Virus record (IMG/VR): IMGVR_UViG_3300025137_000074
Location: 1 to 43,021 of that record
Source of the DNA: a virus
DNA: 43,021 bases
Direction: 5' to 3' (one strand)
Part shown: positions 1 through 43,021 of the stretch, piece by piece
Numbering within the stretch: position 1 is the stretch's first letter
Layout of the letters: every line of letters starts with the position of its first letter
Translations under genes and position numbers: made by a program
Notes under the pieces: model-generated
Databases searched by the model: none
What the model saw: the letters and a program-made list of their open reading frames with translations, nothing else
Told to the model about the DNA's origin: nothing

Positions 1-389
1 TATTGTGTTAAACTTGAATCTGAGGGTGTAGATAAACTAACATCCATTCCTGTCAGACCGCCACCACCGCCTGATGCTAAATTACCTAACGAATTCCAAG
101 TTAAATTACCCGAGCCATCGGTGGTTAAAACATAGTCTGCACTTCCGCCGCCAATAGTAATATTAGTTGCGTCTGTACCTAAGTCTAAGTCACCGGCTAC
201 ACTTCTAATTGCAGATCCGCTAATCGTTACATTATCTGCTTGTAATGTTGTTGTGGGGGTTGATGTTCCTATACCTATTCGACTGTTTGCTACGTCGAGG
301 TATAATAAATCTGTTTCAAATGATAGATCTGTGCCTAATCTCTCAAGATTATTCTTGAGCATAGCACCAGAAATTCTTCCTATTGCCAT
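1..389 (-). CDS. Partial tail-fibre/appendage protein (C-terminus beyond window)
   Basis: An open frame runs from an ATG at 389 to the left edge of the window with no stop, so only the first ~129 residues are visible. The N-terminus begins MAIGRISGAMLKNNLERLG and is followed by LLYLDVANSRIGIGTSTP, a motif common at the start of trimeric fibre or tail-spike-type proteins of marine T4-like phages; a Gly-rich stretch (GGGGGLTG) follows. A perfect T4-type late promoter TATAAATA lies 54 bases upstream (443-450, minus strand), and the leader contains a GC-rich hairpin. It is the last visible gene of a run of fibre-like genes downstream of the capsid genes. Fibre identity is inferred from composition and motif style; receptor and exact location on the virion are unknown. 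Confidence 0.7.
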   Translation of the reverse strand, partial: MAIGRISGAMLKNNLERLGTDLSFETDLLYLDVANSRIGIGTSTPTTTLQADNVTISGSAIRSVAGDLDLGTDATNITIGGGSADYVLTTDGSGNLTWNSLGNLASGGGGGLTGMDVSLSTPSDSSLTQ

Positions 390-442
390 TTTATTCTCTT
401 CCTACACCACTGTTCATTCCCGGGTGTGCCTGGGTATAATGT

Positions 443-450
443 TATTTATA
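443..450 (-). promoter_or_regulatory. T4-type late promoter TATAAATA
   Basis: Read on the minus strand this is a perfect TATAAATA, the late promoter element read by gp55-type sigma factors. It lies 54 bases upstream of the fibre gene starting at 389 and in the gap after the 147-aa gene, so it would give that fibre gene its own late transcript. Confidence 0.65.
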
Positions 451-470
451 CTTAGAAAACAAAAAGAAAT

Positions 471-914
471 TTATATAGCAGTTACACTATCAAAACCTAC
501 AATACCGTAGATTCTATGTCCATTTGGTGGTGGACTTGTAAATGTAAGTGTTGTTGTGCCGGAAGTTGTATATGCTTGTCCTGGCTCTTGTACTACGTTT
601 CCAACTACTATAACAACGGCTTGATCACTAATAGGTGCAGTTGCAAAGAAACTTGTAAATGCTGTTGTAGTTCCGTCGCCTGTTGCTACTGATGTTTTTG
701 TAATTGCGGCATTTCCTGCGCCGGCTACGTTAGTGTATTGCGTTCCGTCATAAACTTCTAATACAGTATTATCGGTATTATATCTAATTTCTCCAATTAA
801 AGGATCTGAACTTCTTTCTGCCGATGTACCAACTGCAAGTTGTGTACCTGCATCCAAAGGTCCTTTAATTAAATTAGATGATGGAATTGAAAACTGCTTT
901 ACAAAGTTTGCCAT
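471..914 (-). CDS. Small fibre/appendage structural protein, 147 aa
   Basis: This 147-residue protein has two recognisable phage-fibre elements. Residues ~40-65 carry the GEIRYNTDNTVLEVYDG motif seen in many phage tail-fibre and structural proteins. The C-terminal half carries the beta-sandwich-like pattern V-V-V-G-N-V-V-x(12)-T-L-T-F-T-x-P-P-x-G, which recurs several times in the 4167-aa baseplate protein of this window. There is no signal peptide, membrane segment or enzyme motif. It sits 1 base downstream of the 102-aa gene stop and is probably co-transcribed with it from the promoter upstream of 2034. The structural role is inferred; it could be a fibre tip, a head fibre or a neck appendage. 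Confidence 0.7.
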   Translation of the reverse strand: MANFVKQFSIPSSNLIKGPLDAGTQLAVGTSAERSSDPLIGEIRYNTDNTVLEVYDGTQYTNVAGAGNAAITKTSVATGDGTTTAFTSFFATAPISDQAVVIVVGNVVQEPGQAYTTSGTTTLTFTSPPPNGHRIYGIVGFDSVTAI

Positions 915-915
915 T

Positions 916-1224
916 TTATATACCTACATAACTTACAGTTGCAGTTACGGCAGTACCCGCACTTGCTTTTGCATGAATACTGTCACCATTTGCTAATACA
1001 ATCTTTTCTAAGTTTAACATATATGTGTCTTTAGCATTGATTGATATTTCTGAAATAAGTTGTGTAGTAGCCGATGCCGCTCCTGCATTTGGGACTGCAT
1101 AAACATCAACTGTTACTGCTGATGCACTTGTATTGCAAAAGAATATTACAGTTGTTGCAGTGTTTCCGGTACTGGTGTAAATTGCGGCAGTACTTGTTGT
1201 TAATTGAGCTTGTGCTAATGCCAT
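916..1224 (-). CDS. Small Ala/Thr/Ser-rich virion-type protein, 102 aa
   Basis: A 102-residue protein, rich in Ala, Thr, Ser and Val with no charged clusters, predicted to be almost all beta strand. It resembles small single-domain appendage proteins found among marine myovirus fibre genes. The segment TATTVIFFCNTSASAVTVDVYAV alternates hydrophobic and small residues as in a beta-sandwich (only part of a longer strand pattern). It lies 12 bases after the 265-aa gene and 1 base before the 147-aa gene on the same strand, so an operon of three appendage proteins is likely. I do not recognise a specific family; function is inferred from composition and neighbours. Confidence 0.6.
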   Translation of the reverse strand: MALAQAQLTTSTAAIYTSTGNTATTVIFFCNTSASAVTVDVYAVPNAGAASATTQLISEISINAKDTYMLNLEKIVLANGDSIHAKASAGTAVTATVSYVGI

Positions 1225-1236
1225 TATTGTTACCTT

Positions 1237-2034
1237 TTAAAATATTAATCCAAAAGCAATCGCTTTTGATTTCGTTACTAGTTCGTCTGTTGTATCCTGA
1301 TTGGCAACAAACATGCCACTTCCACCATCTCCTGGTGTTTTAGCATATAATCTTGTTTCACCTGATTGTGCAGTTGGATTTACACTCTGTTCAGTTAATG
1401 TTAGTACTTCAGCAGTTTTTACTTCACCAGTTCCAGTTGTTGCTAGAATTAAATCCTCACCTGTTGCACTATTACTAATAGTGTTTCCAGATATAGATAC
1501 GTTTGCATATGAAAGTGTAGTTGATGTAACTTCCATTATTTGTGTTGCATCTAGTTCAAGAAAGAGCTTTATATCAGCGCCTGCATCAATAATTTCTAGT
1601 TTACTGTCACCTTCAGTAATTCTATCAACTATTGCTCCGCCACCACCTACTTGTGTATCAACATAACTTTTTGTTGCCACGTGAGCAGCCGCAGTTGGAT
1701 CTAGTGCTTGTATGTTTATATACGCACTTCCAAGTTTAGCATCGAATGTGTCGCCTGTTTCGTTAAACTGCCAAGTTGCATTGTCAGATGTTCCTCTGTC
1801 AATTTCAATACCTGCAGTTCCTGATGTAACAACTGCACCTGATTCTCCACTGTTTAGTATAAGTGTGTTATCTGTAACAGCAGTATCTGTTGTTGATACT
1901 GTAGTTTGTGTACCAGTTACATTCAAATTTCCATTGATAGTTACTGTTCCAGAATCAATTAATACTGTTCCGGTAGTGCCATCATTTGTGATTAAATCAT
2001 AATCACCATTAATTCTTTTAGTCGTTTTTGCCAT
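1237..2034 (-). CDS. Tail-fibre-like structural protein, 265 aa
   Basis: A 265-residue protein with repeating short beta-strand units. The N-terminal third reads as a fibre shaft (VTINGNLNVTGTQTTVSTTD, then DNTLILNSGE), a pattern widespread in structural proteins of marine T4-like phages. The middle holds the motif DPTAAAHVATKSYVDTQVGG, typical of phage fibre shafts, where it usually precedes a trimerising segment. The C-terminal part is Gly/Thr-rich. No enzymatic motif is visible. It is the first gene of a three-gene block (265, 102, 147 aa) behind an intrinsic terminator at 2096-2123 and a candidate late promoter at 2055-2062. The fibre call is firm from style; which fibre it is remains open. 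Confidence 0.75.
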   Translation of the reverse strand: MAKTTKRINGDYDLITNDGTTGTVLIDSGTVTINGNLNVTGTQTTVSTTDTAVTDNTLILNSGESGAVVTSGTAGIEIDRGTSDNATWQFNETGDTFDAKLGSAYINIQALDPTAAAHVATKSYVDTQVGGGGAIVDRITEGDSKLEIIDAGADIKLFLELDATQIMEVTSTTLSYANVSISGNTISNSATGEDLILATTGTGEVKTAEVLTLTEQSVNPTAQSGETRLYAKTPGDGGSGMFVANQDTTDELVTKSKAIAFGLIF

Positions 2035-2054
2035 TGTAATTCAGTCCTATATGC

Positions 2055-2062
2055 TATTTAGC
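2055..2062 (-). promoter_or_regulatory. Candidate late promoter GCTAAATA
   Basis: On the minus strand the octamer GCTAAATA lies 21 bases upstream of the 265-aa fibre gene and directly after a terminator that closes the previous unit. It matches the last seven positions of the T4 late element except A to C/T-type changes at its 5' side, so it is weaker evidence than the perfect copy at 443-450. Confidence 0.4.
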
Positions 2063-2095
2063 ATCTTATGAAACGTTATCTATATTACTTATGCT

Positions 2096-2123
2096 AAAAT
2101 AAAGTTGCCCCCGAAGAGGCAAC
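2096..2123 (-). terminator. Intrinsic terminator with UUCG tetraloop
   Basis: On the minus strand an 8-bp stem (GTTGCCTC pairing with GGGGCAAC, one G-U pair) closes a TTCG loop and is followed by TTTATTTT. It lies 20 bases beyond the stop of the 152-aa gene and upstream of the fibre block. UUCG-capped stems with a U-tract are classic Rho-independent terminators. Confidence 0.85.
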
Positions 2124-2143
2124 TCTAAGTTATCTATGACAGA

Positions 2144-2602
2144 TTAAGCGTCTTCTGTAAAGTCGTCATCATCTGTGTTAGCAACGTCATCGTCACCTGC
2201 TTCTTCAAGTTGTACTTTACCTGATGATGCGGCTGCAAAATCCCACTTTAATGATAAACCATTTAGTGCATTTGAACCTGTTGCACTTGGTTGTGCGGCT
2301 GTTATTTTACGAGCAGTAATTTTACTTACGCCATAAGTTTCACTGTCGCTACCGTCAACTGAAATTGACATTTCACCGGCTGCTAGAGCAGATGATAATT
2401 TACCAGTTGTTAGTGTGCAAGTGTGTGTTGTATCAGCAGTACCTGTTTCAGCACATACAAATTTCTTTGAACCTTTTTGCTTAATAATTGTACCTTCAAC
2501 CACAGCAGTACCATTGTGAAAGTTTACTTTAATTTCGCTCTTACCAGCAGTAGCACCTGCAACTGCACCTGTAAAAAGTCTCTTGTTTAGTGGACGTCCC
2601 AT
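2144..2602 (-). CDS. Virion-type protein of unknown function downstream of gp23, 152 aa
   Basis: A 152-residue protein starting MGRPLNKRLFTG and ending in a strongly acidic tail (residues ~135-152, mainly D and E). The body is beta-rich and Ala/Thr-rich with two cysteines (in FVCAETG and HTCTLTTG). There is no membrane segment or enzyme motif. It is a single-gene transcription unit: one terminator separates it from gp23 upstream, another closes it downstream, and a candidate late promoter lies at 2678-2685. Sitting next to the major capsid gene and having an independent strong unit suggests an abundant particle protein, possibly a capsid decoration or head-fibre protein. That role is inference only. 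Confidence 0.6.
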   Translation of the reverse strand: MGRPLNKRLFTGAVAGATAGKSEIKVNFHNGTAVVEGTIIKQKGSKKFVCAETGTADTTHTCTLTTGKLSSALAAGEMSISVDGSDSETYGVSKITARKITAAQPSATGSNALNGLSLKWDFAAASSGKVQLEEAGDDDVANTDDDDFTEDA

Positions 2603-2677
2603 TTGTTTCTCCTTAGTTACGTTCTATGTAATACGGGGTTGGTGCCCCATAAGTAAATGCTTATGCATCTACAAGTA

Positions 2678-2685
2678 TATTTAGT
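2678..2685 (-). promoter_or_regulatory. Candidate late promoter ACTAAATA
   Basis: On the minus strand ACTAAATA is followed by TACTTG and lies about 76 bases upstream of the 152-aa gene, just after the gp23 terminator. It has the TAAATA core and the expected position between a terminator and a gene, but is not a perfect T4 late element. Confidence 0.4.
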
Positions 2686-2688
2686 CAC

Positions 2689-2715
2689 AAAAAAGCAGGG
2701 CCTAAGCCCTGCTTT
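2689..2715 (-). terminator. Strong intrinsic terminator after gp23
   Basis: On the minus strand a perfect 10-bp stem (AAAGCAGGGC with GCCCTGCTTT) closes a TTAG tetraloop and runs into a T-tract of six. It lies 22 bases past the gp23 stop codon. The G+C core and U-tract make it the clearest terminator in the window, closing the head-gene transcript after the major capsid gene. Confidence 0.9.
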
Positions 2716-2736
2716 ATGTTTAACATATCTTAGTTA

Positions 2737-3960
2737 TTAACTGAATGATAGGTTAGCAACTGAAATGCTACCTAGGTAATCAGCGGCGTTACCAAGAGAG
2801 TTTGATGTGTTTGTTAGTGTTTGATAACCATAACGTGTCATAAAACCAACTACTGGCTCTAGACTTGCTGGATCAAGCACAACACCTGAACTCATTAGTG
2901 GAACGTATGGGCAGTAAAATGCTGCTGCATCTGTTTCACTTGAACCTTTGTAACCAACTAATACTGCTGTTGCATCAGAGGCATATGAGTCTACATAGAT
3001 TCTCATGCTACTGTTTAATGTTCCAACCATTTTAGTGTTTGTTGGTGCTTCAAAAGTACCTTCTGTTGTTCTAGCAAATGCTGAAGTTGATGCACTTTGT
3101 AGTACTGTAAGTGCCTGTGGACTTACAACTGCCCAGTTACCTGCGCCTCTACGTGTTCTTTGTGCAATCTTGTTACCTACACGATTCATTAATACTGCTA
3201 ATGCGGCATGCTCATCACCTACGTAAGTAGCTGTACCAGATACTGCAGCCTGATCATATGCGGCTGTGTTGGCGCCAAATGCGGAACCTGTACCAGCAGC
3301 TGCTAATGCTCTTAGACTTACAAGAATCTCTTGGTCGATTTCAGCAGTAATTTCTTGTGCTAATGCAGCCATAATTTCTGCTTCTACATCGATACCGTGG
3401 ATGCTTTGTGCGTCTTGAGCTGATTCAAAAGTCCAACGAGCTGATAACTTACGAGTTTTCGCAGTTACTGTCTCTTTTAGAATTTCGATACTCATTGTGT
3501 TTCCTGCTTTACCTTCTAAGTTAGCAGTTGCATCAGGGGCACCAGATGTTCCACTATCAACACCAGAATAACCTGCTGCGATTGCAGCTGGTGATAATGC
3601 TTCGTCACCTGCGGCTAAGTTAGAACCAGTTGAATCTTGTAACTGTGTAGCGGCATGGTCAGTCGCTGCATTGTACTTAACTCTTAGTGTGTGGATCTGT
3701 GAAACAGGTCCTGCCATTGGCTGAACACCAACGATTTCGTTAGCAATAACAGTTGGCATTACACGTCTGATTACAGGTAAAATTACCTTGTTTAGTACAC
3801 CAATGTCGCCGGCTGCAGTTGCACCTGCTGTTGCTGCTTCACTGATATATCTTTTGGTGTTTTCTAAAACAACACCCATATTTTTTCGCTTAGAACCTGC
3901 GAGGCCTTCTAAAAGGGCATCTTTTGTTTCGTCCCAGCGACTTTCGATTAAGTTAGACAT
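2737..3960 (-). CDS. gp23: Major capsid protein gp23
   Basis: This 407-residue protein is the T4 gp23-type major capsid subunit (HK97 fold) that forms the hexamers of the head. Recognisable segments are the N-terminal ESRWDETKDALLEGL, PVIRRVMPTVIANEIVGVQP, the motif ARWTFESAQDAQSIHGID, a long EITAEIDQEILVSLR helix and the C-terminal PYVPLMSSGVVLDP. At 407 aa it is shorter than T4 gp23 (521 aa), as usual for marine T4-likes. Residues 39-41 (I-S-E) match the (L/I)-x-E cleavage site of gp21 protease, so maturation after Glu41 is likely; that is inferred. It follows scaffold gp22 with a 26-base gap and is closed by a strong terminator. Confidence 0.97.
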   Translation of the reverse strand: MSNLIESRWDETKDALLEGLAGSKRKNMGVVLENTKRYISEAATAGATAAGDIGVLNKVILPVIRRVMPTVIANEIVGVQPMAGPVSQIHTLRVKYNAATDHAATQLQDSTGSNLAAGDEALSPAAIAAGYSGVDSGTSGAPDATANLEGKAGNTMSIEILKETVTAKTRKLSARWTFESAQDAQSIHGIDVEAEIMAALAQEITAEIDQEILVSLRALAAAGTGSAFGANTAAYDQAAVSGTATYVGDEHAALAVLMNRVGNKIAQRTRRGAGNWAVVSPQALTVLQSASTSAFARTTEGTFEAPTNTKMVGTLNSSMRIYVDSYASDATAVLVGYKGSSETDAAAFYCPYVPLMSSGVVLDPASLEPVVGFMTRYGYQTLTNTSNSLGNAADYLGSISVANLSFS

Positions 3961-3986
3961 TTTTATCGTCTCCTAGTTAAAATGTA

Positions 3987-5069
3987 TTATAAACCTGCTA
4001 AACGCTTGATTTCGATGATTTTGCCCTCATCTGAATCCTGCTTGGTTTCTTTTTTATTCCCAGTTACTTCTTTAGTTTCTGCTAAAACTTTATTAGTTGT
4101 TTTAGTGTCATTCTTAAGAACTGCTGGCAAATACTTGTTAAATGATGCGTCTAAACGATCAGTTGTAATTGATTCAAGTAATGAACTCATTACTTCTTTT
4201 TGATCTTTGTTCAAAGGTGCCATCATCTGTGATAACATTGAATCGCGGGCAATACGATCTTTAATTCTACGAATTTCGGCTTCTTTACTTTCAACTAGTG
4301 CTGATTTCTCATCAGTAGTCTTTGTAGATTCTGCCAATTTTGCTTTTACTTCTTCAACTTGCTTTTGCAAATCTTTGATATCCGCATTTTCATTTAAATG
4401 CGAAGTTGCAAACTCTGCCGCAAAAGTTTCAAATAGTTTACGTCCGAAGTTATTCTGACGTGCTTGTTCGATGTCTTCTTTTAGTTGAGTTAATTCGTTA
4501 TTGAGGTTCTCAGTTACTGTTTTCTGAACTAGTGTAGAAGCACGATCAATAAATTTAGTCTTTAATGACTCAATTTGTTTCTTGCCTTCTGCAACTAACT
4601 TGACCTTTGTTTCAACAACAGATTGCTTGTCCTTGTGGAACTCGCTAATTTCTTCTGCTAAAGCATTAACAACAAACTTTTGTAACTTATCAAGTGTACT
4701 AGCCTGTGCTTTACGGTCTTCGTTTAGTTCTGCTAACTCTTCTGCTAATTTGGTAGCCATAAAGCCTTCAAATTTTTCTGACTTTGTAGTCATCTTAGCA
4801 TTAAAGTTGACACGGTCTTCTTCGAGCTTTGTGCGTTCTGCAACGACTTGTTCGATTTCAGACTGTAGTCCTTCAGTAACCATTTTGTCTAGAGCCTCAA
4901 CCATTGTGTTTTTATCATGCTCGTAACGTCTTGAAAATTCTTCTCTTAATTCAGAGCGAATCTCTTCACGAGTCTCAGTTAACTTGGATTCCCAGGCTTC
5001 CTGAATCTCGGTCTTAGTTTCTTCATTTACAATACCGCTGTCAAGCAATGGTTTGAGTGCGTCAAACAT
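3987..5069 (-). CDS. gp22: Prohead core scaffold protein gp22
   Basis: A 360-residue, highly charged, almost wholly helical protein with long coiled-coil stretches (for example ELREEFSRRYEHDKNTMVEA and repeated K/E-rich heptads through residue ~280). It begins MFDALKPLLDSGIVNEETK, the typical start of gp22 scaffold proteins. In T4 gp22 forms the inner core around which gp23 assembles, and gp21 then degrades it. Several (L/I)-x-E tripeptides are present as potential cleavage sites. It lies directly between protease gp21 (5-base gap) and gp23, the canonical T4 order 21-22-23. The C-terminal ~40 residues are Thr/Lys-rich and low in complexity. Confidence 0.93.
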   Translation of the reverse strand: MFDALKPLLDSGIVNEETKTEIQEAWESKLTETREEIRSELREEFSRRYEHDKNTMVEALDKMVTEGLQSEIEQVVAERTKLEEDRVNFNAKMTTKSEKFEGFMATKLAEELAELNEDRKAQASTLDKLQKFVVNALAEEISEFHKDKQSVVETKVKLVAEGKKQIESLKTKFIDRASTLVQKTVTENLNNELTQLKEDIEQARQNNFGRKLFETFAAEFATSHLNENADIKDLQKQVEEVKAKLAESTKTTDEKSALVESKEAEIRRIKDRIARDSMLSQMMAPLNKDQKEVMSSLLESITTDRLDASFNKYLPAVLKNDTKTTNKVLAETKEVTGNKKETKQDSDEGKIIEIKRLAGL

Positions 5070-5074
5070 ATTGG

Positions 5075-5710
5075 TTAACTCCTTAGTTTAAGTTCTTTGA
5101 TTAGGCGTAAAGCCTCATCTCTTAAGTATTTTTGTACACGACTATCTTCTTGTGCCTCTCGCGCCACATCTAATGCTTTATGACCAAATTTCATGTTCAT
5201 TAAGCCTTCGTATATAGCTGTTGGGTATGCGTTTGGCGCCGATGGTTGTGCAACTACGTCGACTGTGACGATTTCGAAGTCGCTTACTTCTCCCGAAGCC
5301 TCATTGACATTGCCACTACCGCGGCTTGATACTCCCAACTTGACGCCACTGTCTAGCATTGTTCGTACTAGACTCCCCATTGGCGTAGGAAGTATTTTTA
5401 ATTTACCATAACCGTTTGGACCATCCATCCATGCATCGGTTATCATATGACATACTCGATCTAAGTTGATCTTTAAGTCATCTGGATGATCGACTTCTCC
5501 TAATACCGAGCTGCCTTCAGTAATTTGTTCATTTAGTGCCGAAACTGCCTTGGTAATTTCACTTACCGGATAGTTACGTCCGTTGGCGTTAGTAACGCCA
5601 CCTTGAATGCAAATGCCTTTAAGGAATAAATCCTTGCCATCATCTGAACTTTCTGTTATCAAGCGAGCTTGAGCAAATGTCAAATTCTCTTTTAAGTATA
5701 CTGAAGTCAT
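5075..5710 (-). CDS. gp21: Prohead maturation protease gp21
   Basis: A 211-residue serine protease of the T4 gp21 (peptidase U9/S80) family, which digests the scaffold and trims capsid proteins after (L/I)-x-E. The probable catalytic histidine is His75 in the segment GEVDHPDDLKINLDRV, and the nucleophile lies in the GVSSRGSG motif (Ser128/Ser129). The length matches T4 gp21 (212 aa). The N-terminus shows the family segment KGICIQGGVTNANGRNYP. The gene sits between the acidic core protein and gp22, with gaps of 11 and 5 bases. The family call is firm; the exact Ser and acidic partner would need alignment. Confidence 0.95.
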   Translation of the reverse strand: MTSVYLKENLTFAQARLITESSDDGKDLFLKGICIQGGVTNANGRNYPVSEITKAVSALNEQITEGSSVLGEVDHPDDLKINLDRVCHMITDAWMDGPNGYGKLKILPTPMGSLVRTMLDSGVKLGVSSRGSGNVNEASGEVSDFEIVTVDVVAQPSAPNAYPTAIYEGLMNMKFGHKALDVAREAQEDSRVQKYLRDEALRLIKELKLRS

Positions 5711-5721
5711 CTAAGTACTCC

Positions 5722-6450
5722 TTAGACTTTTTTCATGTCTGGCTTTGTTGTTCCACCCATGCTTTGTGATTTAGGTGTTGCTCCACCTTTTTCTTCTGCT
5801 GAACTAGAATTTTTGATTCCGCCTTTACCAGATTTTGCTACAGTTGATGTTGCATTATCATCATCACCACCTTTTGGTGCTGGTGCTTTTTCTGTGTACT
5901 CAACTACAACTTCTTCTGACTCTTCTACAGCGTCTGCATCTTCTTCAGTTGCTTCTTCTACTGCTTCTGACTCTTCTTCAGTTGCTTCTTCAACAGATTC
6001 CATTTCTGGCTCTTCTGTTTCTTCTGGCTCACCGTCATTCATTAACTCAGCGAATTCTGCCTTAAGTGCTTCAATTTCGTCGCCTAATTCATCAACCTTA
6101 TTTTCGGTATCAACTACACGATTTTCAATTTCGCCTTCTGCATGGTCTTCATCACTTGGAATATCCATTGCATCATTAACTTCGTCTTCAGCGCCTTCGA
6201 GGTCTTCGTCTTCTTCGTCGTCCTCTTCTCTTACGCCTTCTTCGTCTGCTTTGATATCATCAATAAAATTATCAACTTCATCACTGCTTACTTCGTCTAC
6301 AGACTCTTCTTCAACTGCTTCTTCACTGTTGATTAAGTTTCCATAAATTTCACGAGAATTTTCAATTACAATCTCGTGGAAAAGCTCGGAGGCTTTATCT
6401 TCTTCTTCATTGACCACTAGGTCAATTAATTGTTTCCATTTATCGCTCAT
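5722..6450 (-). CDS. Extremely acidic prohead-core-like protein (gp67/gp68 position), 242 aa
   Basis: A 242-residue protein dominated by Glu and Asp from residue ~40 to ~185, with short internal repeats (VEEATEE appears twice, EESEAVEE and variants around it). The N-terminal 35 residues look like a helical domain (WKQLIDLVVNEEEDKASELF). The C-terminal 50 residues change to Gly/Ser/Lys with a net positive charge. In T4 the genes between 20 and 21 are 67 and 68, which encode small acidic prohead core proteins; position and composition suggest the same role here, although this protein is larger than either. It has a possible own promoter (6491-6498). Sequence homology cannot be judged in such low-complexity sequence. 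Confidence 0.7.
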   Translation of the reverse strand: MSDKWKQLIDLVVNEEEDKASELFHEIVIENSREIYGNLINSEEAVEEESVDEVSSDEVDNFIDDIKADEEGVREEDDEEDEDLEGAEDEVNDAMDIPSDEDHAEGEIENRVVDTENKVDELGDEIEALKAEFAELMNDGEPEETEEPEMESVEEATEEESEAVEEATEEDADAVEESEEVVVEYTEKAPAPKGGDDDNATSTVAKSGKGGIKNSSSAEEKGGATPKSQSMGGTTKPDMKKV

Positions 6451-6490
6451 TTTCAGACTCCTATTAGGATATGTTTTATTATGGTAGTAA

Positions 6491-6498
6491 TATTTACT
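6491..6498 (-). promoter_or_regulatory. Tentative late promoter AGTAAATA
   Basis: On the minus strand AGTAAATA followed by TTAC lies 41 bases upstream of the acidic core protein gene, in the only gap of more than 100 bases in the head-gene block. The spacing agrees with the other late-like elements here but the 5' half is degenerate. Confidence 0.3.
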
Positions 6499-6588
6499 TA
6501 TGTTTTCAATAAAGGTAGGTATAAAGGCAAAAAAGTAGCACTTTTTGACATTTATATCGGGATAACTATAACTTGAACTAAAACTAAA

Positions 6589-6795
6589 CTATTCTGACCC
6601 GCCACTGCCGCCATATTGTAATTTTATACGTTTGAGCTTCTCGTATTCTTCAATTTTCTTTGCTTCACGAATACGACGCATTTTATTGATTTGCTCCAAG
6701 GTCAAACGGGATTTACGAGTATCACTTAGTTGTAGTGTACTATTATCGCTTTCGCCGTCTTGTCTATTCTTTTTAAAAAGATCATCTAGTTCCAT
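6589..6795 (-). CDS. Small basic/charged protein between gp20 and core protein, 68 aa
   Basis: A 68-residue charged, helical protein (MELDDLFKKNRQDGESDN at the start, then a K/R/E-rich helix LTLEQINKMRRIREAKKIEEY and a Gly/Ser tail). No membrane segment or enzyme motif is seen. It lies 14 bases downstream of portal gp20 on the same strand. In T4 the small prohead core gene 67 has this position, so a core or portal-associated role is plausible by synteny, but T4 gp67 is acidic and I see no convincing sequence match. The frame has a normal start with an AGGTAAATACTAAC leader and no obvious strong ribosome site. Confidence 0.65.
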   Translation of the reverse strand: MELDDLFKKNRQDGESDNSTLQLSDTRKSRLTLEQINKMRRIREAKKIEEYEKLKRIKLQYGGSGGSE

Positions 6796-6809
6796 GTTAG
6801 TATTTACCT

Positions 6810-8513
6810 TTACTCATCTGCAGCATCATCTGCCGGTAGAGCGTCTCCACCTACATCTAAGTCTAAGTCTACATCGTCGCCGCCGATGTCTGCATCATCA
6901 CCTGTTTCAAGTGAATCAAAATCAGTGTTAATATCACCTGGTGTGACCCCTACACTTCTAAGTTCTTGTCCAGCAGTGCTACCTATATTAGATGCACCAT
7001 TTTCTTCAGCCCACATTCTATCGTTGTCAGTTATCTCTTCTTCACTTAATCCTAAGAAACGTTTAAGTAAGAAACGTTTACTTAGATACTCGGTCTGTGA
7101 TAGACTTGTAAACAACGAAGCACGTTGACTATCAATTTCTGCTTGTCTATAAGCGGCAAAGTTTTGAGGCTCATTCATTCTAAGCTCAAACATGCTACTA
7201 TCTATATTGTAACCTTTCCAATTAAGGAACATCTTAAATTCAAAATCAAACGTACTTGCTACACTATGTTGCAATCTTTTACAATATTGATTAAATCTGT
7301 ATTCTTGAATTAATGCAGTTCCAACTCTACCGTCAACTACTGTTGAACTTCCGTCATCTGCACCAGTTGGCAAATAACTACTTGGAATTCTTAATCCTCT
7401 AAATAACTTATTAGTAAAATATTTTAAGTCATCAATTTCACCAAGTCCTGTACCACCTGGTAATGTATCAACTTTTGATCCACGTCCTTCAGCAGTTTGT
7501 GGAAAGAAGTAGTCTTCGTTAATACTTAATGGATTATATGTTGCATCCATTGTATTAGCACCACCGCTTTGACTTGGAATACGTCTTTGATGTATTTCAT
7601 TCTTAACTCTGTTAACATAGCCCATTGCCATGTGTGCTGGCATGTTACCTACGTCAATATAAAAAACACGTCTTTCAGGAGCACGTTGTACTCTGTAAAT
7701 AATAATCGCATCTTCTAATAATTCTTTTTGTTTGTATACTTTAAATACACTTTCTAAAACACTAAGTCCAAAAGGCCAGTTAGGATCTAATCCTTCTGTT
7801 AAACTAATATGTACAACGTGTTTTGCATCAATAGCCAATTCATTTGTACTATTACTAAAACGTGAACCACTACTTGATGATCCTTGATGTTGTCCTAAAT
7901 CATAAACATTGCCTGCACTTTGATCTCCGCTCATTTTTCCAGTCATTTGATCTGAATGTTGCGGTTGTGTAGTTGTTAAGTTTTGAAAGTTAACATTGAT
8001 GTTTTTTAGTATGTACTGCTCTGGTTTCTTTCCAGCACTTTCGTTTACAATAACTTTTACAACGTCTGCGTTGTCTACCCAAAACCATTGAAAGGTTTGT
8101 GGATCACGAATAAACACTTGATCTCCATACTTAATAGTATTACGAAATACTTTAAAAATACGTCTGTCAAAGTCATTTAAACTAATCCAGTTATATAATG
8201 CTTCTCTTAATACCTGCGTTTCAGTATCACTCGGTTGACTTTTAAAAAATATATCAAACGGTGTATGATTCTCTACATTTGATTGTGTACTAAATTCACT
8301 TAATATATCTAATGCGGCATTGATTTCACTGTCGCTATCCATTGTTTCATACTGATTGTACCTATCAATACGATTAGGATGTCCTGTGTACACTTCTGGT
8401 AGTACACTTTGATAATTTTTAAATCCTACATCAGGCTGAGTGCCTATAGGAGCAGTAACAGAACCTGTCATGTTGTCTGCATTTACTACTTTAAAATACT
8501 TTTTCCAGCTCAT
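6810..8513 (-). CDS. gp20: Portal vertex protein gp20
   Basis: A 567-residue T4 gp20-type portal protein, the dodecameric ring through which DNA is packaged and to which the neck and tail attach. Typical segments are YNQYETMDSDSEINAALDIL near residue 52, DFDRRIFKVFRNTIKYGDQVFI near residue 133, WPFGLSVLESVFKVYKQKELLEDAIIIYRVQRAPERRVFYIDVGN (parts of it diagnostic) and the Lys/Arg-rich KRLQHSVASTFDFEFKMFL region. The C-terminus is Asp-rich (DDADIGGDDVDLDLDVGG). It is 43 residues longer than T4 gp20 (524 aa). In T4 tail tube and sheath genes 18 and 19 lie upstream; here the upstream gene is the tape measure. A late-type promoter sits at 8565-8572. Confidence 0.96.
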   Translation of the reverse strand: MSWKKYFKVVNADNMTGSVTAPIGTQPDVGFKNYQSVLPEVYTGHPNRIDRYNQYETMDSDSEINAALDILSEFSTQSNVENHTPFDIFFKSQPSDTETQVLREALYNWISLNDFDRRIFKVFRNTIKYGDQVFIRDPQTFQWFWVDNADVVKVIVNESAGKKPEQYILKNINVNFQNLTTTQPQHSDQMTGKMSGDQSAGNVYDLGQHQGSSSSGSRFSNSTNELAIDAKHVVHISLTEGLDPNWPFGLSVLESVFKVYKQKELLEDAIIIYRVQRAPERRVFYIDVGNMPAHMAMGYVNRVKNEIHQRRIPSQSGGANTMDATYNPLSINEDYFFPQTAEGRGSKVDTLPGGTGLGEIDDLKYFTNKLFRGLRIPSSYLPTGADDGSSTVVDGRVGTALIQEYRFNQYCKRLQHSVASTFDFEFKMFLNWKGYNIDSSMFELRMNEPQNFAAYRQAEIDSQRASLFTSLSQTEYLSKRFLLKRFLGLSEEEITDNDRMWAEENGASNIGSTAGQELRSVGVTPGDINTDFDSLETGDDADIGGDDVDLDLDVGGDALPADDAADE

Positions 8514-8564
8514 TTATATTTCTTCCAATACGTGGGTTGTAACTATTATAATAGCATACTATTG

Positions 8565-8572
8565 TATTTATT
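8565..8572 (-). promoter_or_regulatory. Late promoter AATAAATA upstream of gp20
   Basis: On the minus strand AATAAATA, followed by CAATAG, lies 52 bases upstream of the gp20 start, in the 66-base gap after the tape-measure gene. It differs from T4 TATAAATA only at the first base and would start a head-gene transcript. Confidence 0.55.
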
Positions 8573-8579
8573 GCAACCG

Positions 8580-10910
8580 TTATGCTAGTCTATCTCCGAC
8601 TACTTTAATATTTTTATTAAATTTTCTCATCTCTTGTAACATTTCAGAGTTATCAAAGTTAGTTACTGCTTTTGCTATCTGTTGTGCCGCTTGAGCCATT
8701 GCTTTCTCACCGCTTCTGTCAAAGGCTGTCTCTTTGTCAAAGTTTGCAGGTAAAGGAAAAACACCTTCTTGTGTTCCTGGTTTTTCACCGATTGCAGCAT
8801 TGTAAACTGGTTGTGTAACAATTCCGCCATCTGCAAATCCAAAGAAGTTTGCTAACTTACCTCCTACAGATTTACCAAGCATATCTCCGCCAATACCGCC
8901 AGCAATACCGCCTATTATTCCACCAATTAAAGTTCCAATAATTGGAACTGCACTTCCTATTAATGCACCTGTTGCCGCTCCGCCGGCTGCACCGCCAAAT
9001 GATCCAAGTCCTGAACCAATACCTTCACTGAGTTTACCAACTTGTGTTTCTTGCTCACTTGTTGCATATGTTACACCACCCGAAAGTGCTGAACCTATAA
9101 TAGGAATTCTTGGAAGAATCTTGCCTAACAATCCAGATGCTTTACTAAGCATAGTAGTTGATTGGCCGGCTGCTTTTGCCACCTTGTCTGATTCTGTGGC
9201 TCCTTTTATTACACCTTCTGCAATAGAACTTGTTCCTTTAGTAGTTGCTGAAGCACCACCACCAATTCCTATTTTTTCTAATGCTTTTTTAAAAAAATCC
9301 AACTGAGTTTTTGCTGACGCAAGTCCTTTTTGCAATCCCATAGCGGCACCTGTTGCTGATGCTGGCTTACTAGCATCTCCAAGTGCAGTACTAAATTCGT
9401 CCATTGATGTTGGCATACCAGCAACAAGAGTTTTTAAGGCTTTAACACCATCTGACATAACGCCTACTGCTGACTCTGTTACACTATTAAAACCTAATCT
9501 TACAGTTTTACCAATTTCTTGTGATAGCAAGTCAACATTCTTCATGTTCTTACTATTTTCGTCTAGTTGTGTTTTTTGAGCTGCAACAAACTTGTCATAG
9601 TCTCCGTTAAAATCTTTTTCAACTACTAATCTTTGCTTTTGTGCATTTAATAATGCAGCCGATACTTCTGTAAACGCCATTGCAATTTCACTATATTGTG
9701 CAATGCCTTCCATTCCTTTATTTGCATCGATAAACTTAGTACTAACTCCGGCTAATTCTTTTTGGATGTCAGTCATACTCACTGTGCCATCTTTTAACCC
9801 GGCAGTAATCTTTGCAATAACAGGACCCATATTACCGTCTTGTAGTAACATGTTTCCAGCAGTAGTTGCCGCTGCCGGTAATCCTAAGAAACTAGTTCTT
9901 AGTGCGTCCATTATTGGCGAGCTTTCACCAAACTGTGTACCCATTGTTGCAAATGCAGCTCTGGCACCTTTGGATGCTTCACCAGTCATACGACTCAATT
10001 GTAGTTCAACATCTGCTCTACGTTTATCGTTTGCCATTTTACTAGCAAGTTGTTTACGATCTTGTCCAGTTAAGTTTGCCATCATTTGTATTTCTTTTAC
10101 AAAATTGGCTCCGGCTTGTGCTTGTTGTTGCACACCCATTGTTGCAAACTGTGTGTTTCTGGCTTGCATTGCAGTGAACTGTGCTAACAGTTCTGCACTT
10201 TCACTAGCCTTAATACCCAACATAGCAAAGTCTGTACGATAAGTGTCTTGTACAACACGGTTCATTTCAGTAAAACGTTTTGCACCTAATCTTGCACTAC
10301 CACCAAATACTGCTAAACTTTCACTGTTTTGTCGTAACATACCTGTCATTTGTTCTAATGACAAATAACTGTTAGCCGCTACTCTTTCAAGATCAAATAA
10401 GTTATTTGTAAATGTTGCACCGGTTGAACTTAATCCATCAAACGTGTCAATTAAGTTTGCACTGTGTCCTACTATAGCACCTGCGGCTGCACCAAAAACG
10501 GCACCTAAAGCACCAAAGTGACTAGCATTTTTGTCTACTGCGTCACCTAGTGACTTCATATTCATGCCAGTTCCGGCAACTTCTCCACCAAACTGTATTA
10601 ATCCTTTACCAGCACCAAGTACTGCGTCCAGCATTTTTTTGCCTCTGGCTGCAAATGTGTTTGCACTTTTGGCTGCATCTTCTAATGCATCAGTGGCATC
10701 TGAACCAGCACTTGTTAGTGCTTTTAACTTGACTACTCCTTTTGTCAATTGTTGTGTGGTTGCCACACGAGCTTTTAATTCTGCAGCTTTGCTAGGATCT
10801 TTGTTAGTTGCACTTTTTTCCATTAAGTTAACTAATCGTTCAAGTGTTTTCTCAGTTGCTACGTCACTGATTTCTACTCTACCACCGTCTATGTCTACTG
10901 TAACTGCCAT
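8580..10910 (-). CDS. Tape-measure-like tail protein
   Basis: This 776-residue protein shows tape-measure features: a long Ala/Lys/Gln-rich helical body (residues ~1-600), then hydrophobic Gly/Ala-rich segments (residues ~625-725; IIGTLIGGIIGGIAGG is the clearest) and a C-terminal FADGGIVTQPVYNAAIGEKP motif. FADGGIV-type sequences are common in tail tape-measure proteins of many phages. In T4 the equivalent is gp29 (590 aa). If about 0.15 nm of tail per residue applies, 776 residues would suit a tail slightly longer than that of T4; this is a rough inference. The gene is divergent from the gp26-family chaperone-like gene, its likely assembly partner. The start at 10910 is preceded by a late-type promoter at 10953-10960. 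Confidence 0.8.
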   Translation of the reverse strand: MAVTVDIDGGRVEISDVATEKTLERLVNLMEKSATNKDPSKAAELKARVATTQQLTKGVVKLKALTSAGSDATDALEDAAKSANTFAARGKKMLDAVLGAGKGLIQFGGEVAGTGMNMKSLGDAVDKNASHFGALGAVFGAAAGAIVGHSANLIDTFDGLSSTGATFTNNLFDLERVAANSYLSLEQMTGMLRQNSESLAVFGGSARLGAKRFTEMNRVVQDTYRTDFAMLGIKASESAELLAQFTAMQARNTQFATMGVQQQAQAGANFVKEIQMMANLTGQDRKQLASKMANDKRRADVELQLSRMTGEASKGARAAFATMGTQFGESSPIMDALRTSFLGLPAAATTAGNMLLQDGNMGPVIAKITAGLKDGTVSMTDIQKELAGVSTKFIDANKGMEGIAQYSEIAMAFTEVSAALLNAQKQRLVVEKDFNGDYDKFVAAQKTQLDENSKNMKNVDLLSQEIGKTVRLGFNSVTESAVGVMSDGVKALKTLVAGMPTSMDEFSTALGDASKPASATGAAMGLQKGLASAKTQLDFFKKALEKIGIGGGASATTKGTSSIAEGVIKGATESDKVAKAAGQSTTMLSKASGLLGKILPRIPIIGSALSGGVTYATSEQETQVGKLSEGIGSGLGSFGGAAGGAATGALIGSAVPIIGTLIGGIIGGIAGGIGGDMLGKSVGGKLANFFGFADGGIVTQPVYNAAIGEKPGTQEGVFPLPANFDKETAFDRSGEKAMAQAAQQIAKAVTNFDNSEMLQEMRKFNKNIKVVGDRLA

Positions 10911-10920
10911 AATCTACCCA

Positions 10921-10928
10921 GATAAATA
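10921..10928 (+). promoter_or_regulatory. Late promoter GATAAATA for the gp26-family gene
   Basis: GATAAATA on the plus strand lies 42 bases before the ATG at 10971. A GGAG ribosome binding site at 10961-10964 follows, 6 bases before the start. An identical octamer on the opposite strand faces it at 10953-10960. Confidence 0.6.
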
Positions 10929-10952
10929 CTATTGTACTAATGTACATATGTT

Positions 10953-10960
10953 TATTTATC
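10953..10960 (-). promoter_or_regulatory. Late promoter GATAAATA for the tape-measure gene
   Basis: On the minus strand GATAAATA lies 42 bases before the tape-measure ATG at 10910. It mirrors the plus-strand copy at 10921-10928, so the two divergent transcripts would overlap in the 60-base intergenic gap. Confidence 0.6.
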
Positions 10961-10970
10961 GGAGCAAAAC

Positions 10971-11834
10971 ATGGATGAAAACGCGAATCCTTTAAAACAG
11001 GATCAAAATCCCTTAACCGGGTATTTTCGTAAACCCGAAGTATATGTATCTCTACCCAGCAAAGGAAACTACTATGCACATGGTGCCTTAGATCTTCCAC
11101 AAAATGGCGAGATAGGTGTATTTCCAATGACTGCAAAAGACGAGTTAGTCTTTAAAACTCCAGATGCACTACTTAACGGAAGCAGTACCGTTGAAGTTAT
11201 TAAGAGTTGTGTACCTTCTATTAAAGACCCGTGGTCCATACCAAGTTTAGATATGGATGTTATATTAATTGCTATTCGTATTGCAACATACGGTAATCAA
11301 ATGGATATTACCGCTACTTGCCCTACTTGTCAATCACAAAATGAGTTTGGTATTGACTTAGCAAACTTAATTGATCAAAGTGGCAAATGGGTGTTCAATA
11401 ATACGTTAAAAATTAATGATTTAACAATTACATTTAAACCGTTATCATATAAAGACTTGAACACTGAAAATCTAAGACAATTTGAAGAAGCAAAAATTAT
11501 GAGAATTGTCAATGATGAAACAACAACTGATGAGCAAAAACAAGATTTATTTAACGATACGTTCTTAAAACTCACAGTACACACTGTTGACTTAATTGCT
11601 AAAACAATTTATAAAATTACTACTGCTGATGGTACCGAAGTAACAAATCCTACACACATCAATGAGTTCGTACATGGAGTTGATAGAAAGATGTTTGACA
11701 ATATTCAAAAACATCTTGATAATGAAAGAATCAATAACAGTTTTGCAGAGTTTGAATTAACTTGCGAAAATGAAGGTTGTGACACAAAGTATAAAACACC
11801 TATAGTATTTGACAATTCAAATTTTTTCGCATAA
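10971..11834 (+). CDS. gp26: gp26-family baseplate/tail-assembly protein (zero-frame product)
   Basis: A 287-residue protein of the T4 base-plate gp26 type. It begins with a disordered N-terminus, then YFRKPEVYVSLPSKGNYY and the family segment VFPMTAKDELVFKTPDALLNG. Four cysteines form a possible zinc site: Cys117 and Cys120 (CPTC) and Cys265 and Cys270 (CENEGC). Such proteins act in hub assembly or as tail-assembly chaperones and are usually larger in marine phages than T4 gp26 (208 aa). The zero frame stops at 11832-11834, directly after a slippery U-run, and the following ORF is in the -1 frame, so a longer fusion is predicted. The gene sits head-to-head with the tape measure, as expected for a chaperone that coats it. 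Confidence 0.85.
   Translation: MDENANPLKQDQNPLTGYFRKPEVYVSLPSKGNYYAHGALDLPQNGEIGVFPMTAKDELVFKTPDALLNGSSTVEVIKSCVPSIKDPWSIPSLDMDVILIAIRIATYGNQMDITATCPTCQSQNEFGIDLANLIDQSGKWVFNNTLKINDLTITFKPLSYKDLNTENLRQFEEAKIMRIVNDETTTDEQKQDLFNDTFLKLTVHTVDLIAKTIYKITTADGTEVTNPTHINEFVHGVDRKMFDNIQKHLDNERINNSFAEFELTCENEGCDTKYKTPIVFDNSNFFA
11819..11828 (+). promoter_or_regulatory. Predicted -1 ribosomal frameshift site (slippery heptamers)
   Basis: The bases AAATTTTTTC contain two overlapping slippery heptamers in the correct phase: A-AAT-TTT (11819-11825) and T-TTT-TTC (11822-11828). The zero-frame stop TAA follows at 11832. The -1 frame is open from here through 12058 with no stop, giving the junction N-F-F then R-I-R-L-L-S. 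The fusion would be about 362 residues (286 plus 76). Downstream structure is not obvious. Confidence 0.75.
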
Positions 11835-11869
11835 GGCTTCTGAGTCTTAGCAACGAAGATATCGAATCG

Positions 11870-12058
11870 ATGCTAAAGCAGTTTGACACAGAAGCCGACA
11901 CTATTAGAGAAAATATATTTAAGATAGTTTGGTATATGCGTGGTGGCATTAATCTGGACCAGGCATTCATGCTCAATCAGAAAGAGCAGAAGATTGTCTA
12001 CGATATCGTTGCGGAAAACATCAAGAACACAGAGAAAAGCGGAATGCCATTACTATAG
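11870..12058 (+). CDS. C-terminal extension of the tail chaperone, -1 frame (62 codons from first ATG)
   Basis: From the ATG this frame encodes 62 residues (MLKQFDTEADTIRENIFKIV start, then WYMRGGINLDQAFMLNQKE, ending KSGMPLL). The frame is open upstream of the ATG back to the slippery site at 11819-11828, reading RIRLLSLSNEDIES before the Met. The upstream residues look like real protein, and the ATG has only a weak GAAG-like ribosome site, so the main product is probably the frameshift fusion with the 287-aa protein, not a free 62-aa peptide. The helical MRGGxxxDxAFxLNxxE pattern resembles small C-terminal domains of tail-assembly chaperones. The gene is followed by hairpins and a likely terminator. 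Confidence 0.75.
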   Translation: MLKQFDTEADTIRENIFKIVWYMRGGINLDQAFMLNQKEQKIVYDIVAENIKNTEKSGMPLL

Positions 12059-12071
12059 CATCACACTATAA

Positions 12072-12123
12072 GATGAACTAAAGTTCATCAGCAATTTCGT
12101 TTTTCAAACTCATTGCTTTTTTC
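12072..12123 (+). terminator. Tandem hairpins with T-run ending the gp26-family transcript
   Basis: A perfect 7-bp hairpin (GATGAAC, loop TAAA, GTTCATC) at 12072-12089 is followed at once by a second stem, AGCAAT at 12090-12095 with ATTGCT at 12112-12117, running into TTTTTTCTT. The second has the layout of an intrinsic terminator, though its 6-bp stem is A+T rich and its loop is 16 bases, so efficiency is uncertain. Confidence 0.55.
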
Positions 12124-12542
12124 TTAATTAATAATATATAACTAAATGATTATATAACTAAAGTCTTCATGCAGATCGTTTCAGTCAGACGGAACCTGTT
12201 TAAGGGTTCCATCTAATCTTGACTTCATGCGAGTATTACCCAGCCGAGACTTGGAAGTAGGTATTCTTTATACACAAGTTTGATGGGCTCTGACCTTACC
12301 CAACCTACGTCGACATACATATTGCTATGTTACCCCACGCTTCGTTCCTGTTGCCATGGGTTTTTACAAACTATATTGTGTTTTTTGATTGACAGTAATT
12401 CAATCTATACTAACCGGTGAGCCCAATTTGTTTGATGGCTTCCACACTCTGGTGTGTTGATCTGTATGTTGCGTGTGTTCCTATACGGAAACTTTTTCCA
12501 CAGCGGTAATTTAAACTGGCCCGCTAACCTTAAGTACTGTAA
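12124..12542. ncRNA. Gene-free, GC-richer stretch; candidate structured RNA
   Basis: No protein-length frame is present between the plus-strand chaperone unit and the converging minus-strand operon. By my count 83 of 180 bases at 12181-12360 are G or C, against about one third in the neighbouring gene (20 of 60 at 11341-11400). Visible elements: hairpin GGAACC/GGTTCC at 12191-12210, AAGTC/GACTT pairing at 12161-12165 and 12221-12225, CACAC/GTGTG around 12452-12465, AGCGG/CCGCT around 12502-12525. Two 6-base complementary pairs (12184-12189 with 12289-12294; 12257-12262 with 12303-12308) would cross as a pseudoknot. The octamer CTTCATGC occurs at 12165 and 12223, and TTACCCA(G/A)CC at 12236 and 12296. 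The strand and function are unknown; it does not match a tRNA, tmRNA or group I intron core that I can recognise. Confidence 0.4.
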
Positions 12543-12983
12543 CTATAATTGTTGATTGTTCTTGAACTGTTGAATGCCTTCGTGGAGAATTTTGCTACTG
12601 CCTACGCGAACGTTTATAATGCCATTATAGTAATCATCTGATAAAAGAACTTCTCTTTCAAACTGCTCCTTTGCTTCAAGGTAACTCATTAAGCCCCTAC
12701 TTGAACAAAGATAAAGTATTTCACGTGTGAAGTTCTTGCTGCCTAGCTCTGCTACATCTGCCTGTAAGTGATCTGAAGATCCATAATATTCTCTCCAATC
12801 ACTTTCTACTGTGGTTCGTCTTTTGTTTTTCTTACCTTTAAGAGGTGGTTTTGTTTTTTTAAATTTTGCTAATTTTTTGCCAATGTATTTTTTGTTGCTT
12901 TTTAAGTTGGTTATTAAGTAAACAAATCCTTCAATGTCACTTGGTAACTGCTCAATAGGATCACCCTTGTAAGTCCAACTCAT
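12543..12983 (-). CDS. GIY-YIG nuclease domain protein, 146 aa
   Basis: A 146-residue protein with the GIY-YIG signature near the N-terminus: Gly19-Phe-Val-Tyr22, then Tyr33-Ile-Gly35 and Lys-Lys. A further block WREYYGSS and an E-rich helix (LEAKEQFEREVLL) follow, as in the family of small phage GIY-YIG endonucleases found in many T4-like genomes. Such enzymes cleave DNA, either as homing endonucleases or in repair and genome processing. There is no recognisable DNA-binding tail beyond the K-rich segment at residues ~36-55. It is the last gene of the gp55-to-nuclease operon and overlaps the preceding small membrane protein gene by 4 bases. The mobile or housekeeping role cannot be decided from sequence. 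Confidence 0.8.
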   Translation of the reverse strand: MSWTYKGDPIEQLPSDIEGFVYLITNLKSNKKYIGKKLAKFKKTKPPLKGKKNKRRTTVESDWREYYGSSDHLQADVAELGSKNFTREILYLCSSRGLMSYLEAKEQFEREVLLSDDYYNGIINVRVGSSKILHEGIQQFKNNQQL

Positions 12984-13198
12984 TTCTTTTGTTTTCTTAA
13001 CTGCTGTAATTGTAATGCCTTCTTGTGGTAATAGTCAACCTTTTTCTCTGCATAAAATGGTAAAACGTTAGGAAGTATACCATGTATAATACTAACTATA
13101 CCTGTGAGTATAAGATCGAAGCCTGCCACAACAGCAAACTTACCATGCTGGAAGTATCCTTTACGAGCTTCGTTAAGATGAGCTTTAATTTGAAACAT
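12980..13198 (-). CDS. Small membrane protein, DUF6356-like, 72 aa
   Basis: A 72-residue protein with one or two hydrophobic stretches between residues ~20 and ~50 (FAVVAGFDLILTGIVSIIHG, then ILPNVLPFYAEK) and a basic, Gln/Lys-rich tail. The arrangement HLNEARKGYFQHGKFA followed by IHGILP recalls the DUF6356 family of small membrane proteins known from bacteria and phages, whose function is not established. The start lies inside the end of the AMP-forming ligase gene (14-base overlap), and the stop overlaps the GIY-YIG gene by 4 bases, so all three are translationally coupled. A functional link to the ligase is only suggested by this coupling. Confidence 0.6.
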   Translation of the reverse strand: MFQIKAHLNEARKGYFQHGKFAVVAGFDLILTGIVSIIHGILPNVLPFYAEKKVDYYHKKALQLQQLRKQKK

Positions 13199-14513
13199 AC
13201 TTGTGCCTTAATTTTCCTATATCAGGTTTTCCTAATACATTAAGCTCTATGGGTACTATTAGTTTATCATAACTGATACCCTGGCCTGTTAATTTCTGGA
13301 TCAAACTATCAGTATTCACTGAATCATCATTCACACAGACTACAACATGTGTCTGAGAAGTACCAAACAACACAAGTTTTGTTGCTTGACTTTCGTCAAC
13401 AAGTTGTTGTGGATTAACTAACTCTCCGTTAATCCTTATAAAATCTTTATTACGTTTTTCAAAATAATAATTGTTTCCAACCGTGTTTACACGGTCACCT
13501 GTATTTAATGTATCCACATTAGAATCATTGATTTGGGTTGCTAAATGTTTACTTTTAACAATCACTAATTCACCGTGCCTATCAATTTTATACTCGGCAG
13601 TATCATCACAGTTTACGCCCATATCTTGTTGATTGTAGTCAGCAATATTTTGTTTGTTTATAAACTTGTGCATAATAGGAGGCAAACATTCTGTTAGCCC
13701 GTATATTACAACAACGTCACTAACACCTTGTTTAATTAGTTTTTCACAAAATGTTTTTGGAATCGTTGAGCCGCCAGTAAGTACATACTTAACATGACTT
13801 AAATCTAACTTGCTTAAATTTTCATACTGCTCGTAATTTGACGGAAACAATAGCATTGTATCAGGCTTGTGTTTATTAAATGTATCAACGTCATATGTGT
13901 CCCATAACTGAGGCAAAACGACCTTTTTACTAGAAAATAACGCAGGAAAGAAATACACAGTACTAACACCTAAGTGTACAATATTATGATAAAACCAACT
14001 TACTTTTGCTTCTTTCCAGTAGTGCTTGATACTATCGTTTGAAGCACAAGTAATACTTTCGTGTGTATGTTTTACTGTTTTAGAATGCCCTGTTGTACCA
14101 CTAGTAAACGATTCTAGTATAATATCATTGTGGTTAACACGATAAAGTTTTGATGGTTTAATATTGCCATCTAATTCAATATGAGGAACATTAACAGTTT
14201 CTACAATTACAGGTTGTATTCCACGAGTTAAAACAATTTTAATATTGCTCCTTGCACAGTACTCGTCATCAATGTAGTGATCGCCGCTAATAACAGGAAC
14301 AAGTCCGTAGTCAATAGAAGCAAACACTACTGCTAAATGATGTATGTCTTCTTGCAGACACAATGAAATACGATCGCCTCTTTTAAGTTTTTGACTCTCA
14401 AAGAAACACTGATATCCTCCAGCAAGACAAGTTAGCTCATCTTTACTGTAGATACGTTCGTTAGTGCAATCATGTATTTCAATATCGTTTTGTAATCTCG
14501 ATATTGAAATCAT
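13185..14513 (-). CDS. ANL-superfamily AMP-forming synthetase/ligase (acyl-CoA synthetase-like)
   Basis: A 442-residue enzyme of the adenylate-forming (AMP-binding) superfamily, which activates a carboxylic acid with ATP to an acyl-AMP and usually passes it to CoA or a carrier thiol. All key core motifs are visible in order: A3 phosphate loop TSGTTGHSKTVKHTH (137-151), A5 YGLTE (271-275), A7 TGD (338-340), the A8 hinge region around KRNKDFIRINGELVNP (353-368), and the A10 catalytic lysine in LGKPD (Lys429). The LTGGS segment at ~246-249 also fits the family. At 442 aa it is shorter than usual (about 500-550) but spans both N- and C-terminal subdomains. The acid substrate is unknown and no carrier-protein gene is nearby. 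It starts overlapping the stop of the histone-like gene (TAATG) and overlaps the small membrane protein downstream. Confidence 0.93.
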   Translation of the reverse strand: MISISRLQNDIEIHDCTNERIYSKDELTCLAGGYQCFFESQKLKRGDRISLCLQEDIHHLAVVFASIDYGLVPVISGDHYIDDEYCARSNIKIVLTRGIQPVIVETVNVPHIELDGNIKPSKLYRVNHNDIILESFTSGTTGHSKTVKHTHESITCASNDSIKHYWKEAKVSWFYHNIVHLGVSTVYFFPALFSSKKVVLPQLWDTYDVDTFNKHKPDTMLLFPSNYEQYENLSKLDLSHVKYVLTGGSTIPKTFCEKLIKQGVSDVVVIYGLTECLPPIMHKFINKQNIADYNQQDMGVNCDDTAEYKIDRHGELVIVKSKHLATQINDSNVDTLNTGDRVNTVGNNYYFEKRNKDFIRINGELVNPQQLVDESQATKLVLFGTSQTHVVVCVNDDSVNTDSLIQKLTGQGISYDKLIVPIELNVLGKPDIGKLRHKYVSN

Positions 14514-14695
14514 TACATACTGTTTTTCTTTTCTTGGATCTCAGCACGTCTTGATTTGGTAAGTTTACCAATGTCGCCTAGTGACTTTCTTGCTCGAGCG
14601 GCTGCGGCTTTAACACCTTTGTCTTCCCAAGCGGCATGCTCTTTTAAGTATGCTTCATAGGCTGCTACGATTTGTTCGTGAATTTGATTTGCCAT
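14513..14695 (-). CDS. Histone H1-like (Hc1-type) small basic protein, 60 aa
   Basis: A 60-residue protein with an N-terminal helix (IHEQIVAAYEAYLKEHAAWE) and a basic second half AAARARKSLGDIGKLTKSRR. The A-x-R-A-R-K-(A/S)-L-x-x-(I/L)-x-K-L pattern is that of bacterial histone H1-like Hc1 proteins and of small proteins common in marine T4-like phages. A DNA-binding or DNA-packing role is the family expectation; it may also be a virion protein. The gene is 9 bases downstream of gp46 and overlaps the ligase start by one base, so it is in the middle of the operon. Confidence 0.65.
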   Translation of the reverse strand: MANQIHEQIVAAYEAYLKEHAAWEDKGVKAAAARARKSLGDIGKLTKSRRAEIQEKKNSM

Positions 14696-14704
14696 GTTGT
14701 TCTC

Positions 14705-16474
14705 CTATATGACTTCGATATCTGTATTATAACTTGTAAACCCATTTTCTTTTGTAACTGTAAGTATGTTGTTTACACGACCAGCAAGTTCGTCTTTGTG
14801 CGACACAAGCCACACACTCTTTTTACGTTCTCTGCTAATCTTCTTTAGTATGGCAAGCGAGTTTTCAACTCCACTTGAATCCATTCCACTGTCAACTAAT
14901 TCATCAATGAATAACAAATTAATTGGCTGGTATAGATTTTCCCATACATCACGGAAAGCCCAACTTAAACTTAATATAAGTCTGTTACGTTCTCCACGAC
15001 TTAAATTGTCAAAATCTAAATCTCTTCCAAGCTCTTGTATTTCTACTGTTAAATCGTTTAAGAATACAACACTATGTGGTAATCCTATACGTTCTAAATA
15101 GTATGCTAATCGCTTGTTTAAGAATGCTAAGTTTTGATCAATAATTCTTTTTCTTATAAAACTATCTTTACTAGTTAGTAATCGTTGTAAAAACTCCTGA
15201 TGGTCTTTGACTCTTACAATTTCGTTAAGTGTAGTATAATCTACTTCTTGTATTGCAGTTTCCTGCATCTCTTGTATTTGTTCTGCGTATGGATCTACTT
15301 GTGCTAGTAAACCATCTAGTTCTGCTTTTAGTTTATCTAAACTACCTCTGTGATCATAAGCATCATCAAGAGACTCATAAAATACATTAGGTTCATCTCC
15401 AAGATCGCCTAGTTCGCCTAGTGCAATATTTAATGTATTTTCTTCAACACTATTTTTTTCTACAACATCTATTGCTTCTTGTAGAGATTCTTTTTTAGTG
15501 TTAATTGTATCTTCTTGTTTGTTATCGTGTATTTCTTGCCCACATGCATAACATTTGTGTTCGCTTAGTAGTGCTAATTCTTTTTCAAGTTTTTGTATAC
15601 TTTTATTGTTACGTTTTGTTTCAGCAGTTATTCTATCTAGTAAATCGTTTGTTTCTTTAATCTGTCTCTTTTTAGTTTTGTAATCTTTACGTTTACTGTG
15701 TGCTTCTAATTCTGCTTCAATATCAACATGCGATAATGCATCAAGCCCACTGTCAAGTTGTCTAGCATCTTCATCGTGTTTATTCTTCCACAATGTTTGT
15801 CTGCGTTTAAGTGCTTCAACTTGTTCTTCAATACGACCATTAGCATCAATTTGACTCTTGATACTAAACTCTTCTGTAGTTGCTAGTTCCTTACTAACTT
15901 TTAGTTGTTCTTTAAGTACATCTGCTTTTTCACTGAGCAATGTAATACCTAGTAACTGTTCGATAATAGCACGTTGATCGTTTGCTTTCATACTAAGGAA
16001 AGGTTCAGTGTATGTGTTTAGTGCAACAATATGTTTAAACATGTTGTGTTGCATACCAAGTAAACGTTCTATCTCTGCTTGTGTTTCTCGACTATCACCT
16101 TGTGCAGAATCACTTGCTTCTTGTTCGTGGTTATTAATATAAAACTTTAGTACATTTGGCTTACGTCCACGTTCAATCCTATACTGCATTCCTGAAAGTT
16201 CAAATTCACAAGTAACTAACATATTTTTACCGTTAGTTTTGTTTACCAAATTATCTCTACGAATGTTAGTTAAAGCCAGACCATATAGTGCATAACTTAA
16301 TGCATTAATTATAGTTGTTTTACCTGTACCGTTTCTTGAACCATTGTCACCACCACCAGTATCTAAGTTTTCACCTAGCACAAGTGTTAAGTCATCACGA
16401 TTAAAATCAACTGCCTGGGTACTATTACCCACACTCATAAAGTTTTTTGCTGTAAGATTGTTTATTTTAAACAA
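14705..16474 (-). CDS. gp46: Recombination endonuclease subunit gp46 (Rad50/SbcC-like)
   Basis: A 589-residue SMC-type ATPase, partner of gp47 in the Mre11/Rad50-like complex that resects DNA ends for recombination-dependent replication. The Walker A motif is GSRNGTGKTT at residues 45-54. Long coiled-coil arms flank a zinc-hook CYACGQE at ~308-314. The ABC signature is LSRGERNRLILSLSW and the Walker B is INLLFIDELVDSG near the C-terminus, followed by the SHKDEL switch region. Length is close to T4 gp46 (560 aa). It starts one base after the gp47 stop region (adjacent genes), the usual 47-46 order. Confidence 0.96.
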   Translation of the reverse strand: MFKINNLTAKNFMSVGNSTQAVDFNRDDLTLVLGENLDTGGGDNGSRNGTGKTTIINALSYALYGLALTNIRRDNLVNKTNGKNMLVTCEFELSGMQYRIERGRKPNVLKFYINNHEQEASDSAQGDSRETQAEIERLLGMQHNMFKHIVALNTYTEPFLSMKANDQRAIIEQLLGITLLSEKADVLKEQLKVSKELATTEEFSIKSQIDANGRIEEQVEALKRRQTLWKNKHDEDARQLDSGLDALSHVDIEAELEAHSKRKDYKTKKRQIKETNDLLDRITAETKRNNKSIQKLEKELALLSEHKCYACGQEIHDNKQEDTINTKKESLQEAIDVVEKNSVEENTLNIALGELGDLGDEPNVFYESLDDAYDHRGSLDKLKAELDGLLAQVDPYAEQIQEMQETAIQEVDYTTLNEIVRVKDHQEFLQRLLTSKDSFIRKRIIDQNLAFLNKRLAYYLERIGLPHSVVFLNDLTVEIQELGRDLDFDNLSRGERNRLILSLSWAFRDVWENLYQPINLLFIDELVDSGMDSSGVENSLAILKKISRERKKSVWLVSHKDELAGRVNNILTVTKENGFTSYNTDIEVI

Positions 16475-17488
16475 TTATAGATTCCTGTATATTTCCATTA
16501 ATAGGTTACTGTCGTATAACTCACTTTGTACTGCCGTAAGTTGACTGTAAACAATACTATCAACACTTTCAAAGTTAATTTCTACTTGTTCGTCAAATTC
16601 AGTCTCAACATTCTTTTGTGGCAATAGTGCAAGTTCTCTTACATCATACTGTTCATAGAATGTTTCTTTTATAAAGTTCGCTTCTTCATAACTGATATCA
16701 ATATCTAAATTAATTCTTGCATATGTTTTAGGCAACAATAACTTATCTGGATTATCAAGCAGGTCACTAAGTTTTAGTACACGGTACTTAGGTGCATCAG
16801 GCCATGCATGATATACATGTGGCTTATCCCATTCAAGTATCATTGCACCTCTGTCATCGTCCCACGCATCTGAATAGTTATGTGGAAAAGCATTACCAAT
16901 GTAACTTATGTTTCCTACTTCTTGTCTTTTGTGAAAGTGCCCGGTAAACATACGTTCAACACCTTTGAAGTGATTGTTCTTTAGTTCTCCGTGGTCGGGC
17001 ATTTGTACCATTGCATTCATATAAAAACTAGGAAGTTCAAAATGTCCTAGCATATACTTTGCTTCAATTTTTTTAATTTGTTTCCATTCATCGCCAACAA
17101 GCCATGGAACAATAGCAACATCACCTTCAACTGTAATATCGTTAAACAATCTTACATTAGGTAAATGCTTAATCCATGCTACACTATTGAAGTCACGTTT
17201 ATCTCTATAATACTCATCGTGGTTACCAGGCAAAAATATTACCTGATCAAACGCATCGCTAAGTTTAGTCATAGCCATAATACTGTAATTCAGTGTAGCA
17301 ACGTTTATACTTGCTCTGTGGTGGTGCCAATCACCAAGAAATAAACAAGTTTCTGCTCCTTGTTCTTTTCCTAGTTTAATAGCCCATTCAACAAATGCCA
17401 CACCATCTTCGTTATGTGCATATGCATTACTCTTGTTGCCAAAGTGTATATCCGTAAAGACTACTGCCTTCTTGAATAAGTTACTCAT
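16475..17488 (-). CDS. gp47: Recombination endonuclease subunit gp47 (Mre11/SbcD-like)
   Basis: A 337-residue metallophosphoesterase nuclease. The five family motifs are visible in order: DIHFG (residue ~13), GDWHHHR, GNHDE, GHFE and GHFHKR. These bind the two metal ions of the Mre11-type active site. It pairs with gp46 to process DNA ends, in T4 also supporting host-DNA degradation. Length matches T4 gp47 (339 aa). The gene follows gp55 after a 62-base gap and directly abuts gp46. I saw no frameshift or missing motif. Confidence 0.96.
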   Translation of the reverse strand: MSNLFKKAVVFTDIHFGNKSNAYAHNEDGVAFVEWAIKLGKEQGAETCLFLGDWHHHRASINVATLNYSIMAMTKLSDAFDQVIFLPGNHDEYYRDKRDFNSVAWIKHLPNVRLFNDITVEGDVAIVPWLVGDEWKQIKKIEAKYMLGHFELPSFYMNAMVQMPDHGELKNNHFKGVERMFTGHFHKRQEVGNISYIGNAFPHNYSDAWDDDRGAMILEWDKPHVYHAWPDAPKYRVLKLSDLLDNPDKLLLPKTYARINLDIDISYEEANFIKETFYEQYDVRELALLPQKNVETEFDEQVEINFESVDSIVYSQLTAVQSELYDSNLLMEIYRNL

Positions 17489-17550
17489 ACAAGTCCTAAC
17501 ATGTTTCTAATATATACGTTATTGTATAGGTTTTTTAAGCAAAGAGCAAC

Positions 17551-18384
17551 CTATTTCTTGTCTGCAGGTGCTACTACTTTAGATTCTTCAGCAATTCTAG
17601 TATTCCATTCACTGTTGTGTTGTCTGGTATAACTTGGTGTTAAATCATTCATTTCAAGTATATCATCACGTATGTTTTGATTACGTTTTTCGATGTTTAG
17701 TACTCTTGTAAAACTATTTGTAATAGCGGCAGTATAATAAGCAAATGGGTTTTGACTCTTTGATTCATCAAATTGTAAACCAATTTGTGCAAGTTGTACA
17801 AGTGCTTGTCCACGCATTTCATCAACATATGTATAACCACGCCAGTTATATCTGTGACTGTAACGTTCACATAGTTTCATGTACATGTTTGCAAGTTTGT
17901 TTGATGTTTTTCCATGATCCTGACTAAAGTAACCATTTTCCATTCCACCAACCCAATGACTTTTAGCCACTAGCTGTAGTTCTCCGTCATCATCATGTCT
18001 ATAATGCTGGTATGGAGGAAACAAACACTTGGTATGATGGTCTGCAACTGTTTTAGGAGTTTTCTTACGTCCTGGTTCTAATGGAATATGTTCAAATGTC
18101 ATTACACGGAACACTAGTTCACTTAACTGAAAACTTTCAGGGTCAACTGCAAAGTCTGCCATCTTTAGTTTTTTGTTATCGTTTTTCTCAAACGCCGCAC
18201 GTTGTATTCGGTCAGCCCGTGCTTTACGAGCTTCTTTAATTGAGGACTTGTCAATAGCGGCTACGCTTAATACAATACAATCAACATCTTTTGATTCGAT
18301 ATCAATATATGATCCGTAACTTGTTTTACTTTTGTGTATTTCTTTTAATAAATCTCTGTTGTTGAGATAGTTTCTGGTGGCCAT
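17551..18384 (-). CDS. gp55: Late-transcription sigma factor gp55
   Basis: A 277-residue sigma-like factor of the T4 gp55 family, which directs host RNA polymerase to TATAAATA late promoters together with the sliding clamp. The diagnostic core is NWRGYTYVDEMRGQALVQLA, FDESKSQNPFAYYTAAITNS and the segment RVLNIEKRNQNIRDDILEMN, which correspond to sigma region 2-like helices. It is longer than T4 gp55 (185 aa) because of an N-terminal ~110 residue extension (KDVDCIVLSVAAIDKSS and following), as in marine homologues. A TATAAT-like -10 is visible upstream on the minus strand (around 18415-18420). Late-type promoters recur across the window, consistent with its role. Confidence 0.92.
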   Translation of the reverse strand: MATRNYLNNRDLLKEIHKSKTSYGSYIDIESKDVDCIVLSVAAIDKSSIKEARKARADRIQRAAFEKNDNKKLKMADFAVDPESFQLSELVFRVMTFEHIPLEPGRKKTPKTVADHHTKCLFPPYQHYRHDDDGELQLVAKSHWVGGMENGYFSQDHGKTSNKLANMYMKLCERYSHRYNWRGYTYVDEMRGQALVQLAQIGLQFDESKSQNPFAYYTAAITNSFTRVLNIEKRNQNIRDDILEMNDLTPSYTRQHNSEWNTRIAEESKVVAPADKK

Positions 18385-18425
18385 TTAAGGGTTTCCTTAT
18401 AATTATATATGTACATTATAACGTA

Positions 18426-18433
18426 AATAAATA
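18426..18433 (+). promoter_or_regulatory. Late promoter AATAAATA for the baseplate operon
   Basis: AATAAATA followed by CATAGAG lies 25 bases upstream of the gp48-type start at 18458, in the 73-base gap divergent from gp55. An AAGAGGT-like Shine-Dalgarno follows at 18442-18448. The octamer has one mismatch to TATAAATA. Confidence 0.5.
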
Positions 18434-18457
18434 CATAGAGCAAGAGGTATTTTAATA

Positions 18458-19393
18458 ATGGGTAGAATTTTAAATAGTAAGGGCGATGTACAATACAATA
18501 GTAAAGGTGCACCGGTTTCACAATTAGCAAAAAACAAAGGTGTAACAACATCAACTGTTCCATCTTATGCAAGTTTTGGAGAGTTTGCAGACAAAAATCC
18601 AATGGCGGCTAATATTGTAGGTGGATTTATGCCTGGCATGAAAAACTTAGCAGGTGGTGGTGCTCCTGATATTGGTAGACTATTTGGTGCCGGTATTAGT
18701 AAAGGCGCTAGTGCTAATAAAAAAGGTGCTGCAATGAGTACTAGTTACCCAGTTGTTGGTAATAAAAACGCAGACCATAGAGTAAGACTTAGTTTACCTC
18801 CTAAAAGTAAAATTTTATATAATGGCAGTACTGGCGGTTTAATTTCACCGTTAGCCGAGACAAATGGAGTTGTATTTCCATATACTCCTGCTATTACATT
18901 TCAACATCAAGTTGATTATTCAAGAACAAGTCCTACACATAGTAATTATCCCTTTAATTTTTACAGTAATAGTTCAGTACAAGACATATTAGTAACTGGA
19001 ACATTTACTGTTGATTCAGGGCCTGATGCAATCTATGTAATGGCAGTAATACAATTTTTAAGAACAATTACAAAAATGTTTGGAGAAGCGGACGGAGCTC
19101 TTGCAGGTAACCCGCCTCCAATTATGAGATTAAGTGGACACGGACAACACTTAATGCCAAACATTCCTTGTGTTGTTAACAACGTATCGATTACACTACC
19201 CGCAGAAGTAGACTATATGGCAATACCAGGTCTGTCAGCAGGAGGTTTTGAAAGTTCACCAGGAACAACTCGTGTACCAAGACAAACTGAAATAAGTGTA
19301 GGCGTTACACCGGTTTACAGTAGAAATCAATTAAGAGAATTTGGTTTAGATACACTTGCAAGTGGAGCCGGTAGTTCAAAAGGATTCATCTAA
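18458..19393 (+). CDS. gp48: Baseplate tail-tube cap/initiator protein (gp48 or gp54 type)
   Basis: A 311-residue baseplate protein of the tail-tube cap family of marine T4-like phages, which sits on the hub and starts tube assembly. Characteristic parts are HRVRLSLPPKSKILYN (about residue 108), TNGVVFPYTPAITFQHQVDY, NYPFNFYSNSSVQDILVTG and the C-terminal half containing YVMAVIQFLRTITKMFG and PCVVNNVSITLPAEVDYM. The N-terminal ~90 residues are Gly/Ala-rich and may be disordered. In T4 gp48 and gp54 are distinct; only one such gene is visible here, and which it matches best needs alignment. It is the first gene of the long plus-strand baseplate operon, and its stop overlaps the next start (TAATG). 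Confidence 0.85.
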   Translation: MGRILNSKGDVQYNSKGAPVSQLAKNKGVTTSTVPSYASFGEFADKNPMAANIVGGFMPGMKNLAGGGAPDIGRLFGAGISKGASANKKGAAMSTSYPVVGNKNADHRVRLSLPPKSKILYNGSTGGLISPLAETNGVVFPYTPAITFQHQVDYSRTSPTHSNYPFNFYSNSSVQDILVTGTFTVDSGPDAIYVMAVIQFLRTITKMFGEADGALAGNPPPIMRLSGHGQHLMPNIPCVVNNVSITLPAEVDYMAIPGLSAGGFESSPGTTRVPRQTEISVGVTPVYSRNQLREFGLDTLASGAGSSKGFI

Positions 19394-19542
19394 TGGAAGA
19401 AAAAGTAACTGAAGGTGATGTACAAGCAGGCATAGAATTTATATATCACATGCGTGAACATTTACCAGATGTAGGCGTAGCAACTGTATATTTGTTTGCT
19501 TGTTATACAATTTACTTGTTATTAAAGAAATACATAAAGTAA
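19393..19542 (+). CDS. Short membrane protein inside the baseplate operon, 49 aa
   Basis: A 49-codon gene too short for most gene finders. Its ATG overlaps the preceding stop (TAATG), and its stop is 9 bases before the gp53 gene. The N-terminal half is acidic (MEEKVTEGDVQAGIEFIYHM); the C-terminal half is one transmembrane segment (VGVATVYLFACYTIYLLL) with a basic KKYIK end. Translational coupling and its retained frame argue for a real gene. The topology (N-out or N-in) and function are unknown; a holin-like or membrane-anchor role is only a guess. Confidence 0.65.
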   Translation: MEEKVTEGDVQAGIEFIYHMREHLPDVGVATVYLFACYTIYLLLKKYIK

Positions 19543-19551
19543 GGAAACATT

Positions 19552-19851
19552 ATGGCGTACAGTAATACCAGCCCTTATTATAGAACTGGAACAAACGTTA
19601 ATAGACAACTAGAAACATTAACACCTAGACCAATCAGTGCTTCAGCAGGTGACCAAATATTAACAATCAATACCACATATGAATATCGTCCAGACTTACT
19701 TGCGAACGACTTATATGATAACCCAAAGTTATGGTGGGTGTTTGCACAACGTAATCCAAATATAATTCATGACCCAATATGGGATATGAAACAAGGAGTT
19801 AATATATTCTTACCCGAGCAAGAACGACTATTTAATGATTTAGGAATATAA
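19552..19851 (+). CDS. gp53: Baseplate wedge protein gp53
   Basis: A 99-residue protein with the gp53 core: YYRTGTNVNRQLETLTPRPIS, then EYRPDLLANDLYDNPKLWWVFAQ (in parts), RNPNI and DPIWDMKQGVNIFLP. The WW..F..RN.N..DP....G..I..P pattern is shared with LysM-like wedge proteins of contractile tails. In T4, gp53 (196 aa) binds the wedge and links it to the hub; this version is a shortened marine type. An AAGGAAAC ribosome site precedes the ATG. The next gene begins 2 bases after the stop with a GTG start. Confidence 0.92.
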   Translation: MAYSNTSPYYRTGTNVNRQLETLTPRPISASAGDQILTINTTYEYRPDLLANDLYDNPKLWWVFAQRNPNIIHDPIWDMKQGVNIFLPEQERLFNDLGI

Positions 19852-19852
19852 C

Positions 19853-22594
19853 GTGGCACTTCAAAACTTAATAAATGGTTTAGGTAAATTAGTACCAGAA
19901 AGCCAAAAAGCAGAATACAATAAAGATGCTGCGGCTGCAATGGATGTTATGAACAAACTTACAGGTGGGCCTGGTGGCAAGTCAGAAGGTATTACTGGTG
20001 CTAGTTCAGGTGGTAAAGAAAAAATAGGAACACCGGTAACTAAGACAAGTTTCTCAAAACCACCTCCAGGACATCCTGAAAATAAAAACACGGCACCTGT
20101 TGATAAGAATAACACAGATGATAATATTGACAATAAAACCTCAGGACCACCTCCAGGGCATCCAGAACATAATAAAACTGCTAAAGATGTTGCAACTAAG
20201 GATGTACGTCTTAGTCAGGCAGACGCACTAGAACCGTTTGGAGGTTCAGGCAGAACAATAGTAAGATCACAAACAAAAGATACAACTGAAATCCCAGCAC
20301 TGTTTAAGAAAAACGTATTACATGAATATGCAAGTTACACATATCATTTTGAGTTTTTTGTTTTAGGAGTAAATGATTTTAATAGTTTTGTAGACGATCC
20401 TAAGTTTGCAATAGAAGACTTGCCCGGACGTTTGTTAATTAAATCAGGTGGCGGAAATCAAAAGAATAGAAACAAGTTTTTTAAGTTAGATTACTTTATT
20501 GATGATGTTGAGATTGCTAGTAAAATTGCACCGTCTGCCGGCAATGCTGGAAGTGTAAACACAGAGGTTAGTTTTACAGTTACAGAACCATATGGAATGA
20601 CATTACTTAATGGACTTGTAATGGCATGCAAAGAGATGGGTGGTTATAATTATACTAATCAACCATACTTGTTAAAAATAAGTTTTAAAGGCTTTGACAA
20701 GGACGGTGTATTAGTTGAAAATGGATCTCCTGAATCAACAAGGTATATTCCTGTAAAAATAAAAAAGTTTACATTTGGAGCAACTGAGGCAGGCACAGTT
20801 TATAATGTTGAATGTGTTCCTTACCACAGTTTAGCATTAGAGAATACTAAAGCAACAATCAAAACTGATGTTAAGGTTGATGCAACTACTATTGGAGAGT
20901 TTCTAACTAGTGACATTACAACATTTACCAAGTACAGGAAAAAGATAACAAACCCAATGGGCGATCCAGAGGATATAGTAGATGCACTTAGATCAGATGT
21001 TGTACAAGGCGGACTTGCAGGATATTTTAACTTAATTGAAAAAGAACAAGTAAAACAAGGAACTAAACTATTTGCTGATGAATATGAATTTGTAGTAGAT
21101 CCTGATATTTCTACATCAACTATTACGTTGCAAGATGTTGTTGAATATAGAAAAATTAAAAATGAAAACGATCCTGCTAAAAAGGCACAAGGGCAATTTC
21201 TACAAAATTTTAATTACAACGAGTCAAAACAGTCTTATTCAATACGAGCAGGAACAAACGTTATTCAGTGTATTCACAGCATAATGAGAACAAGTACATA
21301 CATGACTAACCAAGTTAAGAACGATAACTTGCAGTTAGTACCTGATAAGCAATTTTCAGAATATAAAGAAAACCAAGACACACCAATTAACTTTTACAGA
21401 ATTGTTCCTAAAATTACACTATTAGACAAGTGGGACACAAAGAGAAATTGCTTTGCAAGAAAAATAACATACACAATTAAGAAGTATAACATGCATGGTA
21501 AAGACTATGAAAACTTTGGTCAGGCACCTATTAAGGACGTTGTTAAAGACTATAAATATCTATACACAGGACAGAACAACGACATACTAAACTTTGACAT
21601 TCAGTTTAATAGTGCGTACTATCAAAAGAACTTATACCAAATTGCGGAAAAGGCAAAAAAATCGTCATCATCAAAAGCACAGTACGACCCATCAGATTTT
21701 GCCGCAGGTAACTTGGCTAAGTCAGATGCTAACTCAGTTAGTGTTATTGCACCATTTAATAAAGAGGCTGTTATAGATACTGGAACTTCAAAAGGTATAA
21801 GTGATCCTAGAAGTGATCCTCGTGCAATGATTGTTGATAACTTTATGCAAGATGTTTTTTCAACTGGTGCAGATTTAATTGAAGTCTCTCTTGAAATTAT
21901 AGGAGATCCTGCTTTTATACAATCACAGGACTTACGAGCAGTAAGCAATGTTACATCAGAAGCACCGTCTTATCTTCCAGATGATAAAACGTTGAATCCA
22001 GACAGAGAGTGGCATTTATCACTATCATTTAGAAACCCAGAAGACATTAATACAGAAACAGGGTTGTACAGTGGATTTGGACACGACAAAGAAGGACTTG
22101 CAGAAGTTACTGCACCTACTATGAATGGCATATACAAAGCCGTTGAAGTTGATAGCAAATTTACAGGTGGTAAGTTTACACAAAGTATAAAAGCAATTAG
22201 AGAAAGAGGCAAGCAGTTGTCTGATTTTGTTGAAGCATCTGAAAGTCAAAAGCGTGTTGAAACTGTAAAAGAAATTAATCAGCGTGTTGATTTAAAAATT
22301 AAACAAACACCAACTGCGGCACAAAGATTTAGTCCTGGTGCGTTAGGTGGGAAAGTTCCCGGAATACCATTACCAGATAATTTTGATAAAACAATAACAG
22401 GATCCAATGGAATTCAAAATGCAATAAACAAAGCAGGTAGTTTAGCAAAAGGATTTCCTTCAGGTGATGTTAATAGCATAGGCGAAGGCGTAGAAGCAAT
22501 TACAGGTGGATGGGAACCACCGGCGTCAGCACTTACTAAGGCAAAGAAAGCCAGTAATGCGTTACTAAACAATGCTAGGAAAATAGCAACATGA
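19853..22594 (+). CDS. Large baseplate hub protein (gp27 position)
   Basis: A 913-residue structural protein starting at GTG, immediately after gp53. The N-terminal ~150 residues are low-complexity, with PPPGHPE twice (~68-107). From ~150 there are hub-like beta-rich domains (for example VTEPYGMTLLNGLVMACKE and YIPVKIKKFTFGATEAGTVY), an extended middle of helices and strands, and DREWHLSLSFRNPEDINTETG near ~700. The C-terminus is disordered and Pro/Gly-rich (PGIPLPDNFDK). In T4 the hub trimer gp27 (391 aa) sits on gp5, and here the gp5-like gene follows directly with a 4-base overlap, so a gp27-like hub is the likely role. The match is by position and style, not by a motif I can point to; it may also contain gp26/gp29-type hub functions. 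Confidence 0.6.
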   Translation: MALQNLINGLGKLVPESQKAEYNKDAAAAMDVMNKLTGGPGGKSEGITGASSGGKEKIGTPVTKTSFSKPPPGHPENKNTAPVDKNNTDDNIDNKTSGPPPGHPEHNKTAKDVATKDVRLSQADALEPFGGSGRTIVRSQTKDTTEIPALFKKNVLHEYASYTYHFEFFVLGVNDFNSFVDDPKFAIEDLPGRLLIKSGGGNQKNRNKFFKLDYFIDDVEIASKIAPSAGNAGSVNTEVSFTVTEPYGMTLLNGLVMACKEMGGYNYTNQPYLLKISFKGFDKDGVLVENGSPESTRYIPVKIKKFTFGATEAGTVYNVECVPYHSLALENTKATIKTDVKVDATTIGEFLTSDITTFTKYRKKITNPMGDPEDIVDALRSDVVQGGLAGYFNLIEKEQVKQGTKLFADEYEFVVDPDISTSTITLQDVVEYRKIKNENDPAKKAQGQFLQNFNYNESKQSYSIRAGTNVIQCIHSIMRTSTYMTNQVKNDNLQLVPDKQFSEYKENQDTPINFYRIVPKITLLDKWDTKRNCFARKITYTIKKYNMHGKDYENFGQAPIKDVVKDYKYLYTGQNNDILNFDIQFNSAYYQKNLYQIAEKAKKSSSSKAQYDPSDFAAGNLAKSDANSVSVIAPFNKEAVIDTGTSKGISDPRSDPRAMIVDNFMQDVFSTGADLIEVSLEIIGDPAFIQSQDLRAVSNVTSEAPSYLPDDKTLNPDREWHLSLSFRNPEDINTETGLYSGFGHDKEGLAEVTAPTMNGIYKAVEVDSKFTGGKFTQSIKAIRERGKQLSDFVEASESQKRVETVKEINQRVDLKIKQTPTAAQRFSPGALGGKVPGIPLPDNFDKTITGSNGIQNAINKAGSLAKGFPSGDVNSIGEGVEAITGGWEPPASALTKAKKASNALLNNARKIAT

Positions 22595-23925
22595 GTACAA
22601 CTGCACAACAGTATCTAAATAGGATTGATCCAGATCTTGACGTAACTAAAAAACGTCAAATTGTTGATCCAGGTCCTTATGAAGGTATTATTAAAAACAA
22701 CAGTGACGTGTTGAGAACAGGACGTATTGAAGTATACATTCCAGCATTTGGCGGTCCTGAACAAGCAACAAATAGTTGGATACCAGTACAATGGAGTACA
22801 CCATACTACGGCAAAACAGATAAAGACAACATAGGTAAAGATCAACTTGAGGGCATATACAGTTACGGAATGTGGATGTCACCTCCTGATCCAGGAGTTA
22901 GAGTTGTTGTAACTTTTCTTGAAGGTGTTAAAGACAAAGGTGTTTGTATAGGTTGCTTGATTGATGATATGAGTAATCATATGACTCCGGGTATTCCTAG
23001 TAGTAAGCATTGGCTCGAGGATCCAAAAGTATTTGATATTTTACCAGCCGCGGAAACTGGAAAAGACATTCTACCAGTCATTGAAAGAAATGTAAAATTT
23101 AAAGATGAAAATAGAAGCACACTAGGTGTAATACAAAGACCAGTTAATATTCCGTTGTTAAAAATATTTAAACAACAAGGGCTACTAAACGACACAGTAC
23201 GTGGACAAAGTTTTAGCAGTAGCCAAAGAGAAAACAATAGTGCAGTTTACGGTATAAGCACTCCAGGAAGATCAGTAAACACTGATCCTGCTACAAATAT
23301 TACATTAAAAGCAAGAATGGAAGAAGGTACTGCAACTGAAGAAGATTTAAAAGTTAAGCAACGTTTACCAGGCCATATGTTTATTATGGATGATGGAGAT
23401 GTTGAAGGTGATAGTAACTTGATTCGTTTAAGAACAAGTACTGGACATCAAATATTAATGGACGATAAGAAAGGTATTCTATACGTTGCAACTGCAAGTG
23501 GTAATGCTTGGATTGAAATGGACAACACTGGAAATACAAATGCCTATAGTGCAGGAAACTTTAGTGTACATTGTGAAGGAACATTTAATGTACAAGCAGG
23601 TGGCAATATTAATTTAGAAGCAGACATGAACGTAAATATAAAATCAAAAAAAGCGGCAGTAAAAATACATGCCGAAGATGGAACAATAGATGCAGTAAGT
23701 GAAAAAGGAACCTACATACAAAGTGAAGGACCTTTACATGTTAGAACTGCTGAAGATCAAAAGTTCACTGCATTAGATAGTGACATACATCATAATGGAC
23801 CAGAGGCAACAGTTGCATCAACACCAACAACAAATGACTTGGTAACATCTAATAATAACAAAGATGTACTAAGCAGTATTGCCAACGTGGTACCAGAACA
23901 CGAACCGTGGAGTAGAGGAGACTAA
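22591..23925 (+). CDS. gp5: Central baseplate spike protein gp5/VgrG-like, without lysozyme domain
   Basis: A 444-residue spike protein. Residues ~27-140 form the OB-fold-like domain (GPYEGIIKNNSDVLRTGRIE, IPVQWSTPYYG, SPPDPGVRVVVTFLEG, KGVCIGCLI) that docks on the hub. A linker follows, then from ~255 a VgrG-like region (RLPGHMFIMDDGDV, LIRLRTSTGHQILMDD, GNAWIEMDNTGNTNAYSAG) and a triple-stranded beta-helix of short repeats (NVQAGGNINLEADMNVNIKS) to ~415. T4 gp5 (575 aa) has a lysozyme domain between OB and helix; no such catalytic domain is visible here. It overlaps the preceding hub gene by 4 bases. The spike identity is firm. Confidence 0.88.
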   Translation: MSTTAQQYLNRIDPDLDVTKKRQIVDPGPYEGIIKNNSDVLRTGRIEVYIPAFGGPEQATNSWIPVQWSTPYYGKTDKDNIGKDQLEGIYSYGMWMSPPDPGVRVVVTFLEGVKDKGVCIGCLIDDMSNHMTPGIPSSKHWLEDPKVFDILPAAETGKDILPVIERNVKFKDENRSTLGVIQRPVNIPLLKIFKQQGLLNDTVRGQSFSSSQRENNSAVYGISTPGRSVNTDPATNITLKARMEEGTATEEDLKVKQRLPGHMFIMDDGDVEGDSNLIRLRTSTGHQILMDDKKGILYVATASGNAWIEMDNTGNTNAYSAGNFSVHCEGTFNVQAGGNINLEADMNVNIKSKKAAVKIHAEDGTIDAVSEKGTYIQSEGPLHVRTAEDQKFTALDSDIHHNGPEATVASTPTTNDLVTSNNNKDVLSSIANVVPEHEPWSRGD

Positions 23926-23927
23926 CA

Positions 23928-24893
23928 ATGGCTTTTAATTTTGCCGGACGAGCCTTTAACTTTGACCTAGATGGTGATGTAGCAACCAACTTAACAAAAC
24001 TAACAGAGGGTGCAAACAAAACACTTAAACTAGGCGGAGATTCCTGTAACATTATGGGAACTATTGGCGCAATTACACCAGACATTAAAACTGCAATTAC
24101 GGCTGCTGAAACAGAAGTAAAAACTGCAGAAATGTTAACAAAGACACAAGATGCCGCAGGACAGTTAACTGAAGCAATGAGTAGTATAATTGCTTCTAAA
24201 GAAACTGCAACTAGCAAGATTGATCAAGTAAATGCATTACTAACAAAACTAACTAATGCCGGTAAGACAGAAATGAAATCAAAACTTGAACAAGCATTTA
24301 TTGATTATATGGATGCAGTTGACGGTAAAGCAACTAAAGTAAATGCATCAGCAGGAACTGGTATACAAATTCCAGTACCAGTAATGGATGCAGATGGACA
24401 CCCTACATATGATGCATTTGGCGATCCGATAACAGAATTAAAATCACCAGGTGATGCTATTGCAGACGCTATGACAAAAGCAGAAGAAAAACTTAATGTG
24501 TGCGTTGAAAAACTAGGTGACATGGTTAGTGTTACAGGCGGATTAAGTTGTAAAGGAATACAAGAAGCAATGCTCAACAGTAAGTTTGAAGCAAGTGGAA
24601 CAGTAGGCGAAGCAACTAAAGAAGTTAAAAGTAAAGTGCCGAGACACACTAGACGCATACAAGATAACGGAGCACTAGTTAACTTTAACATCGATCGTAA
24701 AAAGCCTTTTAGAGATGTTACTGAAACACTGCAAGTAAGAAACCTAAGTGCAAATGAAGAAGCAGGCGAAAGTCCGTTTGAAGAAAAAACAACATTAATT
24801 AGAGTGTACGGAACTGAAGCACAGTTAAACAAACGTTATGGTGCAAAAGTTGAAGAGATACCTGAAGAAGAAGTGGAGCAGATAGCGTTATAA
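23928..24893 (+). CDS. Baseplate-region protein of unknown function, 321 aa (paralogue-like)
   Basis: A 321-residue Ala/Lys/Thr-rich, mostly helical protein beginning MAFNFAGRAFNFDLDGDVAT. The C-terminal ~65 residues carry VNFNIDRKKPFRDVTETLQV and then RVYGTEAQLNKRYGAK (~292-307). A similar NFNID...YG...LxxRF module starts the next gene, and a YGTE-LN motif also ends it, so the two proteins are related or interact. It has one CNIMG and one KLNVCVEK cysteine. The gene lies between the gp5 spike and the PAAR tip, so it is probably a hub or spike accessory, but I do not recognise the family. Stop and next start overlap (TAATG). Confidence 0.7.
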   Translation: MAFNFAGRAFNFDLDGDVATNLTKLTEGANKTLKLGGDSCNIMGTIGAITPDIKTAITAAETEVKTAEMLTKTQDAAGQLTEAMSSIIASKETATSKIDQVNALLTKLTNAGKTEMKSKLEQAFIDYMDAVDGKATKVNASAGTGIQIPVPVMDADGHPTYDAFGDPITELKSPGDAIADAMTKAEEKLNVCVEKLGDMVSVTGGLSCKGIQEAMLNSKFEASGTVGEATKEVKSKVPRHTRRIQDNGALVNFNIDRKKPFRDVTETLQVRNLSANEEAGESPFEEKTTLIRVYGTEAQLNKRYGAKVEEIPEEEVEQIAL

Positions 24894-25861
24894 TGGCATT
24901 AAAAAATTACATGATAAAGCCTAATCTTAAAGTTGTTAACTTCAATATTGATTATAAGTTACCAAGCAAAGAGGTTGAGTATAATAAAACGCAAGTAATG
25001 ATGTATGGCAGAACTGCTGACATTGACAAACGTTTTCCAAATGGTAAAGAAAAAGTAGTTGAGGCTAAAACAGGATCACCAGATCCAAGTGCAGACATTC
25101 CTGTGTTTGGCGGTCCTCTTATTCCAATCAGTCTTAGTGCGGCAGTAGGCAAAGCAACTAAGAATATGAAAGCAGTAGCCGGTGTTGCACTAAGCAGTGT
25201 AAACAGTATGGCTAGCGGGCTTGAATCATTAAAGGATGGAAGTGTTGCTGAAATGATAGCACTTGCAAAACTTGATGCGGCTATACTCGAAGCACAAGCA
25301 GAACTTGGAGAAATATCAGTAGGTAACAAAGACAAGTTAAGTATGGGATTAGAAACTGATGCGATAAAGGCTGCTGGAATTAAAACACCTGGAAATCTAG
25401 GTGATGCACTTAGCATGGGAGACCCTAGTGGTTCTATTGGTAAGTTTGCTGGTATTGATGGAGCAATGGCGGCAACTAAAGGATTATCACTTCCGTCTAT
25501 TTCAAAAGCAGTTAGTTCAACAGGAGCCTTGAGCTTTGAAGGAGTTAACAAGTTGCAAGGTTTTAGAGACATTGTAGAAAACGTTGATGTAAAAATTACA
25601 AGTCTTTCAGATATAGGATCGTTTAGTGATGTTGCTAATAGTATAACGGAAACAGTTGAGTCATTTTCAAAGATGGCAAGAACAACAAGAGTATACGGAA
25701 CTGAAACAGATTTAAATAGTGCGTTTGGAGTCGATGACTTTGCCAATGTATCAGCTCGCAGGTCAGTAATAGAAGCACCTCGCCCGAGTAATAAGTTATC
25801 TATTGCTAGAAAAGAATGGAATGGTGTATCAAAAAAATGGACTGATACAGGAGCAGCATAA
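24893..25861 (+). CDS. Baseplate-region protein of unknown function, 322 aa (paralogue-like)
   Basis: A 322-residue protein of nearly the same length as its upstream neighbour. Residues ~16-48 read VNFNIDYKLPSKEVE...MMYGRTADIDKRF, matching the C-terminal module of that neighbour. The middle is Ala/Gly/Ser-rich and helical, and residues ~266-279 carry RVYGTETDLNSAFG, a second copy of the YGTE-LN motif. The C-terminus ends KEWNGVSKKWTDTGAA. No enzyme motif is visible. Its stop overlaps the start of the PAAR gene (TAATGG). A spike or hub role is inferred from position. Confidence 0.7.
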   Translation: MALKNYMIKPNLKVVNFNIDYKLPSKEVEYNKTQVMMYGRTADIDKRFPNGKEKVVEAKTGSPDPSADIPVFGGPLIPISLSAAVGKATKNMKAVAGVALSSVNSMASGLESLKDGSVAEMIALAKLDAAILEAQAELGEISVGNKDKLSMGLETDAIKAAGIKTPGNLGDALSMGDPSGSIGKFAGIDGAMAATKGLSLPSISKAVSSTGALSFEGVNKLQGFRDIVENVDVKITSLSDIGSFSDVANSITETVESFSKMARTTRVYGTETDLNSAFGVDDFANVSARRSVIEAPRPSNKLSIARKEWNGVSKKWTDTGAA

Positions 25862-26172
25862 TGGGAAGACCGGTAGCAAGACTAGGTGATAGAACATTCG
25901 GAACATGCAGTCACCCAAGTCATATTCCACAACAAATAGGCGGAACAATTATTACTGCTAGTCCCGACGATATAACAAACAATAAAGGTACTGCTAGATT
26001 AGGTGACTTAGTTTTAACTGACTGTGGACATCACGGTGAGATTATTACAGGCAGTCCTAACGTACTTGCTAATGATAAACCAGTTGCAAGACTAGGTGAT
26101 AAAATAGCAAACAAGGCACCTTACGTTGCAGAAATAGTAACTGCTAGTCCTGATAGACTTGCAGAAGAGTAA
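25861..26172 (+). CDS. gp5.4: PAAR-repeat spike tip protein (gp5.4-like)
   Basis: A 103-residue PAAR protein that would cap the gp5-type beta-helix with a sharp metal-binding tip. Three imperfect repeats are visible: PVARLGDRTFG, TARLGDLVLTDCGHHG and PVARLGDKIANKAP, each followed by the I-x-T/S-A/G-SP turn (ITASPD, ITGSPN, VTASPD). Probable metal ligands lie in the CSHPSH and CGHHG segments. Length matches T4 gp5.4 (97 aa). The gene sits between the 322-aa protein and gp25 in the baseplate operon. Confidence 0.92.
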   Translation: MGRPVARLGDRTFGTCSHPSHIPQQIGGTIITASPDDITNNKGTARLGDLVLTDCGHHGEIITGSPNVLANDKPVARLGDKIANKAPYVAEIVTASPDRLAEE

Positions 26173-26194
26173 AAAAGCATAGGTAAATATTGAT

Positions 26195-26569
26195 ATGGCA
26201 AACTATTACGGTTACACAAGCATTGGAAGAGATTTTGTAGATACTGCGGCAACAGACCAAGTATTAATTCGTGCTGATCTAATTAATCATTTTAATACAA
26301 GATTAGGCGAACGATTAATGAATCCTGAGTTTGGTTGTATAATATGGGATTATATTTTTGATCCTTTTACTGATGAAGTAAGATATGCAGTTATTGAAAA
26401 CTTGCAAGGCATCATTGATTCAGATCCGAGAATAATATTAAGGTCATTAGACGTTGCAGAGTATGAACATGGGCTGCAAGTAGAGTTAGCAATAGCATAC
26501 GCTGATGGTGACTATAGCGAAGATATGGTAATTACGTTTGATAGTCAAAGTGGCAAAGCAACTGCTTAA
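26195..26569 (+). CDS. gp25: Baseplate wedge protein gp25
   Basis: A 124-residue gp25-type wedge protein (lysozyme-like only in name; in contractile tails it nucleates sheath binding). The family core is LIRADLINHFNTRLGERLMN-type: DLINHFNTRLGERLMNPEFG with DYIFDPFTDEVRYAVIENL and the DPRIILRSLDV segment. Length matches T4 gp25 (132 aa). It follows the PAAR gene by 22 bases and precedes gp6 by 60 bases containing a late-type promoter. Confidence 0.95.
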   Translation: MANYYGYTSIGRDFVDTAATDQVLIRADLINHFNTRLGERLMNPEFGCIIWDYIFDPFTDEVRYAVIENLQGIIDSDPRIILRSLDVAEYEHGLQVELAIAYADGDYSEDMVITFDSQSGKATA

Positions 26570-26592
26570 TAATATACGCACTTTATAAAACG

Positions 26593-26600
26593 CATAAATA
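26593..26600 (+). promoter_or_regulatory. Late promoter CATAAATA upstream of gp6
   Basis: CATAAATA lies 29 bases before the gp6 ATG at 26630, in the largest gap of the baseplate operon. An AAGGGAC ribosome-site-like run follows. One base differs from TATAAATA. Confidence 0.55.
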
Positions 26601-26629
26601 CTACAATATAAGGGACTGGGTATATTTAA

Positions 26630-29600
26630 ATGAGCACTAGTGAACGTCAAAATAGTTTATTTGTTTCAGAAGACTGGACAAAGATTTATCAAACATTCAA
26701 AGACGCAGATTTTCAAAGTTATGACTTTGAAACACTTCGTACTACTATGGTACAATACTTGCGTAACAACTATCCAGAAGACTTCAATGATTACATTGAA
26801 AGTAGTGAATTTATTGCACTTATGGATCTTATTGCATACTTTGGACAAAGTCTTGCTTTTAGACAAGATCTTAATGCAAGAGAAAACTTTTTAGAAACTG
26901 CACAACGTCGTGATAGTGTATTACGTTTAGCAAAGTTATTAAGTTATCATCCAAAACGTAACCAGCCTGCAAGAGGCATGTTAAAAATTACAAGTATACA
27001 AACTACTGAAAGCGTGTTTGATAGTACTGGACGTAACTTAGCAGATGCATTTATTGTTTGGAACGATAGTACAAATCCAGACTACTTAGAACATTATGCA
27101 GTAATAATGAATGCCGCTATGACAAACTCACAGAGTTTTGGTAATCCTGGCTTAAAAGGAACACTAAGTGGAATCAGTACTGAAATATATCAAATTAATT
27201 TAATACCAGATACAATTCCTGTTGTACCGTTTGTTGCAGATGTTGCCGGACAGAGTATGACGTTTGAAGTTGTTAATGGTACATTCCAGGGTAAGGATTA
27301 TGTTTATGAAGCAGCACCTAGACCCGGTGATACGTTTAACACATTTTACAGACAAGATGGTAAAGGAGCAGGATCAAGTAATACTGGCTTCTTCTTTTAC
27401 TTTAAGCAAGGAACACTAGAAACTTCAGAGTTTCAGTTGAATACTGCATTGTCAAATCGTGTTGTTAGCATTGATGTTAATGGAATTAACAATGATGACG
27501 TATGGTTATTCAACCTTGATGCAAACGCAGATGCTGGCACAGAGTGGACTAAAGTTCCTGCTATAACTGGTAACAATGTTATCTATAATAGTTTAAGTGA
27601 AAATGTACGTTCTTTGTTTGCAGTTAACAGTAGAACAGATGATCAAATTGATTTAGTATTTGGCGATGGAGTATTTTCAGATATTCCAAATGGTAGTTTC
27701 CGTACATTCTATCGTACAAGCAACGGAAGATCATATCGTATTAAGCCAAATGATATTAATGGAATGAAACTTAATATAAGTTATGTTAGTAAGACTGGTT
27801 CAATTGAAGAACTAAGTGTAGGATTAAGTTTACAGTACACAGTTGACAATGCAAGTGGTAGAGATAGTATTGCAGATATTAAATCAAAAGCACCACAACA
27901 GTACTACACACAAAACAGAATGATCAATGGCGAAGACTATAATATTTTTCCATTAACTAATTTTAATAACGTTATTAAAAGTAAAGCAATTAACAGAACA
28001 AGTAGTGGAATTAGTAGATACTTAGATGTTAAAGATGTAACTGGAAGATATTCTAGTACAAACATATATGCTAACGACGGTGCGTTATACAGAAACGAAT
28101 TTTTAAACAATGTAACATTTACATGGATTACAGACAATGATATTTTTAACGTACTTAAAAATACTGTTGAGCCTTTACTTCGTAGTAACGAAATGGAACA
28201 TTTTTACTTTGCAAACTATGAACGTAAAGCATTAACAGGAAGCAATGTTAATTGGAACCGTGTAAGTTTTGGCAGTAATTATAGTACTGGATACTTTACT
28301 AACGATGCCGGGGAAGTACTAGAAATAGGAACTGCATCAGGTAACAACAGAAGTTTTGTTAAAGTAGGCGGCATGTTAAAGTTTGCTGCACCAACAGGTA
28401 ATCACTTTATGGAAAACGGAACACTGATGTCCGGTGATCCAAATCATCCAGGAAGTATGAAAAATGTATATAGTGGTATTGTTAGTATTAACAATAATGG
28501 CACAGGTGTTGCTGATGGTAAAGTAACTGCACAAACTGGTGCAATTAGATTAAATGAAAACATTCCATCAACTGCGATAGCACAAACTGTACTACCTGGC
28601 TTTAAGTCAGACTTACCAGGTGCATTTGAAAGTACACTTTTTACAAATATCAAACAGTATAAAAACTTTGCAATAGGTTTTGACTACTTAGACAATGTTT
28701 GGTATGTGGTTGAAAACAGAGATATTAGCACAGGCAATACTTTTAGTAGAGACTTTGCAGAAGATACATCGACTACAAATAAAGATGGTAGTTGGTTAAT
28801 TAAATTTACAACTGATGGAAGTACTTACACAGTTACATATAGAGGTCTTGAATACTTCTTTACTAGTGAGCAAGAAACACGTTTCTATCATGATAAGACT
28901 AGTAAGGTTTATGATCCAGTTACTGGACTCACAAAGAAAGATACAATTAGTGTGCTAGGTGTAAACGCAGACCCGGTAACGGCTGCACCACTTGTAAGAA
29001 ACCTTGAGTGGAATGTTTATAATGTTGTAACTGAGTCAGATGGTTATAACGACAATACAAAAATATTAGTAACGTTTGCAGATCAAGATGACGATGGTAT
29101 AATTGACAATCCAGATATATTTGATATGGCAGTTGGCATTGATGTACCAACTGGAGCAGGCGCTGATAGAAAGTTTGTATTCTTAAAGAGACAAGCAGAC
29201 TACGATAACTTTGACAAGTATGTTGCAATGCCAGCCGGTACAGTAAATCATACATATGAAACAAAGGCAGCCATAGATGCACAACTTACTAACTTGTTAA
29301 CTAATCAAGTATTGTACGCAGTGACTGATAATAAATTTTATGTAATAAGCAATGCAACCGGAACAAAAGTAGCAATTGAAAGTCTTGATTATCAAGTGCG
29401 TGTAGGACGTGATGCAATTAAGTTTCATTACTCACACCATGCACCAAACGATAGACGTATTGATCCAAGTCCAGGTAACATCATTGACATATACTTACTA
29501 ACACAAAACTATAGTGATGCGTATGTTGAGTATGTACAAGATACAAGTTCAACTGTTGTTTTACCAGCAGAGCCAACAGTAAACAGTTTAAGAAGTCAGT

Positions 29601-30124
29601 TCAATACACTAGAAGGCTACAAGAGTTTAAGTGATGCACTTGTAATGCATAGTGCAAAATTTAAGCCATTGTTTGGTTTAAAAGCAGATTCTAACCTACG
29701 TGCAAGTTTCAAAGTAGTTAAAAATCCAGGCTATAATATTAGTGACAGTGAAATTAAATCAAAACTAGTTGTAGCACTTAATCAATACTTTGCAGTTGAA
29801 AACTGGGACTTTGGTGAAACATTTTTCTTTAGTGAGCTAAGTGCTTACTTACATACTACTCTTACACCTTATTTAAATAGTGTTGTTATTGTTCCAACAA
29901 GTGGAACACAAGCGTTTGGTAGTTTATATCAAATCAGTTGCGAACATGATGAAATATTTGTTAATGCCGCAACAGTTAATGACGTAGCAGTAATAGACGC
30001 TATTACGGCTTCTAACATTAAAGCAACAGGCGAAGTATACACAGGTTCAGCAACAACAAGCGGAACATCATCTATTATAACAACATCATCCGGTAGCGGT
30101 GGTGGTGGCGGTGGGGGCTACTAA
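26630..30124 (+). CDS. gp6: Baseplate wedge protein gp6 (enlarged)
   Basis: A 1164-residue gp6-type wedge protein, the ring-forming core of the baseplate. The first ~130 residues hold the diagnostic segment (NYPEDFNDYIESSEFIALMD, SLAFRQDLNARENFLETA, RRDSVLRLAKLLSYHPKRN). The J-like middle follows (LVFGDGVFSDIPNGSF; APQQYYTQNRMINGEDYNIF) and the C-terminal SEIKSKLVVALNQYFAVENW is also typical. T4 gp6 has 660 residues; the excess lies mainly between ~500 and ~990, which looks like inserted beta-rich domains. The C-terminus is a run of Gly (SSGSGGGGGGGY). Its stop overlaps the start of the next, giant gene (TAATG), so they are coupled. Confidence 0.93.
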   Translation: MSTSERQNSLFVSEDWTKIYQTFKDADFQSYDFETLRTTMVQYLRNNYPEDFNDYIESSEFIALMDLIAYFGQSLAFRQDLNARENFLETAQRRDSVLRLAKLLSYHPKRNQPARGMLKITSIQTTESVFDSTGRNLADAFIVWNDSTNPDYLEHYAVIMNAAMTNSQSFGNPGLKGTLSGISTEIYQINLIPDTIPVVPFVADVAGQSMTFEVVNGTFQGKDYVYEAAPRPGDTFNTFYRQDGKGAGSSNTGFFFYFKQGTLETSEFQLNTALSNRVVSIDVNGINNDDVWLFNLDANADAGTEWTKVPAITGNNVIYNSLSENVRSLFAVNSRTDDQIDLVFGDGVFSDIPNGSFRTFYRTSNGRSYRIKPNDINGMKLNISYVSKTGSIEELSVGLSLQYTVDNASGRDSIADIKSKAPQQYYTQNRMINGEDYNIFPLTNFNNVIKSKAINRTSSGISRYLDVKDVTGRYSSTNIYANDGALYRNEFLNNVTFTWITDNDIFNVLKNTVEPLLRSNEMEHFYFANYERKALTGSNVNWNRVSFGSNYSTGYFTNDAGEVLEIGTASGNNRSFVKVGGMLKFAAPTGNHFMENGTLMSGDPNHPGSMKNVYSGIVSINNNGTGVADGKVTAQTGAIRLNENIPSTAIAQTVLPGFKSDLPGAFESTLFTNIKQYKNFAIGFDYLDNVWYVVENRDISTGNTFSRDFAEDTSTTNKDGSWLIKFTTDGSTYTVTYRGLEYFFTSEQETRFYHDKTSKVYDPVTGLTKKDTISVLGVNADPVTAAPLVRNLEWNVYNVVTESDGYNDNTKILVTFADQDDDGIIDNPDIFDMAVGIDVPTGAGADRKFVFLKRQADYDNFDKYVAMPAGTVNHTYETKAAIDAQLTNLLTNQVLYAVTDNKFYVISNATGTKVAIESLDYQVRVGRDAIKFHYSHHAPNDRRIDPSPGNIIDIYLLTQNYSDAYVEYVQDTSSTVVLPAEPTVNSLRSQFNTLEGYKSLSDALVMHSAKFKPLFGLKADSNLRASFKVVKNPGYNISDSEIKSKLVVALNQYFAVENWDFGETFFFSELSAYLHTTLTPYLNSVVIVPTSGTQAFGSLYQISCEHDEIFVNAATVNDVAVIDAITASNIKATGEVYTGSATTSGTSSIITTSSGSGGGGGGGY

Positions 30125-33100
30125 TGGCTAAACGTAAATCCAGTTCGTTCTTACCTAAGTTTTTACAAACAGTTAAGAACGAAAAATTCTTACATGCTAC
30201 ACTAGATCAGTTACTTAATAGTAAGAACCTAGAACGCATTGACGGCTTTGTCGGTAAAAGACGAGGACCTAGTTATAGTATTGATGATCCATATATTAGT
30301 ACAGTAGGTGCTAACAGACAAAACTTTCAACTAGAGCCTAGTACAGTTTACAAAAAAAATAACGAGATTGAATTTGTTGTAACGTATGATGATTTAATTA
30401 ATAACATTTCTGCTAACGGTGGTGATGCAACAAGACACGATAGATTATTTGAACAAGAATATTATAACTGGGGTGGGTTCAGTGATTACGACAAGTTAAT
30501 CAACTTTGGAGAGTACTACTGGTTACCAAGTGGTCCTGGTACTGTTGCCGTTAGTGCAAACGACGTTCCTATTAACACAGACTTTACAGTTACACATACA
30601 GGCTTATCAGAATACACACTAAGTCCTACATATGGTGATACTAAAAATCCAACTATCTACTTGGTGCGTGGAGGCAGTTATACATTTGCTGTTAACCAGA
30701 CAAGTCAGTTTTGGATTCAGTCAGAGCCGGGTACTACAGGCAAAAGTTTAATAAGTTTTAATCGTAGCACACGTGATATCTTTGGTGTAACTAACAACGG
30801 ACAAAGTAACGGTAGTGTAACATTTAATGTTCCTAAATCAAGAGATCAACAATTTTTTACACAAACATTAGTTAATGTTGCGTCAGTTGACTTAGCAAGT
30901 GATTTAACACATAAACAAATTAATGGTAAGACAGTTAGCCAGATACAAGAACTTGGCGGTGTTGATGGACAGTTGTTCCTTGAAAATAAAACTATTATCT
31001 TTACACATTCAACTGAAGATGATGCTAATTGGGATGCCACAACTGTATTGCCAAAAGCAAACCGTTTTAGTGTTTTCCAAATACAAGTTGGCGGCAGTAG
31101 TAAGATTACATTATTACCTATACAAGCAATAGGCATAGATAAAAAAGTACAAATTAATGAAGGTACACTTCATAGCACAAAAGAATATTATAGAAATCCA
31201 AGTGTTGATAATTTACAAGTAGTGCCGGCAATCACAGCACCAATGAGTACACTATACTATCAGGATAGTACAGATGCAACACGTTATGGAGTTATTAAAT
31301 TAATTGATCCTGACTATAGAACAATAGATATTGATAACGAAGTTGTTGGCAAATCTGCATACACAAGTCCAAACGGTGTACAGTTTACAAACGGATTACA
31401 TATTAGTTTTGATACAACTGTATTACCTACTACAAAACAAAATAAGACATTTATTGTTGACGGTGTAGGAGAAGGTATCTTCTTAATTGACAAAGCCGAG
31501 CATGTGAGTTATGAACTAGCAAATACTGACACAAAAGATTATGTTACAATTAGACGTGGTAGTGTAGATAGAAATGCATGGAGCAGAAGTAACCACTGGT
31601 ACCATAAAGAAGTTGTTAATACTATTGCAACATACAATAAAACTATTCCAACACTAGATCAAACTAGTAGAGCAAATAGACCAATTATTGAATTCAATAG
31701 AAACTTAAATCTTTTTAATCACGGCACACTTGGTATAGCACCGGTTGATTTAATTGACAACTATACTACTGATGCACTTAGTATTGTACAAAACACAAAC
31801 AATTTTAGAATTGACGGAGTACTACTGACTGAAGGCATGCGAGTTATTTTTGCCGCAGATACAAACGCAGATGTAAGAAGTAAAGTTTATACAGTTAACA
31901 TTGTAAACTTTCAGAGTACAGGCGATACAGAAATTAGATTAGTTGAAAGTACTACAGACATAGTTGCAGTTAACACTGGATTTTCTGTTAAACAAGGTAC
32001 AACGCAAAAAGGAAAAAGTTATAAGTGGAATGGAACTGCATGGAGTTTATGTCAGTTAAAGACTTTTATAAACCAAGCACCGCTATTTGATATCTTTGAT
32101 TCAACTGGAGTAAGTTTAAATAATGCAACTTCATATGTTGGAAACAACTTTACAGGAAGTAAATTATTTTCATATGCTACTGGTACAGGTGCAAGTGATA
32201 CAGAATTAGGATTTGCATTAAAGTACAGAAACTTTAGTAACATTGGCGATATTATTTTTAGCAATGATTACAGCACTGATACATTTGTATACACTACAAC
32301 AACAGGCAGTACAACTAAAAACATCAACACTGGATTTATTCAAAGTACAGATAGTACAGGAACACAAAAGTATACAGACGGTTGGATAAAAGTAATTAAC
32401 CCAAGTACACAATATCAAGAAGTTATGTATATTGCCTCTGGTGATGCAAAACAGTTTGATATAGGAGCCGAGCCTATTACATCTACTGCAAGTCGTCCTA
32501 GTGTAATAGTTTACAAAGATAACGTAGAAATAACAACAGGTTGGACTGCAACAACATTTGGTGGCAGAAACATTGTTGAATTTACAACGGCACCAACTGC
32601 AAAAACACAAATTATTATTGAAGTATTAAGTAATACTGCAACACAATACGGCAATTACCAAGTACCGGTTAATCTAAGCAACAATGCCTTTAACGCTAAG
32701 TTTGATACTATCACGCTTGGGCAGATGCGTAACCACGTAGGTAGTACGTTAAAAACTGCTACTGACTTTGATGGAACATATCCTGGAAGTAGTAACCTAA
32801 GAGACATTGTTAACAGTAGTGAACATGCTGGTAATATCTTACATCATAGTGCTGGAATGGTTTTTCCAAGTGTATTCTTACAAGACAACAACTTAAACTT
32901 TGTTAAGTCAGTTGAGTATAATGCAAGTGAATATACCAAGTTTAAACAGAAGTTTATACAAGCGTCTAACACACTGGACTTAGATTTTAGTGATATTCCT
33001 GCCGCAGTTGATGTGATACTTGCAAGTATTAACAATACAAAAAGTAGTACGTTTCCGTTTTATCATAGTGATATGGTTGGACACGGTACTAATAAAAAGA

Positions 33101-36100
33101 TTAGAAAATACACTATTACTGATGATAGACAAACCAGTTATCAATTTGAAAACTTATTTGTAATAGGAACAAATGGTAATAGAAGTGTATTAGTATATCG
33201 TAATAATGTACAACTACAACATGGAACTGATTATACATTTAGTAGTATCAGAGCCGCAGTTGAGTTTAAGAAAGACTTATTAGCACTAACTGATGTTATT
33301 AAAATTGTTGACTATTCTAATACTGCAGGAAATTATATTCCACCTACACCAAGTAAGTTAGGCTTATACCCAAAGTACCAGCCTGTAAAATATATCGATA
33401 CAAGTTATTTTACTGATGTAGAAATGATCCAAGGACATGATGGAAGTAAGACTCGTGCATTTGGCGGATACTTAGATGACATTTTAATTGAACTAGAAAA
33501 CAGAATTTATAACAATATCAAAGCAACGTACAAACCAGAAGTATTAGACATCAATGATGTTATGCCTGGACGTTGGAGAGATACAAGTTATTCGCTTATA
33601 GAGAAAAACAATATCATTGCAAAGTTTTTCTTAAAGTGGGCAATACAAAACAGAGTTAATTGGACTACCAATCAAGAGTATACAACTAACAACGAGTTTA
33701 GTTGGAACTATAATAAATTAAACGACAAACTAACTGATGAGCTACTTCCAGGTTTCTGGAGAGGCATTTATAACTTTTACTTTGATACTGATAGACCAGA
33801 TACTCATCCGTGGGAGATGTTAGGCTTTAGTGAAAAGCCAAGTTGGTGGGAATCACGTTATGGTCCGGCTCCGTATGCAAGTGGAAACTTAGTACTATGG
33901 GAAGACTTACGTGACGGTAAAATTTACAGTGACGGAATTAGTGAAACACATACACTAAACACAAATTATGCTCGTCCTGATTTACTAGATATGATTCCAG
34001 TTGATACACATGGAACATTACGTTCACCTTGGAAGACACTTGCTAAAGGTTCAACTGTATTCGACAACGATAGTTCGTGGACACTAAATGATTTTGGACC
34101 TGCACAGTCAGCCTGGATGAAAAGTAGTGACTGGCCGTTTATATGCCAAATTGCAATGGGCTTAATGAAGCCTGCAAAGTATTTTGGATTAACATATGAT
34201 ACAGATATTATTAGTAGAAGTACACTAACAAATAATATTGTTAACGTTAATACTAATAAGCAATTACAAAGACCTGACTTTAGTATTCCGTTTATAGATA
34301 GTAACATTGTAAATGGCTATTCAACATACATCGGTAACTATATGCAATTCTTAGGATTGTCAACAACTATACTCGAAGACACAGTTGATAAGTTAGATAT
34401 CAACTTAGCATGTAAGTTAAGTAGTTACACAGATAAGAAATTTTTAAAAGTACTTGCTGAACAAGTAAGTCCTAACGCAATTAGTGAAAACGTTATTATA
34501 CCAGATGAAGATTACAGTTTACATGTACAAAAAACTGGTCCTATTATCAATGCTCCATACAGTGGAGTAATTGTACAAAGAAGTGACACAGGATACTTAT
34601 TATATGGTTACGATCATACAAATCCTTTCTTTACAGTTATACCAAGTGTACAAAGTAATAACGTACAAACACACACAGTTTTAGAAGATCGTTATTACGA
34701 GTACAAAGACTCACAAGACTTTACACAACAAGTTGCGTACGGTACTGAACTAAGTTCTCCGCAACAAGTATTTGATTTCTTAATTAGTTACGGACGTTAC
34801 TTGACATTAATAGGTTACGACTTTGATAACAGTACAGAAGAAGTAGCCAACGGAACAACAACTGCCAACTGGGCAATGAGTGGTAAAGAGTTTGCATATT
34901 GGAATAAGCAAAACTGGGGTGTAGGTGCAGTTATTAGTATAAGTCCTAGTGCTAACTTCTTACAGTTCAATCGTGAAGATGGAATGATCGACAGTCTTGT
35001 TAGTGACTTAGGAAGTAGCAAGGCAGTACTAAATCAAAACTTTGACAGTTTAACAATAGACAATTTTAAAACAAAAAGAGAAGACGGCAGATTTGAATTA
35101 GAGCCAGCACCAGACGCCGGCGGAATTTATTATGCAGATCTTAAAGTAGTACAATATGAGCATGTACTAGTTTTAAATAATACAACGGTGTTTAACGATA
35201 TTGTATATCAACCAGAACTAGGTAACAGACAAAACAGATTACGCTTAGTAGGTTGGAGAACACAAGGTTGGGACGGTAGTTTAACGGCACAAGGATTTAT
35301 TTTAAATCGTGGTACTGTAGATCTGTTTGTACAAAATACAGATTACTCTAAAGGTACTATTGTAAAATATAATGATAACTTATATACTGCCGTACAAAAA
35401 CATACAAGCGGTAGTGCATTTGATTATAATCAATGGGCACCAACAGATAGTTTTAAATTAGGATTACTTCCTAACTGGGACACACTAGGTGGAAACTTTG
35501 AATCATTTTATGATTTAGACGAAGCCAACTTACAAAGTGATGCTGATAGATTTGGTAAAAGTGTTATTGGTTATCAATCAAGAAGTTACTTAGAGAACTT
35601 AGGACTTAACGATACATCACAGATAAAGTTTTATCAAGGTATGATACGTGAGAAGGGTACTAAGAATTCAATTGACAAACTACTCCGTGCTAAGTTAGAT
35701 AACACAACCTCAGACATTAATATGTTTGAAGAGTGGGCAATACGCAGTGGCGAGTATGGCGGAACAGAAGTAAACAGTAGAGTTGAAATACAACTTAGAG
35801 AAATTGATACACAAGGTAACCCTTCAGTAATTCATACTATTCCTAGTATAGAAGAAAAAGAAGAAGGTGTTAATAACTTACTTGTAAATAATTTTTACGA
35901 GGCACCTCCTACTATAACTGACAAGTGGATACCAACCAGTGACGACTACGGAATTATTAGTGATGCATTACCATATGCCGGTTATGCAAAATTAACTGAT
36001 GCCGATGCTACACTGTTTAACATTACTTCATATCAAAACTTAGATTCAAATATTTCTACAATGGACACTGGTTACGTTTTATACGTTGCTAACGATCTTA

Positions 36101-39100
36101 CACTTGATTGGAATATGTATTACTTAGATGTTACAAAAGTAGTAGTTACAACTGCACAAGCAAGTAGCAACAATACAATATTGTGGACAACTGATGAACA
36201 ACATACACTTCAACCAGATGATTTTATTGTTATTAAAGGCTTTGGTGAAGGTAGTGGCGTACATAGAATATTAAGAACAACAGGATTAAAAAGTTTTGAA
36301 ACAGATGAAAAGGTTGAAGGACTTGATCAAACTGGTGAAGCAGTAGTATTAAAGTTTACTAGCATTCGTTTTGCAGATGAACTTACACTTAGTTCTTTCA
36401 ATCCAACACGTGGTTGGAAGTTAAATGACAAAGTATTCATTGATGACTACAACGGCAAGTGGGCAGTATTTGAAAAGACAAAAGAATACGCAAACAATTA
36501 TACATTTACTCCTGGCATTTACAACTATACAGATGGACGCTTTGGACATAGCATTGCAGTAAACGGTGATGAGAGCTTGGCTGCATTTGGTATGCCAACT
36601 GCTTTAACATACGGTGCAGTATCAATGTACACACCAAACATTGAAGGTAAGTTAAGTGAAAGTGAACAACTTGCTCCAACAAATGTATCAGTTAGAGAGT
36701 TTGGACATAGTGTAGATGTATTTGAGGAAACTGTTGTTATTGGAGCACCTGGCACAAACGCAGGACAAGGTGCAGTATTTGTTTACAAGTTAAACAAAAA
36801 ACTGTACGAATATGAATTAAGACTTGCATGGAGTGATACAAGTGCTACTCGCTTAGGACAAAGTGTAAAGTTTAGTAAAGATGGTAAACGTTTATTTGTT
36901 GGGTCACCCGGAAATGTTTCAGTTTATATTTTAGACATTGAACAAGCAGACGGTGTTACTGAAATCAATAAAGTTGAAGATACAATATTTACAGATGGAA
37001 CTAACAAAGTTACTTCGCTTGTACCGATGTTTCCTGGTAGAAATGTTACACTGGAAGGTGTAGTACAAATCGAAGGTGTAGACTATACACTTGTAAACGG
37101 GTTAATGACATTTGCTGTTACTCCGGCATTATCAAGTATTGTAAGAGTTAACACAGGCTTAAATGTAATACAAAGAAAAGTAGTTACTGGTAACGGTGGC
37201 TCAGACTTTGGTACAAGTATTGATACAAACTTAGCAGGCGACAAGTTTGTTGTTGGTGCACCTAAGGAAAACGGAGCAGGACAACAACGTGGTGCAATTT
37301 ACATTTACGTTGCTAATACTGAAACATTCAAAACTGCAGACAGTGAATTACTAAAAGCAGACGATAGTACAACTTTAGCAGACAGTGGACGCCCTGGTTG
37401 GACATTACAAAAGACATTAATTGCATCAGTCACAGGTGACTTTAGTTTTTACGGTACAGATGTTGCAATGACACACGATGGCTTAAAAGTATTTGCAAGT
37501 AGCCCGGGTTTAGATAGATTTGAAAGTGAAAGTGGATTAGTAAGTGTACACAAGTATGCATCCAATGATTGGACACTAGTTCATAATATTACACAAGATG
37601 CACAAACAGACTTACAACAATTTGGTAAGGCACTTGCAATTAACAATGATGGAAGTGCATTAAGCATAGCTGCACCAACTAGTATATTTGATTCATCATG
37701 TACATTTGACAATAGTGAATTAGTAGTTGATAGTAAAGCAACTGCATTTGTTGACAGAAGAAAACGTGGTGGTAATGTTTATGTATACCAATCAATAAAT
37801 GATAGTTACATACAAACACAAACATTATCAAACACAACTGTTTCTGACAATGACGAATTTGGTTATGACATTGCAGTAGTAGGCACAACAATATTTGTTG
37901 GAACCCCATATGATGATAATGTTAATACTAACGCAGGTCGTGTGTTTGAATATAAACTTAACGGTAGTGTGTTTAACATCAGTGAGCAGGAATCAAAATT
38001 AGTTGATCCAAAACGCATTAACAGAGTATTCAGTTACAACAAAGTAACAAATAAAATTATTAATTACTATGACTGGATTGATCCTATTAAAGGAAAGATA
38101 CCAGGACTAGCAGATGAAAACATTGATTATAAAACATTATGGGATCCAGCAGTATATGCCGCCGAAGGTGCAAGTACATGGAGTTCAAAACAAGTTGGTA
38201 AAATTTGGTGGGATCTTGCAACTGTAAAATATAACTATGCAGAACAAGGTGACTGGGCATACCGTAGCACATTCTGGAGCACAGTATTTCCAGGATCCGC
38301 TATTAATGTTTACAGTTGGGTTGAAAGTAGTGTGTTACCAAGTGCATACACAGGCGGTGGCGAAGTTTACAATGCAAACTTATATGTAACAAATACAACT
38401 TACACTAATCAAAGTTCCACAACAAAGTATTATTTCTGGGTTAGAGGACTTAGAGACATTACTGATAATCATACAGTAAGTCCATATAACGTTGCACAAA
38501 TTATTGTAGATCCAACAACATACGGAATTAAGTATGTAGCATTTACAAGTCCAAGTGACATTGCTAGTTATAATATGAATGGTGACATTATTGATAATAA
38601 TACTATTCTTGCAGTTGATTTTGATATTAAGAAAAACGATCAAGTATTGCATACTGAGTGGAGTATTATTAAAGAAGGTTATGCAGAACAAACATTACCT
38701 ACTAACATAGAACGTAAACTTGTAGATAGTTTAGTCGGTGCTGATACAATAGGTAATCAAGTACCTGACAATAATTTAAATATTACACAACAACATGGCG
38801 TACAATTCCGTCCAAGACAGAGTATGTTTGTTAATAGATTTACTGCATTAAAAACATTTGTTGATGTTGTGAATCCTATATTACTTGCAAACCCTATTGC
38901 AATTAGTAGAGACATTAGTGGCTTACTTGCAGAAGATACAGAGCCAACAGTAAACAGTGGCGAGTGGAATCAACGTGTCGAGAACCAAACACAGTTAGGA
39001 TATGTAAGACTCTTAGAGCGTCCGACTGGTTGGAGAGTTCTTGTTGCAAGTGATGAGAATGTACAAAACTTATGGAGTATATATTCTAAACTAGAAAATA

Positions 39101-42100
39101 ATACTTGGACACTTGTAAAGTTACAAAGTTATGATGTAAAAACACAATGGGCTTATGCAGACTGGTATGCAACTGGATATAGTGCAACAACATACATAAA
39201 TCATTTAATAGAATTAAAGAAAGATTTAGTTAACTTAACTGGAGTAGTTAGTGGCGAGATTGTTAAAGTTGACAACGGTGGTGCTTGGGAATTATTATAT
39301 TATAACGGTGTAGATTATGCAACTGTTGGTATTGCAAACGGTACACTACAACTAGGAACAAGTTTATACGATTACACAAAGAACCGTTATGGTTTTGACA
39401 GTGAAGTATTTGACTTCCAACTGTTTGATCAAGAGCCACAAGTTGAAACTAGAAAAATTATTAATTGTGTACTAAACAATATACTTGTTGAAGATTTAAA
39501 AATTCAGTATAACAATTTAATTATGGCAATAATATATCATGTACTTGATGAGCAACCATATGTAGATTGGTTATTCAAAACAAGTTTCGTAAGTGTTAAT
39601 CATAACATTAGAGCACTTGATGCCTTGCCATATTACAGAAGAGATAATCAATCTTACGTTAACGATTTCATTAGCGAAGCAAAACCTTATCATACAAAGA
39701 TACGTGAGTATGTACTAAACTATGATAACACTGAGCCATGGGACGGTGACGTTACAGACTTTGATGTTGCAAGTTATTATGACTCAACACTTGGATACTA
39801 TCGTAAGCCAAACACAAGTAGTGCAGATGATGTTGCAAGATTAAAAGCAGGAACAAATAGTCAATACAACTCAAACAAAGCATTTATTGTAAAAGAATTA
39901 GTAATTGAAAATGGAGGAACTGCATATACTGTTCCACCAGTAATTACAATTAGTGGCGGTGGTGGTACTGGTGCTACTGCAACAGCAGTTATTGACACAG
40001 GCGTTGTAACTAGTATTATAATAACTAATCCTGGTAGCGGTTATACTTCAACACCGACAGTAACATTTAGTGGTAGTGCAGGAACAACTGCAAGTGCTTA
40101 TGCAAGACTTAGTAACGAACAAATAAGAACATTTGAAAGTACTTTAAAGTTTGATAGAATAAAGTACACAACTGAAGTTAAAGAGTGGGTGGCAGAAACC
40201 GCATATAGCTCAGGTGATAAGATTACATACTTAGGTGAAGCATATACTGCCAATGCAGACTTTACTAGTGGAGTAACATTTACAAGTGATAGTTTAACAG
40301 TTATTGCAGATGAAACATTTACAAATGCAATGGATAGATCTATTGCATACTACCAACCAACAAGTACACAACCAGCAAAACAATTAGAAAACTTATTCTA
40401 TGGAATCGAATATCCACGTAATAAAATAGTTGGACCAACGTTTGATCAAGAGCCTGGTTACTCAAGAGGCGGTTTTGACGCAGTACCTTTTGATAACTTT
40501 GAAGTAGGTTCTGAAGGCATTAAAATGATTTCAGGTGTCGCTGATACAAATATTACTGCAAGTAATATTGCTATTACCGGTGCTGAAATGGAAGCAGGTG
40601 CATTTGTAAACTTCGACTTTGTTGATTCTGGATACTCAGAAAATCAAACTGTACTAACAGAAGGATTGACAGTAGCACAAGTACTCCAAAATAGATTTGG
40701 TGATAGTTTACTTGGAACAAGACCAGAAGACATTGATATTATTGGTGGTAAGTTTGTTGATCAGTATAACGCACATTCACCTGAAGAGTTTATACCGGGT
40801 AGAGTATTTGATAGTTTAGATATGGAAATATATCAAACACCTAGTACACTTGAAAATGGAACTGCACTAAGTCCAAAAATTGATGTTGTTAAGCACAGAG
40901 CAAATGGAACTGATGTTAGATTTAGTTTTATGCCGTTAGATAATATCATTGGCGACAACATTATGATTTACACTGCACAACAAGGTAAAGTACAACCAGA
41001 TGAGTTTACATTAGACTTTACGACATTTGAAGTTGTATTTAATACTGCTCCTAGTAATAATGATATAATTGATGTTATTAACATTGGTACTACTGGACAA
41101 AATATGATACTTGATGTTGTGTACATAAGCAACGGAACAGATTTAAAAATTACACTTCCTGTTAAGCAGTCATTAGCAAAGCAATCATTGGTATTAGTGA
41201 ACGGTGTTAAAACAGATCATACTATTAGTGATGAGAGCGAGCGTGGAGTATTAACTTTTTCAACTGCGCCGGTAAGTGGTGCACACATACATGTATTTGT
41301 GTTTAACTTAGATCCGGGTATTGAAATTGCATACAGTCATGTGGCACAAGATACAATTATTATGAATGGCTCTTTAAGAACATTTACAATGACTAATCGA
41401 CCATTCTATGATGGCCCAACAGATGCAAAACTATTTGTTGAACTAAATGAAAATAGATTACGTCCAGCAGTATACACATACTTCACAGGTGATGGTGGCA
41501 CAACTACTTTTACACTGACAAATAATGCAGACATTAATCATACAACTATTACTGCTTCGGACATTAGCATATTTGTTAACGGAGCGGCTAACACAGACTG
41601 GACATTAGATGCACAAGTTGGAACTGATCCAAGAACAGTTACATTTACTACTGCTCCAACAAGTGGCTCAAAGATTGCAATAGGTGACAATACAAATGCT
41701 GAATATACTGTAGTTGGAAATCAACTTACGTTAGATAGTAGTTTACCAGTTACTACTGGTACTAAACTTAATACAACTACATTTAGTAATCACGATACAT
41801 TAGAAATTACTGCACAGACATTTAAGGGGTTGACAGCAAGTGAAGTAACCATTACAATAGGGTATGACGGTGACAATTATGATGCATCAAATTTTGATAG
41901 TGACAGTATAGCAGTTATTAATAGTCCACTATTTGACTTGTACAGAACAATAACCGATATTAATTATATTTGGGTTACACTAAACGGAATTAAATTAAGT
42001 GTCGGTACAGACTATGAAGTTAGTAGTGCAGGTGACTTAATAATTAAAAAATCAATCACAAGCAATGATATTATTGTTGTTAACCAGTTTAGTGATAAAA

Positions 42101-42627
42101 CAATTAAAAAGCAGATTGCATGGAGAATGTGGAAAGACGTACTTGGTGCAACACGTTTTACTAGAATGATTGAAGATGCTACAACAACAGTAGCAGTAGC
42201 ATTAAATAGAGCAGATACTACAATTACAGTAACAAACGGTAGTAAATTAGCAGACCCAGATTTAGCAAGTAATATTCCTGGTGTAGTGTTTATTGACAAC
42301 GAACGTATTACTTACTGGAAGAAAGATGGCAATGTGCTTAGTAACCTACGTAGAGGTACAATGGGAACTGCTATTGCATTTAGACACTATGTTGGAGACT
42401 TAGTAATTGACTCAAGTCTAAGACAAGAAGTACCTAATCCATATGATAGTGTATGGTATGATGTTAATAGTACAACAGATAGTTTACAGTATCACACAAC
42501 ACAACAAGCAAAGTTCTTAACTGAATATGCTGGAACAATACCTGTTATTAACATTGCATATAACCAAAATGGAAGATATTTGCAAACAAAATATGTTGTT
42601 GAAAATTACGTTCAAATTAATGAATAA
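30124..42627 (+). CDS. Giant baseplate-wedge/structural protein, 4167 aa (gp7 position)
   Basis: A single uninterrupted 4167-codon gene, start coupled to gp6. Position after gp6 matches T4 gene 7 (1032 aa), whose wedge-initiator role may be carried here by its N- and central parts. Recognisable modules, with rough residues: N-terminal FLQTVKNEKFLHATLDQLL (12-30); beta modules of type V-x-V-x-x-N-x-V-x-L...V-x-F...I-x-I (about 791-840 and 1013-1062); CBM5/12-like YSKGTIVKYNDNLYTAV (~1740); an FG-GAP beta-propeller (~2135-2615, e.g. FGHSVDVFEETVVIGAPG); a Gly-rich PPVITISGGGGTGATA domain (~3260-3330); a second CBM-like YSSGDKITYLGEAYTA (~3358); more beta modules (~3620-3970); ERITYWKKDG...LRRGTMGT (~4050-4085). 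Surface or receptor-binding functions of the later modules are inferred. It could be a fusion of wedge and fibre functions (gp7 with gp8/10-like parts). Confidence 0.85.
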   Translation: MAKRKSSSFLPKFLQTVKNEKFLHATLDQLLNSKNLERIDGFVGKRRGPSYSIDDPYISTVGANRQNFQLEPSTVYKKNNEIEFVVTYDDLINNISANGGDATRHDRLFEQEYYNWGGFSDYDKLINFGEYYWLPSGPGTVAVSANDVPINTDFTVTHTGLSEYTLSPTYGDTKNPTIYLVRGGSYTFAVNQTSQFWIQSEPGTTGKSLISFNRSTRDIFGVTNNGQSNGSVTFNVPKSRDQQFFTQTLVNVASVDLASDLTHKQINGKTVSQIQELGGVDGQLFLENKTIIFTHSTEDDANWDATTVLPKANRFSVFQIQVGGSSKITLLPIQAIGIDKKVQINEGTLHSTKEYYRNPSVDNLQVVPAITAPMSTLYYQDSTDATRYGVIKLIDPDYRTIDIDNEVVGKSAYTSPNGVQFTNGLHISFDTTVLPTTKQNKTFIVDGVGEGIFLIDKAEHVSYELANTDTKDYVTIRRGSVDRNAWSRSNHWYHKEVVNTIATYNKTIPTLDQTSRANRPIIEFNRNLNLFNHGTLGIAPVDLIDNYTTDALSIVQNTNNFRIDGVLLTEGMRVIFAADTNADVRSKVYTVNIVNFQSTGDTEIRLVESTTDIVAVNTGFSVKQGTTQKGKSYKWNGTAWSLCQLKTFINQAPLFDIFDSTGVSLNNATSYVGNNFTGSKLFSYATGTGASDTELGFALKYRNFSNIGDIIFSNDYSTDTFVYTTTTGSTTKNINTGFIQSTDSTGTQKYTDGWIKVINPSTQYQEVMYIASGDAKQFDIGAEPITSTASRPSVIVYKDNVEITTGWTATTFGGRNIVEFTTAPTAKTQIIIEVLSNTATQYGNYQVPVNLSNNAFNAKFDTITLGQMRNHVGSTLKTATDFDGTYPGSSNLRDIVNSSEHAGNILHHSAGMVFPSVFLQDNNLNFVKSVEYNASEYTKFKQKFIQASNTLDLDFSDIPAAVDVILASINNTKSSTFPFYHSDMVGHGTNKKIRKYTITDDRQTSYQFENLFVIGTNGNRSVLVYRNNVQLQHGTDYTFSSIRAAVEFKKDLLALTDVIKIVDYSNTAGNYIPPTPSKLGLYPKYQPVKYIDTSYFTDVEMIQGHDGSKTRAFGGYLDDILIELENRIYNNIKATYKPEVLDINDVMPGRWRDTSYSLIEKNNIIAKFFLKWAIQNRVNWTTNQEYTTNNEFSWNYNKLNDKLTDELLPGFWRGIYNFYFDTDRPDTHPWEMLGFSEKPSWWESRYGPAPYASGNLVLWEDLRDGKIYSDGISETHTLNTNYARPDLLDMIPVDTHGTLRSPWKTLAKGSTVFDNDSSWTLNDFGPAQSAWMKSSDWPFICQIAMGLMKPAKYFGLTYDTDIISRSTLTNNIVNVNTNKQLQRPDFSIPFIDSNIVNGYSTYIGNYMQFLGLSTTILEDTVDKLDINLACKLSSYTDKKFLKVLAEQVSPNAISENVIIPDEDYSLHVQKTGPIINAPYSGVIVQRSDTGYLLYGYDHTNPFFTVIPSVQSNNVQTHTVLEDRYYEYKDSQDFTQQVAYGTELSSPQQVFDFLISYGRYLTLIGYDFDNSTEEVANGTTTANWAMSGKEFAYWNKQNWGVGAVISISPSANFLQFNREDGMIDSLVSDLGSSKAVLNQNFDSLTIDNFKTKREDGRFELEPAPDAGGIYYADLKVVQYEHVLVLNNTTVFNDIVYQPELGNRQNRLRLVGWRTQGWDGSLTAQGFILNRGTVDLFVQNTDYSKGTIVKYNDNLYTAVQKHTSGSAFDYNQWAPTDSFKLGLLPNWDTLGGNFESFYDLDEANLQSDADRFGKSVIGYQSRSYLENLGLNDTSQIKFYQGMIREKGTKNSIDKLLRAKLDNTTSDINMFEEWAIRSGEYGGTEVNSRVEIQLREIDTQGNPSVIHTIPSIEEKEEGVNNLLVNNFYEAPPTITDKWIPTSDDYGIISDALPYAGYAKLTDADATLFNITSYQNLDSNISTMDTGYVLYVANDLTLDWNMYYLDVTKVVVTTAQASSNNTILWTTDEQHTLQPDDFIVIKGFGEGSGVHRILRTTGLKSFETDEKVEGLDQTGEAVVLKFTSIRFADELTLSSFNPTRGWKLNDKVFIDDYNGKWAVFEKTKEYANNYTFTPGIYNYTDGRFGHSIAVNGDESLAAFGMPTALTYGAVSMYTPNIEGKLSESEQLAPTNVSVREFGHSVDVFEETVVIGAPGTNAGQGAVFVYKLNKKLYEYELRLAWSDTSATRLGQSVKFSKDGKRLFVGSPGNVSVYILDIEQADGVTEINKVEDTIFTDGTNKVTSLVPMFPGRNVTLEGVVQIEGVDYTLVNGLMTFAVTPALSSIVRVNTGLNVIQRKVVTGNGGSDFGTSIDTNLAGDKFVVGAPKENGAGQQRGAIYIYVANTETFKTADSELLKADDSTTLADSGRPGWTLQKTLIASVTGDFSFYGTDVAMTHDGLKVFASSPGLDRFESESGLVSVHKYASNDWTLVHNITQDAQTDLQQFGKALAINNDGSALSIAAPTSIFDSSCTFDNSELVVDSKATAFVDRRKRGGNVYVYQSINDSYIQTQTLSNTTVSDNDEFGYDIAVVGTTIFVGTPYDDNVNTNAGRVFEYKLNGSVFNISEQESKLVDPKRINRVFSYNKVTNKIINYYDWIDPIKGKIPGLADENIDYKTLWDPAVYAAEGASTWSSKQVGKIWWDLATVKYNYAEQGDWAYRSTFWSTVFPGSAINVYSWVESSVLPSAYTGGGEVYNANLYVTNTTYTNQSSTTKYYFWVRGLRDITDNHTVSPYNVAQIIVDPTTYGIKYVAFTSPSDIASYNMNGDIIDNNTILAVDFDIKKNDQVLHTEWSIIKEGYAEQTLPTNIERKLVDSLVGADTIGNQVPDNNLNITQQHGVQFRPRQSMFVNRFTALKTFVDVVNPILLANPIAISRDISGLLAEDTEPTVNSGEWNQRVENQTQLGYVRLLERPTGWRVLVASDENVQNLWSIYSKLENNTWTLVKLQSYDVKTQWAYADWYATGYSATTYINHLIELKKDLVNLTGVVSGEIVKVDNGGAWELLYYNGVDYATVGIANGTLQLGTSLYDYTKNRYGFDSEVFDFQLFDQEPQVETRKIINCVLNNILVEDLKIQYNNLIMAIIYHVLDEQPYVDWLFKTSFVSVNHNIRALDALPYYRRDNQSYVNDFISEAKPYHTKIREYVLNYDNTEPWDGDVTDFDVASYYDSTLGYYRKPNTSSADDVARLKAGTNSQYNSNKAFIVKELVIENGGTAYTVPPVITISGGGGTGATATAVIDTGVVTSIIITNPGSGYTSTPTVTFSGSAGTTASAYARLSNEQIRTFESTLKFDRIKYTTEVKEWVAETAYSSGDKITYLGEAYTANADFTSGVTFTSDSLTVIADETFTNAMDRSIAYYQPTSTQPAKQLENLFYGIEYPRNKIVGPTFDQEPGYSRGGFDAVPFDNFEVGSEGIKMISGVADTNITASNIAITGAEMEAGAFVNFDFVDSGYSENQTVLTEGLTVAQVLQNRFGDSLLGTRPEDIDIIGGKFVDQYNAHSPEEFIPGRVFDSLDMEIYQTPSTLENGTALSPKIDVVKHRANGTDVRFSFMPLDNIIGDNIMIYTAQQGKVQPDEFTLDFTTFEVVFNTAPSNNDIIDVINIGTTGQNMILDVVYISNGTDLKITLPVKQSLAKQSLVLVNGVKTDHTISDESERGVLTFSTAPVSGAHIHVFVFNLDPGIEIAYSHVAQDTIIMNGSLRTFTMTNRPFYDGPTDAKLFVELNENRLRPAVYTYFTGDGGTTTFTLTNNADINHTTITASDISIFVNGAANTDWTLDAQVGTDPRTVTFTTAPTSGSKIAIGDNTNAEYTVVGNQLTLDSSLPVTTGTKLNTTTFSNHDTLEITAQTFKGLTASEVTITIGYDGDNYDASNFDSDSIAVINSPLFDLYRTITDINYIWVTLNGIKLSVGTDYEVSSAGDLIIKKSITSNDIIVVNQFSDKTIKKQIAWRMWKDVLGATRFTRMIEDATTTVAVALNRADTTITVTNGSKLADPDLASNIPGVVFIDNERITYWKKDGNVLSNLRRGTMGTAIAFRHYVGDLVIDSSLRQEVPNPYDSVWYDVNSTTDSLQYHTTQQAKFLTEYAGTIPVINIAYNQNGRYLQTKYVVENYVQINE

Positions 42628-42630
42628 ATA
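42623..42630 (+). promoter_or_regulatory. Late promoter AATAAATA overlapping the end of the giant gene
   Basis: AATAAATA overlaps the stop codon of the 4167-aa gene (TAA at 42625-42627) and lies 39 bases before the next ATG at 42670. A GGGGTAAGAAGGA leader with a GAAGGA ribosome site follows. Confidence 0.5.
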
Positions 42631-42669
42631 AACATATAGTATTTTACTGAGGGGTAAGAAGGAAATAAA

Positions 42670-43021
42670 ATGGCAATTACATTTAGAAGAAATAAGAGTG
42701 TACCACTAACATTTGAAGAGTTAGATGGTAACTTTGATGATGTAAACAATCGCGTCACAGTCGTTGAACTTAACTATGTTAAAAGTGTAAATGGTTTCAA
42801 AGATGCAGTTACATTAGGTAGTGATAACATATCGGAAGGTAGTACAAACTTGTACTATACCGAAGCAAGATTTAATACAAGTTTTGGAAACAAAAGTACA
42901 AATGACTTGACAGAAGGTAGCGGCGGGTCACCGAACTTGTACTATACAGATGCAAGAGTAGGAACAGCAGTAAACTCCCTCAGTGTTGACGCTCTTAGTG
43001 ATGTAAGTACAACAGGTTCAG
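42670..43021 (+). CDS. Partial tail-fibre protein (C-terminus beyond window)
   Basis: An open frame from ATG at 42670 to the window edge, ~117 residues visible. It begins MAITFRRNKSVPLTFEELDG and contains the repeated fibre motif NLYYTEARF and NLYYTDARV, each preceded by a (S/T)EGS-type segment and followed by short beta strands. This repeat is typical of long fibre and collar proteins of T4-like phages. An AGAAGGAAAT ribosome site precedes the start and a late-type promoter lies at 42623-42630. The exact fibre cannot be named from the visible part. Confidence 0.8.
   Translation, partial: MAITFRRNKSVPLTFEELDGNFDDVNNRVTVVELNYVKSVNGFKDAVTLGSDNISEGSTNLYYTEARFNTSFGNKSTNDLTEGSGGSPNLYYTDARVGTAVNSLSVDALSDVSTTGS

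Follow-up and report, generated by a model that had tools for sequence, protein, structure and literature searches.

A predicted acid-activating ANL-superfamily enzyme resident in the recombination operon of a jumbo-phage lineage and paired with a small DUF6356 protein

The stretch of DNA analyzed here, the whole 43,021 nucleotides of IMG/VR record IMGVR_UViG_3300025137_000074 (hereafter the window), carries on its minus strand, in this order, genes for a gp55-like sigma factor, gp47, gp46, a small histone-H1-like (Hc1-like) protein, an AMP-forming acid-activating enzyme of the ANL type, a DUF6356 protein and a SegE-type GIY-YIG protein (Table 1; the gene tables are greedy longest-ORF picks rather than an annotation). 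The ANL gene begins with an ATG that overlaps the stop of the upstream Hc1-like gene (TAATG). Its last 14 nt are shared with the beginning of the DUF6356 gene, whose stop overlaps in turn with the start of the SegE gene (ATGA). These start/stop overlaps confirm the coupling of the ANL gene on both sides, as proposed in an earlier note made from the letters of this stretch alone. The same note placed the gene between gp46 and the GIY-YIG gene; it does lie within the gp46 operon, but its immediate neighbors are the Hc1-like and DUF6356 genes. Elsewhere in the window, positions 30124-42627 form one ORF of 4167 aa that contains an FG-GAP repeat and a carbohydrate-binding module 5/12; its product is probably a very large tail protein or adhesin.

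Table 1. Features of the ANL-containing operon in the window, and TctC/Bug-type proteins located by ANL and gp46 genes in other jumbo phages (locus handles precede their coordinates).
Feature	Position	Strand	Evidence
gp55-like late sigma factor, operon head	17551..18384	-	phrog_12791, 272 bits
gp47 (SbcD-like) nuclease subunit	16475..17488	-	phrog_100, 203 bits
gp46 (SbcC-like) recombination endonuclease subunit	14705..16474	-	phrog_77, 330 bits; 49% identity to PA5oct gp46
Histone-H1-like (Hc1) protein, 60 aa, between gp46 and ANL	14513..14695	-	PF07432, 38.1 bits
ANL (AMP-forming acid-activating) enzyme, 442 aa, compact C-terminal domain	13185..14513	-	PF00501, AF2 model, catalytic residues, dN/dS
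DUF6356 small membrane protein, 72 aa	12980..13198	-	PF19883, 39.5 bits (cut-off 24.4)
SegE-type GIY-YIG protein, operon end	12543..12983	-	PF19835, 124 bits
TctC/Bug-type protein, jumbo phage	L284 6132-7085		apparent signal peptide
TctC/Bug-type protein, jumbo phage	L358 4053-4976		apparent signal peptide
TctC/Bug-type protein, jumbo phage	L323 2530-3474		apparent signal peptide
TctC/Bug-type protein, jumbo phage	L299 3261-4187		apparent signal peptide

The genes for gp55, gp47 and gp46, recognized by their PHROG matches, follow one another on one strand in an order identical to that of PA5oct. The nearest relatives of the gp46 protein are found in Pseudomonas phage PA5oct and its kin (49% identity), Sinorhizobium phage Phosso (45%) and Agrobacterium phage Atu_ph07 (45%); judged from these sequences, the window covers part of the genome of a T4-related jumbo phage, one of the PA5oct/Atu_ph07 kind. 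The description of the locus as a T4-like replication/recombination operon is right as regards gp55-gp47-gp46, but the phage, whose gp46 is nearest to that of PA5oct, is a jumbo phage and not an ordinary T4-like one. From the distribution of DUF6356, together with a 1.2 Mb genome carrying this family, we infer that an alphaproteobacterial host is plausible. None of the three annotated jumbo phages examined (PA5oct, Phosso and Atu_ph07) has an ANL beside gp46, in agreement with the statement in the earlier note that no standard T4-like gene of this kind was known. However, phage ANLs as such are known, from an IMG/VR scan, from BFVD and from the gp46 loci of other jumbo phages, as described below.

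The AMP-binding family PF00501 matches the window ANL at 98.7 bits (E 4e-28; Pfam cut-off 29.9) and the ANLs of related contigs at 81-100 bits, whereas PF13193, the standard ANL C-terminal domain that had also been expected, gave no match in the window ANL at E 0.001. Because some ANLs score nothing against PF13193, this miss leaves membership of the superfamily standing; in the alignment, the C-terminal part is shorter than that of bacterial ANLs. The core motifs are present as previously listed, namely A3 (TSGTTGHSKTVKHTH), A5 (YGLTE), A7 (TGD), A8/hinge (EKRNKDFIRINGELVNPQQL) and A10 (LGKPDIGKL). K145 (A3), E275 (A5), D340 (A7), R354 (A8) and K429 (A10) are invariant in all nine family members aligned, while an alignment of 43 viral ANLs shows G139, T141, D340, R354 and K429 to be invariant, and S138, G142, K145, G272 and E275 to be at least 90% conserved. 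The adenylation residues are thus kept in the window lineage, and nearly so across the viral ANLs, and for this lineage the alignments show none of the loss of catalytic residues that would have spoken against the intact enzyme suggested in the earlier note. Structure prediction points the same way. An AF2 model computed from the 43 aligned viral ANLs (pLDDT 82.8, pTM 0.78), which superseded a first model from nine sequences that was too weak (pLDDT 57), matched ANL structures in the PDB by Foldseek (E 3e-21, TM up to about 0.7), with McyG A-PCP, Staphylococcus aureus MenE, FadD13 and further ANL enzymes or NRPS A domains at the top; the orientation of the domains in the model is uncertain (rmsd 6-10 Å). 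The family and the adenylation site are secure, and the model shows the two-domain ANL fold.

Scans of IMG/VR recovered this ANL on 18 other contigs, six at 95-100% identity and the rest at 48-55%, two of the 18 showing it as a 5' or 3' part only. The genomes compared are all metagenomic and mostly fragments; one ANL-bearing sister contig reaches 306,714 bases. The gene order around the ANL is constant in all compared loci that have the junction, with the exception of the last gene, the SegE slot being taken in sister lineages by a PDDEXK_15 nuclease (PF24608, about 80-84 bits in L030, L031, L035 and L038). A homolog of the Hc1-like protein, 75% identical, is likewise located between gp46 and the ANL in L031, L033, L035, L038 and L039. 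Sister contig L038 also encodes a 2OG-Fe(II) oxygenase (16003-16566) adjoining the portal gene, where the window has none. Between the window and its 95% relative, dN/dS is 0.093 for the ANL, 0.077 for gp46 and 0.44 for a neighboring 776-aa protein. The number of contigs and the low dN/dS sustain the earlier view that the gene is not a stray insertion. An assembly chimera, including one joining phage and host DNA at this point, is ruled out because independent contigs share the gene order, with identical junctions; a decayed or chance ORF is ruled out by the dN/dS and the conserved motifs.

Outside this lineage, close relatives of the enzyme were not recovered. A tblastn search with the ANL at E 1e-5 gave zero matches in 50,697 phage records, and a looser search of that collection returned weak matches only (E-values 0.001 or above). 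Some records of the collection (e.g., Acinetobacter phage MD-2021a and Salmonella entries) contain fadD, acsA or entE and seem to be bacterial sequence filed there in error, making ANL counts in it unreliable. No close cellular relative was present in 398 genomes from the phylum of a gammaproteobacterial MAG (best match 48 bits), and a genome-contig collection yielded one 25% match, in a search by family-specific patterns that could miss a moderately diverged cellular relative. On these searches, with that reservation about the patterns, a recent acquisition from the host was rejected. The comparison of the contigs is best explained if the ANL is resident in this operon and has been maintained vertically within a single lineage of jumbo phages, and the shared operon most likely reflects a shared timing of expression rather than a role of the ANL in DNA recombination.

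Regarding the substrate, His180 at the A4 position aligns with the His of the FHxxG motif of acyl/aryl-CoA ligases, and the Asp of NRPS A4 segments is absent. Since this Asp is replaced by a His in an FHxxG-like context, the substrate is probably not an alpha-amino acid, and the predicted pocket resembles those of acyl/aryl-CoA ligases. No PP-binding carrier protein was found in 14 related contigs; given this absence and the A4 His in place of the Asp, both an NRPS adenylation domain and a phage-encoded NRPS or siderophore line were rejected. Stand-alone ANLs are mostly CoA ligases, and CoA is their default acceptor. Therefore, a conventional auxiliary acyl- or aryl-CoA ligase, which would feed a fatty, aromatic or short-chain host acid into CoA metabolism for energy or membrane and would act independently of DUF6356, is a tenable possibility, although short of a probable one. 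It is consistent with the A4 segment, with the presence of MenE (o-succinylbenzoate-CoA ligase) and FadD13 among the PDB neighbors (PDB 3ipl, 5x8f and 3r44), which share fold, size class and an FHxxG-type A4 with the window ANL, and with the best NCBIfam models being fatty-acid-CoA ligases, even though these score far below cut-off (72 bits against 476). However, identity to MenE and FadD13 is about 15-17%, the curated MenE model gives 56 bits against a cut-off of 330, and no NCBIfam model of a curated CoA-ligase subfamily is above its cut-off. The C-terminal domain is compact, shorter than those of MenE and FadD13, and escapes PF13193. The A8 glycine, which acyl-CoA synthetases require for the thioester step, is present in the window (G363), whereas every sister lineage aligned has D or N instead, and the A8 GR is KR in all except L035 (RR); CoA transfer may thus have been lost. 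A CoA ligase of this kind would, in addition, leave the constant pairing with DUF6356 unexplained.

This pairing is a regular feature of the lineage. PF19883 was detected in all 14 related records searched, and the DUF6356 gene follows the ANL in every compared locus covering the junction. The encoded protein presents one strong hydrophobic stretch (hydropathy peak 2.0 over 19 residues). In cells, roughly one in ten of the 398 genomes sampled has DUF6356, present as a single gene, with no constant neighbor in the six bacterial genomes viewed, and phage contig L073 carries DUF6356 without any ANL. A further DUF6356-like ORF (23 bits, cut-off 24.4) is present in the 306 kb sister contig, about 220 nt before a second ANL of 236 aa; this repetition is suggestive, although it is not proof.

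A second lineage of jumbo phages, called freshwater from the contig sets rather than from sample records, also contains an ANL in this operon. In a 345 kb jumbo contig, whose gp46 is 63% identical to that of a sister, the ANL is located between gp47 and gp46 and adjoins a TctC/Bug solute-binding protein. A survey of 80 gp46 loci found an ANL in this place in five, and a profile search with four of these five retrieved 12 loci; six representatives were inspected, each with its ANL at gp46 and four also with TctC. These freshwater ANLs (e.g., L287, L299, L323, L358, L369 and L374) resemble that of the window in lying within the gp47/gp46 operon of jumbo phages related to this one, in the shared pocket NIxHxGxSxxxFFPxL and in RIND at A8. 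Nevertheless, they are only 20-26% identical to the window ANL, lie upstream instead of downstream of gp46, usually have TctC/Bug and not DUF6356 as partner, and in some cases have lost catalytic letters (A3 K to M in L299, A5 E to T in L323). Two trees grouped the window and freshwater operon ANLs in one clade (97/92 and 98/92), with long branches flagged. An early tree had recovered ANLs from halogenase operons as sisters of the window clade, and the addition of the freshwater sequences changed this placement; the alternative grouping of the window clade with the halogenase-operon ANLs is nevertheless not rejected (p-AU 0.08), and profile-profile scores singled out no closest group. Therefore, common descent of both operon ANL groups appears likely rather than established. 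Bug/TctC proteins are periplasmic solute binders, the small carboxylates quinolinate (PMC11452294) and terephthalate (PMC8556258) being among the ligands described. By this analogy, the TctC/Bug pairing in the freshwater phages may point to a small carboxylate that is taken up or handled at the cell envelope.

ANL relatives are no rarity among viral sequences, a single IMG/VR motif scan giving 258 stretches that encode them. Two AMP-dependent synthetases of uncultured Caudovirales phages in BFVD (A0A6J5L571 and A0A6J5L563) share the phage-encoded ANL fold and a length of 442-465 aa; they are, however, only 15-18% identical to the window ANL in structural alignment and are annotated by similarity only. 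The halogenase-operon ANLs (L228, L208 and L219; 454-469 aa) are compact phage enzymes with conserved A3, A5, A7 and A10, and are nearest to the window ANL by single-profile score (47-75 bits). In contrast to the window ANL, to which they are about 20% identical, they occur with tryptophan halogenase and desaturase-like genes and without DUF6356, and they are not its sisters in the better-sampled tree. In these loci and their kin (L208 2998-7344, L219 2923-7272, L228 2923-7296), genes for a tryptophan halogenase (PF04820, about 300 bits), for a desaturase-like membrane protein rich in His and for a GNAT-like protein come after the compact ANL. A halogenase pathway was rejected for the window lineage, PF04820 being found in none of the 14 records searched.

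Sister and related contigs also display biosynthetic genes. Between 1.2 and 20.7 kb, contig IMGVR_UViG_3300027668_000008 (L042 1219-20000, L043 1018-1725) encodes at least eight radical SAM/SPASM-type proteins, a NifU-domain protein, SufE, GNAT-like, DUF6356-like and cold-shock proteins and a short ANL of 236 aa, and this region is apparently a phage biosynthetic gene cluster. At about 288.5-289.7 kb (L057 3530-4663), the same contig encodes a RuBisCO large-chain-like protein (PF00016, E 4e-35), whose surroundings include nucleotide-sugar dehydrogenases, a DegT aminotransferase and a carbamoyltransferase. The short ANL type, of about 236 aa, starts at A3 and is without the A10 lysine (L282 8266-8973, L283 7976-8674, L043 1018-1725); it stands in a conserved row after a GNAT-like gene and before a sulfotransferase-like protein without Pfam match. 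In jumbo cyanophages, clusters with halogenase and carbamoyltransferase genes are described in a jumbo-phage review (PMC7824862), a term search of which brought up nothing on an ANL.

Such surroundings bear on the idea that the ANL is a macromolecule-modifying ligase, placing the acyl group of acyl-AMP directly on an amine or hydroxyl of a small molecule or of DNA, protein or glycan; it would then act as an amide or ester synthetase or serve in a biosynthetic pathway of the phage. The degenerate A8 loop would fit this idea, as would the large biosynthetic clusters of the 306 kb sister contig (radical SAM, NifU, SufE, GNAT-like, second ANL, carbamoyltransferase and nucleotide-sugar genes) and the tryptophan halogenases in the operons of other marine phage ANLs. 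However, no acyltransferase, modification gene or carrier protein adjoins the window ANL, in the sole long sister contig the clusters are tens of kb or more away, and kinship to the halogenase-operon ANLs is not established, so that we consider this alternative rather unlikely. That the ANL fold has a moonlighting or regulatory role, binding or competing for an acid and ATP (e.g., depleting a host metabolite or ATP as acyl-AMP) with no productive second step, is highly improbable: the elements of the second half-reaction are poorly conserved and the freshwater relatives show catalytic drift, but the window lineage keeps all adenylation residues, including K429 of A10, with a dN/dS of 0.09.

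The explanation that we favor, although we hold its chances to be about even, is a working, operon-resident ANL that makes an acyl-AMP whose product is used at the envelope together with DUF6356. With ATP and Mg, the enzyme would likely convert a carboxylic acid other than an alpha-amino acid into acyl-AMP. The acyl group might then be transferred to CoA, as is the default in ANLs that stand alone, or straight to a different nucleophile. Finally, the product could serve at the host envelope, where DUF6356 would assist, and perhaps alter a lipid or a surface molecule during infection. An envelope role is suggested by the envelope-type partners, DUF6356 here and TctC/Bug in the freshwater phages, and by nothing else. 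A more far-reaching version of this favored explanation, which we regard as improbable, would see in ANL plus envelope partner (DUF6356 in marine phages, TctC/Bug in freshwater ones) an ancestral operon module of jumbo phages, taking a small carboxylate at the envelope and, through a phage-specific second step without CoA, modifying the host envelope or a phage macromolecule.

We found nothing specific in the literature on phage ANLs or on acyl-CoA synthetases in jumbo phages, and what appears to be new is that jumbo phages of more than one lineage have an ANL fixed in their recombination operon, with envelope-type partners that recur. Acid-activating enzymes of phages are usually seen as sporadic auxiliary genes, whereas here one is locked in a core operon under strong purifying selection, across a broad range of giant phages. 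The implied claim, which can be tested, is that giant phages with an operon ANL need the activation of a carboxylic acid during infection. For the orphan family DUF6356, the pairing with the ANL is also a clue to function. More broadly, to judge from the marine phage ANLs that have halogenases, carbamoyltransferases and radical SAM enzymes as neighbors, acid activation may be a side of phage chemistry that has been overlooked.
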